Shown here: one piece after another, positions 1 through 64,000 of the stretch | Layout of the letters: each line of letters begins with the position of its first letter | Position numbering within the stretch: the first letter of the stretch is position 1 | DNA from: Wocania arenilitoris | GTDB lineage: Bacteria; Bacteroidota; Bacteroidia; Flavobacteriales; Flavobacteriaceae | DNA length: 64,000 nucleotides | Reading direction: 5' to 3' | Assembly (NCBI RefSeq): GCF_021728535.1 | Contig: NZ_JAKKDU010000010.1 | Coordinates: 1 to 64,000, forward strand | Position numbers and translations under genes: made by a program | Notes under the pieces: model-generated | The model's database searches: none | Told to the model about the DNA's origin: nothing | Seen by the model: only the letters and a program-made list of their open reading frames with translations

Positions 1-83
1 TTATAATTGCATATTTGAAAAACCAAGGAAAACAAAAAGAGTATAAACAGATTCACTCAAGCCAGTTAAGGTTATTTGAGTAA
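1..83 (+). CDS. C-terminal fragment of an unidentified, possibly transposase-like protein
   Basis: An open frame enters from the left edge and ends at a TAA at 81-83, giving 26 residues that end QLRLFE. The stretch is rich in Lys, Gln and charged residues (AYLKNQGK), a style I associate with the tails of Bacteroidota transposases, but I cannot name the family from so little. A REP-like hairpin starts seven bases after the stop, which would fit a mobile-element gene next to its own repeat. The assignment is inference; only the open frame and its stop are seen. Confidence 0.35.
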   Translation, partial: IIAYLKNQGKQKEYKQIHSSQLRLFE

Positions 84-89
84 TTCTGA

Positions 90-114
90 TACCTCGTCAG
101 CTTGCTGCGGGGTA
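90..114. repeat. REP-like imperfect palindrome
   Basis: A compact hairpin: TACCTCG pairs with CGGGGTA (one T:G wobble), a single bulged T follows, then CAGC pairs with GCTG around a two-base loop. It is far more GC-rich than its surroundings. Short GC-rich hairpins of this form in AT-rich genomes are typical of REP or BIME elements mobilised by RayT-type transposases. No second copy was found in this window, so its repeat nature is inferred. Confidence 0.5.
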
Positions 115-317
115 GTTCATTTTTCTATTTGATTTTTTTTCTCTCAAAATGGAGTTTTAATCAAATGTGGCTAATTTATTATTATGCTTAAAAAATTGTA
201 CGGATTGCTTATACTACTAGGGATTGAAACACATAGGTTTTTTCGCATATTGAAAGCCTACTGCGTTAAAAAAAATAGTTATTTAACAAGGCTAATAAAA
301 CACAATAGATTTTGAAA

Positions 318-1610
318 TTATTTCAATAAGAATTCCTTTAATTCGTCGTAACTTGAAATTACTATAGATTTTTTTTCTTTACCCATAACAGATTGAATTT
401 GCTTAGGTAATGGCTGTTCTTTTTTTATAACTTCCTCAACCACATCTAAAAACTTAGTTGGATGAGCAGTTTCTAAAAACACACAATGCGCATTTGGGTT
501 GTCTTTTAAATAGGTTTTACAGCCTAAATAGCCGACAGCACCGTGCGGATCTGCAACATAACTATAACTATTGTAAATTTCAAGCATGGCTTTTTTGGTT
601 TCATCATCAGAAAAACTATATGAAGATAAATTTTCTTTTAGTGTTTCAAAATTGTTTTTATAGATTTCTTCAATACGAATAAAATTACTTGGCGCACCAA
701 CATCCATAGCATTACTGATAGTTTGAACAGATTGTTTTGGCTCGTATAACTGCGATATGAGATAACGCGTTACCACATTATTGGCATTATTTGAAGCTAC
801 AAAATGTTTTATTGGCAAGCCTAATTGTTGTGCCATCATGCCTGCGCAAATATTACCGAAGTTGCCACTAGGAACTGAGAATACAATATTGTTGTATTGT
901 TTATACAACTGTTTGTAGGCAAACATAAAGTAGAATAACTGAGGCAGCCAGCGTGCTACATTTATAGAATTTGCTGATGTTAATTGCATTTGGTTTGTTA
1001 GTTCCTCATCTAAAAAAGCCGTTTTAACCATGGCTTGACAATCATCAAATGTACCATTAACTTCTAAAGCAGTAATGTTTTGTCCGAGTGTTGTTAATTG
1101 CTTTTCTTGAATGTCACTCACTTTTCCGCTAGGGTAGAGTATCACTACATTCACACCCTTTACACCTAAAAAACCATTAGCTACAGCACCACCAGTATCT
1201 CCAGAAGTAGCTACTAACACAGTTACCTCTTTATCATTATTTTGATTAAAATACCCCAAACAGCGAGCCATAAAACGTGCACCAACATCTTTAAAAGCCA
1301 TTGTTGGTCCGTGAAATAACTCCAATGTAGAAATGTTTTTATTTAATTTTACAACAGGAAAATTAAAAGACAATGTATCGTTAACAATATTTTTTAAAAC
1401 ATCTTCTGGAATTTCAGGGCTTACAAACTGTTTAATTGTTTCAAAAGCAATCTCTGTATGTGATAATTTATCAATATCATTAAAAAATGATTTTGGTAAA
1501 GGCTTAATTTTTTCTGGAAAATACAAGCCTTTATCTGGTGCTAATCCTTTTATAACAGCATCTTTAAAAGATGTGTTTGGTGCTACTTTATTAAGTGAGT
1601 AATAATTCAT
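318..1610 (-). CDS. thrC: Threonine synthase
   Basis: PLP-dependent enzyme converting O-phospho-L-homoserine to L-threonine, the last step of threonine biosynthesis; cytoplasmic. The 430 residues match the family length. The PLP lysine lies in FHGPTMAFKD near residue 107, and the pyridoxal phosphate-binding region SGDTGGAVANG near residue 135 is intact. The ATG is eight bases downstream of the thrB stop, so it is the last gene of the thrA-thrB-thrC operon. A small imperfect inverted repeat (TTGAAA, three bases, TTTCAA) overlaps the stop codon. Control is expected from the leader peptide ahead of thrA. Confidence 0.96.
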   Translation of the reverse strand: MNYYSLNKVAPNTSFKDAVIKGLAPDKGLYFPEKIKPLPKSFFNDIDKLSHTEIAFETIKQFVSPEIPEDVLKNIVNDTLSFNFPVVKLNKNISTLELFHGPTMAFKDVGARFMARCLGYFNQNNDKEVTVLVATSGDTGGAVANGFLGVKGVNVVILYPSGKVSDIQEKQLTTLGQNITALEVNGTFDDCQAMVKTAFLDEELTNQMQLTSANSINVARWLPQLFYFMFAYKQLYKQYNNIVFSVPSGNFGNICAGMMAQQLGLPIKHFVASNNANNVVTRYLISQLYEPKQSVQTISNAMDVGAPSNFIRIEEIYKNNFETLKENLSSYSFSDDETKKAMLEIYNSYSYVADPHGAVGYLGCKTYLKDNPNAHCVFLETAHPTKFLDVVEEVIKKEQPLPKQIQSVMGKEKKSIVISSYDELKEFLLK

Positions 1611-1618
1611 TATTAAGA

Positions 1619-2542
1619 TTAGTTCAAAATTTTGATTCCTTCAGTATTTATTTTAGATACATAAATATCAAATTTAATTCCTGTTTTAGAGTAGATATTT
1701 TTAATTGCATCTTTTACATTGTTAGCACTTTCTAATCCTTCACATAAAGAAAATATTGAAGGCCCAGACCCAGAAATACCTGTTCCTAAAGCACCAGCTT
1801 TTATGGCTGCCGTTTTAACATCATTATAATTAGGAATGAGCTTACTTCTGTGAGGTTCAACAATTGAATCGTGTAAAGATCTTTTAATTAATTGATAATC
1901 GCTGGTGTGCAAACCATGTATTAAACTTCCAAAATTGCTCCATTGCTCTATGGCATCTTGAAGATTAACTTGGTTTGGAAGAATAGCTCTAGCCTCAGCC
2001 GTTTTTATTTCGATTTGCGGATGAATAATGGTAGCATATAAATTTTTGGGTACTGGAATTTGTAATATCTCAAGTGGCGACATGCTTTTAACTAGAGTAA
2101 AGCCACCAAAAATAGCTGGTGCTAAATTATCGGCATGCTCACATTTACTGGCTAAAGCTTCGCCTTTAATTGCAAACTCTACAAGTTGTGTTTTATTAAA
2201 AGGTCTGTCCAAAAGCTCATTTATTCCAAAAACACTACCTACAGCACTAGCAGCACTACTTCCAATGCCACTACCCGGTTTAATGTTTTTATATATTTCA
2301 ATTTCAAAACCATAATCTAAGTCTAAAGTTTTGTACATAGCCAAAGCAGAAACCCCAGCTACATTTAATTCTGCTTCAATAGGTAAATCAAAACCTTCAA
2401 TTTTAACTATAAAAATGCCTTTTTTATAGGTTTTTTTAATGCACATCTCATCACCGATTTCATTTAAGCAAAAGCCTAAAACATCAAAACCACAGGCTAC
2501 ATTGGCAACAGTTGCAGGAGAAAATATCTTTATTTGGTTCAT
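1619..2542 (-). CDS. thrB: Homoserine kinase
   Basis: GHMP-family kinase that phosphorylates L-homoserine with ATP, supplying the substrate for threonine synthase. The GHMP ATP-binding loop KPGSGIGSSAASAVG lies at about residues 88-102 and the C-terminal glycine-rich motif GTGISGSGPS near residue 255. The 307 residues are usual for the family. The start is three bases from the thrA stop and the end is close to the thrC start, so the three enzymes are almost certainly co-transcribed and translationally coupled. No unusual features. Confidence 0.96.
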   Translation of the reverse strand: MNQIKIFSPATVANVACGFDVLGFCLNEIGDEMCIKKTYKKGIFIVKIEGFDLPIEAELNVAGVSALAMYKTLDLDYGFEIEIYKNIKPGSGIGSSAASAVGSVFGINELLDRPFNKTQLVEFAIKGEALASKCEHADNLAPAIFGGFTLVKSMSPLEILQIPVPKNLYATIIHPQIEIKTAEARAILPNQVNLQDAIEQWSNFGSLIHGLHTSDYQLIKRSLHDSIVEPHRSKLIPNYNDVKTAAIKAGALGTGISGSGPSIFSLCEGLESANNVKDAIKNIYSKTGIKFDIYVSKINTEGIKILN

Positions 2543-2545
2543 TGC

Positions 2546-4990
2546 TTAGTTGTTTCCTATTCTTATTATATCTGCAAACAAACCAGATGCAGTAACGTCG
2601 GCACCAGCACCAGCTCCTTTAATAATCATAGGTTGTTCTGGGTAACGTTCTGTATAAAACATAACGATATTGTCGCTACCTTTTAAATTATAAAAGGGGT
2701 GTGCTACAGGTATTTCTTGTAAGCCAACACTCGCTTTTCCTGAATCAAATTCTGCGACATATTTTAATTGGCAATTATTTGTTTTCGCTGATGCGAATAA
2801 ACCCTGATAATGTGCTTCATCTTCTATAAGTGTTTTATAGAAGTCATCAACAGTATTACTTTTTAATCCAGCTTCAGATAAAAATGGTTTATTTTCAATA
2901 TCTTCTAAATTGATTTTCACTCCACTTTCACGAGCTAAAATTAATATTTTTCTAGCTACATCTACACCACTTAAATCAATTCTTGGATCTGGCTCAGTAT
3001 AACCTTCTGCTTGAGCTTGTTTAACTACATCATGAAACTTAGTAGTCTCATTAAAATTATTAAAAACGAAATTTAAACTACCAGATAATACCGCTTGAAT
3101 TGAAGTTATTTTATCGCCAGAAGCAATTAAATTATTTAAGGTGTCGATAATTGGTAAACCTGCGCCAACATTAGTTTCAAACAAGAAAGGAGCATTATAT
3201 TTAAGCGATAATCGCTTTAATAAACTATAATTTTGATAATGATTTGAGCATGCTATTTTATTACATGCTACAACACCAATACTTTGTCTTAAATAGTTTT
3301 CATATAAATTGGCAACGTCTTTATTTGCTGTAACGTCAACAAAAATGCTATTGCGTAAGTTTAGTGCTTTAATTTTTTCAAAAAAGCCATGTAATGATGC
3401 TTTTTCTCCTTCTGCTAGTTTTTCTTTCCAAGTTTTTAAATCAATCCCTTGGTCATTAAAAATCATGGTTTTTGAATTAGACAAACCAATGATTCTTAAA
3501 TTAATTTTAAGATTTTCTTTTAGGTAATTTTTTTGTTGCTTAATTTGTTCGACTAAACGTTCGCCAACATTGCCAACACCTGTAATAAATACATTGAGTT
3601 GTTTTGTTTGTGTTTCAAAAAACTGTTCGTGTAATGTATTTAAAGCCTTTTTTACATCGTTACTTGCTATTACTGCTGAAATATTTTTTTCTGAAGCACC
3701 TTGAGCAATAGCTCGAATATTAATATTGTTTTTACCCAAACTACTAAACATTTTTCCGCTTATGCCTTGGTGATTTTTCATGTTATCACCAACAAGAGCA
3801 ATAATAGATAATCCCGTTTCAACAATAATAGGGTCTATCTTTTTAAGTGCAATTTCATTTTCAAAAGCACTATCAATGGCAATTTTAGCAGCATGACTAT
3901 CGCTTTCATCAATTCCTAAACAAATAGAATGTTCTGATGATGCTTGTGTAATTAAAATGATGTTTATTTTTTCTTGCGATAAGGTTTCAAATAAACGTTT
4001 AGAAAAACCAGGAATACCAACCATACCACTACCTTGAAGTGTAAGCAACGCAACATTGCTTATATTGCTAATACCCTTTACCGGACGTGTTGCGTTAGAC
4101 GCATTATTAGAAATTACGGTTCCAACAGCTTCTGGCTGTAACGTATTTTTAATATGAATTGGAATATTTAAATCTAATACAGGTTGTACTGTTGGAGGAT
4201 ACAAAACTTTTGCCCCAAAATGTGATAGCTCCATAGCTTCCTGATACGAAATTTTTTCAATAGGGTAGGCTTGCCTAACTAGTTTAGGGTTGGTTGTAAA
4301 CATGCCGCTAACATCTGTCCAGATTTCTAATTGTTTTACATTTAAAGCCGCAGCTACGATTGCTGCAGTAAAATCAGATCCTCCACGACCAAGGGTTGTT
4401 TGTTCTCCTAAATTAGAATTTGCTACAAAACCAGGAAGTATAGTAATTTGCTGGCTAGCTGATTTAAAATAACCCTTAATATTAGAGTTTGTTATATTGA
4501 AATCTACTTCTGCCTTAGTAAAATTTGAGTTAGTAATTATTAAGTGTTGTGAGTTTTTTTGTCTAGCTGATAAACCTCTATTTTTCATGGTTTTAGCAAT
4601 AATAAACGAAGATAAAGATTCGCCAAAACTTACTAATTTGTCTGATGTTTTTGGAGACAGCTCATTAATCAAATAAATACCATCTAACAAGCTTTTAAGT
4701 GTTTTTAATTGCTCATTAACATCAACTAAAATATCTTTGCTCTTGTTAGGGTTTAGTTCATTTATAATGTCTAAATGAATCTCTTTTATAGTATTAAATG
4801 TGTTTAAAAAATTAGTGTCTTTATTTTGTGCTTGGGTACCAGCAAGTAATAATTTATCTGTAATACCCCCAACAGCCGAAACAACACATATTACGGTGTC
4901 TTCTTTTGAATAATTATCTAAAATATGTATAACACTATTTATGTTTTTTGAAGAACCTACAGATGTTCCTCCAAATTTTAAAACCTTCAT
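2546..4990 (-). CDS. thrA: Bifunctional aspartokinase / homoserine dehydrogenase
   Basis: Catalyses the first and third steps of the aspartate pathway towards threonine. The N-terminal aspartokinase begins with the signature KFGGTSVGSS (residues 5-14) and has GRGGSDFTAA near residue 200. ACT regulatory domains follow at about 315-450. The NAD(P)-dependent homoserine dehydrogenase starts with the Rossmann motif ITGVGNVGE near residue 467 and runs to the end. At 814 residues it has the length of E. coli ThrA-type fusions, and as in that family the ACT domains probably mediate threonine feedback. It is the first enzyme gene of the operon, about 80 bases downstream of a leader peptide and hairpin. 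Confidence 0.96.
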   Translation of the reverse strand: MKVLKFGGTSVGSSKNINSVIHILDNYSKEDTVICVVSAVGGITDKLLLAGTQAQNKDTNFLNTFNTIKEIHLDIINELNPNKSKDILVDVNEQLKTLKSLLDGIYLINELSPKTSDKLVSFGESLSSFIIAKTMKNRGLSARQKNSQHLIITNSNFTKAEVDFNITNSNIKGYFKSASQQITILPGFVANSNLGEQTTLGRGGSDFTAAIVAAALNVKQLEIWTDVSGMFTTNPKLVRQAYPIEKISYQEAMELSHFGAKVLYPPTVQPVLDLNIPIHIKNTLQPEAVGTVISNNASNATRPVKGISNISNVALLTLQGSGMVGIPGFSKRLFETLSQEKINIILITQASSEHSICLGIDESDSHAAKIAIDSAFENEIALKKIDPIIVETGLSIIALVGDNMKNHQGISGKMFSSLGKNNINIRAIAQGASEKNISAVIASNDVKKALNTLHEQFFETQTKQLNVFITGVGNVGERLVEQIKQQKNYLKENLKINLRIIGLSNSKTMIFNDQGIDLKTWKEKLAEGEKASLHGFFEKIKALNLRNSIFVDVTANKDVANLYENYLRQSIGVVACNKIACSNHYQNYSLLKRLSLKYNAPFLFETNVGAGLPIIDTLNNLIASGDKITSIQAVLSGSLNFVFNNFNETTKFHDVVKQAQAEGYTEPDPRIDLSGVDVARKILILARESGVKINLEDIENKPFLSEAGLKSNTVDDFYKTLIEDEAHYQGLFASAKTNNCQLKYVAEFDSGKASVGLQEIPVAHPFYNLKGSDNIVMFYTERYPEQPMIIKGAGAGADVTASGLFADIIRIGNN

Positions 4991-5024
4991 TTTTAATGAA
5001 TTAGTACTTTTAATAAATTATTTA

Positions 5025-5049
5025 AAAAAATGTAATTATAAAAATTACA
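5025..5049 (-). terminator. Attenuator-type hairpin of the thr operon
   Basis: On the minus strand a seven-base stem TGTAATT / AATTACA with a four-base loop is followed directly by seven T residues, between the leader peptide stop and thrA. This is a weak but correctly shaped intrinsic terminator. The leader coding region itself contains AATTAC (within its ATT ACC codons), identical to the 3' arm, so it could pair with the 5' arm GTAATT and act as antiterminator. The alternative pairing is inference; the arms and T-run are seen. Confidence 0.6.
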
Positions 5050-5072
5050 AAGATAAACCGAAGAGAATATAA

Positions 5073-5174
5073 TTAACAACCCCAAAGGGTAATTGTAGTT
5101 GTAACAAAAATAGTAGTAGTTACTTTTGTAGAAAAAGAAAGTGAGTTAAAGCTATTTTGACTTAAAAGAATCAT
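5073..5174 (-). CDS. thr operon leader peptide (33 residues, Thr/Ile/Val-rich)
   Basis: An ATG-initiated 33-codon frame whose C-terminal half reads KVTTTIFVTTTITLWGC, followed by TAA. There are eight Thr codons in the peptide, seven of them in the last 15 residues and interleaved with Ile and Val codons, the composition expected of a ribosome-stalling leader that senses threonine (and isoleucine), as with E. coli thrL. It sits between a good Bacteroidota promoter and a terminator-like hairpin ahead of thrA, all on the same strand. I infer transcription attenuation of thrABC: with scarce charged Thr-tRNA the ribosome stalls in the Thr run and the terminator does not form. Confidence 0.8.
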   Translation of the reverse strand: MILLSQNSFNSLSFSTKVTTTIFVTTTITLWGC

Positions 5175-5196
5175 TATATTCATAAATAATACAAGT

Positions 5197-5231
5197 CAAA
5201 AGTATTATTTTTAACTCAATAAAAAAACAAA
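5197..5231 (-). promoter_or_regulatory. Promoter of the thr leader/thrABC operon
   Basis: On the minus strand a perfect -7 box TACTTTTG (consensus TAnnTTTG) lies at 5197-5204, with TTTG as a -33 element at 5228-5231; the spacer is 23 bases. This is the Bacteroidota sigma-ABfr promoter pattern. It predicts a transcription start near 5190, about 15 bases before the leader ATG. Confidence 0.6.
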
Positions 5232-5324
5232 TTGTGTTTTTTTGCAGTATTCTTACGAAGCCTTTCTTTTTCCAAAAGAATAACGATAAAACATATTAAG
5301 AATTGAAAAAATGATAATTAGTAA

Positions 5325-6884
5325 ATGAAAATATTTTCAAAAGAACAAATATATGAAGGTGATAAGCTAACTGCCGAACGCCAAAATATTTCCTCTACAG
5401 AACTCATGGAGCGTGCAGGAAATCAAATTTTTAATTGGATGCATATGCGTATGCAAGGAGCCCAAGTGCCCGTACACGTTTTTTGTGGTATTGGCAATAA
5501 TGGAGGTGATGGTTTGGTTATTGCACGACATTTGGTAACGCATGGTTATGATGTTAAAACTTATATTGTTAATTGTAGTGATAAACGCTCAAAGGACTTT
5601 TTAGTGAATTACGATAGAATAAAAAATGTTACTAAAAAATGGCCAATATTATTGAGTTGTACTGAAGATTTTCCTGAAATACATCAAGACGATATTATAG
5701 TTGACGCTGTTTTTGGAATTGGCTTAAATCGACCTGTAGATACATGGGTTAAAGCTTTATTTGTACATTTTAGAATCACTAAGGCTTTTACACTTTCTGT
5801 CGATATTCCTTCTGGTTTAAGCACAGATAAAATTCCTACTGATTCAGATGCTGTGGTATGGGCAGGATTTACATTAAGTTTTGCATCTCCAAAATTGGTA
5901 TTCTTTTTACCAGAAACAGCAAAATATACGGTACAATGGGAAGTATTGGATATAGGTTTAGATCAAGAATTTTTATATACCACAGAAACTGAAGTGGATT
6001 TAATCGGCAAGCACGAAGTACTGCCGATATATATTCCGAGAGAAAAATTTTCACATAAAGGACAGTTTGGACATACGCTTATAATTGGAGGAAGCTATGG
6101 TAAAATTGGAGCTGTTACTTTAGCTAGCAGAGCTGCTTTATCGGCTGGTGCCGGATTAGTAAGTGCATTTATTCCCAAATGTGGTTATCATGCATTGCAA
6201 GCTTCTTTTCCAGAGGCTATGGTTATTACAGATGTAAATGAAGATCTGATTTCTAAAATCGATTTCAAAATAGCACCAACTGTTATTGGTTTTGGTGTTG
6301 GCGTTGGTACAAATACTAAAACTGTAAATGCCTTTGAAGCATTTTTAAAAAATAACAACATTCCATTAGTTATAGACGCTGATGGAATTAATATATTATC
6401 TAAAAAGAAAGCCTTATTAAAATTATTACCAGAATCAACTGTTTTAACACCACATCCTAAAGAATTAGAGCGTTTAATTGGTAAGTGGAAAGACGATTTT
6501 GATAAACTTAAAAAAGTAAAGGCTTTTTCCAAAAAACACAATGCTATAGTGGTTATAAAAGGAGCAAATACTATAACTGTTTTTCAAGACAAATTATATG
6601 TAAATACTACAGGAAACCCGGGTTTAGCAACTGCTGGTAGTGGAGATGTTTTAACGGGAATTATTACCGGATTAATTTCTCAAGGTTATAATCCATTAGC
6701 TGCTACTATTTTCGGTGTGTATTTACATGGCAAATCTGCCGATATTGCTGTTGAATATTTTGGTTATCAAAGCTTAATTTCAAGTCATGTTATCGATTAT
6801 TTAGGTGAAGCTTTTATAGATTTGTTTAAGCAGCCTGAGCAACCGCCACAAGAACATGATGAGGAAGATAACTCAAATCAATAA
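5325..6884 (+). CDS. nnr: Bifunctional NAD(P)H-hydrate epimerase / ADP-dependent NAD(P)HX dehydratase
   Basis: Repairs hydrated NAD(P)H: the N-terminal domain epimerises R- and S-NAD(P)HX and the C-terminal domain dehydrates S-NAD(P)HX using ADP. The YjeF_N-type domain (about residues 1-215) shows the phosphate-binding loop FCGIGNNGGDGLVIAR. The ribokinase-like dehydratase domain (about 235-500) shows HTLIIGGSYGKIGA, VLTPHPKE and NTTGNPGLATAGSGDVLTG. The 519 residues equal the usual bifunctional form. It is transcribed divergently from the thr operon and ends 19 bases from the convergent TlpA-like gene. The last 20 residues are acidic and Gln-rich and probably disordered. Confidence 0.95.
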   Translation: MKIFSKEQIYEGDKLTAERQNISSTELMERAGNQIFNWMHMRMQGAQVPVHVFCGIGNNGGDGLVIARHLVTHGYDVKTYIVNCSDKRSKDFLVNYDRIKNVTKKWPILLSCTEDFPEIHQDDIIVDAVFGIGLNRPVDTWVKALFVHFRITKAFTLSVDIPSGLSTDKIPTDSDAVVWAGFTLSFASPKLVFFLPETAKYTVQWEVLDIGLDQEFLYTTETEVDLIGKHEVLPIYIPREKFSHKGQFGHTLIIGGSYGKIGAVTLASRAALSAGAGLVSAFIPKCGYHALQASFPEAMVITDVNEDLISKIDFKIAPTVIGFGVGVGTNTKTVNAFEAFLKNNNIPLVIDADGINILSKKKALLKLLPESTVLTPHPKELERLIGKWKDDFDKLKKVKAFSKKHNAIVVIKGANTITVFQDKLYVNTTGNPGLATAGSGDVLTGIITGLISQGYNPLAATIFGVYLHGKSADIAVEYFGYQSLISSHVIDYLGEAFIDLFKQPEQPPQEHDEEDNSNQ

Positions 6885-6903
6885 TTGTAATAAATTATGT
6901 GAA

Positions 6904-7953
6904 TTAAATACTTAATTCCACAAATAGTTCTTTTATAGACGCGCTAGATGGTCTCGGTGCATCTGGAGTTACTATATTGCCGTTTGGGTCTATTAATAAA
7001 AATCTTGGAATGCCTTTAATCTTGTAGTCTTGTACAAATTGAGATTGCCAGCCATTTGGTGCTAATATTTGAATACCTCCTAACTCTTTTTCTGCAATCA
7101 TTTTTTTCCAACCTTCTTTCGCTCTGGCAAATGATTCTTCTTTGGTACCTGCTTTATAACCTCTACCGTCATCAATAGAAAGACTAACAAACTGAATGTT
7201 TTTGTTATGATATTCTTTTTCTAAAGCTTTTAAATAGGGGATTTCAGCTATACATGGACCACACCAAGTAGCCCAAACATCAATATATACATATTTTCCT
7301 TTTAAATCTGAAAGCGAAGTTGTTGTGCCATCAATGTTTTCATAGTTTTTAAATATAGGTGAAGGCGATCCTTTTGGTAATTCTTCTTTTAAAGCAATGG
7401 ATTTGCTTAAGTACCTTTTGTAAAAATTCAACATAGGGTCAATCTCATTTTTTCCTTTGTTAATTATTGAAGAATCAATTTGAGGATTAGAATTATAAAA
7501 CTTGGTTAATTCGTCTTTTATGTCGTCTATTTCAGCTTCTAAACCAGCCATGTTTAGTTTAGATAATACATCCACATTTAATAATTTTTCTTGTAATAAA
7601 GCTTTTTCAGCTAAAAAATTACTGTGTTCAGAACCTGTACCAGTATATTTTACAGATTCACCAAATGCTTTGGTGTCAATTGTAACTTTTAAATCGAATC
7701 CGTTTTTTAAGAAAACAAGTGTTGATTCATTTCCATCATAAAGGAGATATAGGCCTGTTTCTACTTTTAATGTGTCTTTAAAAGAGCCATCTTCACTTAC
7801 TTGTATAGCTTTTGAATAAGTTCTGTTTTTTACAACTAAAGAGTCGCTGTTTTTATCTGTTATTATCCCTGATAACGTTACATAGTCTTTAGGTTCTTCT
7901 TTACAAGCTATTGCCATAACAAATACACAGCATAAAATAAATAGTTTTTTCAT
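6904..7953 (-). CDS. TlpA-like thioredoxin-fold lipoprotein with DUF4369-type N-terminal domain
   Basis: Probably an envelope thiol-disulfide oxidoreductase. The N-terminus has a lipoprotein signal ending VMAIAC, predicting lipidation at Cys17. A beta-rich region of the DUF4369 type (about residues 25-120) precedes a helical linker and a C-terminal TlpA/AhpC-TSA domain with the redox motif WATWCGPC near residue 230 and a cis-proline segment KGIPRFLLID. This domain order is common in Bacteroidota, where many paralogues occur and substrates are mostly unknown. It stands alone on the minus strand. Confidence 0.88.
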   Translation of the reverse strand: MKKLFILCCVFVMAIACKEEPKDYVTLSGIITDKNSDSLVVKNRTYSKAIQVSEDGSFKDTLKVETGLYLLYDGNESTLVFLKNGFDLKVTIDTKAFGESVKYTGTGSEHSNFLAEKALLQEKLLNVDVLSKLNMAGLEAEIDDIKDELTKFYNSNPQIDSSIINKGKNEIDPMLNFYKRYLSKSIALKEELPKGSPSPIFKNYENIDGTTTSLSDLKGKYVYIDVWATWCGPCIAEIPYLKALEKEYHNKNIQFVSLSIDDGRGYKAGTKEESFARAKEGWKKMIAEKELGGIQILAPNGWQSQFVQDYKIKGIPRFLLIDPNGNIVTPDAPRPSSASIKELFVELSI

Positions 7954-8037
7954 TTTTATAATTTTTGTTAATGCAAAAATAGCCTTTACATATACTATAG
8001 TTTCAGCATTAACATTTATTTAAGAGGTTTAAAGGGT

Positions 8038-8895
8038 TTATAACTTATGAGTTAACTTTTTATAATCAACAATTTCTGGAATAATATTTAATGCAAACAA
8101 TTCTTTTTGAACATTGTTAAGAGTTTTTTTGCTTATAAGTTCTTGAGACCACTCTGTTAAACTTAGCCATTCTTGTACATCTTCAAGTTTTTGCTCGTAA
8201 CGATTTGCTATGGTTTTATCTATGCTTGGTATGTTTTTAAATTCTTTTGTTGTGCTATTGATGATTTTTAAAATGGTTTTAATATCTTCTTTATTTGATT
8301 TTATAAAATCTTCTCTTACAGCAATAACAAAACAAGGCCACGGCGAAGGGCAATTACCAATACGCCTAAAAGTATTATTATCAACCAAAGGCTTGGTGGT
8401 AAATTTTTCCCATAAAAAATAATCAGCTTTTTGGTTTGTTAAGCCTTCAACAGCTCCGTCTAGATTTTTTATCACTTCAAAATTTAAATCTTTATCTAAA
8501 TCCCAATTATTGTTTTGTGCATTTATGTATGCCATTAAATGAGATCCAGAGCCGTATCTGCTAATTGCAGCTTTTTTGCATTGTAAATCTTTAATGGTTT
8601 TATATGATGAATTGTAAGCTACATGAACACCCCAAATTAATGGTGTTTGAACAAAAGTTTGTACAATTTTACTTGGGTTTCCGTCTATAATATCTTTTAC
8701 AATCCCTTCGGTAAGAATAACTGCAATATCAATTTCTTTTGCTCTTAGTGCTTTGCACATAGCGCCTGTACCACCATAATAATCATGCCAACGCAGGTTA
8801 ATATTTTCTTTTTTGTATTCACCATCTTTTAAAGTTAGGTACCACGATAAATTAAAATGTTCGGGTACACCTCCAATGTTTATTTGTTTCATCAA
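8038..8895 (-). CDS. Periplasmic-binding-protein-fold protein without signal peptide (NMT1/SBP-like)
   Basis: The 285 residues resemble the NMT1/SsuA-type substrate-binding fold: an early IGGVPEHFNLSWYL strand-helix, a central SRYGSGSHLMAYINA motif of the anion-binding type, and NCPSPWPCFVIAVRE further on. There is no export signal, so the protein is predicted to be cytoplasmic, unlike ABC transporter binding proteins. No permease or ATPase gene is nearby. It is the last gene of a four-gene minus-strand set starting with a SUI1-type factor; the gap to the nucleoside phosphorylase is 13 bases. Possible roles are a ligand sensor or an enzyme on this fold (MqnA/MqnD and THI5-like enzymes are precedents), but the sequence does not decide. 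Confidence 0.7.
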   Translation of the reverse strand: MMKQINIGGVPEHFNLSWYLTLKDGEYKKENINLRWHDYYGGTGAMCKALRAKEIDIAVILTEGIVKDIIDGNPSKIVQTFVQTPLIWGVHVAYNSSYKTIKDLQCKKAAISRYGSGSHLMAYINAQNNNWDLDKDLNFEVIKNLDGAVEGLTNQKADYFLWEKFTTKPLVDNNTFRRIGNCPSPWPCFVIAVREDFIKSNKEDIKTILKIINSTTKEFKNIPSIDKTIANRYEQKLEDVQEWLSLTEWSQELISKKTLNNVQKELFALNIIPEIVDYKKLTHKL

Positions 8896-8908
8896 TGCTA
8901 ATCTTTTT

Positions 8909-9772
8909 CTATATTCTTTCTAAAGTGTAATCAATTAGGTCTTCTATTATTTTTTTTGGATTTTCACTAAACGTCCCACTAGCTCTATTGGCAATTATAG
9001 CATTTAATGAAAGAGCATCATGCCCTAATAATTTAGATAATCCATAAATAGCTGATGTCTCCATCTCAAAATTAGTAATGCATACTCCATTAAAATTAAA
9101 AGCATCTATTTTGGTGTTTAAGTTTTCATCTTGTAAGGGTAAACGCAAAACGCGTCCTTGCGGACCATAAAACCCACCGGCTGTAGCTGTTAAACCAGAG
9201 CAAGTTTGCTTACTTTTAAAACGTTTTTCTAATGTTTTACTGTTTTTTACAACAATGGGGCGTGCTTTTAATGGCGACCAATTAGTTTGTTGTATAAAGG
9301 CGTCTTCTAGTTTTGAATCGCTAATAGATTGAATTTGGTAGGAGTGAAGCATGCCATTAAGATCTAAACCATGTGTACTTAATACAAATGAATCTACAGG
9401 AATGTTACTTTGCAACGAACCCGATGTTCCTATTCTAACAATATCTAAACTTGTAAGTGTTTCTTTTGGCTTTCTTGTTTTTAAATCAATATTAACTAAA
9501 GCGTCTAATTCATTTAACACAATATCAATATTATCTGGACCAATACCTGTAGAAATAACTGTTATGCATTTACCTTTATAAGTTCCTGTTTGTGTTTTAA
9601 ACTCACGTTTTTGAGTTTTAAACACAATAGTATCAAAATGCTTGGTTACTTTTTCAACACGGTCTTGGTCGCCAACGCATATAATTGTGTTTGAAATGTT
9701 TTCAGGTTTTAAATTAAGATGATAAATACTACCATCAGGATTTAAAATGAGTTCGGAGTTTTTAATACGCAT
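8909..9772 (-). CDS. Nucleoside phosphorylase (uridine/purine phosphorylase family)
   Basis: PNP_UDP_1-family enzyme, expected to cleave a nucleoside to base and ribose 1-phosphate. Visible features are ICVGDQDRVEKV near the N-terminus, STGIGPDNIDIVLNEL, the phosphate-binding IVRIGTSGSLQ, and the C-terminal NFEMETSAIYGLSKLLGH, which carries the ribose-contacting Glu-Met-Glu motif. The 287 residues fit uridine phosphorylases with an N-terminal extension. Its start overlaps the end of the upstream DUF1835 gene by 11 bases, indicating translational coupling. Substrate is not decided by what I can see. Confidence 0.88.
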   Translation of the reverse strand: MRIKNSELILNPDGSIYHLNLKPENISNTIICVGDQDRVEKVTKHFDTIVFKTQKREFKTQTGTYKGKCITVISTGIGPDNIDIVLNELDALVNIDLKTRKPKETLTSLDIVRIGTSGSLQSNIPVDSFVLSTHGLDLNGMLHSYQIQSISDSKLEDAFIQQTNWSPLKARPIVVKNSKTLEKRFKSKQTCSGLTATAGGFYGPQGRVLRLPLQDENLNTKIDAFNFNGVCITNFEMETSAIYGLSKLLGHDALSLNAIIANRASGTFSENPKKIIEDLIDYTLERI

Positions 9773-10703
9773 TTGAAATGGTTTTTACAAGCTTGTTTTC
9801 TGCGCTATTAAATTGAAAATTGAATTTATTTACACCACCAAAAACCATATTATTATGTAATTCGCTTGAAAAATTATGTGTTCCTAAAAGTGCTTCGTGT
9901 CCTTTACGATTAAGTGTTATGCCTTCAGCTTTTTCATTAAAAAAGATATTTAGCTCTTCAATAATTCTACTTAATTGCAGATCTCCGTAACCATAATAGC
10001 CTTGGTAATTAATAGCATAGCCTAATAGATGATTTTTCGATTTAATAGTATTATCCTTAATGATTTCTAAAATATTTCGCTCTAAAATATTTAAACCACT
10101 TTTATGATCTGGAAATCGCTCTAAATGTGCTTTTAAGCAATTACTTAAATACTTAAATGTTGAGCTTTTAATAATGTAAGGCTTAAACAAATTGTGGTCT
10201 TTACCACAATATATACCCCAAAGTGTTACAACTAGTTGAATATCGTCTGGCTTTAGTTTTACCTTATTTTTATAATGATTTAGAAGTTGTTCTGTGGTAA
10301 GTTCAGATAAACCTTTTAAGTTTTTTTCACCCGGAATTCTACCACTGCAAACCAAATAAATAGGGAGTTCTATTTTTTGTTGTTGTATCATGCTAATAAC
10401 AGCCATCATGTTTATATGGCAAAATAAATCATACTCAAACCAAAGAACAATTTCAGAGTATTTTTCAGGGTTATTTAACTTATTTAACTCTTTTTTTAAC
10501 TCGTCAATATCTAATTCAATATCATAAAAATCTTTTAAAAATGTTGTCCTTAGGTTTAAAAAGGCATCGCTACCAACAACAGATTGTGTTGATCCTTCGC
10601 AAAGCATTTCTTGCCACGTAAGTTTTTCTCCAGTAATATCTAGTTCATTTAAATAATCTGTTAAACTATCTCCATTGGTAATATGTAATGTTTTCTTAGC
10701 CAT
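9762..10703 (-). CDS. DUF1835 domain protein
   Basis: A cytoplasmic protein of 313 residues with the N-terminal DUF1835 hallmark LHITNGDSLTDYL, followed by a conserved EIVLWFEYDLFCHINMMA segment and a C-terminal helical part. The biochemical role of this family is unknown to me; proteins of this kind occur widely in Flavobacteriaceae. It lies three bases downstream of the SUI1-type gene and overlaps the nucleoside phosphorylase start by 11 bases, so it belongs to one transcription unit. No signal peptide or membrane segment is seen. Confidence 0.8.
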   Translation of the reverse strand: MAKKTLHITNGDSLTDYLNELDITGEKLTWQEMLCEGSTQSVVGSDAFLNLRTTFLKDFYDIELDIDELKKELNKLNNPEKYSEIVLWFEYDLFCHINMMAVISMIQQQKIELPIYLVCSGRIPGEKNLKGLSELTTEQLLNHYKNKVKLKPDDIQLVVTLWGIYCGKDHNLFKPYIIKSSTFKYLSNCLKAHLERFPDHKSGLNILERNILEIIKDNTIKSKNHLLGYAINYQGYYGYGDLQLSRIIEELNIFFNEKAEGITLNRKGHEALLGTHNFSSELHNNMVFGGVNKFNFQFNSAENKLVKTISNAY

Positions 10704-10706
10704 AAG

Positions 10707-11042
10707 TTATCCACCAACACGTTTTACTTTAAATCCTTTATCTCTTAATATTATCATAATCTTATCTCGGTAATCTCCTTGAATAATAATTTTATCGTCT
10801 TTAAAACTTCCGCCAACGCTAAGTGTTTTTTTTATGTCTTTTGCAAGCGTTTTAAAATCTTTATTTGCACCAGTGTATCCTTCTAAAATAGTAATTGGTT
10901 TTCCTTTGCGTTTTTCATATTTACAAATTATAGGTTCTTCTTGAATCCACAAATTATCTATTTCTTTAGAGTTTAATTCATTTTCCAATTCTTCAGAAAT
11001 ATGGTCTGGAAATAAATTTTTTAATTGATCTTGTAAATCCAT
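10707..11042 (-). CDS. SUI1/YciH-type translation initiation factor
   Basis: A 111-residue protein with the SUI1 fold: KRKGKPITILEGYTG, DIKKTLSVGGSFKDD and the closing IIIQGDYRDKIMIILRDKGF. Bacterial members (YciH) resemble eukaryotic eIF1 and are thought to influence start-codon selection, though their physiological role is unsettled. It is the first gene of a tight four-gene set with DUF1835, nucleoside phosphorylase and a binding-protein-fold protein, an unexpected grouping for a translation factor. Confidence 0.88.
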   Translation of the reverse strand: MDLQDQLKNLFPDHISEELENELNSKEIDNLWIQEEPIICKYEKRKGKPITILEGYTGANKDFKTLAKDIKKTLSVGGSFKDDKIIIQGDYRDKIMIILRDKGFKVKRVGG

Positions 11043-11070
11043 GTTTTCAGTATGCAGTCTTTAGAGTTTT

Positions 11071-11115
11071 CAGTAAGCAGTTAAAAAACACGCAAAAATA
11101 AGCAACTGCTTACTG
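11071..11115. repeat. 12-bp perfect inverted repeat between oxygenase and SUI1 gene
   Basis: CAGTAAGCAGTT and its exact reverse complement AACTGCTTACTG are separated by 21 AT-rich bases. Degenerate copies of the same unit flank it (TATGCAGTCT before; CCAACTGTTGACTG after), so the stretch looks like a decayed minisatellite rather than a classical terminator: no T-run follows either arm directly. It could still form a hairpin in transcripts leaving the oxygenase gene. Confidence 0.55.
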
Positions 11116-11134
11116 CCAACTGTTGACTGTTCTC

Positions 11135-12085
11135 TTATTTTTTTATTAGTCCAAGTTCAATTAAACGCTCATTTAAAAATTCACCAGCAGTAATATCATC
11201 GAAAGCTTTTGGGTTTTTTTCGTTAATGCAACCTTTTAAAGCATTTAATTTCATTTCGCTTATTGGATGCATAAAAAATGGAATAGAATACCGCGATGTT
11301 CCCCAAAGTTTCTTTGGCGGATTTATAACACGGTGTATGGTTGATTTTAATTTATTATTAGTATGTCTAGATAGCATATCGCCAACATTTATCATAAGTT
11401 CATCAGGTTCAGCAATGGCATCAATCCATTCGCCTTTATGGCTTTGTACTTGTAGTCCACGACCTTGAGCTCCCATTAAAAGTGTTATTAAATTAATATC
11501 GCCGTGTGCTGCTGCACGAACTGCTTCTTTGGGTTCTTTTGTAATTGGTGGATAATGTATGGGCCTTAAAATAGAATTTCCGTTATGTATGTAAGCATCA
11601 AAATAAGTTTCATTTAAACCAAGGTGTAATGCTAAAGCACGCAGCACATATTTTGCAGTTTTTTCAAGCATTTTGTATGCTTCTTTGCCAACAGCATTAA
11701 AATTTGGTAGTTCGCTAACGATTACATTCTTGGGGTATTCATCTTCCAATTTTGGGTTGTTTTCAACATATTGTCCAAAGTGCCAAAACTCTTTTAAATC
11801 AGCTTCTTTTTTACCTTTAGCACTTTCTTTTCCAAACGATACATAACCACGTTGCCCACCAATTCCTGGAATTTCATATTTTTGTTTAGTTTCTGTTGGC
11901 AAATTAAAAAATTTTTTTACTTCGGTGTATAAATCGCCTACTAATTTATCATCTAGAAAATGTCCTTTTAATGCAACAAAACCTATCTCTTCGTAAGCCT
12001 TCCCAATAGCATTAACAAAATTTTGTTTTCTAGTTGGATTATTGGAAATAAAGTCATTTAAATTAACACTAGGTATGCTACTCAT
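11135..12085 (-). CDS. 2-oxoglutarate/Fe(II)-dependent dioxygenase (isopenicillin N synthase family)
   Basis: Non-haem iron oxygenase. The N-terminal DIOX_N part (IPSVNLNDFI, EEIGFVALKGH) precedes a double-stranded beta-helix core with HGD near residue 194, SKxT-type region ending STIHRVINPP with the third histidine ligand, and RYSIPFF with the arginine that binds the 2-oxoglutarate carboxylate. The 316 residues match the family. A near-consensus -7 box (TACATTTG) lies about 30 bases upstream of the ATG. Substrate is unknown; bacterial members act on diverse small molecules. Confidence 0.88.
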   Translation of the reverse strand: MSSIPSVNLNDFISNNPTRKQNFVNAIGKAYEEIGFVALKGHFLDDKLVGDLYTEVKKFFNLPTETKQKYEIPGIGGQRGYVSFGKESAKGKKEADLKEFWHFGQYVENNPKLEDEYPKNVIVSELPNFNAVGKEAYKMLEKTAKYVLRALALHLGLNETYFDAYIHNGNSILRPIHYPPITKEPKEAVRAAAHGDINLITLLMGAQGRGLQVQSHKGEWIDAIAEPDELMINVGDMLSRHTNNKLKSTIHRVINPPKKLWGTSRYSIPFFMHPISEMKLNALKGCINEKNPKAFDDITAGEFLNERLIELGLIKK

Positions 12086-12112
12086 AAGAATAATTTAAAA
12101 TTGAAAGTAATA

Positions 12113-12120
12113 CAAATGTA
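12113..12120 (-). promoter_or_regulatory. -7 box upstream of the dioxygenase gene
   Basis: On the minus strand TACATTTG matches the Bacteroidota -7 consensus TAnnTTTG exactly, 27 bases before the ATG. No TTG at the right distance is seen for a -33 element, so this is half a promoter. Confidence 0.4.
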
Positions 12121-12169
12121 CAAAAACATTAGAAATTTTTTAGGCCATAATTTACAAGTAACTTTTCAG

Positions 12170-12197
12170 TTGATATATTCATTTTATGCTATATTTG
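12170..12197 (+). promoter_or_regulatory. Promoter of the keto-acid dehydrogenase E1 gene
   Basis: TTG at 12170-12172, a 17-base spacer and TATATTTG at 12190-12197 form a full Bacteroidota promoter. The predicted start is near 12204, about 17 bases before the ATG. Confidence 0.6.
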
Positions 12198-12220
12198 ATA
12201 AAATTTGACACACTAGTTTT

Positions 12221-14224
12221 ATGAGTCACTCCACATCTTTGTTTAATATGGATTATAATATTAAAAGCCTTGATGCTACAGCATTACTAGAACTTTATAA
12301 AAACATGCTCAAGCCAAGAATGATTGAAGAAAAAATGCTTATTCTGCTCCGTCAAGGAAAGATTAGCAAGTGGTTTTCTGGCATTGGGCAAGAGGCTATT
12401 TCTGTTGGTGTTACAATGGCAATGCATAAAGAAGAATATATCCTGCCAATGCATAGAAACCTTGGCGTTTTTACTACTCGTAAAATCCCTTTAAATAGAT
12501 TATTTGGTCAATGGCAAGGAAAAGCATCAGGTTTTACTAAAGGTAGAGATCGCTCGTTTCACTTTGGTACGCAAGAATATAAAATTGTTGGGATGATTTC
12601 TCACTTGGGGCCACAATTAGGGGTTGCTGACGGCATTGCACTGGCAAGTATTTTAAAAAACAAAAGTCAAGTAACAGCAGTTTTTACAGGAGAAGGAGGT
12701 ACTAGCGAAGGCGATTTTCATGAAGCTTTAAATGTGGCTTCGGTGTGGCGTTTACCTGTTATGTTTTGTGTAGAAAATAATGGTTATGGTTTATCTACAC
12801 CTACAAATGAGCAATATAATTGTAAAAATATTGCAGACAAAGCTTTAGGTTATGGTATGGAATCTCATATTATTGATGGTAATAATATTGTTGACGTTTT
12901 TACAAAAGTTAGTAAAATAACCGAAAGTATAAGAAATAAACCAAGACCCGCTTTAATAGAGTTTAAAACCTTTAGAATGCGAGGACATGAAGAAGCTAGT
13001 GGCACAAAATATGTTCCGCAAGACCTTTTGGATGGATGGGCTAAAAAAGATCCTGTTATAAATTTTCAATCGTTTTTAAAAAATGAAGGATTGCTAAATG
13101 AAGCTGAAGAAGTTGAAATAAAAGAAACTATTTTAGCAGAAATTAATGAGAATTTAGATATCGCCAATAAAGAAGATATTATTAAACCAAATGAAACTAA
13201 CGAGTTAAATGATGTTTTTCAAGAATTTGAATATGAAGAAGTTAATGTTTTTTCAGAAAGTAAAGAAATTCGTTTTATAGATGCTATTTCTGATGGATTA
13301 AAACAAAGTATGCAAAAGCATAACGATTTAGTGATAATGGGACAAGACATTGCCGAATACGGTGGCGTTTTTAAAATCACAGATGGTTTTGTTGAAGCTT
13401 TCGGAAAAGAAAGAGTAAGAAACACACCTATCTGCGAATCTGCTATTGTAGAAACTGCCATGGGACTTTCTATAACAGGGATTAAAAGCGTTGTAGAAAT
13501 GCAATTTGCAGATTTTGTAACGTCTGGATTTAATCCTGTGGTTAATTATTTGGCTAAATCGTATTACAGATGGAACCAAAATGCAGATGTAGTTTTAAGA
13601 ATGCCTTGTGGCGGAGGAGTTGCTGCTGGTCCGTTTCACTCACAAACAAACGAAGCTTGGTTTACTAAAACACCAGGCTTAAAAGTGGTTTATCCAGCAT
13701 TTCCGTATGATGCCAAAGGCTTATTGGCAACAGCTATAAACGATCCTAACCCTGTGCTATTCTTCGAGCACAAAGGTTTGTATAGAAGCATCCGACAAGA
13801 TGTCCCTGAAGATTATTACACCTTGCCTTTTGGTAAAGCCTCAACTATAAAAAAAGGGGATGATGTAACTATTATAGCTTATGGGGCTGCAGTACATTGG
13901 GCGTTAGAAACTTTAGATAATAACCCATCTATAAATGCTGATTTAATTGACTTGAGAACTCTTCAACCTTTAGACACTCAAACAATCTATACCTCGGTAA
14001 AAAAGACAGGAAAAGCCATTATACTTGCTGAAGATTCTTTATTTGGAAGTATTACTAGCGATATTTCAGCATTACTTATGGAGCATTGCTTTGAATATTT
14101 AGACGCTCCGATAAAACGTGTTGCTAGTTTAGAAACTCCTATTCCGTTTGCCAGTCAATTAGAACAGCAATACCTTCCAAAACATAGATTTGAAAAAGAA
14201 TTAAAATTATTGCTTGATTATTAA
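12221..14224 (+). CDS. 2-oxo acid dehydrogenase E1, fused alpha and beta subunits
   Basis: Thiamine diphosphate-dependent decarboxylating component of a 2-oxo acid dehydrogenase complex, probably acting on branched-chain keto acids. The alpha part (about residues 20-335) carries the ThDP motif GEGGTSEGDFHEALN through to VENNGYG; the beta part (about 348-667) begins RFIDAISDGLKQSM and contains GQDIAEYGGVFK, ETAMGLSITG and the transketolase C-terminal region FGKASTIKKGDDVTIIAYG. The two subunits are joined in one 667-residue chain by an acidic linker, a form common in Bacteroidota. No E2 or E3 gene is adjacent. The first ATG is used; a second ATG nine codons on is possible. Confidence 0.92.
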   Translation: MSHSTSLFNMDYNIKSLDATALLELYKNMLKPRMIEEKMLILLRQGKISKWFSGIGQEAISVGVTMAMHKEEYILPMHRNLGVFTTRKIPLNRLFGQWQGKASGFTKGRDRSFHFGTQEYKIVGMISHLGPQLGVADGIALASILKNKSQVTAVFTGEGGTSEGDFHEALNVASVWRLPVMFCVENNGYGLSTPTNEQYNCKNIADKALGYGMESHIIDGNNIVDVFTKVSKITESIRNKPRPALIEFKTFRMRGHEEASGTKYVPQDLLDGWAKKDPVINFQSFLKNEGLLNEAEEVEIKETILAEINENLDIANKEDIIKPNETNELNDVFQEFEYEEVNVFSESKEIRFIDAISDGLKQSMQKHNDLVIMGQDIAEYGGVFKITDGFVEAFGKERVRNTPICESAIVETAMGLSITGIKSVVEMQFADFVTSGFNPVVNYLAKSYYRWNQNADVVLRMPCGGGVAAGPFHSQTNEAWFTKTPGLKVVYPAFPYDAKGLLATAINDPNPVLFFEHKGLYRSIRQDVPEDYYTLPFGKASTIKKGDDVTIIAYGAAVHWALETLDNNPSINADLIDLRTLQPLDTQTIYTSVKKTGKAIILAEDSLFGSITSDISALLMEHCFEYLDAPIKRVASLETPIPFASQLEQQYLPKHRFEKELKLLLDY

Positions 14225-14233
14225 TTTGCTAAA

Positions 14234-15454
14234 ATGAAAAGACGTCATTTTATTAAGAATACTGTTTTAGGCACAACAGCTTCCATATTAGCTTCAGATA
14301 TTGTTTTTTCATCTGCAATTCCAAGTGGTTATGTGCCCATTGCTTTTCAAGAACCCGATCCTTACACATTGTTTGGGAAAGATAAAGAAATGACCTCTTT
14401 AAATAATAAACCTTGGAATATTGAAGCCAAAGCACATTTATTAGATGATAAAATTACACCTAATAAATACATGTTTATTAGAAATAATGGTATTATTCCT
14501 AAAAATATTGATGTATCAAAATGGGTATTAACTATTGATGGTGAATCGGTTACAAAATCTAAATCCTATTCGCTAGCAGATTTAAAAGCAAAGTTTAAAC
14601 AGAATACGTATCAATTAACATTAGAATGTGGTGGAAATGGAAGAAGTGAATTTAATCCACCTGCTAAAGGAAATCAATGGACAACTGGTGCTGTATCTTG
14701 TGCAGAATGGACAGGTATAAGGCTGAAAGATATTCTTGAAGATGTTGGTATTAAAAGTAATGCCGTTTATATAGGGTATCATGCTGCAGACACGCATTTA
14801 AGTGGCGACCCAGAAAAAGAGCCTATTTCTCGTGGTGTACCTATGCATAAAGCATTACAAGATGAAACGCTTTTGGCTTTTGAAATGAATGGAGAAGATA
14901 TTCCTTTGGCTCATGGTTATCCACTACGTTTGGTTGTAGGTGGTTGGCCTGCATCGGCATCAGGAAAATGGGTAAATAGAATTAGCGTTAGAAATAAAAT
15001 ACACGATGGCACTAAAATGAAAGCACCTGCATATCGTGTACCTTGTAAACCAGTTGCTCCTGGAGAAACAGTAAAAGATGAAGACATGTGTATCATTGAA
15101 AGTATGCCCGTCAAATCTTTAATTACTTACCCTAAAACTGGTGCGATGATTAAAAAAGGAAAACAATTAAACATTAGAGGGCATGCTTGGGCAGGAGAAT
15201 TAGTTGTAAAAGCTATGGAATATTCTATAGATTTTGGTTCTACATGGAAATCATGTGATATAGAAAATCCAGTTAATCGTTTGGCGTGGCAACACTTTAA
15301 GGCTTCTGTAAACTTTCCTAAAAAAGGGTATTACGAAGTTTGGGCTCGAGCTACAGCTAGTAATGGTGTAAGTCAACCCATGTTAGTTCCTGGTTGGAAT
15401 CCTAAAGGATATTTAAACAACGCCTGCCATAGAATTGCTGTAATAGTTAAGTAA
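14234..15454 (+). CDS. Sulfite dehydrogenase, molybdopterin subunit (SorA/SorT-like, Tat-exported)
   Basis: Sulfite oxidase-family enzyme predicted to oxidise sulfite to sulfate in the periplasm. The N-terminus KRRHFIKNTVLGTTASILA is a twin-arginine signal. The molybdopterin domain has the ligand cysteine in LECGGNGRSEF near residue 132, PLAHGYPLRLVVGGWP and the GKWVNRI segment; a C-terminal Mo-co dimerisation domain follows (SLITYPKTGAMI, RGHAWAG). The 406 residues agree with SorT-type enzymes. The stop overlaps the start of the next gene, a cytochrome c, by one base, as expected for enzyme and electron acceptor. Confidence 0.9.
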   Translation: MKRRHFIKNTVLGTTASILASDIVFSSAIPSGYVPIAFQEPDPYTLFGKDKEMTSLNNKPWNIEAKAHLLDDKITPNKYMFIRNNGIIPKNIDVSKWVLTIDGESVTKSKSYSLADLKAKFKQNTYQLTLECGGNGRSEFNPPAKGNQWTTGAVSCAEWTGIRLKDILEDVGIKSNAVYIGYHAADTHLSGDPEKEPISRGVPMHKALQDETLLAFEMNGEDIPLAHGYPLRLVVGGWPASASGKWVNRISVRNKIHDGTKMKAPAYRVPCKPVAPGETVKDEDMCIIESMPVKSLITYPKTGAMIKKGKQLNIRGHAWAGELVVKAMEYSIDFGSTWKSCDIENPVNRLAWQHFKASVNFPKKGYYEVWARATASNGVSQPMLVPGWNPKGYLNNACHRIAVIVK

Positions 15455-15921
15455 TGGATTATAAATTATTTACAAAACGAGTTAAACACATTTATAAGTA
15501 TCTATTTGTTCTCTTTGCAGCTTTAACAATTGGCTCTAGTGGATTAATTTATAAAATATTAAACCCATCATTTTTATCGTTTTCTGAAGAAGATAATACA
15601 GAAACTTACACAAATGCTGAAGAATTTGATAACATTGAAAACAATATACATGTTGCTACTGGCTTTAAGGATGATGAAGGCTTGCAATTGGTAATAGCAA
15701 ATTGTACGTCTTGCCATTCAGCACAATTAGTTACTCAAAACCGAGCTACGAAGGAAGGTTGGTTGAGTATTATACGATGGATGCAAGAAACACAAAACCT
15801 TTGGGACTTAGGTAATAATGAAGCCATTATAGTAGATTATTTGGCTAAAAATTACGCACCAGAAAAAAAGGGGAGAAGACAAGCATTACAGCAAATTGAA
15901 TGGTATGATTTAGAAGATTAA
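15454..15921 (+). CDS. Membrane-anchored monohaem cytochrome c, sulfite dehydrogenase partner
   Basis: The N-terminus has one membrane segment (about residues 16-36, YLFVLFAALTIGSSGLIY). A single haem site CTSCH lies at residues 84-88, and a probable axial Met sits in WMQETQNLW. With 155 residues it resembles the SorB-type c cytochromes that accept electrons from periplasmic sulfite dehydrogenases. The ATG shares a base with the preceding stop codon, so both are translated from one message. The region between anchor and haem is acidic. Confidence 0.85.
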   Translation: MDYKLFTKRVKHIYKYLFVLFAALTIGSSGLIYKILNPSFLSFSEEDNTETYTNAEEFDNIENNIHVATGFKDDEGLQLVIANCTSCHSAQLVTQNRATKEGWLSIIRWMQETQNLWDLGNNEAIIVDYLAKNYAPEKKGRRQALQQIEWYDLED

Positions 15922-15923
15922 GT

Positions 15924-16799
15924 ATGAGTAATTATTTAGAGGTTTTTATTAGTACACTTTTAGGGACAATAGATTGGGTTTGGAAATCTATGAGTTTTCA
16001 AGTGCCTCTACAAAACAATTATTTTTGGGGCTTAATAGTTATTTCGCTTGTTGTTTGGTTATTAGAAATTGTGTTTCCGTGGCGCAAAAACCAGTCCATT
16101 TTTAGAAAAGATTTTTGGCTTGATGCGATTTACATGTTTTTCAACTTTTTCATTTTTGCCATTATTATTAGTGGTATTTATAAATGCTCAGAGTTGTTTT
16201 TTTTAGATATTGGTATTACGGTAAAATCTTTGGCAATTATTGATATAACAGTACTTCCTATGTGGAGTCAACTTTTAATTTTCTTTTTATTTCAAGATTT
16301 TGTGCAGTGGTTTACGCATGTTTTATTGCATCGGTATAATTTTTTGTGGAAATTTCATAAAGTACACCATTCGGTTAAAGAAATGGGTTTTGCGGCACAT
16401 TTGCGCTACCACTGGATGGAAAATATTTTTTATAAACCTTTAAAAGTTTTGGTTGTGATGCTTTTAGGAGGTTTTGAACCTGAGCAAGCATTTATTATTC
16501 ACTTTATAGCTATAAGTATTGGGCACTTAAATCATGCGAATATAAAATTGACATACGGACCTTTAAAGTACATTTTTAATAACCCAGTAATGCATTTATA
16601 CCACCATGCGTTTAGTTTGCCAAAAGACAAAAAATATGGGGTTAACTTTGGTATTAGCTTAAGCATGTGGGATTACATTTTTAAAACCAACTATATCCCT
16701 GAAAAAAGCGGAACAATTGAATTGGGTTATTTAGACGATTCTAAAATGCCTAAAAACTTTTTTAGACAATTGCTTTATGGCTTTAAAAAGGGGGATTAA
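15924..16799 (+). CDS. Fatty acid hydroxylase / sterol desaturase superfamily protein
   Basis: Integral membrane di-iron oxygenase of the FA_hydroxylase superfamily. Membrane segments lie at about residues 30-50, 70-95 and 115-135; the histidine clusters are HVLLHRYNFLWKFHKVHH and, near residue 195, HLNHANIKL and HLYHHAF. The 291 residues fit the family. It begins two bases after the cytochrome stop and is probably co-transcribed with the sulfite oxidation genes, though a functional link is not evident. Members act on lipids such as fatty acids, sterols or carotenoids; the substrate here is unknown. The end overlaps the convergent dipeptidase gene by four bases. Confidence 0.87.
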   Translation: MSNYLEVFISTLLGTIDWVWKSMSFQVPLQNNYFWGLIVISLVVWLLEIVFPWRKNQSIFRKDFWLDAIYMFFNFFIFAIIISGIYKCSELFFLDIGITVKSLAIIDITVLPMWSQLLIFFLFQDFVQWFTHVLLHRYNFLWKFHKVHHSVKEMGFAAHLRYHWMENIFYKPLKVLVVMLLGGFEPEQAFIIHFIAISIGHLNHANIKLTYGPLKYIFNNPVMHLYHHAFSLPKDKKYGVNFGISLSMWDYIFKTNYIPEKSGTIELGYLDDSKMPKNFFRQLLYGFKKGD

Positions 16800-18088
16800 T
16801 TAAGCGTTTTCGCAACCGCTTCAACTTCATCTAAAACACGCAATAAGTTACCACTCCAAAGCATTTCTATTTCATCCTCAGTATAACCACGTTTTACCAA
16901 TTCTAGAGTTACATTAAAAGTTTCAGAAGCATCACTCCAACCTTCAATTCCGCCACCTCCATCAAAATCACTACTAATGCCAACATGTTTTAAGCCCATT
17001 TTTTTAACTAAATAATCTATGTGATCTACAAAATCTGTAACGCCAACATTTGGTGGAAGGTTTTCTGTTTTTTCTAATTTTTGCTTTCGGATTGATACCA
17101 TCAAATCATAATATTCATAATATGCTTCTCGTTCTTCAGGACTAATTTTTCTCAAATCTTTACGGTCTACCCATTGTACTTGCATCGAGTCTAATATTTC
17201 TTGGGCCAATTTTGTTTCAATTGCTGAACGTTTTTCTACCTTTTCAGTATTTAAATAAGATTTAAATGCAACAGTTTGAACAACACCACCGTTTTGTTTC
17301 ATCCATTCTAGTTGCTCATCATCTAAATTCCTACTATGATTACATAAAGCTCTCGCTGAAGAATGCGACGCAATAATTGGTGCTTTACTTAATTTAATCA
17401 TTTGTCGCATGGATTCTTTTGAAGGATGCGAAACGTCAATCATCATACCCAAACGATTCATTTCCTTAATCACTTCTTTACCTAAATCGCTTAAGCCGTT
17501 GTGCAACCAAACATCATCAGTTTCACCTGTATTACTATCGCACAATTGACTATGTCCATTATGTGATAGCGACATATATCGAGCACCAAGATTATAAAAT
17601 TTTTCAACATTTTTAATATCTAATCCAACAGGGTATCCGTTTTCAATCCCAATCATAGCTACCTTTTTACCAGATTTATTAATGCGTCTAACATCATCAG
17701 AAGTTGTAGCTAATTCAATATCATTTGGAGCCAATTCATTTACCAACTTATGGATGGCATTAAATTTAGACATGGCATTTTCATAAGCCTTTTTATAGCC
17801 TTCATCAGTTAAAGTATCTTGCCCAGTGTAAACAATAAACCAAGCCACATCTAAACCACCTGCTTTCATTTTTGGAAGATTGACTTGAGATGATAAATTT
17901 TGAGTATAGTTTATAGAATCCGTAAAATTCTTCACATTAATATCGCAATGCGTATCTAAAGTAATAACGCGTTCGTGAATTGCTTTTGCACGATCTTTTA
18001 AGGATAGCACTTCGGTGGTTTTTTCAGTGTTGTTTTTGCAAGCCATAAGCATAAATAATGTACAGAATAATAAATTATTTTTTTTCAT
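16796..18088 (-). CDS. Membrane dipeptidase (peptidase M19 family), lipoprotein
   Basis: Zinc dipeptidase of the renal dipeptidase family. The N-terminal signal ends LFMLMAC, predicting a lipoprotein anchored at Cys17. Metal ligands are visible in TLDTHCDINVK (HxD), GIENGYPVG (bridging Glu), DVSHPSKESM and IIASHSSARALCNHSRN, and the late aspartate in ISSDFDGGGG. The 430 residues match the family. The substrate may be dipeptides, including D-amino-acid dipeptides from cell wall turnover. It stands alone on the minus strand and converges on the hydroxylase gene. Confidence 0.93.
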   Translation of the reverse strand: MKKNNLLFCTLFMLMACKNNTEKTTEVLSLKDRAKAIHERVITLDTHCDINVKNFTDSINYTQNLSSQVNLPKMKAGGLDVAWFIVYTGQDTLTDEGYKKAYENAMSKFNAIHKLVNELAPNDIELATTSDDVRRINKSGKKVAMIGIENGYPVGLDIKNVEKFYNLGARYMSLSHNGHSQLCDSNTGETDDVWLHNGLSDLGKEVIKEMNRLGMMIDVSHPSKESMRQMIKLSKAPIIASHSSARALCNHSRNLDDEQLEWMKQNGGVVQTVAFKSYLNTEKVEKRSAIETKLAQEILDSMQVQWVDRKDLRKISPEEREAYYEYYDLMVSIRKQKLEKTENLPPNVGVTDFVDHIDYLVKKMGLKHVGISSDFDGGGGIEGWSDASETFNVTLELVKRGYTEDEIEMLWSGNLLRVLDEVEAVAKTLN

Positions 18089-18183
18089 TTTTTAGTTGTC
18101 TGTTATAAAAAGTGAAAGTACAAAAACTATAACACTTTTATAAATGCCTTATAATCAGTATATTTAATAAAGTTTTGATAAGG

Positions 18184-18597
18184 ATGAATTATAGAATTTT
18201 GATTGGTATTGCAACTATGTTGTTAGGTTTTAATTGTAAAAAAGAAGCAAAACCGAAAGATATTTATGAATGGAAGACCATAGAAGTTACTGCTACGGCA
18301 TATAATTCGTTAGCATATCAAACAAATTCTAATCCTCACATAACAGCATTTGGCGATAGTTTAAAACCTGGTTTAAAGTATATAGCGGTATCGCGTGATC
18401 TTTTAAAAATGGGATTAAAGCATAATACGCCTGTTAAAATTGAAGGGTTTGATAGCGTTTATCTAGTTAAAGATAAAATGAATAAACGATGGAAAAACCA
18501 CATAGATATTTATATGGGTGTTGATGTTAAGGCAGCAAGAAGATGGGGCAAAAAAAAGATTTCTATTGCATATGGTATTCCTAAAAAACAGGATTAA
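18184..18597 (+). CDS. 3D-domain (RlpA-like barrel) lipoprotein
   Basis: A 137-residue envelope protein. I chose the ATG at 18184; an in-frame TTG three codons earlier is the alternative. The signal ends GFNC, a lipobox-like site with an unusual Asn before the Cys. The mature part begins with VTATAYNS and ends with VKAARRWGKKKISIAYG, and contains HIDIYMGVD: the three conserved aspartate-type positions of the 3D domain found in MltA-like and Rpf/YorM-like proteins. These double-psi barrel domains are associated with peptidoglycan cleavage or binding. Enzyme activity is not demonstrated by what I can see. Confidence 0.8.
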   Translation: MNYRILIGIATMLLGFNCKKEAKPKDIYEWKTIEVTATAYNSLAYQTNSNPHITAFGDSLKPGLKYIAVSRDLLKMGLKHNTPVKIEGFDSVYLVKDKMNKRWKNHIDIYMGVDVKAARRWGKKKISIAYGIPKKQD

Positions 18598-18609
18598 TTT
18601 ATGTTATTA

Positions 18610-19161
18610 CTACTTTGTTAAAGCTTCAGATAGAATAAAAGGATAAGCATCCTTGACTTTTTTTAAATCTGTTTTTGATAAGTTCTCAACCTCTTTTTTA
18701 AGCACATTTTGGCTGTATGTTTGCCTTAATTGGTAGTATGCTTTTGTTAACTCGTCTTGTACTTCAATAAATTGATTATAGCTAGTTAATGTTCCTGTTT
18801 GTAACGAAACTACTGCTTTTTTAGGGTTGTTTGATGCCTTTTCGTTTTTTATTCCATTGCAATAATTACAGGTTCCATCGCCATTATTATCAATAAAACT
18901 TGCTACAAGATCTTTTAATTCATCTATTAGAATTAAATCATCATCTACCATTATTTCATCATTATTATTAATAACAATGCGTAAAATATTACGCTCTTGA
19001 ATTGTAATAGGATGGGGGATTTCATTTTCTTTAGCCAACTTTCTATTAATCCCTGTGTCTTTAGGAATCGTTGCTGTAACTAAAAAGAAAATAAGTAATA
19101 AAAATGCAATATCTGCCATAGAGCCTGCATTTACCTCTGGAATTAATTTTGAGCGCCTCAT
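18610..19161 (-). CDS. ExbD/TolR-family biopolymer transport protein
   Basis: Proton-channel subunit of TonB- or Tol-type energy transducers. The N-terminus SMADIAFLLLIFFLVTATI is the single transmembrane helix with the conserved Asp (residue 17) that carries protons in ExbD. The periplasmic part of about 140 residues contains an unusual CNYC pair near residue 100 and a Lys-rich C-terminus. The partner ExbB/MotA-type gene is not adjacent, so this is an orphan ExbD. Two tiny ORFs precede it on the same strand. Flavobacteria often carry two exbD copies beside exbB; here only this one is in view. Confidence 0.85.
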   Translation of the reverse strand: MRRSKLIPEVNAGSMADIAFLLLIFFLVTATIPKDTGINRKLAKENEIPHPITIQERNILRIVINNNDEIMVDDDLILIDELKDLVASFIDNNGDGTCNYCNGIKNEKASNNPKKAVVSLQTGTLTSYNQFIEVQDELTKAYYQLRQTYSQNVLKKEVENLSKTDLKKVKDAYPFILSEALTK

Positions 19162-19229
19162 GTTTGTGGGTTTATTGTTAATGCTTAAAATAACTCACAA
19201 AAACAATACCACTTTATATGACCCTATTT

Positions 19230-19364
19230 TTAATGTGCATAGCGTTTAGTACCTTTCCAAAGTGTTCCACTGGAGTAGTTAAAACTCAATATACGCCTGT
19301 TTTGCAATAAGTTTTCTTTAGTGATTACATCTAAATGTTTAGATAATTTTAAAGGTGATTTCAT
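19230..19364 (-). CDS. Small basic protein upstream of exbD (44 residues)
   Basis: ATG-initiated, 44 codons, TAA-terminated; 68 bases upstream of the exbD ATG and on the same strand. It opens MKSPLKLSKHLDVITKEN and ends SSGTLWKGTKRYAH. The composition is protein-like (basic, no low-complexity runs, sensible aromatic content) and its last part resembles the end of the 28-residue ORF just upstream (SGTL, TK and KR-Y in both). I do not recognise a family. It may be a true small protein or part of a regulated leader; no strong ribosome-binding site is seen, which is normal in this phylum. Confidence 0.5.
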   Translation of the reverse strand: MKSPLKLSKHLDVITKENLLQNRRILSFNYSSGTLWKGTKRYAH

Positions 19365-19401
19365 GATTTTTTTGATTGATGATGATGATGAATTCTTAAT
19401 T

Positions 19402-19433
19402 AAAAGACGCTACATTACCTGTAACGTCTTTTT
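19402..19433. terminator. Hairpin between the two small ORFs upstream of exbD
   Basis: A 12-base stem (AAAAGACGCTAC / GTAACGTCTTTT, one wobble pair) with a seven-base loop. On the minus strand it overlaps the last codons of the 28-residue ORF and continues into TTTTAATT; on the plus strand a run of five T residues follows. It can serve as an intrinsic terminator in either direction, or as an attenuator for the 44-residue ORF and exbD. Confidence 0.6.
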
Positions 19434-19501
19434 GTGTTCCAACGGTTACTCTTTGTACTGTTTAAAGTTCCGCTTAATTGATTGTTGTTTAAAGTTCTCA
19501 T
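19415..19501 (-). CDS. Tiny ORF ending inside a terminator-like hairpin (28 residues)
   Basis: ATG-initiated, 28 codons, TAA-terminated. It begins MRTLNNNQLSGTLNSTK and ends in a cluster of basic and aromatic residues, NRWNTKRRYR. Its last six codons and stop lie within a 12-base hairpin, the arrangement of a leader peptide whose translation could change RNA folding. It shares SGTL, TK and KR-Y features with the 44-residue ORF that follows. Unknown function; coding status is inferred from composition and context only. Confidence 0.4.
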   Translation of the reverse strand: MRTLNNNQLSGTLNSTKSNRWNTKRRYR

Positions 19502-19818
19502 TATTTTTCGTTTTTTAATTGATTTATACTAAGTAGACGTCTATAAATAGAAAATGTTACAGTACTATGTATAACACACTAATAAATTAACACATTTTAA
19601 CAATTTAAACAGTGTAGAAGATAAGGTTAAGAGGTGTTTTTAGATTTTATATATATACTTAGGAACGGTTTTTGCTTAAATAAATACTAAATACTATTGG
19701 TTATAAGACAAATTACAGATAAAAATAATAATTTTGAAATTCATAATGATTATTTTTTAGTAACGATACAAATATGAATAAAAAAACTAAGCATCATTAA
19801 AATTCATTTTTTATACAG
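19502..19818. other. Divergent intergenic region with a nested palindrome
   Basis: No gene is seen here. A perfect 10-base palindrome TAGACGTCTA at 19534-19543 lies inside a wider inverted repeat (ATTTATA at 19522-19528 and TATAAAT at 19542-19548). It is about 35 bases upstream of the 28-residue ORF and could be an operator for the exbD transcript. The rest is AT-rich without consensus promoter boxes on the plus strand. Confidence 0.4.
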
Positions 19819-20487
19819 ATGAAATATTACATTTCTTTTTTCATACTATGCTTTTTTGCTATATCAGCAAGCGCTCAAATAGATAGTAAAAATAAATCTA
19901 TATCTATTCCTGCGGTAGAAAGTAAAAAAGATTCGGCTGATGCTAAAACATTATTGCCATCAAAACCACTAAATAATAATACTATTAATGGTATAACGGT
20001 GCCTAAAACAAATACGACTTTAAACTTTCCTAAAAAAGAATTTTCCATGTTTGGAGAAAAATTTGGTAACCCAGGAGAGTTATATGAAGATAGATTAAAA
20101 AAACAAACAGAAGACCTTAAAACCGAAATGGGTATTGGCGCTAGAGGTAGCACAACAGATGTTTTTTATGGCAACTTTAATACCAAATCTGAATTTATTA
20201 GAGTCGTTTATAGAGATTTTGGTTTACAAGATGGCGATTTAGTTCGCATTTTGGTTAATGACGAAATCTTAGAATTCCGAGTTATGCTAACAAATAGAAA
20301 TAAGAGTTTTAGGTTAATGTTAAAAAAAGGTATTAACAAAATAGATTTCTTAGCTCTAAATGAGGGTAATGCTATGCCTAATACAGCAGAATTTTATATT
20401 ATTGACGATAAAGGCACTGTTATTACTGGCAATAAGTGGAATCTTTCTATTGGAGTTAAAGCAACTGTTAATGTTATTAAAGAATGA
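19819..20487 (+). CDS. Secreted protein of unknown function
   Basis: The 222 residues start with a Sec signal peptide ending ISASAQ (cleavage before Gln20). A low-complexity Ser/Lys/Asn-rich linker of about 60 residues follows, then a region EFSMFGEKFGNPGELYEDRLKKQ and a predicted beta-rich C-terminal domain (VRILVNDEILEFRVML, FYIIDDKGTVI, IGVKATVNV). I do not recognise a named family; proteins of this form are common in Flavobacteriaceae. No enzyme motif is seen. It stands alone on the plus strand. Confidence 0.7.
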   Translation: MKYYISFFILCFFAISASAQIDSKNKSISIPAVESKKDSADAKTLLPSKPLNNNTINGITVPKTNTTLNFPKKEFSMFGEKFGNPGELYEDRLKKQTEDLKTEMGIGARGSTTDVFYGNFNTKSEFIRVVYRDFGLQDGDLVRILVNDEILEFRVMLTNRNKSFRLMLKKGINKIDFLALNEGNAMPNTAEFYIIDDKGTVITGNKWNLSIGVKATVNVIKE

Positions 20488-20891
20488 TTTTACTTTGTAT
20501 CATTCTAATCTCTTTCATGTGTATATATTTATTGTTATTCAACAGCCACATGTAACATCCTAAATAATCATTTGGTTGTGTGATTAAATATTAATCATGG
20601 ATGTTTCATTCAAATATTTTTATGCTATTTAATTGATAAACGTAAACTCAACTACAATAATATTTCTTTTAGTTACTTGTTGGCAATTCATATTATTTGA
20701 ATGATTAAATTACATAAGTAACATAAAAACACTTTTTTAATAAGAAATAAAAGAAAACGTAACACGCCTATTTTTAGTTAAATACATGTTTTATAGTACT
20801 TGCAAAAATGATCATTTTAAAATTTTACTTCAAACCATTCGTTAAAAACCCTTTAAAGATGTTATTTTTGCACGTCTGAAAAATTAAAAAC
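20488..20891. other. Intergenic region upstream of the helicase
   Basis: About 400 AT-rich bases without a convincing gene on either strand. The only feature I can support is a -7 box TATTTTTG at 20863-20870, 22 bases before the helicase ATG, without a clear -33 TTG. A loose inverted repeat GTTACTT / AAGTAAC flanks roughly 20670-20725. Confidence 0.45.
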
Positions 20892-22448
20892 ATGTCGAAA
20901 ATATCTACTTTAGAGTTAGAAGAAAGAAAAGCTGGCAAAGACCTTTATAGCTATCAAAAAGGGGCAATAAATAAGATATTTACGGCTTTTGAAGAATCTC
21001 CAGACGATTATCATTTACTATACCAGCTTCCAACAGGTGGTGGAAAAACAGTTATTTTTTCAGAAATAGTTAGGCAATACCTAAAGCATCATAAAAAAAA
21101 GGTGCTAGTTATGACGCATCGTATTGAGTTATGTAAGCAAACCTCAAATATGCTTACCGAATTTGCTGTAAATAATAAGATAGTTGATAGTAAAGCTGAT
21201 TTAAGTGACCAACGACAATACAGCTGCTTTGTAGCCATGGTGGAGACTTTAAATAACAGATTAAATGATGATAAGTTAGATATTTCAGATATTGGATTGG
21301 TAATTATTGATGAGGCTCATTACAATTCGTTTACAAAATTATTCAAGTTTTTTAGTCAGTCGTTTATTTTAGGAGTTACAGCAACACCACTAAGTTCGAG
21401 CATAGAGTTACCAATGACCGATAATTATGATGAGTTAATTGTTGGCGAAAGTATAGAATCTTTAATTGAAAATGGGTTTTTGGCGCGAGCCAATATGTAT
21501 TCATACAATGTGGGGTTAACCTCTTTAGTGGTTGGTGCTAATGGCGATTATACAGTAAAATCTTCTGAAGATTTATATACTGATAACGATATGCTTACAA
21601 AATTAATGCAAGCCTATGAGGAACGTTCAAAAGGCAAAAAAACATTAATATTTAATAACGGAATTAATACTTCGCTACATGTTTACGATACCTTTCGAAG
21701 AGCTGGTTATCCTATTGCACATTTAGATAATACCAATTCTAAAAAAGAACGTGCGCTAATATTAAAGTGGTTTAAAAATACGCCTGATGCCATATTAACA
21801 TCGGTTAGTATCTTGACCACAGGTTTTGATGAACCAACTGTAGAAAGCATTATTTTAAACCGAGCCACAAAATCGTTAACACTATATTATCAAATGATTG
21901 GTCGAGGCTCTCGTGTTTTAAAAAACAAAAAAACTTTCGATGTAATTGATTTAGGAAACAATTTTCATCGATTTGGTGCTTGGGGAGACGATTTAGATTG
22001 GCAAAAAATATTTAGATCACCATATTACTATTTAGATTCATTATTGAGTGATGAAGAACTTGAAAGCAATTTTAGGTATGAAATGCCTGATGAATTGCGT
22101 GCAGAATTCTCAAAGTCTAAAGAGGTTTATTTCGATATACAGAAAACTTATGTCTCATCAATTAGAGCAGGTGAATCTTCAAAAGTGGTATTAGAACGTT
22201 CTATAGAGCAACATGCCAAAATATGCATTGAAAATAGCGAAGACGTTTATGATGCTTTAGCATTAGCAAAAAGGCTTGGAGACGATATTGATTTTAGAAT
22301 TGGCAGATACACCAAATGCATTAGTAAGAGTACGTTTAATTTTGTTGAATGGCTAAAAGGCGATTACCGGAAAAAACTAAACTCGTATTTGCGCTCTAAT
22401 TTTGATACAGTTTTTGAAGAAATACATGGGCACCCTCCTGAAGATTAG
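20892..22448 (+). CDS. DEAD/DEAH-box superfamily 2 helicase
   Basis: ATP-dependent nucleic acid helicase or translocase of 518 residues. Motif I LPTGGGKT lies at about 46-53, motif Ia VMTHRIELCKQT, motif II DEAH at about 140-143, motif III TATPLSS, and the helicase C domain (about 225-370) has SILTTGFDEPTVESII and the motif VI-like YYQMIGRGSRVLK. The arrangement resembles the type III restriction/UvrB-like 'ResIII' helicases without a nuclease domain. The C-terminal 130 residues are family-specific. No partner restriction or defence genes are adjacent, so a general DNA or RNA role is as likely. Confidence 0.88.
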   Translation: MSKISTLELEERKAGKDLYSYQKGAINKIFTAFEESPDDYHLLYQLPTGGGKTVIFSEIVRQYLKHHKKKVLVMTHRIELCKQTSNMLTEFAVNNKIVDSKADLSDQRQYSCFVAMVETLNNRLNDDKLDISDIGLVIIDEAHYNSFTKLFKFFSQSFILGVTATPLSSSIELPMTDNYDELIVGESIESLIENGFLARANMYSYNVGLTSLVVGANGDYTVKSSEDLYTDNDMLTKLMQAYEERSKGKKTLIFNNGINTSLHVYDTFRRAGYPIAHLDNTNSKKERALILKWFKNTPDAILTSVSILTTGFDEPTVESIILNRATKSLTLYYQMIGRGSRVLKNKKTFDVIDLGNNFHRFGAWGDDLDWQKIFRSPYYYLDSLLSDEELESNFRYEMPDELRAEFSKSKEVYFDIQKTYVSSIRAGESSKVVLERSIEQHAKICIENSEDVYDALALAKRLGDDIDFRIGRYTKCISKSTFNFVEWLKGDYRKKLNSYLRSNFDTVFEEIHGHPPED

Positions 22449-22856
22449 ATTTAAAAAGATGAGTTCATACCTAAATTATTAACAGCCAACTGAAGTGTAT
22501 AATTAATTTCTGCTTTTAGACGTTCTCAGAAAATCTTTAAATTTTCCTTATAGCTCGTTTTTTAATGGTTATCTTTTTATATTGGAAATTAACTTATGGT
22601 TTAGTTAAAAAGAATACATTAAAAAAATGCTAAAGCAATGGGGCATAAGAATGTTTTATTGGACTGAGGCATTATTTTTTAGTAAAGGATTTACTGTCCT
22701 AGTAATTATTCTTTTAAAAGGCATCATTTTTTAACCTTCAAGCAGAATACTTTTTTGGTACAAGTCTGCTATTATTGCAACGATTATTAAAGCATGAAAA
22801 AAATAAGGCGTACATTTACAGCATAACTAATTTAAAACTGCACGATAATATAAACT
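22449..22856. other. Long leader region upstream of the cold-shock gene
   Basis: About 400 bases with no firm gene. It contains one short ATG frame of 35 codons (22627-22734) that reads MLKQWGIRMFYWTEALFF and continues hydrophobic, listed as a finding because coding is unproven. Long untranslated leaders are typical of cold-shock genes, but I see no hairpin with a T-run. Confidence 0.35.
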
Positions 22857-23312
22857 ATGGCAAAATCACAAGTCACATTTAACAAGATTGAAAAAGAAAA
22901 AAAACGCTTAAAGAAAAGAGAAGAAAAGCAAAAAAAGAAAGAAGCACGTAAAGCCGAAAAAGAAGCTAGTGGAACTTCTGGTATTCAGTTTGCTTACGTT
23001 GATTTTAATGGCAATTTAACCGATACACCACCAGACCCAGCAATGCGCGAAAAGGTAGAAGCTGAAAGCATTGAATTGGGCGTGCCTAAAAAAGAAGATA
23101 GAGTAGAAGAGGAACCAACTGCCAAAGAAGGAAAGGTTTCGTTCTTCGATCATTCTAAAGGTTTCGGTTTTATTATTGATAGCGTTAACCAAGAAAAGTA
23201 TTTTGTTCATGTTAGTGGTTTAATTGATGAAATTGACGAAAACGACAAAGTGACTTACGAACTAGAACGAGGACAGAAAGGCATGAACGCTGTCAGAGTT
23301 AAGAAAATTTAG
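22857..23312 (+). CDS. Cold-shock domain protein with Lys/Glu-rich N-terminal extension
   Basis: RNA/DNA-binding protein of 151 residues. The C-terminal cold-shock domain (about 85-151) starts GKVSFFDHSKGFGFI with RNP1 (KGFGFI) and has RNP2 in YFVHVSG. The N-terminal 45 residues are a highly charged Lys/Glu/Arg helix, probably disordered or coiled coil, followed by a linker. Such extended CSD proteins are common in Flavobacteriaceae beside short CspA-type ones. A role as RNA chaperone is expected from the family. Confidence 0.9.
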   Translation: MAKSQVTFNKIEKEKKRLKKREEKQKKKEARKAEKEASGTSGIQFAYVDFNGNLTDTPPDPAMREKVEAESIELGVPKKEDRVEEEPTAKEGKVSFFDHSKGFGFIIDSVNQEKYFVHVSGLIDEIDENDKVTYELERGQKGMNAVRVKKI

Positions 23313-23348
23313 GTTTCTTTTTTTTAATATTTAAACTCAAAGTATCAC

Positions 23349-24254
23349 ATGAGTTTACCCCGCAAAACTGTTCTTATCGTATTGGCATTTTTTGCTATAT
23401 ATGTTATTTGGGGGTCTACCTATTTACTTAATAAAATTGCGGTATCGCATCTGCCACCATTTTTTCTGGCATCTGCTAGATTTTTAGTGTCTAGCATTAT
23501 AATATTTTTAATTGCTAAATCATTAAAAGTTAGTTTAAAAATATCCAAAAAACAATTCCTCAATGCTACTATTGCAGGATTTTTATTTTTAACCTTAGGC
23601 AATGGGCTTGCTGTTTTTGCATTAAAATATGTCGATAGTGGTTTTACTGCTTTAGAAATTTCTGCTCAACCTTTAGTAGTGCTTATAATAATGCGTATCC
23701 TTTATGGTAAGCGCATAACAATTATGCCTTATATTGGAGTGATTTTGGGATTTATAGGAGTTTTTCTTTTGGTTAGTCAAAAACAAATTATTAGTCAAGA
23801 GGGACAAGTATTAGGTGTGATTTTAATTTTTGTTTGCATGCTAAGTTGGGCTTATGCTAGTATTTTTGTTGGCAAGGCAGATTTACCAACAAATTCATTT
23901 TTAAATACAGCCTACCAAATGCTAACAGGTGGTATTATGCTTGGTGTTGTTAGTTTAATTTTAAACGAACAGTGGTCCTTACCAAACGTTTGGAAGGTTC
24001 ATGTAAAATGGTCTATGCTTGGGCTAATACTATTTGGAAGCATTGTTGCATTTACCGCTTTTAATTATCTTTTAAAAGAAGTGTCGCCAGAAAAAGTAGC
24101 AACTTCAACTTATGTAAACCCCATTATAGCTTTAATTTTAGGGTGGTGGGTTTTAAATGAACAAATTACAACACAATCTGTAATTGCCGCAATAGTACTG
24201 CTAACAGGTGTTTATTTTATTAATACTAAACGCACTTTTAAACCTCGAGTTTAG
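23349..24254 (+). CDS. EamA/DMT-superfamily transporter
   Basis: Inner membrane permease of 301 residues with ten predicted helices in two EamA repeats. The first repeat opens FAIYVIWGSTYLLNKIAV, the family's hallmark; the second has SWAYASIFVGKADLP and ends TYVNPIIALILGWWVLNEQI. Members export amino acids, metabolites or other small molecules; the substrate cannot be read from sequence. It follows the cold-shock gene by 36 bases on the same strand. Confidence 0.92.
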   Translation: MSLPRKTVLIVLAFFAIYVIWGSTYLLNKIAVSHLPPFFLASARFLVSSIIIFLIAKSLKVSLKISKKQFLNATIAGFLFLTLGNGLAVFALKYVDSGFTALEISAQPLVVLIIMRILYGKRITIMPYIGVILGFIGVFLLVSQKQIISQEGQVLGVILIFVCMLSWAYASIFVGKADLPTNSFLNTAYQMLTGGIMLGVVSLILNEQWSLPNVWKVHVKWSMLGLILFGSIVAFTAFNYLLKEVSPEKVATSTYVNPIIALILGWWVLNEQITTQSVIAAIVLLTGVYFINTKRTFKPRV

Positions 24255-24278
24255 CTAAAATAAATTTGTTTTGTAAAG

Positions 24279-24309
24279 TTTGTTAACTTTAAGCTTATTT
24301 GTAATTTTG
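24279..24309 (+). promoter_or_regulatory. Promoter of the GT9 gene
   Basis: TTTG at 24279-24282, a 19-base spacer and TAATTTTG at 24302-24309 match the Bacteroidota consensus in both boxes and spacing. Predicted start near 24316, about 33 bases before the ATG. Confidence 0.6.
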
Positions 24310-24348
24310 ACTACAATAAAAAAATAATTTCATTTTAGCATTTAATTT

Positions 24349-25398
24349 ATGAAAGCACCAATTAGTGTAAATGTATATCGTAGAAAGATTATGCATTTTA
24401 TTACCAAAAATATTGGTAGTTCTCAAACCGAACCCATATTTGATGCTAATACAAAGGTTATTATAGAGAGGGTTTTAATTATTAGACCAAACCATCGATT
24501 AGGCAATCAATTACTTTTAACACCAATTGTGCAAGAAGTGATTAATACATTTCCTAATTGCAAAATTGATTTATTTGTAAAAGGAGGTGTAGCACACCCT
24601 GTTTTTGAAAAATATAATCACATTAACACCATATTTAAGCTGCCTAAAAAACCATTTAATCAGCTGTATAAGTATGTTAAATGTTGGGTTTCAATAAAAA
24701 GAAAAAACTATGACTTGGTAATAAATGGAGATAAAAACTCATCTTCAGGACGCTTACTTACTCAAATGTCTAATGCTAAATACAAAATTTTTGGTGATTT
24801 AAATAAGGCTATTCAACTTAAGTACAATGATTATGAGCATATCGCTAAATATCCTGTTTATAGCTTGAGATACTATTTAACAAAGTTAGGATTTAAAGAA
24901 AACACAAATAGTGTTCCTAATTTAAATATTAAACTAAGTGATTCTGAAGTATTAAACGGTAAAAATATTTTAACAAATATTGTAAAAAACGATAAGCAAA
25001 CCATCTGTATTTATACTAATGCAACTGGTAATAAATGCTATTCTGAGGATTGGTGGAGTACTTTTTATGCGCGTTTAAGAGCAGAATTTGAAAACGATTT
25101 TAATATAATTGAGATGTTACCTATTGAAAACATTTCAAAAATCAACTTTAAAGCGCCTCATTTTTATAGTAAAGATATACGAGAAATGGGGGCTATTATA
25201 AAAAACACTGCCATATTTATAGCTGCCGATAATGGCGTAATGCATTTAGCTAGCGCATCGTTAACACCAACCATTGGTTTCTTTTCTGTTACAAACGAAA
25301 AGGTTTATGCGCCATACGGAAATAGAAGTCTAGCGCTTCAAACGAATAAAACGAATATTGAAGATTGGATTGTAGAAATTAATAATATTCTAAGATAA
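24349..25398 (+). CDS. Glycosyltransferase family 9 (heptosyltransferase-like)
   Basis: GT-B enzyme of the ADP-heptose:LPS heptosyltransferase family, 349 residues, probably adding a sugar to the lipopolysaccharide core at the inner face of the inner membrane. The N-terminal RPNHRLGNQLLLTPIVQE motif and the C-terminal nucleotide-sugar motif AADNGVMHLASA followed by TIGFFSVTNEKVYAPYG are diagnostic. The donor may not be heptose in Bacteroidota. It is monocistronic with its own promoter. Confidence 0.88.
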   Translation: MKAPISVNVYRRKIMHFITKNIGSSQTEPIFDANTKVIIERVLIIRPNHRLGNQLLLTPIVQEVINTFPNCKIDLFVKGGVAHPVFEKYNHINTIFKLPKKPFNQLYKYVKCWVSIKRKNYDLVINGDKNSSSGRLLTQMSNAKYKIFGDLNKAIQLKYNDYEHIAKYPVYSLRYYLTKLGFKENTNSVPNLNIKLSDSEVLNGKNILTNIVKNDKQTICIYTNATGNKCYSEDWWSTFYARLRAEFENDFNIIEMLPIENISKINFKAPHFYSKDIREMGAIIKNTAIFIAADNGVMHLASASLTPTIGFFSVTNEKVYAPYGNRSLALQTNKTNIEDWIVEINNILR

Positions 25399-25479
25399 CT
25401 TTGCAGTAAATTTCTAATTTTAACAATCTGTTATTAGCACTTTTTACTAAGATTTTGTAATTTGTAAAAATGTATAATC

Positions 25480-26031
25480 ATGTTTAAAATGAAATCTTTA
25501 CAGATTATAGCTTTTGCTATTATGATTATTTTTTTTTCGTGTAAGGCTACAAACTTAAAAGCTTCTAATGCGCAAATAAAAATGCTTAAGAATTTAGTTG
25601 AAAGTAGGCGCTTTAAAATTGAATCTGATTGGGCTTATCCGCAAACTACTATGGCAATGCAACAAGTTTTAAATACTGGGTTATTACAACCAGGGAGCAC
25701 TTCAGGAGCTATAAATCTTATTACTAACCCTAACTATTTAACTATTTCTGCCGACAGTATCACTTCTTATTTACCATATTTTGGCGAGCGTCAAATTAAT
25801 GTAAGTTATGGAGGAAATGATGCTGCTATTCAATTAAATAGTAATATTGAAAATTATAAAATCACCAACGGAAAGCGTGGTAGTTATATTATTTCTTGTA
25901 ATGCTAAAAGCAAATCAGAATACTTCAATATTATCATAGAATTATATCCTAATTTAAAAAGTAATATTAGGTTAATTAGTGCTTCAAGAAACTTAATTTC
26001 TTATTCAGGACACGTGAAATCTTCAGATTAG
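25480..26031 (+). CDS. DUF4251-type lipoprotein
   Basis: A 183-residue protein whose signal peptide ends IIFFSC, predicting lipidation at about Cys21. The body shows the DUF4251 pattern: an early LVESRRFKIESDWAYPQ, ADSITSYLPYFGERQINVSYGG in the middle, and a beta-rich end. The function of the family is unknown to me. A second ATG (MKSL) four codons on is an equally plausible start. It is followed by another small secreted protein on the same strand. Confidence 0.8.
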   Translation: MFKMKSLQIIAFAIMIIFFSCKATNLKASNAQIKMLKNLVESRRFKIESDWAYPQTTMAMQQVLNTGLLQPGSTSGAINLITNPNYLTISADSITSYLPYFGERQINVSYGGNDAAIQLNSNIENYKITNGKRGSYIISCNAKSKSEYFNIIIELYPNLKSNIRLISASRNLISYSGHVKSSD

Positions 26032-26130
26032 TTTGCGTCTTTTATTTGTTTGTGAGTTTTGTATTTTATCTATTCATCGCAAAATTTTACAATTCAATCG
26101 ATTTTTTTATTTATAAATTAGATAATTAAT

Positions 26131-26138
26131 TAGTTTTG
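26131..26138 (+). promoter_or_regulatory. -7 box that argues for the downstream start of the next gene
   Basis: TAGTTTTG matches TAnnTTTG. Transcription from it would begin near 26145, after the first in-frame ATG at 26140 but before the ATG at 26164. No good -33 element is seen. Confidence 0.4.
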
Positions 26139-26163
26139 AATGGATTATAAAAATTTACTCCAA

Positions 26164-26790
26164 ATGAAAAATACAATAAGCCTAATTAGTCTTTTAATAA
26201 TTATAAGTTTGTCTTATAATACTAATGCTCAAGATGTTAATAATGTATTAAATGATATTCCGCAGAATTATAAGAAACGTAGTCCTATTTACGATTATTC
26301 TGAAAAAAAATTAAACAGCGTAGATACTATTCCAGATTTTGCATATAGAACAAGTAAGCTTAAAATAACAGGTACTATTTATGAAAATGATGGTAAAACA
26401 CCCGCTAAAAACATTCTTTTATTTATACATCAAGCTAATGAAAATGGTAATTTTGAATTAAAAAAACACAACAAAAAACGCTATGTTAAGCATAGAGGCT
26501 GGGTAAGAACCGATGAAAATGGACGCTATACGTTTTACACTTTTATACCAGGAAAATATATGTTTGACAACGAGTTAACACAAATACTACCCATAATTAA
26601 AGAACCTAATAAAACTGAGTATAAAATTGAATCTTTTGTGTTTGATAACGACCCTTTGTTAACTAAATCTTGTCGCTCTAAAATTGAGCAAACCAATCCT
26701 AATAGAATTCTCAAATTAGATAAAAAGGAAGGTTTGTTTGTTGCTAATAGAGATATTATTCTTGGTAAAGAGCTTGAGATTTATGAGTAA
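26164..26790 (+). CDS. Secreted intradiol-dioxygenase-fold protein lacking catalytic ligands
   Basis: I place the start at the ATG at 26164, which opens directly into a signal peptide (MKNTISLISLLIIISLS) cleaved after NTNA; an ATG eight codons upstream would put a polar segment before it and lies ahead of the likely transcription start. The mature protein has the intradiol ring-cleavage core pattern: KITGTIYENDGKTPAKN, FIHQANENG, then HRGWVRTDENGRYTFYT and FIPGKY. The Tyr/His iron ligands that normally follow PG-Y are not evident (MFDNELTQILPI instead). I read it as a non-catalytic member of the fold, in the envelope or secreted. Function unknown. Confidence 0.7.
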   Translation: MKNTISLISLLIIISLSYNTNAQDVNNVLNDIPQNYKKRSPIYDYSEKKLNSVDTIPDFAYRTSKLKITGTIYENDGKTPAKNILLFIHQANENGNFELKKHNKKRYVKHRGWVRTDENGRYTFYTFIPGKYMFDNELTQILPIIKEPNKTEYKIESFVFDNDPLLTKSCRSKIEQTNPNRILKLDKKEGLFVANRDIILGKELEIYE

Positions 26791-27106
26791 GGAATTATGC
26801 AGTTATAAAATTTTGTACTGTTGTGTAATAATACTAACAAGAAGTTTCTGAAACTTTTTGCAGCAAGAGTTTCAATCTCATATAAAACACAGATCTTACT
26901 TTCTTTTTTTTATTCGGCTACACTCAGGACAAGCATATAAATTTTAAAAACCGAAAGTTGATGTGACTGAAAAAGCAATATAATATTATAAAACAATCGA
27001 GTCTACCTGACAATAGAAAGGCGTTTTTAGTAGCTATAATACAAATAACTGTCCTTGTAATACCAATTTAATTTTATGATGTCGTTATATTTGTATATCT
27101 TTAAGG
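26791..27106. other. Intergenic region left of the IS630 remnant
   Basis: About 315 AT-rich bases with no gene. A short perfect inverted repeat AAGTTTC-T-GAAACTT lies near 26843-26857. No promoter boxes or further transposon ends were recognised. Confidence 0.4.
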
Positions 27107-27468
27107 ATGGCAAAACCACAAGAATTCGCAATCAAAGAAAGTGTAGCAGAACTTGTTTCACTCCGCAAAAAGCAACCAAATTTCAGATTTGAAAAAGAAT
27201 CATTTGGCTCATTGAACTGAAAGGTAAAAAATTCAAGACTAGAAAAAAGCTCTGTGAATATTTAAGCATCAGCACCAGAACACAACAGCGCTGGACTAAA
27301 GAATACATTACCAATGGTATACAAGGCCTACTGTCTGACCAGCCGAAAAACAAAAAGTCCAAGATTATCACAGAGCAGATCCACAATGGATTGTCCGCAC
27401 GTGTCAATTCAAGCGACAATGGTTTCTTGGGTTATTGGGATGCGCAACAATGGGGCTGTTCAGAATAA
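27107..27468 (+). pseudogene. IS630-type transposase, N-terminal fragment with frameshift
   Basis: From an ATG at 27107 the reading frame gives MAKPQEFAIKESVAELVSL and stops early; moving one frame at an A-run near 27192-27196 restores a long reading (WLIELKGKKFKTRKKLCEYL, then STRTQQRWTKEYITNGIQGL, then GFLGYWDAQQWG) up to a TAA at 27466-27468. This is the helix-turn-helix N-terminal part of IS630/Tc1-mariner-like transposases. The catalytic DDE part is missing. The loss of a single A in a homopolymer plus a 3' truncation explain the decay. It is more GC-rich than its flanks, as expected for an import. Confidence 0.75.
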
Positions 27469-27984
27469 ATCCGTGAGAATCGCTTATTTTAAATTTTAAT
27501 AACCATATAAACTTAATATTGAAAAGAATTACAGCAATTTCTGGGATTTTTTTAACATGCTGTTTTAAACAAATTATAGTTATTATCATAAAAAAAGTTT
27601 CATTGTTTTAGTATTGAATTATTCACTGAATAATCCAATATAAAAGAGTATAATAATTAACTCTGATATTTAAACAGAGTTTTATAAAAAAAACTTAGCA
27701 CTACAATTTTTTTAAAAACAAAACTACTAGTTTGAATTTCTTTTTTATAAAACACGCTTCATAAAATACGATCGCGCTGACTATTAAAAGTTTTAGAATG
27801 AAGTATAAACTGGTGTTTGCTTAACCTATACGAAAAAATATAATTAATAAAAAAAATATTCGGTAACATGCAAATAAAATCGTTTTTAAACGATTTTATT
27901 AATTTTTTACATCATTTATATTTATAAATCATGTAATTTATATGTGATAAATATCATGTATTCAAATAAACAAAAAGAAAAAAG
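27469..27984. other. AT-rich region upstream of the metalloprotease
   Basis: About 515 bases with very high AT content and no gene. The one clear structure is a 13-base inverted repeat at 27873-27900, listed separately. I found no full promoter consensus before the metalloprotease. Confidence 0.4.
27873..27908 (+). terminator. Perfect 13-bp hairpin followed by a T-run
   Basis: AATAAAATCGTTT and its exact reverse complement are separated by two T residues; AATTTTTT follows on the plus strand. The shape is that of an intrinsic terminator, though no intact gene precedes it. It lies about 80 bases before the metalloprotease ATG and may instead control that gene. Confidence 0.55.
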
Positions 27985-29214
27985 ATGAAAAAAAACAATC
28001 CTTTAATTGCATTATTACTATGCATAGTAATGCTTTTTCCGATAAGTATTTTTACTCAAAACGAAATTAATTGTGGCACAATCGATACAACGGAAAATTT
28101 TGAGAATTTTAAAAAGAACTTTAACTTACAAAAGGATGTAAGTAATACTCAAGAAGAGTATATAATTCCAACGGTATTCCATGTTTATGGTACTAGTTTT
28201 AATGGAGATACTGTAACCGATGCAATAGTTCAAGATGCATTGCAAAAAACTAATGAAGATTTTCTTGGTCTTACAAGCGATTGGAATTCTGTTGATCCTG
28301 CGTTTCAAAGTGTAAAAAAGGCTCAACGCGTTACCTTTAAACTAGCTCAAATAGACCCAGAAGGCAATCCTACAACAGGTGTTGTATATTATAGCAATAA
28401 AGCTGGATATGGAAACTCAAGTAGTTATTACACCAATCAAATTGCACAGGATGCATGGGATAATTACAAATATTTTAATGTATATATACAAAATGATTTG
28501 TACGATAATGGTGTAACTAATAATTCAGGAGTATGTTGGTACCCTAGTGTTTCTCAATCTGATCAAGGCATTGCTCGCTGTGTGTATAATGGTGCTTATC
28601 TTGGCACAAATACTAGTGAAAATTTTAGAAGCGTACTAACACATGAATTCGGACACTTTTTTGGTTTAATTCACACTTTTAAAGATGGTTGTCCTACAAA
28701 TAATTGCGCAGAAGAAGGCGACAAATGTTGTGATACGCCTCCAGTGGACAACTCTAGTTTGGGTCAGAATAACAACTGTGAAGGAAATGCTACTAATTGG
28801 GAAAATTTCATGAATTATTCGAGTGATTTTAAAATGTTTACTGCCGATCAAGTAGCCAGAACAGAAGTGGCTTTGCAACATCCTGCAAGAATTACTTTAT
28901 GGCAAGAATCAAACCTTATTGCAACAGGTGTTAGTGTAGGAGACTTATCTATTAACAATCACTTTATTGATGAAGTTGATATTTATCCAAATCCAATAAA
29001 TGATTCTTTTAATATTAGGAGTAACGCATTTAATGGTAAATCTGTAATTATTAATATATACAGTCTATTAGGTGTGAAAATATATCAAAAGGAGTATCTA
29101 AATGTACAGCATACATTAACTATTGATGATGCAATTAAATCTGTAGGATATTATATTGTTAAAGTTATTTTAAAAAATGGAAGAGAAATTAATATACCTG
29201 TTGTAAAAAAATAA
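27985..29214 (+). CDS. M43-type zinc metalloprotease with T9SS sorting domain
   Basis: Secreted protease of 409 residues. A Sec signal (LLLCIVMLFPISIFTQ) comes first. The catalytic domain has THEFGHFFGLIHTF near residue 219, an HExxHxxGxxH zinc site, and a Met-turn in NFMNYSS, both diagnostic of the metzincin M43/pappalysin family (cytophagalysin-like). Cys-rich CPTNNCAEEGDKCCDTPP is typical too. The last 80 residues are a type A T9SS C-terminal domain, starting VDIYPNPINDSFNI and ending VVKK, which directs outer membrane translocation by the type IX system. The gene is bracketed by two broken transposases and may have been acquired with them. Confidence 0.93.
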   Translation: MKKNNPLIALLLCIVMLFPISIFTQNEINCGTIDTTENFENFKKNFNLQKDVSNTQEEYIIPTVFHVYGTSFNGDTVTDAIVQDALQKTNEDFLGLTSDWNSVDPAFQSVKKAQRVTFKLAQIDPEGNPTTGVVYYSNKAGYGNSSSYYTNQIAQDAWDNYKYFNVYIQNDLYDNGVTNNSGVCWYPSVSQSDQGIARCVYNGAYLGTNTSENFRSVLTHEFGHFFGLIHTFKDGCPTNNCAEEGDKCCDTPPVDNSSLGQNNNCEGNATNWENFMNYSSDFKMFTADQVARTEVALQHPARITLWQESNLIATGVSVGDLSINNHFIDEVDIYPNPINDSFNIRSNAFNGKSVIINIYSLLGVKIYQKEYLNVQHTLTIDDAIKSVGYYIVKVILKNGREINIPVVKK

Positions 29215-29240
29215 TTATCAAATTAAACAATTTGATAGCT

Positions 29241-30426
29241 TTAGCAACCAGGGCAAACGCAGTAAACTTTCATTAAATTCAATACTTTGATTAGGTAATG
29301 ATTGTCCCATCCCGCTTTCATGCGTCTGCTCTTGACACCTATTTTGCTTGATTTTTCGTTTTTCAATAAATTGAGTGCAATTTTGTTAAGTATTGAGAAG
29401 TTTTGAGAAGCATTCGCTGTTCTTTTCCTTGAGGCATCCTCTGAGAAAGCTACATCTAGAGTCCAGTGTAGTTTGTTTTCAATAGCCCAATGTGAGCGAA
29501 TAGCTTTTTGGAAGTCTACAGGTTTTGCTTTTAAACTTGATATACAATAACGTGTTGCTGTTTCTGTATTTTTTTCTGAGTTTTTAAATTCTCTTATGCT
29601 TTCTGTTTTTATAATAGTGCTAAGTTTATTCCAATTGTTTTCTATTGGAATAAACTGAAAGTTACTTATAATACTGCATTTGCGAGTTTCTATGCGTTCG
29701 TGATCTAAATCTTCACCTGTAGTGGTTTCTATTGTTTTTCCAAACTTAAACTCATCTTCAATATCTTCTAATAATTGTGATTGATTTGCTTTTACAGCTA
29801 AAATATAATCTGCTTGTTTATCTATAATAGCTGAGACTATTTCAGTTTGACAGCCCATAGCATCAATCGTTACAATGGTATCTTCTAAAGATAAAACTTC
29901 TAATAGTTTTGGAATAGCAGTAATTTATTCATGGTTTTCTATTTTATATTAGGTATTCATGAATGCTTCGCATTTCATTTGATTTTTCGCATACTTTTAC
30001 CTGACCTAGAACAAGGTTGTTATCATTAGCCCAAGCACTAACCATATGAACTGGAGACTTTTTTCCACTTGCTTTTGCACCTCTAATTGTTTTACCATCA
30101 ATAGCAATCACTTCTTTGGGTTGTAGCTGTGCTAAGGTATTAACCCAATTTATAAAACAAGCTTCAAATTGCGCGCTGTCTATATTAGAAAACACACGGT
30201 TAAAGGTGTCGTGAGAAGGAATACCGTTGGGCAAATCAAGAAATGTGCACAGAAACTCTTCTTTGGATTGCGCATAATTTTCCATTTCGTTCCAACTATC
30301 TACACCACAAATCACTGATATTATTCCAATAAGAAGGATGCTTTCTAAATCGTAAAGCTGCTTGTGTGAACGTCTAAAGTCGGGTATTTGACCAAATATG
30401 GTCTTAAGTTTATGTGCTGTTTTTAA
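29241..30426 (-). pseudogene. ISAs1-family transposase, disrupted
   Basis: The protein can be read in two parts. The N-terminal part has IFGQIPDFRRSHKQLYDL, then EFLCTFLDLPNGIPSHDTFN and AIDGKTIRGAKASGKKSPVH (first catalytic Asp). The C-terminal part has VTIDAMGCQTEIVSAIIDK (second Asp), SHWAIENKLHWTLDVAF (catalytic Glu) and KIGVKSRRMKAGWDN. Between them about 49 extra bases, with stops and the palindrome ATTCATGAAT, interrupt what should be KSNE-ITAIPKLLEVL, and shift the frame. The initiator ATG is also missing: the sequence homologous to the start reads LKTAHK from a TTA codon. Full length would be about 370 residues. Element ends could not be defined. Confidence 0.85.
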
Positions 30427-30625
30427 AAATATATAAATTACTGATTATCAGTATAATATACAATTTTAAAATAACAAAAACAACAAATAACGCTTTGATT
30501 TATAGATTATTAGACTAAGAACGGAACAGAAAAAACAAAGCATTTTAAATTTTTACAAATCCGTATTAATAAATGTGAAAAAAGTATTTGTAATAACCAC
30601 TTAAAATTAAGTAATTTTAAAAATT

Positions 30626-30633
30626 TACTTTTG
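30626..30633 (+). promoter_or_regulatory. -7 box of the GH109-type gene
   Basis: TACTTTTG matches TAnnTTTG, 32 bases before the ATG. No -33 TTG stands at the usual distance. Confidence 0.4.
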
Positions 30634-30665
30634 TAAAAGTTATTAAACGTATAAATTCATAATTA

Positions 30666-32066
30666 ATGAAAAATTTAGACCGAAGAAGTTTTATTAAAAA
30701 AACATCCCTTTCTGGAGTTGCTTTAGGATTAGGTAGTATGATGCCCGCTTATTCAGAAAATCACCCAATCTTTAATCATGATGGTAAATACATGGGCGAT
30801 TTTGCTGCTCCTAAGCTAAGCAAAGTACGTGTTGCAATAATTGGTGTTGGTGCCCGTGGTAGGGGACATGCAACGCGGTTAGCTACAATTGAAGGTACCG
30901 AAATTGTTGCTATTAGTGATTTATATGAAGATTTAGCTAATAAATCAGCAGATAAATGTAAAGAAATTGGGAAAGGTTCGCGACATAAAAAAATTGCAGT
31001 ATATCACGGTGCAGAAGATAAGTGGAAATTAATGTTGGATGAAGTAAAACCAGATGCTGTTTTTATTGCTACAAACTGGAATAATCATGCGCCAATGGCT
31101 ATTGAAGCCATGAAAAAAGGAGCGCACGCCTTTGTTGAAGTACCTTTAGCGGTTACATTAGAAGAAATGTGGGATATAGTGATTACTTCTGAGCAAACCC
31201 AAAAGCACTGTATGATGATGGAAAATGTAAATTACGGAAGAGAAGAACTTTTGTATTTAAACATGTGCAGACAAGGTGTTATTGGCGATCTTTTACATGC
31301 TGAAGCTGCTTATATTCACGAATTGCGAGGGCAAATGAATCAACAAGAAAGAGGAACAGGTTCTTGGAGAACACCTCATTATGCGCACAGAAATGGAAAT
31401 CTTTATCCAACACACGGATTAGGACCAGTAGCGCAATATATGAATTTAGCTAGAGGAGAAGATAACTTCAGTAGTTTAGTGTCTTTTTCAACACCAGCAT
31501 TAGGTAGAAAACAATATGCTGAAAAAAACTATGACAAAGACCACAAATGGAATAAACTTGACTATAAAGGTGGAGATATGAACACGTCTATTATTAAAAC
31601 CACATTGGGTAGAACGATTATGATTCAATGGGACGAAACGAGTCCTAGACCTTATTCGCGCCATAATTTAGTGCAAGGTACAAAAGGAACTTTAGCTGGT
31701 TTTCCTACTCGAGTAGCCTTAGATGGTGGTGTTGAAGGTATTACTAAAGATCATCATAGTTGGGCGCAAGGGGATCAGTTAGAGAAAATATATGAAAAAT
31801 ATGAGCACCCACTGTATCTTCGTTTAGGTGAACTATCAAAAAAAATGGGTGGCCATGGCGGAATGGACTTTATGATGCTCTACAGAATAGTGGAGTGCTT
31901 ACGCAATGGTGAACCGTTAGACCAGAACGTTTACGAAGGCTGCCACTGGAGTGCTGTTGCACCATTAAGCGAACAATCGGTAGCTCTTGGTGGAGCGCCA
32001 CAAGCCTTTCCAGATTTTACCAGAGGTAAATGGAAAACTACTGCGCCACTTGGTATATTGAAATAA
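30666..32066 (+). CDS. Gfo/Idh/MocA-type glycosidase, GH109-like (alpha-N-acetylgalactosaminidase)
   Basis: NAD-dependent glycoside hydrolase of the Gfo/Idh/MocA fold, 466 residues. The N-terminus DRRSFIKKTSLSGVALGLGS is a Tat signal, so the folded protein with its bound NAD is exported. The Rossmann motif AIIGVGARGRGH lies near residue 60. Stretches ENVNYGREELLYLNMCRQGV, AYIHELRGQM and NGNLYPTHGLGPVAQYMN are characteristic of GH109 enzymes such as that of Elizabethkingia, which removes terminal alpha-linked GalNAc by an oxidation-elimination mechanism. The true substrate is inferred from the family. A bidirectional terminator follows. Confidence 0.87.
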   Translation: MKNLDRRSFIKKTSLSGVALGLGSMMPAYSENHPIFNHDGKYMGDFAAPKLSKVRVAIIGVGARGRGHATRLATIEGTEIVAISDLYEDLANKSADKCKEIGKGSRHKKIAVYHGAEDKWKLMLDEVKPDAVFIATNWNNHAPMAIEAMKKGAHAFVEVPLAVTLEEMWDIVITSEQTQKHCMMMENVNYGREELLYLNMCRQGVIGDLLHAEAAYIHELRGQMNQQERGTGSWRTPHYAHRNGNLYPTHGLGPVAQYMNLARGEDNFSSLVSFSTPALGRKQYAEKNYDKDHKWNKLDYKGGDMNTSIIKTTLGRTIMIQWDETSPRPYSRHNLVQGTKGTLAGFPTRVALDGGVEGITKDHHSWAQGDQLEKIYEKYEHPLYLRLGELSKKMGGHGGMDFMMLYRIVECLRNGEPLDQNVYEGCHWSAVAPLSEQSVALGGAPQAFPDFTRGKWKTTAPLGILK

Positions 32067-32085
32067 TTTACTTTAAATAGGATTG

Positions 32086-32121
32086 AAAAAAAACCTTAGC
32101 AATTTTGCTGAGGTTTTTTTT
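32086..32121. terminator. Bidirectional intrinsic terminator
   Basis: AACCTTAGCA pairs with TGCTGAGGTT (one wobble) around a four-base loop, with seven A residues before and eight T residues after. It separates the convergent GH109-type gene and the repeat protein gene and should work both ways. Confidence 0.85.
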
Positions 32122-32141
32122 AGTCTTTAGGATAAAAAGAA

Positions 32142-32858
32142 TTAACGTTTTCTCTTTTTATGCTTTTTTATTTTACCATTTTGTTTGTAATAGTAATAGT
32201 TCTCATCATCATCATGCTCATACCAATCATCATCATCATAATCTCTATCTCTTTGGTTGTGGTCAATATCACAAGAACTAACACCACAAATATTACAACT
32301 ATTGCTAAAATGTTTTACTTGTCCACGCGTATGTACAATTTCTCCCCAATGGTTGTATTTTATTATTAAACCTCCAACTTGAGTTAAAGTGCCATTACGC
32401 TTATAATTCATATATATAGAACCAGCACGCTTAAGTCTTCCGTTTCTATCGTAGTTTAAAAATATGTTACCAATACGTCTTACTTTACCATCTCTATCGT
32501 GCGAGATTGAAACACCTCGGTTTCTGTGTCTGTACAATGTATGCTTAACACGTTTGCCAGAAGTGCCATAAGTTGTATTTACATTACTACGTTTAGAAGT
32601 TCTTTTTCTATAATACGAATCATTGTAAAATGTATTCTCATAAGCTGTATTAAAATCGAAACTTCCATCAGGAAATACTAAAAATTCAACACCTCGTTCT
32701 ACAAACATAATAGGTTGTGCATAACGATAGCGTTTCATTTTGTCTAACTTGGTTTTTTGGTTTTTGTAATTTAGCTCTGTTGCTGATACTGTTGCTGATA
32801 CTGTTGTTAATCCTATTAACAAGCCTGTAAATAATAGTACTAATCTTTTCATAATCAT
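32142..32858 (-). CDS. Secreted repeat protein with Asp/Tyr-rich and Lys-rich tail
   Basis: Function unknown. A signal peptide (LVLLFTGLLIGLTTVSA) is followed by a region with at least three short repeats of the form G-x-I-x-x-x-Y-x-R-x-G-x-L, e.g. GNIFLNYDRNGRLKRAG and GSIYMNYKRNGTLTQVG, at about residues 130-175. A CNICGVSSCDIDH cysteine cluster comes near residue 195, then a strongly acidic DRDYDDDDWYEHDDDE run, four Tyr in a row, and a basic end KKHKKRKR. Such tails occur in Bacteroidota envelope proteins of unknown role. Start may be the first or third codon (MIM). Alone on the minus strand. Confidence 0.75.
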   Translation of the reverse strand: MIMKRLVLLFTGLLIGLTTVSATVSATELNYKNQKTKLDKMKRYRYAQPIMFVERGVEFLVFPDGSFDFNTAYENTFYNDSYYRKRTSKRSNVNTTYGTSGKRVKHTLYRHRNRGVSISHDRDGKVRRIGNIFLNYDRNGRLKRAGSIYMNYKRNGTLTQVGGLIIKYNHWGEIVHTRGQVKHFSNSCNICGVSSCDIDHNQRDRDYDDDDWYEHDDDENYYYYKQNGKIKKHKKRKR

Positions 32859-33018
32859 ATAGGATTTAATTAACGCCTACTCTTTAGCTTTTCGGCTTAC
32901 GCTATACTTAGGGGTTTCAATTAATATGCCAAAAATGTAAGTTATTTATAATTAGTGTTTTAATAGTGTGTAAATTGTAATTACTTTTTTTTACTTTTAT
33001 AGAAACCAATTATTTCCA

Positions 33019-34095
33019 ATGGGAAAGGCTACCGAAATATGTAAAAATTGCGAAAAAGAATTTAAAGAGGATTTCGAGTTTTGTCCATATTGTGGGCAAA
33101 AAGCAAAAGACGAACTCACAATTGGTGTTTTATTTTATAACACCATAACTAATTATTTTTCGTTTGATGCTCGATTTTTCAAAAGTTTTTTTCCACTAAT
33201 ATCTAAACCAGGTTATTTAGCATCTCGTTTTATTGAAGGCAAACGCTTGTTATATTTACACCCGGCACAATTGTATTTATTCGTTTCAGTTGTGTTTTTC
33301 TTTTTATTAACAACACTTGTAGTTAGAGACCAAGTACAAGAAATTGATACGGCATTAAAAAAAACTTTAAATAAGCCTATTATATCTGATAGCACAAAGA
33401 TTAAAGCGCAACAGGTTTTAGATTCAATAAAATTAGACAGTATTTTAGCGCCTTTAAAGAAACAAAACCCAGCAATAATTGATGAAAACGAAGTAAAAGT
33501 ATTTGATTCTTTAATAAAAAGTAATACTGAAAAACCTATAACTACCGAGGCTTCTTTTGATTTTGATGTTAAAAAAGTAGATTCTTTAATTGCTGTTGGT
33601 GCTACAGATGAAGATATTTACAAGGCTATGGGTATGAGTGATGATGCAGGTTACTTTAAAAGAAAATATTACGAACAAGGTTTGAAGTTTTACAGGCAGC
33701 GAAATGTTGGACAAGTATTTCAAGCTGCTTATGATACTATTCCTGTTTCTTTATTTATTCTTTTACCAATTTTCGCATTAATATTAAAACTAATGTATAG
33801 AAAACGTGGTACTTATGCTCACCATTTAGTATTTAGTTTTTACTTTTTTTCATTTTTGTTTACAGTATTTAGTATTGTACTTATTGTAAATGTTATTTGG
33901 GATGTTCCAGATTGGATAGATTGGTTTATAGTTCTGTCTACTTATTTTTATTTATTAATAGCAATTAAACATTTTTATAGACAAGGATGGTTTCTTAGTT
34001 TTATTAAAACTGGAATAGCCTCTTTTATTTATTTGATGATTGTAATTCCTATTGCTATAGTTATTATTTTCTTGGTAGGATTTTTGTTTAATTAA
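33019..34095 (+). CDS. DUF3667-type zinc-ribbon membrane protein
   Basis: The N-terminus is a zinc ribbon, CKNCEKEFKEDFEFCPYCGQK. It is followed by the DUF3667 signature (LYLHPAQLYLFVSVVFFFLL) with a first membrane helix near residue 95. A hydrophilic, predicted extracytoplasmic segment of about 120 residues follows, then four more helices from residue 235 to the end. The 358 residues match other Bacteroidota members. Role unknown. It converges on uvrA with 11 bases between the stops. Confidence 0.82.
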   Translation: MGKATEICKNCEKEFKEDFEFCPYCGQKAKDELTIGVLFYNTITNYFSFDARFFKSFFPLISKPGYLASRFIEGKRLLYLHPAQLYLFVSVVFFFLLTTLVVRDQVQEIDTALKKTLNKPIISDSTKIKAQQVLDSIKLDSILAPLKKQNPAIIDENEVKVFDSLIKSNTEKPITTEASFDFDVKKVDSLIAVGATDEDIYKAMGMSDDAGYFKRKYYEQGLKFYRQRNVGQVFQAAYDTIPVSLFILLPIFALILKLMYRKRGTYAHHLVFSFYFFSFLFTVFSIVLIVNVIWDVPDWIDWFIVLSTYFYLLIAIKHFYRQGWFLSFIKTGIASFIYLMIVIPIAIVIIFLVGFLFN

Positions 34096-34106
34096 GAAAA
34101 AAAGCA

Positions 34107-36890
34107 TTAAAGTTTCTCCTTTAAATACTTCCCAGTCTCTGAAGCTTTAATTTTTATAATAACTTCTGGCGCTCCTTCAGCAACTAGATAGCCTCCTGTT
34201 TCACCACCTTTTGGGCCTAAATCAATTATAAAATCTGCACATTTAATAAGCTCCAAATTGTGCTCAACTACAATGATTGAATGTCCTTTTTTTATTAACG
34301 CATTAAACGATTTTAAGAGTTTTTTAATATCGTGAAAATGTAGACCTGTAGTAGGTTCATCAAATATAAAAAGAGCGTTTTGTTTGTTGTTTCCTTTACC
34401 TAAAAACGATGCTAATTTTATACGTTGCGCTTCGCCACCAGAAAGAGTAGAAGAACTTTGTCCTAAAGTAACGTAGCCTAACCCTACATCTTGTAACGGT
34501 TGGAGTTTAGTTTTAATTTTTGTTTGCTTATTAGCATTAAAAAAAGCAATAGCATCATCAATGGTTAGATTTAAAATATCATCTATATTTTTGTTAGCAA
34601 AAGTAACTTCTAAGACTTCTTTTTTAAAACGCTTGCCCTTGCATGTTTCGCATTCTAAATGCACATCTGCCATAAATTGCATTTCAATGGTTACTTCACC
34701 TTCACCTTTACAAGTCTCACAACGTCCGCCATCTACGTTAAATGAAAAATGTTTAGCTTGGTAATTTCGTATTGTGCTCAATTTTTGTTTTGAAAATAAA
34801 GCACGAATATCATCGTAGGCCTTTATGTAGGTAACAGGGTTTGATCTTGAGGATCGACCAATTGGGTTTTGGTCTACAAACTCAATATGCTTTATATTGC
34901 TAAAATTGCCTTCTAAACTTGTAAACTGTCCTGGTTTATCACCAAAATCGGTTAGTCGTTTTTGTAAGGCGGGATATAAAATCTTTTTAACTAATGTGCT
35001 TTTTCCGCTACCAGAAACGCCCGTAACAACAGTTAGCATGCCTAAAGGAAAACTTACATCAATATTTTTTAAATTATTTTCTCGAGCCCCAATAATATTG
35101 ACATAATATTTAGATGTTCTGCGCGTTTTTGGTAATTCAATTTTTAACTTTTTATTTAAATATTGTGCTGTTAAAGAATTTGATATAAGAATATCTTTAT
35201 AAGTGCCATTAGCAACTACGTGACCACCAAAAGTTCCTGCTTCTGGACCAATATCAATAATGCTATCGGCAGCTTTCATTATATCTTCATCGTGTTCAAC
35301 TACAATAACGGTATTGCCTAAATCACGTAATTGTTTTAAAACCAAAATTAAACGTTCGGTGTCTTTGGGGTGTAAACCAATACTAGGCTCGTCTAAAATA
35401 TACATAGAGCCAACCAAACTACTTCCTAATGATGTTGCGAGATTTATACGCTGACTTTCGCCACCAGAAAGAGTATTCGATTTTCTGTTTAAAGTTAAAT
35501 AGTCTAACCCAACATTTGATAGGAATAGCAATCTGTTATTAATTTCTTTTAAAAGCCTATTTGCTATTTGTGTGTCGTAATCATTTAGCTCTAATTGCTT
35601 AAAAAAAGTTGCTAATTTATCTAATGGCATTTCAACCAAATTAGTTATTGTGGCGCCATTAATTTTTACATAATTAGCTTCAATACGAAGGCGTTTGCCG
35701 TTGCATACTTTACATTTTGTTTTTCCGCGATAGCGCGATAGCATAACACGATTTTGAATTTTATAGGCTTTAGATTCTAATTCAGCAAAGAATGAATTTA
35801 AACCTTCAAAATATTGATTACCAGTCCAAATAAGTTGTTTTTGGTTGTCGCTTAGCTCAAAATATGGCTTATGAATAGGGAAGTTGAATTTATGAGAACT
35901 ATTTACCAACTGGTCTCTGTACCAACTCATACTTTCTCCTCGCCAAGGAAAAATGGCGTTTTCGTAAATAGATAATCCTGTGTTTGGAATTACTAAATCG
36001 TCGTCAATCCCAATAATATCACCATAACCTTCACATTTTGGACAAGCTCCGTACGGATTATTAAAACTGAATAAATGTACATTCGGTTCTAAAAAAGTAA
36101 TACCATCTAACTCAAATTTGTTACTAAATATGTGTTGTTCACTATTTGATAAGCTTTCTATAATACATTCGCCTTTACCTTCAAAAAAGGCAGTTTGAAC
36201 GGCATCAGCTAAACGATTAAAAAAATCATCCTCATCTCTAATAATAATTCTATCAATAACTAAAAAGATGTTTTTATACTCAGAAATATCTTTTGCTTCG
36301 TCAATTCTGATAACCTCGTTATTTACTTTAATCCTCGCATAACCCTGCTGATTTAAAGTTTTAAGTTTATCGCTCATTAATCGTCCTTCTTCTAAATGAA
36401 TAGGAGCCAGGAGCAATAGTTTTTCGCCCTCAGTAAAGGTTTTTAAGTGCTTTAAAACATCAGTAACGCTATCTTTTTTTACTTCATTTCCAGAAACAGG
36501 CGAGTAGGTTTTGCCTATTCTAGCAAAAAGCAGTTTTAAATAGTCGTAAATCTCGGTAGTTGTGCCAACAGTTGAGCGAGGATTGGTTGAGTTTACTTTT
36601 TGCTCAATAGCTATTGCTGGAGCAATTCCTTTTATATAATCCACCTTAGGTTTGTTTAGACGACCTAAAAATTGGCGTGCATAACTAGATAAGCTTTCAA
36701 CATAGCGTCTTTGTCCCTCGGCATAAAGCGTATCAAAGGCTAAACTGGACTTTCCAGAGCCTGATAAACCTGTGATAACTACCAATTTATTTCTAGGGAT
36801 AACAACATCTATATTTTTTAAGTTATGCAATTTTGCACCTTTTATGATGATGTTTTGCTTTGGGTTTACTTTAGAAATATTAGTAATCAT
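34107..36890 (-). CDS. uvrA: Excinuclease ABC subunit A
   Basis: DNA damage sensor of nucleotide excision repair; loads UvrB at lesions. It has two ABC ATPase modules: Walker A GLSGSGKSS near residue 42 and GVSGSGKST near residue 622, signature motifs TLSGGESQRI and TLSGGEAQRI, and zinc fingers CPKCEGYGD, CKVCNGKR and CETCKGEGEV with CETCKGKRFK. The 927 residues agree with the family. A -7 box (TATCTTTG on the minus strand, 36914-36921) lies about 25 bases upstream of the ATG. Monocistronic. Confidence 0.97.
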   Translation of the reverse strand: MITNISKVNPKQNIIIKGAKLHNLKNIDVVIPRNKLVVITGLSGSGKSSLAFDTLYAEGQRRYVESLSSYARQFLGRLNKPKVDYIKGIAPAIAIEQKVNSTNPRSTVGTTTEIYDYLKLLFARIGKTYSPVSGNEVKKDSVTDVLKHLKTFTEGEKLLLLAPIHLEEGRLMSDKLKTLNQQGYARIKVNNEVIRIDEAKDISEYKNIFLVIDRIIIRDEDDFFNRLADAVQTAFFEGKGECIIESLSNSEQHIFSNKFELDGITFLEPNVHLFSFNNPYGACPKCEGYGDIIGIDDDLVIPNTGLSIYENAIFPWRGESMSWYRDQLVNSSHKFNFPIHKPYFELSDNQKQLIWTGNQYFEGLNSFFAELESKAYKIQNRVMLSRYRGKTKCKVCNGKRLRIEANYVKINGATITNLVEMPLDKLATFFKQLELNDYDTQIANRLLKEINNRLLFLSNVGLDYLTLNRKSNTLSGGESQRINLATSLGSSLVGSMYILDEPSIGLHPKDTERLILVLKQLRDLGNTVIVVEHDEDIMKAADSIIDIGPEAGTFGGHVVANGTYKDILISNSLTAQYLNKKLKIELPKTRRTSKYYVNIIGARENNLKNIDVSFPLGMLTVVTGVSGSGKSTLVKKILYPALQKRLTDFGDKPGQFTSLEGNFSNIKHIEFVDQNPIGRSSRSNPVTYIKAYDDIRALFSKQKLSTIRNYQAKHFSFNVDGGRCETCKGEGEVTIEMQFMADVHLECETCKGKRFKKEVLEVTFANKNIDDILNLTIDDAIAFFNANKQTKIKTKLQPLQDVGLGYVTLGQSSSTLSGGEAQRIKLASFLGKGNNKQNALFIFDEPTTGLHFHDIKKLLKSFNALIKKGHSIIVVEHNLELIKCADFIIDLGPKGGETGGYLVAEGAPEVIIKIKASETGKYLKEKL

Positions 36891-36986
36891 AGGTGTTTTA
36901 AAGAATAATCTTGCAAAGATACTATAAGTATTTCACCTGATAAAACGCCCTGTAAATTGCTCAATTTTAAAAAATGATAATATTTT

Positions 36987-37018
36987 TTGTTTTTTAGGGA
37001 TGATTGTTGTTATATTTG
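36987..37018 (+). promoter_or_regulatory. Promoter of the ECF sigma factor gene
   Basis: TTG at 36987-36989, a 21-base spacer and TATATTTG at 37011-37018 match the Bacteroidota vegetative promoter. The predicted start near 37025 leaves a leader of about 95 bases before the ATG. Confidence 0.55.
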
Positions 37019-37120
37019 ATTTATTAATTAAAAAACAAATCTTGCCTATAGCATAAAATTACTTTTAAAATTTAACCCCAACAAAGAGGCTCTAGCTTCA
37101 TTGTAATAAAAGTAATTGTT

Positions 37121-37705
37121 ATGGAACACAAATTTATTTCAGATGCTAATTTAGTTAGCAATTATATTAAAGGAGATGAAAGTGCTTTAGAAATTCTTGT
37201 AACAAGGCACAAGCAAAAAATTTACAGTTTTATTTATTCAAAAGTTTATGATAGAGATGTTGCTGAAGACATTTTTCAGGATACATTTATTAAAGTTATA
37301 AACACTCTTAAACGTGGTGCTTATAACGAAGAAGGTAAATTTTTGCCTTGGGTAATGCGTATCTCTCATAATTTGGTTATTGACTTATTTAGAAAAAATA
37401 CTCGCATGCCAAAATTTGATAATAGTGGTGATTTTAGTATTTTTTCGGTACTTAGTGATAATGCTTTAAATGCAGAAAAAATGATTATTAAAGAACAAGT
37501 TGAAAGTGATGTAAGACGTTTGGTTGAAGAGTTGCCTGAAGATCAAAAAGAGGTGTTAATGATGCGCATATATAACGATATGAGCTTTAAAGAAATATCA
37601 GACAGAACAGGGGTTAGTATAAATACGGCGTTAGGCCGTATGCGCTATGCATTGATAAATTTGAGAAAGATTATAGATAAGCATAATATAGTTTTAACAA
37701 ACTAG
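37121..37705 (+). CDS. ECF-type RNA polymerase sigma factor
   Basis: A 194-residue sigma-70 family protein with only regions 2 and 4. Region 2 (about 20-90) includes YDRDVAEDIFQDTFIKV and the -10-recognition segment FLPWVMRISHNLVIDLFR; region 4 (about 130-185) has LPEDQKEVLMMRIYNDMSFKEISDRTGVSINTALGRMR with its helix-turn-helix. No anti-sigma gene is adjacent; instead a 48-residue protein follows. Target genes cannot be told from the window. Confidence 0.93.
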   Translation: MEHKFISDANLVSNYIKGDESALEILVTRHKQKIYSFIYSKVYDRDVAEDIFQDTFIKVINTLKRGAYNEEGKFLPWVMRISHNLVIDLFRKNTRMPKFDNSGDFSIFSVLSDNALNAEKMIIKEQVESDVRRLVEELPEDQKEVLMMRIYNDMSFKEISDRTGVSINTALGRMRYALINLRKIIDKHNIVLTN

Positions 37706-37761
37706 TACAATAAAGTAAGTTTTGTTACGTTTATAGGTTTAATAACTTATAAAATTATAAA

Positions 37762-37908
37762 ATGGCAAAACTTTACCCTGAAAATTCTATTGAAAATTTT
37801 AACGATCTAAAACCGAAAGAAGAGACGGTTAATTTTCTTCTAAATTATTCTAAGGCTTTAAGTGTTATAAATTATAATAAAATGAAGTTTGAAGCGCTTC
37901 TGAATTAA
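37762..37908 (+). CDS. Small protein downstream of the ECF sigma factor (48 residues)
   Basis: ATG-initiated, 48 codons, TAA-terminated, 56 bases after the sigma factor stop and just before a strong terminator. The peptide opens MAKLYPENSIENFNDLKPKE and continues NFLLNYSKALSVI. It is soluble, with no signal or membrane segment. Its position and protein-like composition suggest a co-transcribed partner, possibly a small regulator; I believe similar small genes follow this sigma factor in related genomes, but that is memory, not a search. Confidence 0.75.
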   Translation: MAKLYPENSIENFNDLKPKEETVNFLLNYSKALSVINYNKMKFEALLN

Positions 37909-37911
37909 ATT

Positions 37912-37940
37912 AAAAGTCCTGATTTTAGTCAGGACTTTTT
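37912..37940. terminator. Bidirectional intrinsic terminator
   Basis: AAAAGTCCTGA pairs with TCAGGACTTTT around a six-base loop, and a T-run follows on the plus strand. It ends the sigma factor operon and, read the other way, the convergent nth gene, whose last codons it overlaps. Confidence 0.85.
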
Positions 37941-38588
37941 CTTTTTATAATAATCGTACAAAACAGATTTTCTACCAATTGTTTTGGTTATGATGTCTTT
38001 ATCTAAATCCCATCCACGGGCAGGAGAATATTGACGCCCATACCAAATGATTTGTAAGTGTAAATCATTCCATAATTCTTTTGGAAATAAGCGTTTGGCA
38101 TCTTTTTCAGTTTGAACCACATTTTTACCATTGCTTAAATTCCATCTGTACATTAATCTGTGAATATGGGTGTCTACAGGAAAAGCAGGGATTCCAAAAG
38201 CTTGAGACATAACTACTGCTGCTGTTTTATGTCCAACTGCAGGTAAGGCTTCTAAGGCTTCATAAGTCTGCGGTACTTTACCATTATATTTATCAATTAA
38301 TATTTGTGATAATCCATGGATGCCTTTACTTTTCATAGGAGACAAGCCAACAGGTTTTATGATTTCTCTTATCTCTTCAATCGAAAGTTTAATCATATCA
38401 TAAGGGTTGTCTGCTTTTTCAAAAAGAAGTGGAGTAATTTTATTAACTCTTACATCTGTACTTTGAGCAGACATTAATACCGCTATAAGTAGTGTATATG
38501 GGTCTTTATGGTTTAATGGAATGGGAATTTCTGGATATAATTTATATAGTGTATTAATAATGAAGTTTACACTTTCTTGTTTCGTCAT
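37929..38588 (-). CDS. nth: Endonuclease III, iron-sulfur cluster residues absent
   Basis: DNA glycosylase/AP lyase for oxidised pyrimidines. I chose the ATG that opens MTKQESVNFIINTLYKL; a frame-open extension of 15 codons upstream would overlap the divergent bcp leader. The helix-hairpin-helix LPAVGHKTAAVVMSQAFG carries the catalytic Lys, and FPVDTHIHRL the catalytic Asp. The C-terminal region reads WYGRQYSPARGWDLDKDIIT and has none of the four cysteines that bind the [4Fe-4S] cluster in E. coli Nth. Length is 219 residues. Divergent from bcp with 35 bases between the starts. Confidence 0.93.
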   Translation of the reverse strand: MTKQESVNFIINTLYKLYPEIPIPLNHKDPYTLLIAVLMSAQSTDVRVNKITPLLFEKADNPYDMIKLSIEEIREIIKPVGLSPMKSKGIHGLSQILIDKYNGKVPQTYEALEALPAVGHKTAAVVMSQAFGIPAFPVDTHIHRLMYRWNLSNGKNVVQTEKDAKRLFPKELWNDLHLQIIWYGRQYSPARGWDLDKDIITKTIGRKSVLYDYYKKKKS

Positions 38589-38623
38589 TGGGTTGTATTT
38601 TAGCAAATACAAAGTTAAGCAAT

Positions 38624-39076
38624 ATGAATACATTAAAAGAAGGAGATAAGGTTCCGAATTTTGAGTCGATTAACGAACAAGGAGAAACTATTAAATTAAG
38701 TAATTACAAAGGAAAAAAACTAGTTGTGTTTTTTTATCCCAAGGCTAACACGCCAGGTTGTACGCTTGAGGCTTGTAATTTAAGAGATAATTATGAGGTT
38801 TTAAAAGAAAAAGGTTATGAATTGTTAGGGGTAAGTGCAGATTCTGCTAAAAGGCAATCTAATTTTAAAAAGAAATATAGCTTTCCTTTTCCGTTGTTAG
38901 CAGATGAGGATAAAACGGTTATTAATGCATTTGGTGTTTGGGGGCCAAAAAAGTTTATGGGAAGAGAGTTTGACGGGATTCATAGAAAGACTTTTATTAT
39001 AGATGAAAACGGAATAGTTGAACGTGTAATCGATAAAGTAAAAACTAAAAATCACGCCGCTCAAATATTAGAGTAA
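38624..39076 (+). CDS. bcp: Thioredoxin-dependent thiol peroxidase (bacterioferritin comigratory protein)
   Basis: Peroxiredoxin of the BCP/PrxQ class that reduces hydroperoxides. The start chosen is MNTLKEGDKVPNF; an open extension of 12 codons upstream is unlikely to be coding. The peroxidatic Cys46 and resolving Cys51 lie in NTPGCTLEACNLRD, the one-helix PrxQ spacing. The 150 residues match the family. A probable IS or MITE remnant follows the stop. Confidence 0.95.
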   Translation: MNTLKEGDKVPNFESINEQGETIKLSNYKGKKLVVFFYPKANTPGCTLEACNLRDNYEVLKEKGYELLGVSADSAKRQSNFKKKYSFPFPLLADEDKTVINAFGVWGPKKFMGREFDGIHRKTFIIDENGIVERVIDKVKTKNHAAQILE

Positions 39077-39081
39077 AAAAT

Positions 39082-39219
39082 AAGAGGTTGTCTTAAAAAT
39101 CATTGTAACCCCAATTTATTAAGTAGAGCTTATCAAAACTGATTTTGATTATCAGGTTGTTAAAATATTTCGAACAGGCTCAATACGGCATAAAATTTAT
39201 TTTATAAGACAAGTATCTT
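39082..39219. repeat. Possible MITE or IS-end remnant
   Basis: A 138-base stretch between two convergent genes has related ends: AAGAGGTTGTCTTAAAAAT on the left and, reversed, AAGATACTTGTCTTATAAAA on the right, sharing the perfect 8-base inverted pair TTGTCTTA / TAAGACAA. The left end resembles GAGG-TGTCT-AAAA ends seen on Bacteroidota insertion sequences. No coding content. The assignment is inference. Confidence 0.35.
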
Positions 39220-39242
39220 TTTTGTGTTTTAGCAAACAGGTG

Positions 39243-40721
39243 CTATTTTTTAGAGGTTCTTTTTTTAATTACTAAAGGTTTTAAAGGTTTACGAGTGTAT
39301 CCAAACAGTCTATAATCCTTAATTAAATCTGCAGTTCCTTCAGGCAACATATCTTCCCATCCAAGTTCTCCATTTTCAATTTTCTGTAATATTTCTCTTG
39401 AAAAAACACTCATAATCTCAGTGTCGTATGCTTCAATATCAATAACTTTTCCGTTGTACTTAAAGAATTTGTAAAGCTCTTTCATTCTTGGATAAACCTT
39501 TAAGTTTTTACTATTTATGAGTTCGCCAGTTTCAGGGTCAAGCATAGGATATAAGTATACTTTTAAGTCTTTAAAGAATAGTTTACCAAAAGCTTCTAAG
39601 ATGCCACCACTTAAATGGCGATAATATTTTTCATCAAAAATATCAACTAAGTTGTTTACACCCATAGCCAGCCCCATTCTCGCTTTTGTGTAACTTGAAA
39701 AATACTCTACTACCTTGTAATATTCTTGGAAATTAGAAATCATTACAGATTGCCCTAGAGAGCATAATAAATCTGCTCTATCCATAAAATCCTGTTCGTC
39801 TATTTCGCCTTCGGCTCGTAAGTTAGATAGTGTTATTTCAAATACAACTTCTGTTTTGTCAACATCAACCTTATTTTCTTTTATAAACATTTCATATGAT
39901 TTCTCATACATAGCCATGTTCACTTTAGTTACAGGTCTAAAGCTACCTCGTAAAGCCAGAATGTTTTTTTTATATAAAACTTTTGCAGGAAGCACATTGT
40001 TTCCATCTGGACTAAACATTACGGCATCCGTCATGCCATTTTTAACTAGCTGCAAACTCATAAGCCTATTGTCTACATCTTTAAAAACAGGCCCAGAAAA
40101 GTTAATGGTATCAATTTCTAATTGATCTTTATCTAAATGGTCGTATAAATATCGCAGTAATTTTTTTGGCTCATTATACTTGTAAAACGCACCGTAGATA
40201 AGATTTGTACCTAAAGCACCCAGAGTTTCTTGTTGCAAACGGGCATCGGTTTCTTTAAAACGCACATGCAATATTATCTCATTATAATCGCCATCTGCAT
40301 CCACTTGATATTTGATACCTACCCAACCATGACCTTTAAATTTTTTAGCAAAATCTATAGTGGCAACAGTATTGGCGTAAGTAAAAAATATTTTATTTGG
40401 GTGTTTATCGCGTGTAATACGCTTTTCCATAAGATTCATTTCGTGCGAAAGCATCTTGCGTAAACGTGCTTCGGTTACGTAGCGTCTATCATCTTCAATT
40501 CCATAAATGGCATCACTAAAATCTTTATCGTAAGCAGACATTGCCTTTGCAATAGTTCCTGATGCGCCACCAGCTCTAAAAAAATGACGACAAGTTTCTT
40601 GACCTGCGCCAATTTCGGCAAATGTTCCGTAAATATTTTCGTTTAAATTTATTCGTAAAGCTTTCGATTTTAGCGATGGAATATCATCAAATTCTTTATC
40701 CCCCTTTATGGTAATTTCCAT
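39243..40721 (-). CDS. Conserved cytoplasmic protein of unknown function (492 residues)
   Basis: A large soluble protein with no signal peptide or membrane helix. It opens MEITIKGDKEFDDIPSLKSK and contains IGAGQETCRHFFRAGGASGT, a long NKIFFTYANTVATIDFAKKF segment and FSREILQKIENGELGWEDML near the end, followed by a basic tail. I recognise it as a widely conserved Bacteroidota/bacterial protein that databases sometimes mislabel (for example as TonB-dependent receptor or nucleotidyltransferase); nothing in the sequence supports those labels. It is transcribed divergently from the MBL hydrolase. Confidence 0.75.
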   Translation of the reverse strand: MEITIKGDKEFDDIPSLKSKALRINLNENIYGTFAEIGAGQETCRHFFRAGGASGTIAKAMSAYDKDFSDAIYGIEDDRRYVTEARLRKMLSHEMNLMEKRITRDKHPNKIFFTYANTVATIDFAKKFKGHGWVGIKYQVDADGDYNEIILHVRFKETDARLQQETLGALGTNLIYGAFYKYNEPKKLLRYLYDHLDKDQLEIDTINFSGPVFKDVDNRLMSLQLVKNGMTDAVMFSPDGNNVLPAKVLYKKNILALRGSFRPVTKVNMAMYEKSYEMFIKENKVDVDKTEVVFEITLSNLRAEGEIDEQDFMDRADLLCSLGQSVMISNFQEYYKVVEYFSSYTKARMGLAMGVNNLVDIFDEKYYRHLSGGILEAFGKLFFKDLKVYLYPMLDPETGELINSKNLKVYPRMKELYKFFKYNGKVIDIEAYDTEIMSVFSREILQKIENGELGWEDMLPEGTADLIKDYRLFGYTRKPLKPLVIKKRTSKK

Positions 40722-40816
40722 ATCTTTTTTTGAGTTAGTAGTAATATTACAAAGGTATTAAATAACTATAGTAAACAAAAAAATAAGCTTATTTTTGTGA
40801 TTAAATTAAGCTTTTG

Positions 40817-41578
40817 TTGAAGGTAACTTTTTTAGGAACAGGCACGTCTCAAGGTATTCCGGTAATTGGAAGCAAACACCCGGTATGTCTTAGCGACAAC
40901 CCCAAAGACAAACGTTTAAGAGTCTCCATATTAATTGAGTGGGATGATTTTGCATATGTTATTGATTGTGGTCCAGATTTTAGGCAGCAAATGTTACGAG
41001 CAAAATGTGAAAAAATTAATGGTATTTTGTTTACACACGAACATTCTGATCATGTTGCAGGTTTAGATGACATTAGACCGCTTTGTTATTTGAATGGCGA
41101 TATGAATATTTATGCACACCAGCGTGTGGTTGAATCTTTAAAAAAGCGTTTTGATTATATTTTTGAAACTGAAAATAAATACCCCGGTGCACCAACGGTT
41201 ATCGCAAATATTATTGAGAATAAGCCGTTTGATTTATCAGGAATTAAGGCTATGCCCATTAATGTAAATCATTATTTTGTACAAGTTTTTGGTTACAGAT
41301 TTAATGATTTTGCCTATTTGACAGATATAAAAACAATAGATAATACTGAAGCTAAAAAGTTGAAAGGCCTAAAAGTTTTAGTGGTTGATGCGTTGCGCAT
41401 AACACCGCATATTTCTCATTTTAATCTAGAAGAGGCATTGCAATTTGTAAAAATAATAAAGCCTGAAAAAGCCTATTTTACACATATAAGCCATTTGTTA
41501 GGCTTTCATGACGAAGTGCAAGCAAGTCTTCCAAAAAATGTTTTTCTGGCGTATGATGGCTTACAATTAACAATTTAA
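40817..41578 (+). CDS. MBL-fold metallohydrolase
   Basis: Metallo-beta-lactamase-fold hydrolase of about 253 residues. The metal motif FTHEHSDHVAGLDDIRP (HxHxDH) lies near residue 75, with further ligands in VDALRITPHISHFNLEEA and FTHISHLLGFHDE. It resembles the PhnP/RNase Z-like branch (cyclic phosphodiesterases). No ATG is available; two consecutive TTG codons at 40814 and 40817 are the likely starts and I chose the second, which gives the usual KVTFLGTGTSQGIP opening. The next gene follows after 11 bases. Confidence 0.87.
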   Translation: MKVTFLGTGTSQGIPVIGSKHPVCLSDNPKDKRLRVSILIEWDDFAYVIDCGPDFRQQMLRAKCEKINGILFTHEHSDHVAGLDDIRPLCYLNGDMNIYAHQRVVESLKKRFDYIFETENKYPGAPTVIANIIENKPFDLSGIKAMPINVNHYFVQVFGYRFNDFAYLTDIKTIDNTEAKKLKGLKVLVVDALRITPHISHFNLEEALQFVKIIKPEKAYFTHISHLLGFHDEVQASLPKNVFLAYDGLQLTI

Positions 41579-41589
41579 AAAAGCAAAAT

Positions 41590-42090
41590 ATGAGACAAAA
41601 AATTTTCATGTATTTATTTGTGTTTTCAGCCTTGTTGCTGCTTTTTCAGTATGTTAATTCTAAACGTGTTTTTGAAGATTTGAATAATAAATTAGAAACT
41701 TATAAAGAGAAAACAAAAAAATATAAAGATTCATTAACTGTTTTGCAAGATGATATTTTAACGCTATCACACTTCAATTTAAATAGAAATGAAGATGCTA
41801 TTAGTTATTTTGAAAATGATGGCTATAATATAGACGAATTGATCCCATTTATTAAAGATGAACTTTATAAGCTAAATGAAGTTAAAGGCGATCATCCTAT
41901 TGTGCCCTATGCAGCAAGTGAAGGAAGAAAAATATTAATAAATACTGTTAAGATGCTCAATCATAAATGGATAATTGCAGATTTTTCAGATGGGGAGTAT
42001 TGGGGTGAAATATTTTTAACTTACGAAATAACAAAAGATAAGCGGTTAAAATTTAATTTAGTAGAATCGTTTTTATATCCTTTTGATTAG
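41590..42090 (+). CDS. Membrane-anchored protein of unknown function
   Basis: The 166 residues begin with one hydrophobic helix (KIFMYLFVFSALLLLFQYV, about 4-22), followed by a coiled-coil segment rich in Lys and Glu (about 25-60) and a globular part with GDHPIVPYAASEGRKILINT and WIIADFSDGEYWGEIFLTYE. It is probably anchored in the inner membrane with the domain outside. I do not recognise the family. It follows the MBL hydrolase closely and is likely co-transcribed. Confidence 0.7.
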   Translation: MRQKIFMYLFVFSALLLLFQYVNSKRVFEDLNNKLETYKEKTKKYKDSLTVLQDDILTLSHFNLNRNEDAISYFENDGYNIDELIPFIKDELYKLNEVKGDHPIVPYAASEGRKILINTVKMLNHKWIIADFSDGEYWGEIFLTYEITKDKRLKFNLVESFLYPFD

Positions 42091-42480
42091 TTATTTTTTA
42101 GCTTTATAAGCTACACCTTTTTGTTTTTTAGTTTCTCCAACATACGAATATTCAAAAGTGTATGATGAATCTGTAGTGGTTAAAATTTTTAAGTGAATAT
42201 CTTTTTTTTCAGCCCTATTTTTTGGATTAATGGTTTTAAAAACAACCTCGCAATCGTTTATCCATCGAAGTTTTGATGAATCAATTTTATTATTATAAGT
42301 TTCAATTTGCAAATCCTTAGTTCTTTTAAAAGTGGATTTATACAACACATCATTTACGTAAACTTCGCTATAAAATTTACCCGTTTTATAATTTTCACAA
42401 TCTCTAGTAGTTTCGTAACAGCTAAATAGACTAAATGTCAAAAGAAAACATAACAACCGCATAAATATATTTTTACGCAA
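42091..42480 (-). CDS. Small lipoprotein of unknown function
   Basis: A 129-residue protein whose signal ends TFSLFSC, predicting lipidation at about Cys21. The mature part is polar and predicted beta-rich (KFYSEVYVNDVLYKSTFKR, SYTFEYSYVGETKK). Members of this family are sometimes mislabelled as DNA topoisomerase IV in Flavobacteriaceae genomes, which has no basis in the sequence. It abuts the convergent membrane protein gene (stops adjacent) and follows the XRE regulator gene by 18 bases on the same strand. Confidence 0.72.
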   Translation of the reverse strand: MRKNIFMRLLCFLLTFSLFSCYETTRDCENYKTGKFYSEVYVNDVLYKSTFKRTKDLQIETYNNKIDSSKLRWINDCEVVFKTINPKNRAEKKDIHLKILTTTDSSYTFEYSYVGETKKQKGVAYKAKK

Positions 42481-42498
42481 AGCTACTAAAGAAAGTAG

Positions 42499-42867
42499 TT
42501 AATTTTGAAAATTTTTAAAACTTCCATCAGAATAAAAAATTATAATGCGCTCAATTTCTTTTTTCTTTTTAATTTCTGACCGAATAGTGCTTTCAATTTT
42601 TAATTCTGGATTTTCATTTTCAAAACTTTTAGAGTTTTTGGTTGAAGGAAATTCACCCTTACCATTTAACAGCCAGTAAAGTTCTACTTCAGGAAAGGAG
42701 GAAAGCACTTTTAGTACAAAATCTAAACTAGGTTTATTTCTGCCAGACAAAATGTGAGAAATACTAGAACGTTGTACCCCAATTTTTTCAGCAAAAGAAG
42801 ATGCAGATTCACCGTAATAATCTATTACTTTTTGGAGTCTTTTCGTAAATGCTTCGTTGTCTATCAT
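42499..42867 (-). CDS. XRE-family transcriptional regulator
   Basis: A 122-residue protein with an N-terminal helix-turn-helix of the Cro/CI type: SASSFAEKIGVQRSSISHIL and SGRNKPSLDFVLKVLSSFPE (about residues 18-60). The C-terminal part is short, charged and without a recognised ligand domain. An inverted repeat overlapping the promoter 28 bases upstream suggests autoregulation. It is co-directional with the small lipoprotein and divergent from the carboxypeptidase. Confidence 0.9.
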   Translation of the reverse strand: MIDNEAFTKRLQKVIDYYGESASSFAEKIGVQRSSISHILSGRNKPSLDFVLKVLSSFPEVELYWLLNGKGEFPSTKNSKSFENENPELKIESTIRSEIKKKKEIERIIIFYSDGSFKNFQN

Positions 42868-42894
42868 TGTAAATTCAATATTGAAGTTAAATGC

Positions 42895-42908
42895 GTTACA
42901 AATGTAAC
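42895..42908. promoter_or_regulatory. Probable operator over the XRE gene promoter
   Basis: GTTACA-AA-TGTAAC is an inverted repeat with 6-base arms. On the minus strand it contains TACATTTG (42899-42906), a consensus -7 box for the XRE gene, so a dimer bound here would block that promoter. Confidence 0.55.
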
Positions 42909-43110
42909 AATATATTTGTAATAACAGTCTTTTAATTACTTAAAGTTAAGTATATTTGTTAATTTATTACTTACAGCAAACAACATTAAAGTATTGGAAA
43001 TAAAATAGTTAAAATAATATTTTAAAGCGCCATTAATTTATTGTTTATTTTGCGGCTTCTAGTGTGTGTGTTGTATATTTATGTAAACAAAAGGAATTGT
43101 TAATTGTGTT

Positions 43111-43142
43111 TACATTTGTAAAAACGTAATTGTTTACATTTG
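43111..43142 (+). promoter_or_regulatory. Two tandem -7 boxes before the carboxypeptidase gene
   Basis: TACATTTG occurs at 43111-43118 and again at 43135-43142, within a direct repeat of about 24-base period (GTTTACATTTGTA in both). The second would start transcription near 43149, about 11 bases before the ATG. TTTG of the first copy lies 16 bases before the second box and could serve as its -33 element. Confidence 0.5.
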
Positions 43143-43159
43143 TATTTTAAATATTTTTA

Positions 43160-44314
43160 ATGAATACAGAAGCAATTAAATCATTATTTTTAAAACACAA
43201 AGAGGCTCATCTTAAGCATAGATATATTACTAACCATAGTATTGAGCCTTTATTAAAACAGTTGCAAAATAAATTAGAAGTCGATATAATAGGGAAATCT
43301 GTTTTGGGCAATTCTATCCATTCTGTAAAAATTGGCACAGGTAGTAAAAAAATACTGATGTGGTCTCAAATGCATGGAAACGAATCGACCACAACTAAGG
43401 CTCTTTTTGATCTTTTAAATACGCTATTAGACCAAGGTTCAAATCTCAGTTATGTTTTAAAGGCATGTACTTTATATGTTATTCCAATTTTAAATCCAGA
43501 TGGAGCCGCTGCTTATACAAGAGTTAATGCCAATAAGATTGATTTGAATAGAGATGCACAGGATTTGTCGCAACCAGAAAGCAAGGTTTTAAATGCCATT
43601 TTTAATACGTTTAAGCCACATTTTTGCTATAATTTGCATGGGCAGCGTACTATTTTTAGTGCTGGTAACACTAATAATTCTGCTACGGTATCGTTTTTGG
43701 CACCTGCACAAGATATAGATTGTACCATTACACCAACCCGCAAGATAGCCATGGAAATTATTGGTACTATGAATGCGAAGCTTCAAAAAGAGATTCCTAA
43801 TCAGGTAGGAGTTTACGATGATGCTTTTAATTTAAATTGTGTAGGCGATACGTTCCAGAGTAAAAATGTGCCAACCATTTTGTTTGAAGCAGGTCATTTT
43901 CATGAGGATTATGCTCGTGAAAAGACAAGAGAATATATTTATATGTCTATGCTGGAATCTTTATCTTATATAGCTAAAAACACCATTGACGGTAGCTTTT
44001 ATGATGACTATTTTGATATTCCAGAAAATGAAAAACGTTTTTTTGATATTATAATACGAAATGCCGATGTAGGAGAAGGTTATAAAAGTAAGATAGAAGA
44101 TATAGGGATTATGTTTCAAGAAAAATTAATAAGCGGCAAGGTCGAATTTATTCCTAAAATTGAAAAAATTGAAAAACTAACCAATTTTTATGGTCATAAG
44201 GAAATAGATGCTAATAGATATAAAGTGCTTGATGAATTTGGAGATTGCATAAAAATTGATAGCGAAAACGTTTTCGTAATGATAAATAATGAGAGAATTA
44301 TTCTTTTTTCGTAA
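43160..44314 (+). CDS. M14-family zinc carboxypeptidase
   Basis: A 384-residue protein with the M14 fold. Zinc ligands HGNES (HxxE) lie near residue 75; the third His is in YNLHGQRTIFSAG near residue 156, and the catalytic Glu in ILFEAGHFHED near residue 245. NLNRDAQDLSQPE is the substrate-carboxylate region. There is no signal peptide, so it is predicted to be cytoplasmic. The C-terminal 100 residues are an extra domain. The substrate may be a peptide or a cell wall fragment. Confidence 0.88.
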   Translation: MNTEAIKSLFLKHKEAHLKHRYITNHSIEPLLKQLQNKLEVDIIGKSVLGNSIHSVKIGTGSKKILMWSQMHGNESTTTKALFDLLNTLLDQGSNLSYVLKACTLYVIPILNPDGAAAYTRVNANKIDLNRDAQDLSQPESKVLNAIFNTFKPHFCYNLHGQRTIFSAGNTNNSATVSFLAPAQDIDCTITPTRKIAMEIIGTMNAKLQKEIPNQVGVYDDAFNLNCVGDTFQSKNVPTILFEAGHFHEDYAREKTREYIYMSMLESLSYIAKNTIDGSFYDDYFDIPENEKRFFDIIIRNADVGEGYKSKIEDIGIMFQEKLISGKVEFIPKIEKIEKLTNFYGHKEIDANRYKVLDEFGDCIKIDSENVFVMINNERIILFS

Positions 44315-44388
44315 AAAAAACACAGTAATAATATATAAATTTTGCTGAAAATGTATTAATTTTGCTTTTTATTTAAGAATAATTAATT

Positions 44389-44868
44389 ATGGGGAAAATT
44401 AAATTAGATGAAATTGATCATCAAATTCTTGATATGTTAATTGACAATACAAGAATTCCGTTTACAGACATTGCTAAAAAATTATTAATTTCTGCAGGTA
44501 CAGTTCATGTGCGTGTAAAAAAAATGGAAGAATCTGGTATAATTAGAGGTTCATCATTAACATTAGATTATAAAAAGTTAGGATATTCTTTTATTGCTTA
44601 TGTTGGCGTATTTTTAAATAACACCTCTAAAACAAAATTTGTACTAGAACGTATAAACAATATTCCGTTTGTAACGGTAGCTCATATAACCACTGGAAAA
44701 TTTAATATATTCTGTAAAATTAGAGCCAGAAGTACAGAACACGCTAAAGAAGTTATTTTTATGTTAGACGATATTGAAGGTGTTTACAGAACAGAAACCA
44801 TGATATCACTTGAAGAAAGCTTGAATGATAAAAAGCGTTTAATGCATTCTATTTTTAATGAATTATAG
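44389..44868 (+). CDS. Lrp/AsnC-family transcriptional regulator
   Basis: A 159-residue regulator. The N-terminal winged helix has LDEIDHQILDMLIDNTRIPF and IAKKLLISAGTVHVRVKKME; the C-terminal ligand-binding RAM domain shows YKKLGYSFIAYVGVFL and VTVAHITTGKFNIFCKI. Length fits the family. A -7 box TAATTTTG stands about 25 bases ahead of the ATG. The ligand is probably an amino acid. A strong terminator follows. Confidence 0.93.
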   Translation: MGKIKLDEIDHQILDMLIDNTRIPFTDIAKKLLISAGTVHVRVKKMEESGIIRGSSLTLDYKKLGYSFIAYVGVFLNNTSKTKFVLERINNIPFVTVAHITTGKFNIFCKIRARSTEHAKEVIFMLDDIEGVYRTETMISLEESLNDKKRLMHSIFNEL

Positions 44869-44897
44869 CTAGCGCAATAAATAGATGCAACTAATAC

Positions 44898-44926
44898 AAA
44901 AAAGCCCTTGACAAAGGGCTTTTTTT
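44898..44926. terminator. Bidirectional intrinsic terminator
   Basis: AAAAAAGCCCTT pairs perfectly with AAGGGCTTTTTT around a four-base loop. It ends both the Lrp/AsnC gene and the convergent cupin-type gene. Confidence 0.92.
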
Positions 44927-44939
44927 ATGTGTTTATGTT

Positions 44940-45782
44940 TTATTGTATTTCGCAACAGAAACAGTTATTAGGCTTATAAAAGCCCCTTTTATGTAGTGAT
45001 TGTATAATTCGTTCTTTAAACTTTAAACTGTAAACTTCAAATTTGGTGTAACCAAAATTACTGATACTAATTGAAGGTGCTAAAGCTTGTACATAATGCC
45101 ACCAGTTTTGTGGTACAAACAGCACATCTCCGGGTTCAAGTACAACACTTTTAAACTTATTGTTTTTAAATTCAGGGAATTTGGTATTGTTAAAATTATT
45201 AATGTCAACATCACTAGCAACAGCGCCATATATATGTTTTTTGCTGGGGTACATGGTTTTATTAAATTTTGTTGAGCTAATAATAAACATTTTTTTACCC
45301 CTTATTTGCGCATACACATTATTAGCTGTATCGGCATGAAAACCAGAAATGGTGTTTGCAGGACCAATCCAAGCTGTAATGTCGTTAACTTTAGTATGCT
45401 TCTCAAAAAACGAAAAGTCAATATCACTTTTCAGGTGTGGGTAATATTCAAAAATATCTAAAGTTGTTAGATAATCTTTTACTGATGTGTTATTGCTTTC
45501 AGCATCTTTTAATTGTTGAATATATTTTTTAAATGATGCTTTTTTATATCTGTTATCGTCTTGGATAAAGTTGTCTGATAATAAGAATATATTTTTATCT
45601 TCTTTAAGGTTTAATAAAAAATCTAAATCCCAATTTTTTGTTGCGCCCCAATCTTTTGCAAATCCTTTTATTATAACAGGTTTCTTTTTGTTAAAATAGT
45701 TTTTTTTAAAGGTAGCAGAATCAATAGACGTTATTTCTTCAACTGGTTGACTTTGTTTTACAATTTCTGATACAATATTCAT
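44940..45782 (-). CDS. JmjC/cupin-8-type Fe(II)/2OG dioxygenase
   Basis: A 280-residue oxygenase of the FIH/JmjC type. The metal-binding HxD is in GFHADTANNVYAQI and the distal His in FVPQNWWHYVQAL; GPANTISGFH and VLEPGDVLFVP are usual flanks. Such enzymes hydroxylate proteins or small molecules. The extreme C-terminus has an unusual NNCFCCEIQ cysteine cluster. It follows the ATP-grasp gene by 15 bases on the minus strand, so the two probably act together, perhaps modifying an amino acid or peptide for the adjoining polysaccharide locus. That link is inference. Confidence 0.85.
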   Translation of the reverse strand: MNIVSEIVKQSQPVEEITSIDSATFKKNYFNKKKPVIIKGFAKDWGATKNWDLDFLLNLKEDKNIFLLSDNFIQDDNRYKKASFKKYIQQLKDAESNNTSVKDYLTTLDIFEYYPHLKSDIDFSFFEKHTKVNDITAWIGPANTISGFHADTANNVYAQIRGKKMFIISSTKFNKTMYPSKKHIYGAVASDVDINNFNNTKFPEFKNNKFKSVVLEPGDVLFVPQNWWHYVQALAPSISISNFGYTKFEVYSLKFKERIIQSLHKRGFYKPNNCFCCEIQ

Positions 45783-45797
45783 GTTGTACTAAATTTG

Positions 45798-46949
45798 TTA
45801 TAAACTGTTTATTATGAAATGTTGGAAGTTTTTTTTTGGTCTAATTTTTCTCATAAAAAAACGGCTAAACCTATAAAATGTTGGCTTTAAGTCGTTAAGC
45901 ATATATTTCATGGGGGTGTGCTTGAAGATAAAGTTTAGCTTAAAAAGGTAGCTTTTATCATTTTTTATACTTTTTACCAAACCTTTCATAAGCATAAAGT
46001 CTATAAACTTATACTTAGGCATATCAAACTCATAACCCAAACTAGCGGCAGCATATAAATATGGAAAGTTAACACCAGCAAACAAAGAAGCTTCAACCGA
46101 TCCCCAAAACCTTGGGTTTACTTCAATTACCTTAAAGTTATTAGCGTTTTTATCGTAACGCATATCTAAATGTGCAACACCAGACCAATTAAGGGTTTTC
46201 ATTAACTTTTCTACATCTTTAAATAATACATCATTTTCTAAAAACTCAAATGATATTTGAGGTGCATATTTGCTATTACCGAACATATTCGGTTTCTGAA
46301 TCGTATATGCTAATATTTCACCGTTTTTGCAAAGTACGCTACAATCTATATCATAACCTTCTACATAATCTTGGATAAGGTATGTGCAATTAAATTTATC
46401 AGAGTTTAAAAACTCATTTAAACCACTTTTATCTCTAAAAACATCAATACCATTACCGCCCCCAATGCCTTCCGCTGGTTTTACCAAAACAGGAAAATCA
46501 ACGGTTTTAATATCAAAATCAACACCTTTATCTATCATTTGGGTTTTTGGAAATGGCAAATTATTTTCTGCTAAATGTTTGTTTAGAAGCCCTTTATTAT
46601 TTGCAGTATTAAAATTTTCATAAGAAGGTAATAAGGCAAGCTTATTAATGGAAGAAATTAAATCCTTATGTTCAAGTATAACCCTAATAGCATCTTCAAA
46701 AATGGGCATAATCACATCAATATTATACTTATCTACCTCTTTGTTTATATGGTTTATAAAGTCTGTATTGGTAGTTTTGGGATAAAAAGAAAATTTATGT
46801 ACTTTATTTGAGTGTTTCATGGGAATTTCGTTGTCATCAGACATCACATGAATTTTGATTCCCCTTACTTCAGACAAACAATTTAGCACAATCATTAAAA
46901 CTGGGGCTTCGCCATCTGGTATCAAAACAGATATATTCCTATCTATCAT
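45798..46949 (-). CDS. ATP-grasp ligase (carbamoyl-phosphate synthase-like)
   Basis: A 383-residue ATP-grasp enzyme. The N-terminal pre-ATP-grasp part (VLIPDGEAPVLMIVLNCLSE) precedes the nucleotide-binding region with FPVLVKPAEGIGGGNGIDVF near residue 160 and the metal-binding FKVIEVNPRFWGSVEASLF near residue 275. Family members ligate a carboxylate to an amine or thiol using ATP, often in cell-surface or natural-product pathways. It is upstream of, and likely in operon with, the JmjC-type gene and sits next to the polysaccharide region. Confidence 0.85.
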   Translation of the reverse strand: MIDRNISVLIPDGEAPVLMIVLNCLSEVRGIKIHVMSDDNEIPMKHSNKVHKFSFYPKTTNTDFINHINKEVDKYNIDVIMPIFEDAIRVILEHKDLISSINKLALLPSYENFNTANNKGLLNKHLAENNLPFPKTQMIDKGVDFDIKTVDFPVLVKPAEGIGGGNGIDVFRDKSGLNEFLNSDKFNCTYLIQDYVEGYDIDCSVLCKNGEILAYTIQKPNMFGNSKYAPQISFEFLENDVLFKDVEKLMKTLNWSGVAHLDMRYDKNANNFKVIEVNPRFWGSVEASLFAGVNFPYLYAAASLGYEFDMPKYKFIDFMLMKGLVKSIKNDKSYLFKLNFIFKHTPMKYMLNDLKPTFYRFSRFFMRKIRPKKNFQHFIINSL

Positions 46950-47205
46950 TTGTTTATTGTTTAAATAGCTTGGTTTATTATATTGGAGAACTAAATCTTT
47001 AATTTTTTTGAAATATCTGTAATAAAACTTAATTCATCAAATAAAGTCTTTAAATAACTTAATTATACTACAAAAATACATTTAGTTTATATGCCTTGTA
47101 GTTAAAAGATAATTTTTGCCATTTAAAAGAGTAATTTTGACTTAATGAAAGCTTTGTAAGACATTTAATTGTATATCGACAAATACTAGATTTTAATTTT
47201 AATGC

Positions 47206-48660
47206 ATGGTATTTAATTCCTTAGAGTTTTTTCTTTTTTTATCGATAGTTTTTACGCTATACTGGTCGGTTTTTAAAAAAAACCTAAAGGCACAGAATTT
47301 ACTACTCCTTTTTGCGAGTTACTTATTTTACGGCTGGTGGGATTGGAGATTTCTTTCACTTATATTGCTTAGTACCACAGTAGATTATTTTGTTGGATTG
47401 AAAATATTTGCTAATGAAAAAAAATCGACACGAAAAATGTGGTTATGGGTAAGTGTACTTTTTAATGTTGGGCTTTTGGGCTTTTTTAAATATTTCAATT
47501 TTTTTGTTGACTCATGGGTAGATATGTTCTCAATGCTTGGATATGAGATGAAAAGCACTTGGACATTGCGAGTCATTTTACCAGTGGGTATATCATTTTA
47601 TACGTTTCAAACCATGTCTTATTCGTTTGATTTGTACTATAAAAAACTAGAACAGCCAACTAAAGATTTTTTATCCTTTGCAGCTTTTGTTAGCTTTTTT
47701 CCGCAATTAGTTGCTGGCCCTATTGAGCGTGCTTCAAACTTATTATCTCAAATTACAAATAAAAGGGAGTTTAGTTACAACCAATCTGTTAGTGGTTTAA
47801 AATTAATTTTGTGGGGACTTTTTAAAAAGGTAGTTATTGCAGATTCCTTAGGACCAATTGTAGATGATATTTTTGCAAACTATTCAACCTATCCTGCGTC
47901 AACACTTATTTTAGGGGTTACACTATTTAGTTTTCAGGTATACGGAGATTTTAGTGGTTATTCAGATATTGCTATTGGTACTGCAAAATTATTTGGTATA
48001 GAATTAATGTCTAATTTTAAATTCCCTAATTTTTCGAGAAATGTTGCTGAATACTGGCAGCGGTGGCACGTATCGCTATCTACATGGTTTAGGCATTACG
48101 TTTATATTCCGTTAGGCGGATCACGTGTTAGTAAACTTAAATCTGTTAGAAATATTATTATAATTTTCCTGGTTAGTGGCTTTTGGCACGGAGCCAATTG
48201 GACATTTGTTTTTTGGGGTGCATTTCATGCATTGGCATTTATTCCCGTTTTTTTAATGGGAAGAAATACTATTTATAAGAACAGTGTCGTAGGGGAGAAC
48301 ACTATTTTCCCTTCGTTAAAAGAAATAGGACAAGTTGTTTTAACCTTTGGAATAGTTACGTTTTCGAGAATATTTTTTAGATCAGAATCAATTACCGATG
48401 CCTTTGCTTTTATAAGGGGTATAACTAATAACTTTACTTATGAGGTTTACCATCATCCAATGGGTTATAGAATGATTGACTATTACATTCTTTTAGCATT
48501 ATTTGTTTTATATGAATATATCATAAGAAAAGATGAGCGATCACCTTTTAAATTTAAATCAAAAATGGTTAGATTTATCATATATACATTGGTAATTTTA
48601 TTGATGCTACTGTTTTACGATGATAACGTTGATAGGTCATTCATCTATTTTCAATTTTAA
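47206..48660 (+). CDS. MBOAT-family O-acyltransferase (AlgI/DltB-like)
   Basis: Polytopic membrane acyltransferase of 484 residues with about 11 helices. Diagnostic segments are FFPQLVAGPIERASNLLSQI, EYWQRWHVSLSTWFRHYVYI with PLGGSR, and SGFWHGANWTFVFWGAFHAL, whose histidine is the presumed catalytic residue. The length suits AlgI-type alginate O-acetylases; DltB belongs to the same superfamily. It transfers acyl groups across the inner membrane to surface polymers. A -7 box TAATTTTG lies about 65 bases upstream. The SGNH gene follows seven bases after its stop. Confidence 0.93.
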   Translation: MVFNSLEFFLFLSIVFTLYWSVFKKNLKAQNLLLLFASYLFYGWWDWRFLSLILLSTTVDYFVGLKIFANEKKSTRKMWLWVSVLFNVGLLGFFKYFNFFVDSWVDMFSMLGYEMKSTWTLRVILPVGISFYTFQTMSYSFDLYYKKLEQPTKDFLSFAAFVSFFPQLVAGPIERASNLLSQITNKREFSYNQSVSGLKLILWGLFKKVVIADSLGPIVDDIFANYSTYPASTLILGVTLFSFQVYGDFSGYSDIAIGTAKLFGIELMSNFKFPNFSRNVAEYWQRWHVSLSTWFRHYVYIPLGGSRVSKLKSVRNIIIIFLVSGFWHGANWTFVFWGAFHALAFIPVFLMGRNTIYKNSVVGENTIFPSLKEIGQVVLTFGIVTFSRIFFRSESITDAFAFIRGITNNFTYEVYHHPMGYRMIDYYILLALFVLYEYIIRKDERSPFKFKSKMVRFIIYTLVILLMLLFYDDNVDRSFIYFQF

Positions 48661-48667
48661 GCAAAAA

Positions 48668-49624
48668 ATGAAAAAACTGTTTTTTAAAACCATATTATAT
48701 ACCATTCTAATTTTGTTAGCGTTAGAGGTATTAATACGTGTTCTACATTTAACAAAAGATTATCCGTCGCGCTATATCGATGAGTTTGGTGTAGAGAAAT
48801 GGGTGCCAAATCAAAAAGGAATGTCAGTAACTGGTATTAGAAGACAAAATTTTTCAGAGTACAAAATCAACAACTCAGGGTATAATTCTTATCGCGAATT
48901 TGTTCCAACTTATGATAAAACAGAAATAGCCTTAGTTGGGGATTCTTTTATAGAAGGTTTTCATCAGCATTATTACAATGCCATTGGGAAAAAGATTGAA
49001 AGTAAACTAACGGATGTTGAAGTTTATGAGTTTGGTTACGCTGGCTATGATTTAGCAGACCAGTTACATTTAATACATGCTTATAAAAGTATGTTTAATA
49101 AAATAGATCATGTAATTTTAGGCTTAAAATTTGAAAACGATTTAACTCGTGGCGAGTATAATATAATTCAAGATAGAATACATTTAGAATCGCCATTATA
49201 CAAAAACATTCGTAAAATAAAACTGATAGTACATGCTCAAAATAGTGGCGTTTTCGATCCTATTTTAAATATTATTGGTTCAATCTCAACTTTTTTAAAG
49301 CCTAAAATAAAAACATATACTAAAGAGAAAACTAAGGAAGAAATTAAAAATATGCATTTGGCATATATTGAAAACTTTAAATCTTTAATAGAAAAATATG
49401 GATTTGATAAACAACGATTTGTGCTTCTTATAGACACAAGTATAACACCGCAAATATTTATAGAACATCTAGAAGAAAACAATTACAAGTATATTGATTT
49501 TTATGATGCATTAAACACATCAAAAACCCCAACAACTTTAATATATGATAGACATTGGAATAATCACGGAAGGCATTTAATTGCAAATTTAATTGTTAAA
49601 TATTATAGTAATATTATTAAGTAG
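48668..49624 (+). CDS. SGNH-type membrane-anchored protein, MBOAT partner
   Basis: I chose the ATG at 48668, which opens MKKLFFKTILYTILILLALE, an N-terminal membrane anchor; an upstream in-frame ATG would lie inside the MBOAT gene. The domain (319 residues in all) has the SGNH block I nucleophile in ALVGDSFIEGFHQ and block V in DRHWNNHGRHLI with the Asp-His pair. Such proteins (AlgJ/AlgX, DltD, PatB) cooperate with MBOAT proteins to place acyl groups on extracytoplasmic polymers. Its stop overlaps the convergent end of the FAD-FemAB gene by eight bases. Confidence 0.85.
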   Translation: MKKLFFKTILYTILILLALEVLIRVLHLTKDYPSRYIDEFGVEKWVPNQKGMSVTGIRRQNFSEYKINNSGYNSYREFVPTYDKTEIALVGDSFIEGFHQHYYNAIGKKIESKLTDVEVYEFGYAGYDLADQLHLIHAYKSMFNKIDHVILGLKFENDLTRGEYNIIQDRIHLESPLYKNIRKIKLIVHAQNSGVFDPILNIIGSISTFLKPKIKTYTKEKTKEEIKNMHLAYIENFKSLIEKYGFDKQRFVLLIDTSITPQIFIEHLEENNYKYIDFYDALNTSKTPTTLIYDRHWNNHGRHLIANLIVKYYSNIIK

Positions 49625-52600
49625 TTTTATTTCTATACAACGGAAAAAAATCTGAGTTGATATTTGCATCGCGCTCTGCAACTAATTTGTCGTAATTTTT
49701 TTTATCTACAACATACCGCCATATTTTAAAAGGCCTATAATCTTTTGAAAAAGAGGCCTTAAACCTAAACAGTTCATCTTCTTTATTACCTAATCCGCCA
49801 CCTAAGTTAAAATACTTATAGCTATTTGTACTATTTTTAATTCTTGCTTCGTCTATAAGCAATCGAAGAGGCGACAAATTTAAAGAGCTGTTTTTTGTAC
49901 CCGACAGGTGGTATTGAATAATATTATTGGTTTTTACCATCATAGCACCAGAAATAATAGCATTGGTTTCCTTATCAACTGCATAATACATAACCGTTTT
50001 AAAATCTTTACTATCCAAAAGTTTATAGAAATAGTCTCTAGAAAAATAATAATTTTTAGTAGCATCAACTCTATCCATATTCTCGTAATAGAGACTAATA
50101 AAGATATCTAAATCTTCTCTTTTATCACTAGTTATAATGTTTAAAAGTTTGCGTCCTTTGTTCAAATATCGCTTTGTAGTTTTAGAAAAAATAACACGTT
50201 GTTCATCTATAGGTTTTGTTAAATCAATATTTACAACATTGCCCAGTTTAATAGTTTCTCCTAAATTGGCTAGTATGGCATCTTGGTGTTTGATAAAAGG
50301 ATTTAATCTTGAAAAAACAGAAATAATCTTTTCCTGTGCAAAAAAAGAATTTAATGTTCTTTTAAAGTTTGAATTGTTAAATTTTGCATCGATGTTTTTT
50401 TGCAATGGTCCCGAGTAGCCATAAACCGAAGTTGCATCGTAAAAACTAGTACCTTCAATTTTTCTTATTATTAAAGGAAAGCAAATTAGTGCATCGCCTT
50501 CAGTATACCGCAACAGAACTGCTTTATAATCGTCTTTTTTTGCTAAGTAGTGATAATCGTAAGTATGGTAAAAATCATAGTTTCCTACTTGTTTTAAAGC
50601 TTTTTCCCAATGACCTTTGGATGTTATTACACTAAACGAAGAATCTTCACAAGTATTATTAACCTCATTTTGTCTGTAAACAGGAAAAAAAGCATCTGCG
50701 TTTTGTATTAAAGATGAAACGTCATCATATTCAACTACCATGTTGTTAATTAGCTTGTTATAAACATGGTGGTTTATAATTTTTCTTCCAGTACAAAATG
50801 GAATGTCTTCGGTTTTTGGAAAAAGATATTTTTTACTCTTGTATAGCCCATCTCCATCTTTTAACCCTCCTCCTAAAACATAATATTTAAAGTTTTGGCT
50901 TATAGCCCATTTTATAATTTCTACTCTTAAATAATCATTTGGTCTGCAATGAAAATAATCGGAATCTGTCCCTCCTAGAAATGCAAATATAGTGTCGTTG
51001 TTTTTTATTATTAATTCTGCAGAAATAGGAATATTATCTAAGTAGGCAAATGCTATTGAAAACTCATTTGGGTTGCTTAATATTAAGCTTTCAAAATAAT
51101 TTAATGAAAAAAAGTAAATGTCTTTTGCATTAAGTCTAATCATTGTTTTTGTATATATATCAAAGAAAAGCTTAATTGTTTTTTTGTTTATTTCATTACT
51201 ATTAAAAATAGTATTGTTTAAGTTATATGAAACTGCTTTGCGATAATTATTTCTTACTTTAGAAACAAAAGATATCCATTGTCTATCAAAATCTTTAAAA
51301 AGTTCTCCTTTAACATTTAATAACGATTTAACTAAGTGCCCTGTATACCCTAAATGGTTTTTATTTAAACTAAACCTAATAAATTCAGTTATTACATTGT
51401 TTTGTTTATACCAATTATCAACAGCACTCCAAAAAGCTTTTAAATCCTTTTCATTAATATCTCCATTATATAAAGGCCCGCCATAGCCATAAGGTGTTAT
51501 AACATCAAAATATTTAACTGATGAGTTGTTTTTTAAAGTTAATTCTCTAAAAATTAATGGCATCAAAATTTCACTAGAATTATTAATCTTAAACAGGAAA
51601 TACTTTAATGAGTTAGTTTTGTTTTCAAAATATTTTAAGTGGCAGTAAGCATAATAAATATTATTATTCCAGTTTGTTTTTAACAATTGGTTATAATTTT
51701 CAATATCTGTGGGATTATCTAAATTTATAACTTCTAGCTTATAGTTTTTTGATATGTTTTTTTTGTCTTCGAACAAATCGTCAAATAGTATTTTTGATAA
51801 TGTTTTAGACAACCAAATAATTCTTCCACAATGCTCAACATGCCATACTGCTTTGTTTTCAATAACATTGCCCGCTAGCATGGGGCCAATGATGTGGAAA
51901 TTTTTTGTAGATTCTAAATTCTCATTAACATGAAAGCCTATTTTTGATTGATTAGGGATACAGTATTTTTTTTCTAACAAATTTTTTAGCAATGCAGGTA
52001 TGTTATTATCCATTAAATTTCTACTTCCTACACAATTTATTACAATATGAAATGGGCTTTTATGTACTTTATTAGTTTTGGTTAATGTGTCTAAATACTC
52101 TAAGCTATAATTGTCATTGTCATTAGATGTCATGGTGTTAAATCGGCCAGCAATATGTTGAAACCTGTTTTGATTTTCTAGGCTTTTTACAACATTTAAA
52201 TAATGCATACCTGCGCAGCGTTGTCTTTTTCCTATTGTGTTACCATAGTCGCAAGCAAAAATTTCTAATTCTTTTTTACTTAAGTTTTCAAGTAAATCAC
52301 CAAAATGTTTAGAGATTATATCTACGGTTGAAGCTGCTCCTAAATTTATTTTATCGGCATTATCAAGATCTTTAAAAGTCGCTTCGGCAATTAATTTGGC
52401 AGTTAATTTTTTTTCTTTTTTTAATTCATTTAAATGGTAAGGTATATACAGTTTTTGTTTTTCTTTATCAATTAAGCCATCTGGTATCAAACCTTGAGTA
52501 GAAAGAAAAGTGAAATGAGTACTCGTGTGCTTATTATTAGAGAAATCATTTATTTTATATATTAATTCTAAAGCACTTGCATTGGCACCAACTATAAGAA

Positions 52601-53327
52601 TATTGGTTGGTTTCCCCTCTCTGTTGCTTATAAAAGTATTGACTTTGTTTAATGTTTTACCTATATTGGGTTTGTATGGGTTATTTATAAAAATTAGATT
52701 TTTTTCTTCTATTAAATCCTTATTCTGCCATAAATGTTTAACAGGTAACGAACCTACAGATAGAACTACTTTTAGAGAATTTATTTTTAATCCACCTTTT
52801 AGTGTAATGTTGTATGTGTTGCTATCTTTTTGTACATCTATAACTTCACCATTAGTATAGCTAATGTTTATTAATCCTTTTTCAGTAAGTTCTTCAACCT
52901 TATTATTTACTCTTAAATTAATGTAGCACCCAAAAAAACGTCTAGGGATAAATAGGTCTTCCCAATCGTTAGTATCAATTTTATCTTTATTGACTAAAAG
53001 CCATTTTTTTGATAATGTACCACCCTCTTTTTCAAACTCTTTTAGTAACCAAGATTTGTTTTTGTTAAGCCATTTGATAAATAAATTAAGTTCTGGTTCA
53101 ACCAAAAAGTTTCTCAAAGATGTTATTAAAAGTGTAGAATAGCCAGATCGTGTACCGTAAGGAATTCCTAAATTAAACTCTGAATATTTTTCAATAATAT
53201 GTATAGAAACAACTTCTTTAGATGTTGAATCATTATAGATTCGATCTAGAAAATTTAGTAAACTGAATGAGGTTGAAATTCCAGATCCAATAAAAGTAAT
53301 GTCTGCTATAGTATTATCTTTACTCAC
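49617..53327 (-). CDS. Tripartite fusion: FAD/NAD(P)-binding domain plus two FemAB-like acyl/aminoacyltransferase domains
   Basis: A cytoplasmic 1236-residue chain with no signal peptide. Residues 1 to about 530 form a PF13454-like FAD/NAD(P)-binding domain: ITFIGSGISTSFSLLNFL, LGIPYGTRSGYSTLLITS, a second Rossmann motif ILIVGANASALELI and VINCVGSRNLMDN. Two FemAB/GNAT-like domains follow (about 535-880 and 905-1220). They are tandem relatives: YGYGGPL near residue 612 and YGYSGPL near 967, RLNAKDIYFFSLNYFE and RVDATKNYYFSRDYFY, YYVLGGGLKDGDGLYKSKK near 815 and YFNLGGGLGNKEDELFRFK near 1170. FemAB proteins transfer amino acids from aminoacyl-tRNA to an acceptor amine. The gene is last in the adenylation/ACP operon. 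I infer flavin-dependent modification plus transfer of an acyl or aminoacyl group to a sugar. Confidence 0.8.
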   Translation of the reverse strand: MSKDNTIADITFIGSGISTSFSLLNFLDRIYNDSTSKEVVSIHIIEKYSEFNLGIPYGTRSGYSTLLITSLRNFLVEPELNLFIKWLNKNKSWLLKEFEKEGGTLSKKWLLVNKDKIDTNDWEDLFIPRRFFGCYINLRVNNKVEELTEKGLINISYTNGEVIDVQKDSNTYNITLKGGLKINSLKVVLSVGSLPVKHLWQNKDLIEEKNLIFINNPYKPNIGKTLNKVNTFISNREGKPTNILIVGANASALELIYKINDFSNNKHTSTHFTFLSTQGLIPDGLIDKEKQKLYIPYHLNELKKEKKLTAKLIAEATFKDLDNADKINLGAASTVDIISKHFGDLLENLSKKELEIFACDYGNTIGKRQRCAGMHYLNVVKSLENQNRFQHIAGRFNTMTSNDNDNYSLEYLDTLTKTNKVHKSPFHIVINCVGSRNLMDNNIPALLKNLLEKKYCIPNQSKIGFHVNENLESTKNFHIIGPMLAGNVIENKAVWHVEHCGRIIWLSKTLSKILFDDLFEDKKNISKNYKLEVINLDNPTDIENYNQLLKTNWNNNIYYAYCHLKYFENKTNSLKYFLFKINNSSEILMPLIFRELTLKNNSSVKYFDVITPYGYGGPLYNGDINEKDLKAFWSAVDNWYKQNNVITEFIRFSLNKNHLGYTGHLVKSLLNVKGELFKDFDRQWISFVSKVRNNYRKAVSYNLNNTIFNSNEINKKTIKLFFDIYTKTMIRLNAKDIYFFSLNYFESLILSNPNEFSIAFAYLDNIPISAELIIKNNDTIFAFLGGTDSDYFHCRPNDYLRVEIIKWAISQNFKYYVLGGGLKDGDGLYKSKKYLFPKTEDIPFCTGRKIINHHVYNKLINNMVVEYDDVSSLIQNADAFFPVYRQNEVNNTCEDSSFSVITSKGHWEKALKQVGNYDFYHTYDYHYLAKKDDYKAVLLRYTEGDALICFPLIIRKIEGTSFYDATSVYGYSGPLQKNIDAKFNNSNFKRTLNSFFAQEKIISVFSRLNPFIKHQDAILANLGETIKLGNVVNIDLTKPIDEQRVIFSKTTKRYLNKGRKLLNIITSDKREDLDIFISLYYENMDRVDATKNYYFSRDYFYKLLDSKDFKTVMYYAVDKETNAIISGAMMVKTNNIIQYHLSGTKNSSLNLSPLRLLIDEARIKNSTNSYKYFNLGGGLGNKEDELFRFKASFSKDYRPFKIWRYVVDKKNYDKLVAERDANINSDFFPLYRNKTT

Positions 53328-53329
53328 TT

Positions 53330-53965
53330 TTAATTATATTTTCTAGTTTTAATTATTTTGCCTGGGTTACCAACTACAGTTGAATAGTCTGGGACATCTT
53401 TAAGTACAACAGTACCTGCGCCAATAGTGCACCATTTACCAATTTTTACTTTAGGGATAACAACAGCACCAACACCAATATGACTGCCTTGACCTACTTC
53501 TACATGACCACACAGTGCTGCTTTTGGTGAGATATGAGCAAAATCATCGATAACATTATCATGATCTACACTAGCTCCAGTGTTAATAATAACATGTCTT
53601 CCTATGGTCGTATTAGGTTGAATAATTGCCCCTGCAAAAACTACAGTACCTTCACCAATAGTAGATTTATCTGAAATAATGGCTGATTTATGCACCGCTT
53701 TTTCATAACTACATTTTAAAAACTCTGCTATTTCAGCACGTTCTTTATTAATACCAACGGCAATGATAACGGGTGCTCCTTCGTGTGGAAATTTGCTTAG
53801 GTCTTCTCTTGCACCAATAGCTACATTTTTTGAAGCATGATGTACGCCTTCTGGTTTGTCATCAAAAGTATCTGTAACATGATATCCATTTTGCACTAAT
53901 ACATTTTTGATAACTTGTGAGTGACCACCTGCACCGTATATTCTAACTTTATTTTTTGTATCCAT
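53330..53965 (-). CDS. PglD/NeuD-type sugar O/N-acetyltransferase (copy 1)
   Basis: Acyl-CoA-dependent hexapeptide transferase of 211 residues. The N-terminal substrate-binding motif VRIYGAGGHSQVIKNVL is followed from about residue 95 by a left-handed beta helix of hexapeptide repeats (STIGEGTVVFAGAIIQPNTT, HVEVGQGSHIGVGAVVIPKV) and the closing DVPDYSTVVGNPGK. Members acetylate UDP-4-amino sugars (PglD) or sialic acids (NeuD). It lies two bases upstream of the fusion gene. With a PglC-like transferase nearby it fits bacillosamine-type sugar synthesis, but the aminotransferase and dehydratase are not in view. Confidence 0.87.
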   Translation of the reverse strand: MDTKNKVRIYGAGGHSQVIKNVLVQNGYHVTDTFDDKPEGVHHASKNVAIGAREDLSKFPHEGAPVIIAVGINKERAEIAEFLKCSYEKAVHKSAIISDKSTIGEGTVVFAGAIIQPNTTIGRHVIINTGASVDHDNVIDDFAHISPKAALCGHVEVGQGSHIGVGAVVIPKVKIGKWCTIGAGTVVLKDVPDYSTVVGNPGKIIKTRKYN

Positions 53966-53992
53966 TATGATTTGTAAAATTTAGTATCTTTT

Positions 53993-54658
53993 TTAAGATA
54001 AGTACTTTTCATTTGGCTTTCTATTTTTAATTTCTCTAGCAGGAATACCATAAGCTAATTTGTAATCTCCAATATCTCTTATTACTAATGATGCTGCACC
54101 TACTATGGTGTGCTTACCAATTTTAATATTTTGGATAACTGAGGTTCCTAAAGAAATGGCTGAACAAAAACCTATAGTTATATTCCCTCCAGTAGTAACA
54201 CCAGGAGCTAAACTTGAAAAGTTATCCATATTCGAATCATGACCCAAAGAAGATTTGGTATTAATAATACAAAATTCGCCTACTTTAGCATCAGAGTTTA
54301 TTGTTACATTAGCCATAACAACAGTGCCTTTTGGTATAAAAACACCATTTGCTAAAACTGCACTGGGATGAATTGCACTAATAAATTCTAAATTTGGTGA
54401 TTTAGACTCAATAAGTTCTTTCATTTGTTTTCTAACCCAATTATCTCCTATGCTAATCAAAGCACCAAAAATATTATGTTTCTTTATTAATTTAGGAATA
54501 TCGTTCTCATTTCCAATTACCTTATAACCAAATATTTTTGAATCAATACTTTTAAATGAGTCTATTAAGCCAACAATGTTATATTCATTATTTTTTATAA
54601 TAATGTCAATAATCATTTTAGAGTGCCCTGAAGCTCCTATTATTAAAATGTTTTTCAT
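53993..54658 (-). CDS. PglD/NeuD-type sugar acetyltransferase (copy 2)
   Basis: A second hexapeptide transferase of 221 residues, clearly related to its neighbour but divergent: ILIIGASGHSKMIIDIII at the N-terminus, hexapeptide repeats from about residue 105 (VFIPKGTVVMANVTINSDAK, NITIGFCSAISLGTSVIQ) and the end DIGDYKLAYGIPAREI. Two such enzymes side by side imply two acylation sites or two acyl donors. One could use the carrier-protein-bound group made by the adenylation enzyme upstream; that is inference. Gap to the sugar transferase stop is 22 bases. Confidence 0.85.
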   Translation of the reverse strand: MKNILIIGASGHSKMIIDIIIKNNEYNIVGLIDSFKSIDSKIFGYKVIGNENDIPKLIKKHNIFGALISIGDNWVRKQMKELIESKSPNLEFISAIHPSAVLANGVFIPKGTVVMANVTINSDAKVGEFCIINTKSSLGHDSNMDNFSSLAPGVTTGGNITIGFCSAISLGTSVIQNIKIGKHTIVGAASLVIRDIGDYKLAYGIPAREIKNRKPNEKYLS

Positions 54659-54680
54659 TTTATACTTAATTAATAACTTA

Positions 54681-55304
54681 TTAGCGTATCTCTCGATCTT
54701 TTCTTTCTACATTTAGTAGATTTTCTACATTTGTATTATCTATCGCTACATCTTTTGAAGCAATAACTTTATATATAGTTTTTGTTAGGATATTTAAATC
54801 CATTATAAAGGATAAATTATCTACGTAATCGGCATCAAATTTTAGCTTTGTATCCCAATTTATATTGTTTCTTCCGCTTACTTGTGCTAATCCTGTTATT
54901 CCAGGTTTTACAGTATGCCTTTTTCTTTCATTAGTCATGTAATATGGAAGGTATTGAGGAAGCAGAGGTCTAGGACCAATTAACGACATATCTCCTTTTA
55001 GAATGTTTAAAAGCTGTGGTAATTCATCAATAGAAGTTTTTCTCACAAGTTTTCCAATTTTAGTTAACCGGTAAGTATCTGGAAGTAATTTACCTTTTTC
55101 ATCAACTTTATCATTCATTGTTTTAAACTTTATAATGCTGAAGAGTTTTTCGTTTTTACCAGGTCTTATTTGAAAAAAGAATGGTTTGCCACTGTTAGCA
55201 AAATAAAGTAATATGGTAGTTATTATAAAAATTGGCGAAAAAATTATAATAGCTAATAATGCAGCGGTATAATCGATTAATGGCTTAAAAAACAGTTTGT
55301 ACAT
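54681..55304 (-). CDS. Initiating undecaprenyl-phosphate sugar-1-phosphate transferase (PglC-like)
   Basis: Monotopic phosphoglycosyl transferase of 207 residues that starts lipid-linked glycan assembly. The N-terminal re-entrant hydrophobic helix (about 8-35, IDYTAALLAIIIFSPIFII) precedes FFQIRPGKNEKLFSIIKFKT, the catalytic Asp-Glu pair in KTSIDELPQLLNILKGDMSL with IGPRPLLP, and VKPGITGLAQVSGRN. The short form matches PglC/EpsL enzymes rather than the long WcaJ type. The two acetyltransferases downstream support an acetamido sugar as first residue. Confidence 0.93.
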   Translation of the reverse strand: MYKLFFKPLIDYTAALLAIIIFSPIFIITTILLYFANSGKPFFFQIRPGKNEKLFSIIKFKTMNDKVDEKGKLLPDTYRLTKIGKLVRKTSIDELPQLLNILKGDMSLIGPRPLLPQYLPYYMTNERKRHTVKPGITGLAQVSGRNNINWDTKLKFDADYVDNLSFIMDLNILTKTIYKVIASKDVAIDNTNVENLLNVERKDREIR

Positions 55305-55319
55305 AGTATCAAATTTCTT

Positions 55320-55562
55320 TTAAGATATGTTGGATTTTATCGATTTTACTAAATCTCCAACATTGTCCATGGTCATTAAATCCATAAGTTTAAATTTTAT
55401 ATTGAATTCTTTTTCGATCTCTTCAATTATAACCATGTGAGATAATGAGCCCCAACCATCAACATCTTCTGTGGTAGTGGTTTCGGTTAACTCAAAGTTG
55501 TCATGTTCTAAAACTTTTACAAAAATTGGGTTTATTTTTTCAAATATTTCTTTGTTATCCAT
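55320..55562 (-). CDS. Stand-alone acyl carrier protein
   Basis: An acidic 80-residue helical protein with the carrier-protein fold. The phosphopantetheine site is VDGWGSLSHMVIIEEIEKEF with Ser39; the usual Asp of the DSL motif is replaced by Gly (GSL). It starts three bases after the adenylation enzyme stop and precedes the sugar transferase by 15 bases. It is not the fatty acid synthase ACP in context; the pairing with an adenylation enzyme matches DltC/DltA or polysaccharide-specific acylation systems. Confidence 0.9.
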   Translation of the reverse strand: MDNKEIFEKINPIFVKVLEHDNFELTETTTTEDVDGWGSLSHMVIIEEIEKEFNIKFKLMDLMTMDNVGDLVKSIKSNIS

Positions 55563-55565
55563 AGT

Positions 55566-57071
55566 TTAATTGTCAAAGAGGGTTCTTAATATTTTTCTGT
55601 CTATTTTACCATTTGTGTTATAAGGTAATTCTTTTGTAAATTTTATGTGGTCAGGAATCATATAATCGGGCATTTTCGCCTTCATATGTGCAACCATATG
55701 ATCTGTATTAAACACTTTGGATTCTATTACCAATGCTAATTCGGCATTGCCTAAATCATTAAATACATCTATGGCTACCATATTTACTTTTTCAGTGCAA
55801 CTGGCTTTGGCATGAAATTCTACTTCAGACAATTCAATTCTAAAACCTCTTATTTTTGCTTGAAAATCAATTCTTCCCAAATACATATAATTGTTATGAG
55901 TATCTTTAAAGCAGAGGTCTCCTGTTTTATAAAATCTTAAATTATCGCCGTTTACAGTTTTAGTAAAAAAGGATTCGTTATTTCTCTTTTTGTTTTTCCA
56001 ATACCCTGGAGTTAGTTGACCGCTGGCTAATGCTAATTCTCCTGTTTCGCCATCAGAAACTTCTTGATTTTTTTTATCAATTATAATATAAACAATATTA
56101 TTTAGTGGTTTACCTATTGATATAACACCATTATGCGTGGTATTTTGATTGCTATTTTTGTTTAATTTGTAATAGCTACTATATATAGTATTTTCGGTTG
56201 GTCCGTAATAATTAAATGTTTTACTGTTTGGTATGCATTTGTTCCACTCTTCTATAATATCATTGAATAAGGCACCGCCGCCAAAGCTACAATAACGGAC
56301 TTCTGGCGCATGTATTTCATTAAAATAAGGTCTTAAATAATGGATTATTGAGGGGACTAGAGACAGCACCGTTAGTTTGTATTTTTGAATTAGCTTGTAG
56401 ATATAAAAATATTTTATTGAATTTCGAGGGACGGTGTAAATACAACTACCTTCTATCAATGGAAAAATATAGGACACTACCGAAAAATCGAATGTAAGCT
56501 CGAACATTTGCAAACACCTGTCGGATGCATTGAGTTTAAACTCGCCATCAAAGTTTATGGCTTTTATAAATTCGTTTAAATTATTGTAAGTTATAGGTAC
56601 TCCTTTAGGGCTGCCTGTAGATCCAGAAGTAAATAGTATATATGCTAAATCGTTTTTTGCTATTGGTTTTGGTTTTAGGTTTATAGCAAAGGTTTTTTCT
56701 TTTACTGGCGTTAAAACTGTAAATCCATCAAAGTTAGCGGTATTGGTTGAATCGAATAGATAGCTTGTTTCTAATGACTTTAGAATCTCTATATTTCTAT
56801 CAATAGGATGCTCAGGGTTTATAGGTACATAGGCTTTTCCTTCTAACCAAAAAGCAACAATAGCGGCGTAAGTTTGTATATCGTCGTTAGCTATTAAGCC
56901 AATTAATTTTGAAGAAGTTTCAATACTTTTATCAATCGTAGCTCTTATTTTACTTATTTCTTGAGCAAAATCTGCATATGTATAATAGATGTTATTTATA
57001 TAAAACGCATTATTCTCATAATGAGTTTCAATAGATTTTTGTAAATTATTTATATACTTCATGATGTGCAA
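55566..57071 (-). CDS. Stand-alone adenylation enzyme (DltA/NRPS A-domain-like)
   Basis: AMP-forming ligase of 501 residues that should activate an amino or carboxylic acid and load it on the neighbouring carrier protein. Core motifs are present: A3 YILFTSGSTGSPKGVPITYN, A5 NYYGPTENTIYS, A7 FYKTGDLC, A8 GRIDFQAKIRGFRIELSEVE and A10 lysine in NTNGKIDRKIL. Like DltA, it has no condensation, carrier or thioesterase domain. The specificity pocket includes MFELTFDFSVVS (A4 region), which I cannot decode without a structural comparison. Three bases separate it from the ACP. Its start MHIMKY has two possible ATGs. Confidence 0.92.
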   Translation of the reverse strand: MHIMKYINNLQKSIETHYENNAFYINNIYYTYADFAQEISKIRATIDKSIETSSKLIGLIANDDIQTYAAIVAFWLEGKAYVPINPEHPIDRNIEILKSLETSYLFDSTNTANFDGFTVLTPVKEKTFAINLKPKPIAKNDLAYILFTSGSTGSPKGVPITYNNLNEFIKAINFDGEFKLNASDRCLQMFELTFDFSVVSYIFPLIEGSCIYTVPRNSIKYFYIYKLIQKYKLTVLSLVPSIIHYLRPYFNEIHAPEVRYCSFGGGALFNDIIEEWNKCIPNSKTFNYYGPTENTIYSSYYKLNKNSNQNTTHNGVISIGKPLNNIVYIIIDKKNQEVSDGETGELALASGQLTPGYWKNKKRNNESFFTKTVNGDNLRFYKTGDLCFKDTHNNYMYLGRIDFQAKIRGFRIELSEVEFHAKASCTEKVNMVAIDVFNDLGNAELALVIESKVFNTDHMVAHMKAKMPDYMIPDHIKFTKELPYNTNGKIDRKILRTLFDN

Positions 57072-57077
57072 AAAGGC

Positions 57078-58172
57078 TTAATAAAAATGGCCGTCTCTGT
57101 TTAACATAGTTACACTATCGTAATCAAACTTGGTGTCGTTATGCACTAGTCCTTTTTTTAATACTTTATGTATAAATAGTGTAAAGTATCTTTTTTTAAT
57201 GTTGTCGGATAATTTTGTATCATCTGTAAACATAAAATTTCGTTTAGATTTGATAAGGTTTTCCATTAGTGCATCAACGCATAAATTGTAATTATCTTCA
57301 TCTTTAACTAAAAAATATTTTACATTAAACTCATTATAATTAACAACATAAGATAAGAAGCCTATAATTTTATCTTCTGAAATAATTTTTAAGTTATGTA
57401 TATGAATATTATCACTAATGCCTGTTTGTAAATTTTTATAAGGTGTTTTTGAGATGGGTAGTTGCAGGTATTGATTATTATCGAGTTGCCAATTAACGTA
57501 ATTGTAAGTTTTTAAAATTAAATCATTCTTGCAAAGTGGTTCAATAAAATTCCAAGTATCAGTATCTAATTGGTTTATAAAATCGTATTTTAATGTTTTA
57601 GTTTTATTACCTAATTTTTTATTGTTAATAAATCGGATGGATTTGCTGATAATGGCATCAACACCATCAATAATAAATTTTACCGACTTTAGGAATCTGA
57701 ATTTCCCAATCAACATTGACGAATCTAAACTAAAAAATAAGGTATGTCTTAATCTTGAGGCTATTACAGTAAAAGGTTGCTTGTCATAAAATTCTTGTAC
57801 GTTTTCTGTGTAGCCTTTAATAAGCACTTGTTTTTCAGCAAATTTTACAGCTTGGTTATAAATGTAAGTTCCAAGAATAGTGTCTTTGTATTTACCAATT
57901 ACCCACCAATCAATCATCCAATAGGCTTTTTTGCCTGTTGCGGTTTTGTTGTTTATTAAATCAGGAAACATGAATATAAAAGACACCATTTTTTTGCCTT
58001 CGTAAGCTAAAACGCCACAGTAATCATTCTCATCAATTCTTTCATTAGAAATTAGCCAAATAGCTTTGCTCCTTGGCATAGGAGCTAAATCAGTTTTCCA
58101 AAGCGTATTGTTTTTAACAAAATCACGAAGCATATCTTTGGTTAAGCCAACAATTTCTAGTTCTTCACTCAT
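57078..58172 (-). CDS. GNAT-like acyltransferase, polysaccharide locus
   Basis: A 364-residue cytoplasmic protein. The N-terminal half has a GNAT-like pattern (CGVLAYEGKKMVSFIFMFPD, WMIDWWVIGKYKDTILGTYI) with DWWV as the presumed acceptor-side strand. The C-terminal half (about 200-364) looks like a second degenerate GNAT lobe. It starts the transcription unit that contains the adenylation enzyme, ACP and sugar transferase, six bases upstream of the adenylation gene. I infer transfer of an acyl group to a nucleotide sugar; no substrate can be named. Confidence 0.72.
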   Translation of the reverse strand: MSEELEIVGLTKDMLRDFVKNNTLWKTDLAPMPRSKAIWLISNERIDENDYCGVLAYEGKKMVSFIFMFPDLINNKTATGKKAYWMIDWWVIGKYKDTILGTYIYNQAVKFAEKQVLIKGYTENVQEFYDKQPFTVIASRLRHTLFFSLDSSMLIGKFRFLKSVKFIIDGVDAIISKSIRFINNKKLGNKTKTLKYDFINQLDTDTWNFIEPLCKNDLILKTYNYVNWQLDNNQYLQLPISKTPYKNLQTGISDNIHIHNLKIISEDKIIGFLSYVVNYNEFNVKYFLVKDEDNYNLCVDALMENLIKSKRNFMFTDDTKLSDNIKKRYFTLFIHKVLKKGLVHNDTKFDYDSVTMLNRDGHFY

Positions 58173-58217
58173 TTATGCAATAGATTAAATGGGGGTAATA
58201 ATGTATTTACTTGTATC

Positions 58218-58225
58218 CAAATATA
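58218..58225 (-). promoter_or_regulatory. -7 box for the GNAT/adenylation/ACP transcription unit
   Basis: On the minus strand TATATTTG matches TAnnTTTG exactly, 45 bases before the ATG, in a 235-base gap that otherwise holds no gene. No TTG lies at the expected -33 distance. It supports a separate unit for the genes from 58172 down to 49617. Confidence 0.45.
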
Positions 58226-58407
58226 TAATACTATTGGCATAGATTTTTAATTTTACGTTGTTTATTAACGTTTTATCGTCAAATGACTTGTTTTGGTATT
58301 ATATGTTGTAGTTGTCTTTTAAAAGATTTGCCTATGATATATGCTGCAGAAATCACATAGATTAACTACAATTGAAGATTAAAAAAGGCTAATCCTAAAA
58401 TAAGGCA

Positions 58408-59712
58408 TTACGTGTTTTTAATAAAGTTATTAATGGTTGCTTTCTGTTTGCCAGAAGATAACCGCGGAATTTCGTTTACATATTCTATTTTAATATTGGC
58501 ATCATTACCTAAAAAGCCTTTAAATTGCTTTAGTAATTTGGCTTTTTCATTAAACTCATCAGTACTGTTTAGCTTTAAAACATATTCTTTTTGTTGCTCT
58601 TGAATTAATTGCCCTTGCTTTATACCTTTATATTCTACAACATTTGTTATTATAAACGACGATATAATTTCACCTTTTGTATTGTATATAACATCAGATT
58701 TTCTACCCTCTACGTGCTTTAAAACAGGAGGGGTAACTGTGTAATCTATAATGCCTAAATCTCCAGTATCGTATCTAATAACTGGTATGGCATAATTATA
58801 CAAATCTGTAACTACAATTCTTCCTAATTCATGTTTTTCAGCAGGCTTATCTTCATCAATTTTGAATATTTCAACATAATAGCTTGCCCAATTAACGATG
58901 TAATGGTTACAATTTATTTGTTGCTGAGCAACAATGCCTGTTTCCATAGTAGAATATCTTGATACTGCTGGTACACCAAAATATTTCTGCATGGTTTTTT
59001 TTGTGTAACTATTTAAGTTTTCAGACATAGCAATAATAGATTTAACGTTGCTATGAAATGGTTTAGATTGTGTCTTGTCTAAATATTTACAAATTAGCTC
59101 ATAGCCAGATGGATAGCCAATCCATCCTTTTGTAGAAGAGTCTTTAGTAATATTTTCTATTACACTATCTATATACGCATCATTTAGTTTTGTGACTTCT
59201 AATTCATCAACATTTTGCATAAACTTAACAAAAGGAGGTCTACTTAGGTTATCATCCCAATGCCGTAGATATAATAATTTATATCCTATTTTAAAACCTG
59301 CTAGTTTTCCAAAATAAATGGAATCTGCGGTATTCCTATTTACTTTATTTTGATTTTGATATAATTTAAGAGCTACACTAGTTGAACCACTTGTAGAAAC
59401 TGCTTTGTTTTTTTTAGCTTTAAATATTTCAGATTGAAAATTAGTTAATTGGTCTCTAATTAAATTTTTATTAATTACCGGAAAGGTTTCAAAGCCATTA
59501 TACTTATTATAAAAATTAGTAGTTTGTTTTGCGTGCTCAATTAAGCTTACTAAGCTTTTTTTCCTTTTTTCAATAGATTTAGCTGATGAGAAATTTTCTA
59601 GAATAAAGCTAATATCTTTAGTATGTTTTTTAATTTCTTGCCCTTTAAGCAAATCAATAAACCAATAACTAGCATACCTTAAATTTTCAAACAAAACTAA
59701 AATGGGTCTCAT
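58408..59712 (-). CDS. PaaK/CapK-like adenylate-forming enzyme
   Basis: A 434-residue member of the phenylacetate-CoA ligase-like family often found in capsule clusters. Nucleotide-binding motif KAVSTSGSTSVALKLY lies near residue 105; YSTMETGIVAQQ is the A5-like motif and IRYDTGDLGIID the A7-like motif near residue 305; RLSSGKQKATI ends the protein with the A10 lysine. In capsule loci such enzymes are thought to activate a carboxylate of unknown nature. Its ATG lies one base from the ATP-grasp stop, so both are coupled. Confidence 0.85.
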   Translation of the reverse strand: MRPILVLFENLRYASYWFIDLLKGQEIKKHTKDISFILENFSSAKSIEKRKKSLVSLIEHAKQTTNFYNKYNGFETFPVINKNLIRDQLTNFQSEIFKAKKNKAVSTSGSTSVALKLYQNQNKVNRNTADSIYFGKLAGFKIGYKLLYLRHWDDNLSRPPFVKFMQNVDELEVTKLNDAYIDSVIENITKDSSTKGWIGYPSGYELICKYLDKTQSKPFHSNVKSIIAMSENLNSYTKKTMQKYFGVPAVSRYSTMETGIVAQQQINCNHYIVNWASYYVEIFKIDEDKPAEKHELGRIVVTDLYNYAIPVIRYDTGDLGIIDYTVTPPVLKHVEGRKSDVIYNTKGEIISSFIITNVVEYKGIKQGQLIQEQQKEYVLKLNSTDEFNEKAKLLKQFKGFLGNDANIKIEYVNEIPRLSSGKQKATINNFIKNT

Positions 59713-59713
59713 A

Positions 59714-60757
59714 TTATTCTTTAATTTCTTTTAATATATCTTGAATTATTGGGTGTTTGCAATACCCACCATAAGCAACGTCTGTAAGGTGTAACGATGG
59801 ACCCTGGTTGCCTTCTATTATTAATGGGCCTCTAGGTGTTATAGCAATGTCCCAACCAATAAGACGACTAGGTAGTAATTTAGAAGCTGTTTTAGCAAGT
59901 TTACAAGCTTCTGTAACATATGGTATTTTATATCCATCGAGTTTGGTATTCGAATCTGGGTGGGCAAAAAACACTTTACCTCCTTTAGATAAATCTTGTC
60001 TGCAAGGACCTTTTAGTTTGTTAGTGTTTAGGTCTAAAGCAATTGAAAAACCACCAGCACTTGCATTATCAACAAAACTATTTCCTGCACCAAAACGCAT
60101 TAAAGCCGAAAGCACATGTATATTTTTTTGTTTGTCTATAAATGTATCAATGCGTATAGTGTTGATAGAGTTATTGTAAATTTTGCTAATATCGCTATGC
60201 TGTATTACTACTTTTTGATGGATGTAGCAATTATTTAGTAAATCGTCTTTATGCAAACTTATTTGTTCGTTTAGTCTGTTTTTTTCTAAAAGTATACAAC
60301 CTTTACCACCCAAAGAATTAAAGAGTTTTAAAAATAATTTTGATTTATCAATTTGTTTAAATACATCTTTAAAAAAAGCAATGAGGTCATTTGAGCTCTT
60401 TATAGTTTTAAAACTACCATTGAAAAAAAAACTATTAGTTAAATTATAGCTTATTAGTTTTGGTGTAGGCAGTTTGTTTTTTTCTGCAAAAAGCGCAAAG
60501 CTTAACTTATTGTTTAAAATGGAACCTGCTTCTGGAACAATTATTTTAGGCGAATTAATAATGCTATAATACTCTTTTAGCGTTAAATAGTTAGTGTAGT
60601 CAGAAACATCATTTCTGTATAAAAATTTTCTAAAATAATCAGAAGGAATATCTTTTTTAACCCAAGAGAAGTGTATTATCTCCTTGATGATTTTTAGCCA
60701 GCCTTTTTTGTTTTTATCTTTAATAAATACATTTAAGTGTCGTAATCTTGACAGCAT
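59714..60757 (-). CDS. Sugar-transfer-associated ATP-grasp protein
   Basis: A 347-residue member of the ATPgrasp_ST family, found with glycosyltransferases in polysaccharide loci. Visible are LFLKLFNSLGGKGCILLEKN (nucleotide-binding loop, about residue 140), NTIRIDTFIDKQKNIHVLSA, and GWDIAITPRGPLIIEGNQGP with the metal-binding Glu and Asn near residue 315. The family probably forms an amide between an amino acid and a sugar carboxylate or amine. It stands between the GT4 gene (six bases) and the PaaK-like gene (one base) in a tight operon. Confidence 0.88.
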   Translation of the reverse strand: MLSRLRHLNVFIKDKNKKGWLKIIKEIIHFSWVKKDIPSDYFRKFLYRNDVSDYTNYLTLKEYYSIINSPKIIVPEAGSILNNKLSFALFAEKNKLPTPKLISYNLTNSFFFNGSFKTIKSSNDLIAFFKDVFKQIDKSKLFLKLFNSLGGKGCILLEKNRLNEQISLHKDDLLNNCYIHQKVVIQHSDISKIYNNSINTIRIDTFIDKQKNIHVLSALMRFGAGNSFVDNASAGGFSIALDLNTNKLKGPCRQDLSKGGKVFFAHPDSNTKLDGYKIPYVTEACKLAKTASKLLPSRLIGWDIAITPRGPLIIEGNQGPSLHLTDVAYGGYCKHPIIQDILKEIKE

Positions 60758-60763
60758 AAACCT

Positions 60764-61921
60764 TTAATTTAAACTATTATACTCCTCAAGCATAGCTTCC
60801 CATACTTTTATGCGTTCAAATTTTGAAACAATATTTGCACGCGACGCAAGACCCATTTCTTTGGATATTTTTTGGTTGTTTAAAATATAATTCATGCTGT
60901 TATAAATGGCATCTACATTTTTAACAGGAATAATTAAACCGTGTTTGTTGTGCTCTATAATTTCATTACAACCGTTAATATTTGTAACAATACTAGGTAA
61001 TTCCATGGCACCAGCTTGCATAACTACATTTGGAAAACCTTCTCTGTAACTCGGAAAAACCAAGGCATCTGATATTGCAAAAAATGGTCTTACATCATTT
61101 ACCCAACCTGCAGAAACTATGGTTTTATTGTTTTTTATTATTTCCATCGATTTTGGTAGAAGTGGGTCCAGCTCGTTTTCATAACCACCAACCAATAATA
61201 GTTTTATCTTTTCTTTTTCATTGCTTAATTTATTATAAGCAGATAATAATTCATTAACGCCTTTGTCTGAAACTAATCTACCTACATAAACAAAAACAAA
61301 ATCATCTTCATTAATAGTTAAACTTTCTTTGAGTTTTCTTTTTTTAGCGTCATCATTAATTACTTTTGGATTAAAATGAGAAGTATCAATGCCGTTAGAG
61401 CTACCGTTAGCTATAACTTTTAATTTGCTAGGTTTTGTAAACCTGTGCTCAATAATAATATCATTTAACCCAAACGAATTAGGGTAAATTTTTGTAGCAC
61501 ATGCATAAGTGGCTTTTTCAACTGTATTTAGTAAAAACCTTTTTAAACCAGTAGCTTCTAAAAGCGGTAAACCGGCAATGGTATGAAGCCTGTGTTTAAC
61601 ACCTGCCAATTTAGCAGCAAGCATAGATAAAGTACCAGCTTTTGGAGTATGAGAATGTACAATAAAAGGCTTTTCTTTTTTAAATAGTTTGTACAATTTA
61701 TAAACAGCAACAATATCTTTTAAAGGCGTAATTTTCCTTGTCATTTCAATAGCAACAGTAGGGATGTTTTCGTGTTTAGCAACACTTTCAAGTTGATTGT
61801 TTTTTCCCATTGATGACACTCCCATAACATCATAATGGCTTTTCATGTACCCTAATTGCCCATGTAACAAACCGCTCAAAGACAGTGGTACTGTAGTAAT
61901 TCTAATGATTTTATTTTTCAT
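60764..61921 (-). CDS. Glycosyltransferase family 4
   Basis: GT-B retaining glycosyltransferase of 385 residues acting on a lipid-linked precursor at the cytoplasmic face. The C-terminal donor-binding half has FVYVGRLVSDKGVNELLSAY and SYREGFPNVVMQAGAMELPS, the EX7E motif of GT4. The N-terminal half has VHSHTPKAGTLSMLAAKLAG, typical of WbpH/PglA-like enzymes that add the second sugar. It begins a three-gene unit with its own -7 box upstream. Confidence 0.9.
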   Translation of the reverse strand: MKNKIIRITTVPLSLSGLLHGQLGYMKSHYDVMGVSSMGKNNQLESVAKHENIPTVAIEMTRKITPLKDIVAVYKLYKLFKKEKPFIVHSHTPKAGTLSMLAAKLAGVKHRLHTIAGLPLLEATGLKRFLLNTVEKATYACATKIYPNSFGLNDIIIEHRFTKPSKLKVIANGSSNGIDTSHFNPKVINDDAKKRKLKESLTINEDDFVFVYVGRLVSDKGVNELLSAYNKLSNEKEKIKLLLVGGYENELDPLLPKSMEIIKNNKTIVSAGWVNDVRPFFAISDALVFPSYREGFPNVVMQAGAMELPSIVTNINGCNEIIEHNKHGLIIPVKNVDAIYNSMNYILNNQKISKEMGLASRANIVSKFERIKVWEAMLEEYNSLN

Positions 61922-61958
61922 AAAAGCGGCTGTATTAGTCTTTTGTTAGACATGTTGA

Positions 61959-61966
61959 CAAATATA
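61959..61966 (-). promoter_or_regulatory. -7 box for the GT4/ATP-grasp/PaaK unit
   Basis: On the minus strand TATATTTG stands 37 bases before the GT4 ATG, in a 106-base gap. A -33 element is not obvious. Confidence 0.4.
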
Positions 61967-62027
61967 TAAAAGTAATTAGTTTTCATGTGATTTTATCCTT
62001 GTTTTACAAGCTTAAGCGATTAACAGT

Positions 62028-63158
62028 TTATTGATTGAACTTGATTTTTTGAAATTCTTCTTTTCCTTTAATTATATAGTAATGTTCATTTTTATAAATG
62101 CATATATCGTTTATGTGGTTTTTTGTTGTATATAAAAAATTATTGATATGTTTTTTCAGATGACTATTATCTTCTATTTTCTCATAATCATTAGTTTTTA
62201 AGAGGCTAATTGGTGTTATTTTAGAGATGAAAATAGAGTTCTGTTGTATGTCTTCCTTTTTAAAAAAAGCTTTAATTTTTGGATAAACTTCATTTACTTT
62301 TTTAGACTTTAAATATTCCTTTAACTGTATTTTAGTAATTAATAACCTAAGCTTAAAAGACTGTTTATTATAGACTACATAGTGGTTGTACCTGTAAATA
62401 TTATTACTCCATCTGCGTTTGTAATCCATACCGCCAACACCCATTTCGAAAAGAATATAGCCGTTAATAGCACACCATTCGGTTTGCTTATAAATTTCAA
62501 TATGACCCAAACCGAATTTTGAATAATCGATATTATAGGATGATAAATAGCTAAACAACACTTTGTCGAAATGATAATTCAACGAAATTTCAATAGGTTC
62601 ATCTTTGTTGTAAATTACAAACAAAGAAGCTTTTTTATTAATAATGCCTGAAAACGTATTTTCTAATAAATAATCCCATTCATGCAGGTTTTTATGTAGT
62701 TCGTTACGCTCTTTAAACCTAGCTACTATCATGTTATACAGAGATTGCATAATAAAGTTGTAATCGGTTTCACTTATATTACCGTAAAACATTCTGTATT
62801 CAACATCAAAACAGGTTTCTAAGCGATTTACATAGCGTGTAAAAATGTTTCTTTTTTTTGAGTTGAATTGTCGCTGCATAAAGCCATCAATAGAATCGGA
62901 TGGGTTTAATAAAATAGAATATCCCCAATTACATTCAGGTATTATTTTGGTTTTAAATGATGTGTCTCTTAGGTTTAATTTGAAATATTCTGGTACTAAT
63001 CGATGTGAATAAATAGTATTTTTATTTGTTTTAAAATCCTTGTTAACAATAGCATTGCTAACTTTTAAATTAAAATACTCAATGCTTTTGTACAAATTGC
63101 AAATTGTACTTGTTCTAAATAAATTAGGAAACACCGGTATTTTATTTTTACTGCTCAT
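62028..63158 (-). CDS. BioF2/Acetyltransf_6-type GNAT protein (copy A)
   Basis: A 376-residue GNAT-fold protein of the FemAB-related type common in exopolysaccharide loci. The acceptor region SIDGFMQRQFNSKKRNIFTR is followed by MFYGNISETDYNFIMQSLYN, IVYNKDEPIEISLNYHFDK and FSYLSSYNIDYSKFGLGHIE with FEMGVGGMDYKRRW, the motif equivalent to LGGGL in the fusion protein. The last 100 residues are an extra helical part. A paralogue lies eight bases upstream on the same strand. It probably attaches an acyl or aminoacyl group to a sugar amine; substrate unknown. Confidence 0.82.
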   Translation of the reverse strand: MSSKNKIPVFPNLFRTSTICNLYKSIEYFNLKVSNAIVNKDFKTNKNTIYSHRLVPEYFKLNLRDTSFKTKIIPECNWGYSILLNPSDSIDGFMQRQFNSKKRNIFTRYVNRLETCFDVEYRMFYGNISETDYNFIMQSLYNMIVARFKERNELHKNLHEWDYLLENTFSGIINKKASLFVIYNKDEPIEISLNYHFDKVLFSYLSSYNIDYSKFGLGHIEIYKQTEWCAINGYILFEMGVGGMDYKRRWSNNIYRYNHYVVYNKQSFKLRLLITKIQLKEYLKSKKVNEVYPKIKAFFKKEDIQQNSIFISKITPISLLKTNDYEKIEDNSHLKKHINNFLYTTKNHINDICIYKNEHYYIIKGKEEFQKIKFNQ

Positions 63159-63166
63159 TTATAGCT

Positions 63167-64000
63167 TTAAAGTAAACCTTTTTGGTTTTCAATACTTAAT
63201 TTCTGTTGTTTTTTTGTGCCTTCAAAATAAAAAACTTGAGAATTCTTTTTATCCATGTAAACCTTTACTTGAGATACGTTATCTTGACTTTTATGTAAAA
63301 AATAGTTTAGTGGTTTTATTAAAAAATCATATTTACCAATAGTTAAGTCAATTAATGTTAAGGTTTCTAATTTTGGGATTTCAGAAATTGTATCTGTGCT
63401 TATTTTAACTTCATTGTTTTTGTTGTTTCTCGATTTAGCAAACTTGTATTTATATTTAGCATATCTTCCGTACAACAAATGTAAATTGGTTTTTTTAAGA
63501 AGTTTAATCAAAGCAAAACGCAACTTTAACTTTAAAAGTTTACTTTTTGCAGAGATGTATGCTATTATCGATTTTGAGTTGTAAACTATATGTTCGTAGT
63601 ACATGTAGCTTTCGTTTACATACTTTCTTTTATGCAAAAAGTCGCCACGACCCATATCAAATAGTTTAAAGCCATTGTTAAATGCCCATTCTAAATGATT
63701 TACCATATTTATATGGCCTAAATTAAACATTTGGTAGTCAATATCGTAGCAGCTATTCCAATGAAAAATAGTGGCATCTTCAATAAAATTAAGTGTTATG
63801 TTTATTGGTTTTTTGTCGTGATAAATAATAAATATGCTTGCTTTTTTATCTAGTATCATTGGGTACATAATCTCTTGATATAATTCTAAATAGGGGAGCT
63901 CAAAATTCAATTCCTCTTTTTGTGTAAACCTGCGCTGAGTTAATTCAATAAGTTTTTTAAAAGTAAAGTTATATTCTTCTTTTGAAATATCTCCGTAAAA
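63167..64000 (-). CDS. BioF2/Acetyltransf_6-type GNAT protein (copy B, 5' end outside window)
   Basis: The frame is open through the right edge, so the start is missing; the visible 277 residues align with copy A. FYGDISKEEYNFTFKKLIEL at the edge corresponds to FYGNISETDYNF in copy A; then FIIYHDKKPINITLNFIED, WNSCYDIDYQMFNLGHINMV and FDMGRGDFLHKRKY match in order. Reading it from the in-frame TTG at 63910 would cut the domain in half, so I extend it. The two copies are a tandem duplication. The C-terminal end differs and is Lys-rich. Confidence 0.82.
   Translation of the reverse strand, partial: FYGDISKEEYNFTFKKLIELTQRRFTQKEELNFELPYLELYQEIMYPMILDKKASIFIIYHDKKPINITLNFIEDATIFHWNSCYDIDYQMFNLGHINMVNHLEWAFNNGFKLFDMGRGDFLHKRKYVNESYMYYEHIVYNSKSIIAYISAKSKLLKLKLRFALIKLLKKTNLHLLYGRYAKYKYKFAKSRNNKNNEVKISTDTISEIPKLETLTLIDLTIGKYDFLIKPLNYFLHKSQDNVSQVKVYMDKKNSQVFYFEGTKKQQKLSIENQKGLL

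Follow-up and report, generated by a model that had tools for sequence, protein, structure and literature searches.

FzmM, an L-aspartate N-hydroxylase of the FzmM/CreE type, is described as binding aspartate through its Arg13 (PMC10404684). Siderophore pathways contain N-hydroxylating monooxygenases (NMOs) such as SidA, PvdA, DfoA and DesB, which act on ornithine, lysine or diamines and are, in the account cited here, paired with a GNAT acyltransferase (PMC11424930). In valanimycin biosynthesis, as outlined in two reports (PMC11705231, PMC12945691), a flavin N-hydroxylase makes a hydroxylamine, which the Fem-like VlmA esterifies with serine taken from Ser-tRNA; VlmH works in a two-component monooxygenase (VlmH/VlmR) and the acceptor is isobutylamine. 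One of these reports also ascribes a catalytic role to Lys305 of FemX (PMC12945691). In the BD-12 pathway, the Fem-like Orf11 is reported to transfer a tRNA-borne amino acid to an amino-sugar antibiotic, after which Orf1, an FAD enzyme similar to ThiO/glycine oxidase, adds a formimidoyl group (PMC10156733). Sbb17 and Sba18 (PDB 9wqw, 9wqy) are likewise described as Fem-like proteins acting on an amino-sugar antibiotic, and HfsK as a GNAT protein of the Caulobacter holdfast (PMC5362036).

The window analysed here, a stretch of 64,000 nucleotides from Wocania arenilitoris, contains a gene that joins a PF13454 flavoprotein part to two Fem-type double-GNAT domains (Table 1). Analysis of the frame with Pfam, NCBIfam and structure comparisons confirmed that this fusion is genuine and that the single chain was correctly recognised in the preliminary description. 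Its start codon lies 2 bases past the end of the NeuD gene that precedes it, and its tail is overlapped by 8 bases by the SGNH/GDSL-like gene. The same three-part single frame is present in Wocania ichthyoenteri (1236 aa) and Flavivirga aquatica (1231 aa), so the architecture recurs in other genomes and is not an assembly artefact. A 1648-residue frame in genome G006, considered as a four-part fusion, was ruled out, being three separate ORFs (888, 381 and 349 aa). As regards a mobile origin, the flavoprotein part has no plasmid match at 1e-10 and the whole fusion protein no PHROG match. A search of the open-access literature found no paper whose title or start of abstract describes the fusion architecture, and neither this literature nor the PDB sequences yielded a characterised homologue of identical architecture, in line with the earlier statement that no such enzyme was known.

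Table 1. The fusion gene, its parts and motifs, and neighbouring genes (window positions)
Feature	Position	Strand	Remarks
Fusion gene	49617-53327	minus	single intact 1236-residue frame, GTG start, no internal stop
Flavoprotein part, residues 1-522	51762..53327	-	PF13454; class-B-monooxygenase-like model
GSGIS, first dinucleotide (FAD) motif	53274..53288	-	at the GPRG (Arg13) place of aspartate N-hydroxylase; Arg absent
GANASALE, second dinucleotide (NADPH) motif	52566..52589	-	27/27 in A1
QRCAGMHY, family signature near end of helical insert	52200..52223	-	27/27 in A1
WHVEHCGR, family signature ahead of C-terminal helix	51822..51845	-	27/27 in A1
FemA1, residues 526-892	50652..51752	-	Lys832 at FemX Lys305 place
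FemA2, residues 893-1236	49620..50651	-	Lys1190 at FemX Lys305 place
Cupin_8/JmjC-like oxygenase, accessory	44940..45782	-	10/80 loci
ATP-grasp ligase, accessory	45798..46949	-	4/80 loci
MBOAT O-acyltransferase, convergent	47206..48660	+	PF03062; relative in view in 53/80 loci
SGNH/GDSL-like partner of MBOAT	48620..49624	+	PF00657 20.6 bits, below cut-off; in view in 48/80 loci
NeuD2, PglD-type acetyltransferase	53330..53965	-	TIGR03570 212.6 bits; relative fused to flavoprotein in 21/80 loci
NeuD1, second PglD-type acetyltransferase	53993..54658	-	TIGR03570 185.6 bits
PglC-type initiating sugar-phosphate transferase	54681..55304	-	PF02397 200 bits
Acyl/peptidyl carrier protein (ACP)	55320..55562	-	PF00550 26.8 bits, cut-off 20.8
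Stand-alone amino acid adenylation enzyme	55566..57071	-	PF00501 186.6 bits; TIGR01733 and DltA models below cut-offs; LgrA, GrsA in PDB
GNATx, partner of adenylation enzyme	57078..58172	-	no Pfam family over cut-off
CapK/PaaK-like AMP-forming ligase	58408..59712	-	NCBIfam matches below cut-off
Sugar-transfer-associated ATP-grasp	59714..60757	-	PF14397
GT4 glycosyltransferase	60764..61921	-	PF00534
F3, Acetyltransf_6 GNAT	62028..63158	-	first of six consecutive F3-like genes, up to contig base 68746
F4, Acetyltransf_6 GNAT	63167..64000	-	runs on to contig base 64387 past window

Both C-terminal domains can be firmly assigned to the Fem type. The GNAT fold first proposed for them holds in the predicted models, where each copy comprises two GNAT domains and matches FemX/FemA at Z 24-25, and where Sbb17 matches the second copy at Z 23.2; the mutual placement of the two copies is not fixed by the two-domain model (pTM 0.56). 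Pfam calls the first copy only (Acetyltransf_6 at residues 740-822, 44.2 bits with a cut-off of 22; FemAB_like at 680-788, 27.3 bits with a cut-off of 27), and the second follows from structure, from its alignment with the first (25% identity) and from the NCBIfam FemX model, which matches two stretches, the best at 1035-1216 (E 2.1e-11; 43.7 bits, far below the cut-off of 500). From YGYxGP to LGGGL there are 205 residues in the first copy (613 to 818) and 206 in the second (969 to 1175), within a few residues of the approximately 203 counted earlier. The Fem profile A2, comprising 41 of 49 Fem copies, matches FemX among PDB sequences (E 1.9e-15) and has Lys at the place of FemX Lys305 in 41/41 rows; in a wider Fem set the spacing pattern of this lysine was found in 84/88 sequences, and in three of the four misses Lys could be seen at the place by eye. 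The fusion thus shares with FemX/FemA the double GNAT fold and the catalytic lysine, but carries tandem copies on a flavoprotein and lies in a polysaccharide locus, unlike these peptidoglycan enzymes. It also matches, below the cut-off, TIGR03019, the FemAB family of XrtA/PEP-CTERM loci, which, like HfsK as far as it is described, represents Fem/GNAT proteins tied to exopolysaccharide systems. We know of no flavoprotein partner of either, and their donor is putative. By analogy, the donor of the Fem domains studied here would be aminoacyl-tRNA, and aminoacyl transfer appears more likely than the acylation suggested in the preliminary description.

In the flavoprotein part, NAD_binding_9 (PF13454) was found at residues 12-193 (40.0 bits, cut-off 21.8). 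The AlphaFold model of this part (pLDDT 90.1, pTM 0.87) shows a predicted fold like that of N-hydroxylating (class-B) monooxygenases, matching the SidA/PvdA-type NMOs overall: in the best 50 of 1597 Foldseek matches, rows 1-49 were N-hydroxylating monooxygenases (SidA, PvdA, DfoA, DesB and FzmM) and row 50 was dihydrolipoyl dehydrogenase. The longest superposition among the matches listed was that with FzmM (PDB 8cp2; 454 residues, Z 22.2, rmsd 4.9, 12% identity), a PF13454-type protein which also has FAD and NADPH domains and a helical insert, but no Fem domains and another gene context. The top rows of VIA-align, with Z 22.7 to 22.1 over some 300-314 aligned residues, were YpdA and thioredoxin reductases, and FMO-like chains scored nearly as high in Z as FzmM; since YpdA and the thioredoxin reductases tie with FzmM, a reductase or dehydrogenase is still compatible with the fold alone.

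Motifs were counted in a locus set, seeded with the patterns WH[VL]EHCGR and NAS[AG]..E, so that its counts of these two motifs (81/81) are partly circular, and in the set A1 (n=27), found by BLAST and free of this circularity, with genomes that largely overlap those of the loci. The A1 profile aligned with seven PF13454 proteins at an hhalign probability of 99.6 over 430 columns, and one PF13454 protein (L158) matches FzmM at E 5.2e-7, its sole PDB match up to E 10. Searched against the PDB, the family profile found nothing better than E 0.027, this weak row being a short stretch of glutathione reductase. The RxxxGxY pattern occurs in 26/27 A1 rows, in 7/7 A4 rows and in the aligned stretch of FzmM. 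The GPRG motif with the aspartate-binding Arg13 was found in 0/27 A1 sequences and in 0/81 of the locus set, and membership in the nitrosuccinate synthases (FzmM/CreE) was rejected on this ground; the residue-level alignment to 8cp2 reaches its residue 270, and the FzmM Arg/Asn cluster 409-416 and Arg577 lie beyond. SidA/PvdA-type NMOs carry the motif [LF]ATGY. The ATGY motif was found in 0/81 and 0/27 sequences, respectively, and PF13434 was not among the Pfam matches of the fusion up to E 0.1, which sets the fusion apart from SidA, PvdA, DfoA and DesB. With both Arg13 and ATGY missing, the flavoprotein likely acts on another substrate. The Baeyer-Villiger/FMO fingerprint, FxGxxxHxxx(W/Y/F), was found in 0/81 of the locus set, and CxxC, the redox pair of thioredoxin-reductase-type disulfide reductases, in 0/81 and in 0/27 of A1. 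To our knowledge, the invariant His and Cys of WHxEHCxR have no counterpart in NMOs. The N-hydroxylation guessed at in the preliminary description is favoured by the fold matches to NMOs and the PF13454 kinship, but not proved.

The genes around the fusion support the surface-glycan context initially assumed. PglE and PglF are encoded further along the contig of the window (69% and 59% identity to the copies in locus L094), and the pocket of the adenylation enzyme, FDFSVV, presumably keeps the Asp that binds the alpha-amino group (read by eye). Domain scans identified no CreD/FzmL-type lyase among the window genes covered.

For comparison, we analysed the best 80 of 95 relatives in views of about 10 kb per side with a mechanical ORF caller, so that counts of genes in view are lower bounds; L042 and L114 are one and the same contig. 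PglC is in view in 69/80 loci and PglE together with PglF in 35/80. NeuD is either fused to the flavoprotein or its direct upstream neighbour in 64 of the 80 loci, and on the downstream side the same holds for Fem in 60; flavoprotein-Fem fusions account for 24 and NeuD2-flavoprotein fusions for 21. The candidate system of the preliminary description is not the fusion as such, since its parts frequently occur as individual adjacent genes; the fusion is one state of a shuffled NeuD/PglD-flavoprotein-Fem module in polysaccharide loci of Flavobacteriaceae. The fused states cluster on a quick flavoprotein tree (21 open forks, several weak branches, and flagged for the meeting of two long branches, L134 and L136), on which at least four state changes are required for the Fem fusion and at least six for the NeuD fusion, showing that the fused and separate states changed more than once. 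In six of 18 genomes checked, the flavoprotein is present without a Fem relative at E <= 1e-20; hence Fem is not obligatory.

No tight co-occurrence with the adenylation enzyme and ACP, which the preliminary description proposed to test, was observed. Of the 80 loci, 51 show an adenylation gene in view, 47 of them together with FemA1, and 29 show none; GNATx is present in 47/51 loci with this gene and in 0/29 without it. The adenylation enzyme and ACP therefore track with GNATx, not with the fusion, although these co-occurrence counts are weakened by the 33/80 loci that come from Aquimarina.

Seventy-seven of the 80 loci belong to Flavobacteriaceae. One metagenome bin (L124) is titled Algicola (Pseudoalteromonadaceae in NCBI), and its flavoprotein sits in a starred group of the tree together with Allomuricauda and Flagellimonas loci; this title may be wrong. 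Two others (L088 and L141) are bins classified as Bacteroidia but lacking a family. Matches to some part of the fusion at E <= 1e-30 were obtained in 110/397 genomes of Flavobacteriaceae, in a survey with no more than two scored candidates for each genome, in which missing parts were not counted. The flavoprotein part was matched at 1e-15 in 2/395 genomes of the phylum, that of the window and another from this family.

The explanation that we tentatively prefer, without calling it probable, is that a class-B flavin N-hydroxylase is channelled to tRNA-dependent Fem transferases whose target is a bacillosamine-type amino sugar in a capsule or exopolysaccharide. The fusion would act as a line of tethered enzymes that modify an amino sugar of the repeat. 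Its N-terminal part would bind FAD and NADPH and convert an amine to a hydroxylamine; the most likely amine would be the 4-amino group of the bacillosamine-type sugar that the PglF/PglE/PglD/PglC-type enzymes of the locus produce, or else a free amino group on an amino acid attached to that sugar beforehand. Both Fem domains would then transfer amino acids from aminoacyl-tRNAs to the sugar unit, either to N or, as with VlmA, to the hydroxylamine oxygen. The acceptor and the order of the steps are those that we infer. Possible precedents are VlmH/VlmA, whose logic is similar although they are described as separate enzymes of small-molecule synthesis, Orf11, and the siderophore NMO-acyltransferase pairs; Orf1 differs from the flavoprotein in its reported kinship and reaction, and its target is an antibiotic rather than a surface glycan. 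One argument against the preferred explanation is that hydroxylation and Fem transfer would both face competition from NeuD if it acetylated the same amine.

Alternatively, NeuD and the flavoprotein may form a hydroxamate pair, N-hydroxylating and then N-acetylating the sugar amine, with the Fem domains acting on another amine of the same repeat. The NeuD2-flavoprotein fusions, the retention of the NeuD-flavoprotein pair in Fem-less genomes (L085, L111, L119, L123 and L127) and the reported binding of Schizosaccharomyces pombe ornithine N-oxygenase to its transacetylase (PMC11424930) argue for such a pair, which we nevertheless find doubtful, as fusions with Fem are as frequent as those with NeuD and the NeuD2 acceptor is putative. 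About equally doubtful is that the flavoprotein oxidises carbon or serves as a flavin dehydrogenase or reductase, with the nucleotide sugar or its acyl group as substrate, the Fem domains simply aminoacylating that unit: the scores of thioredoxin-reductase-like and FMO-like chains, the weak PDB sequence matches, which are reductases, the missing ATGY and the His and Cys of WHxEHCxR speak for it, whereas the NMOs at the top of the best 50 of 1597 Foldseek matches, the length of the FzmM superposition, the absence of CxxC and the PF13454 kinship with FzmM speak against it.

The Fem domains could also obtain their amino acid not from tRNA but from the adenylation enzyme and ACP encoded nearby, as the frequent presence of FemA1 beside the adenylation gene might suggest; this is improbable in view of the conserved Lys305 place, of the association of that gene with GNATx, and of the loci with FemA1 (13/60) or FemA2 (13/26) that have no adenylation gene in view. 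Still less credible is an N-hydroxylase whose product is an amino acid, not a sugar (e.g., nitrosuccinate from aspartate), the N-oxygenated acid or its nitrite then being used. FzmM, the closest structural relative by coverage among the matches listed, is reported to work in this way (PMC10404684), but the Arg13 motif is missing throughout, the scanned window genes include no CreD/FzmL-type lyase, and the partner directly upstream or fused is most often a sugar acetyltransferase.

It is conceivable, though rather unlikely, that the capsules of marine Flavobacteriaceae contain a bacillosamine-type sugar bearing N-O groups (hydroxamate, N-hydroxy amide or O-aminoacyl hydroxylamine) or even N-N groups, introduced by a flavin N-hydroxylase that is physically linked to tRNA-dependent aminoacyl transferases. 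This would bring siderophore or valanimycin chemistry to a surface polysaccharide, perhaps as a metal-binding coat. Should the flavoprotein be an N-hydroxylase, capsule biosynthesis would include an N-oxygenation step, and the fusion would be a single-chain hydroxylase-transferase suited to the study of substrate hand-over. The analysis offers a testable function both for a PF13454 subfamily almost confined here to Flavobacteriaceae and for the many Fem-like genes that lie in polysaccharide loci.

The fusion gene has an intact and real minus-strand reading frame by ORF reading of the window, and its product joins a flavoprotein part (residues 1-522) to two Fem domains, FemA1 (526-892) and FemA2 (893-1236). 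Pfam placed PF13454 at the N-terminal start and a Fem/GNAT match in mid-chain, both above curated cut-offs; no Pfam match reached the second Fem copy, which is supported by an NCBIfam match below cut-off, by alignment and by structure. Profile and structure agree that the Fem domains are FemABX. The place of FemX Lys305, the catalytic residue in the available excerpts of a review (PMC12945691), is invariant in the 41-row Fem alignment and was found by spacing pattern in 84 of the 88 members of a wider Fem set; by eye, three of the four misses have lysine there. The gene ends an operon-like run (gaps 1 to 235 bases), with its start codon 2 bases past the stop of the NeuD gene, and the identical three-part chain occurs in two further species.

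Coordinates of the features on the contig NZ_JAKKDU010000010.1 (the window ends at 64000)
Feature	Coordinates	Strand	Remark
M14 peptidase and Lrp regulator	43160-44868		cluster edge
Cupin_8/JmjC-like oxygenase adjoining ATP-grasp ligase	44940-46949		inside polysaccharide region
MBOAT gene 1 with adjoining gene	47206-49624		
Operon-like run	64387-49617	-	
Fusion	49617-53327	-	1236 aa; final gene of run
NeuD2 (PglD-type acetyltransferase)	53330-53965	-	
Adenylation gene	55566-57071	-	
GNATx	57078-58172	-	364 aa
Six consecutive F3-like GNAT genes	62028-68746		window 62028-64000 plus locus L184
MBOAT gene 2 with adjoining gene	68747-71143		
MBOAT gene 3 with adjoining gene	73676-76026		

The predicted flavoprotein model is confident, and rows 1 to 49 of the best 50 Foldseek matches listed are N-hydroxylating monooxygenases. 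The best VIA-align rows were mixed: FzmM, an L-aspartate N-hydroxylase (PDB 8cp2), aligned over 454 residues (Z 22.2), and the rows for YpdA and for thioredoxin reductases covered about 300 to 314 residues at Z 22.7 to 22.1. With sequence profiles alone the best PDB match, a stretch of a glutathione reductase at E 0.027, was not convincing; the sequence connection to FzmM passes through PF13454. According to the accessible part of PMC10404684, FzmM has two nucleotide-binding domains separated by a helical domain, and a cluster of Arg residues serves for aspartate. The flavoprotein lacks Arg13 of this cluster, and membership in the aspartate N-hydroxylases was rejected on this ground. Since fold and PF13454 link it to FzmM but Arg13 is missing, the modelled flavoprotein is probably N-hydroxylase-like, with a substrate other than aspartate.

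At 1e-30 any fusion part was matched in 110 of 397 family genomes; the flavoprotein part was matched in 27 of the 397, the window's own included, and at 1e-15 in only two of 395 phylum genomes, the window's own and one of the same family. Genome contigs were scanned and the best 80 of 95 loci used, the window itself being left out of the architecture counts; by record title 77 are Flavobacteriaceae, two are unplaced Bacteroidia bins and one is a bin titled Algicola. Among these best 80 of 95 the flavoprotein stands alone in 37 and is fused to NeuD in 19, to FemA1 in 17, to FemA2 in three and to NeuD plus FemA1 in two; two carry the full three-part chain seen in the window. NeuD is fused or immediately upstream on the same strand in 64/80 (23 nearest NeuD2, 20 nearest a second NeuD subfamily, 21 fused), and Fem is fused or immediately downstream in 60/80 (36 separate FemA1, 24 fused). 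The two NeuD subfamilies swap in the slot directly before the same flavoprotein gene (L075-L154, loci of other genomes); those of Aquimarina share about 80% and about 33% identity with the window's NeuD. A quick tree of 81 flavoprotein parts implies at least four changes of state for Fem fusion and at least six for NeuD fusion; with single labels, the starred branches alone force one to four. Fusion labels are clustered relative to shuffles, gain not being distinguishable from loss. The locus architectures and these changes thus show that NeuD, flavoprotein and Fem form a three-enzyme module, fused or split more than once.

FemA1 was not in view in 20 of the best 80 of 95 loci (about 10 kb viewed each side). 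Eighteen of these genomes were searched (all except L122 and L141), and 12 have a Fem relative at 1e-20, about 14 kb from the flavoprotein gene in Croceivirga radicis (L060) and about 27 kb in Maribacter thermophilus (L138), if contig numbers correspond. None was found at 1e-20 in the other six (L085, L111, L119, L123, L127 and L153), some of which are metagenome bins and may be incomplete. The flavoprotein is accompanied by PglE and PglF in L153 and by NeuD and PglC in the other five. Because Fem-less loci keep these genes, the context points to an amino sugar as the common denominator, without proving it. In L111 and L119 (7401-8165) a formyltransferase-like gene lies near the NeuD-flavoprotein fusion. 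Among Fem-like enzymes, VlmA acts on a hydroxylamine and Orf11 on streptothrisamine, an amino-sugar intermediate (excerpts of PMC12945691), and the VlmH/VlmR and VlmA steps are described in the available part of PMC11705231. These enzymes are precedents for a flavoprotein-Fem logic and do not prove it.

GNATx had no Pfam family over cut-off. It is present in 47 of 51 loci with the adenylation gene and in 0 of 29 without (best 80 of 95), the four exceptions (L128, L137, L138, L142) being weak adenylation matches of 29 to 33% identity. GNATx is likely a transferase paired with the adenylation enzyme.

The four F3-like GNATs beyond the window were found by BLAST, and the first two of the six were Pfam-checked; six also lie near the flavoprotein-Fem gene in some relatives (L042, on the same contig as L114, and L100). 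Two of the three MBOAT genes of this polysaccharide region lie beyond the window, and each of the three adjoins a gene whose product is 298 to 334 aa long. The contig also carries PglE-, PglF- and Wza-like genes, about 70%, 59% and 44% identical to the copies in L094, where PglE and PglF are DegT and Polysacc_synt_2 by Pfam; our reading of the sequences suggests flippase-like and Wzc-like proteins as well. Copies of the Lrp regulator in other genera reach 99% identity, whereas the intervening cluster differs; the M14 peptidase/Lrp pair appears to mark the conserved boundary of a polysaccharide locus that is itself variable.

The preliminary description had considered the fusion a candidate for an undescribed system; its parts are of known kinds in an unusual, recurrent combination, which is not categorically new. 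The proposed chemistry of the flavoprotein-Fem module is testable and potentially surprising.
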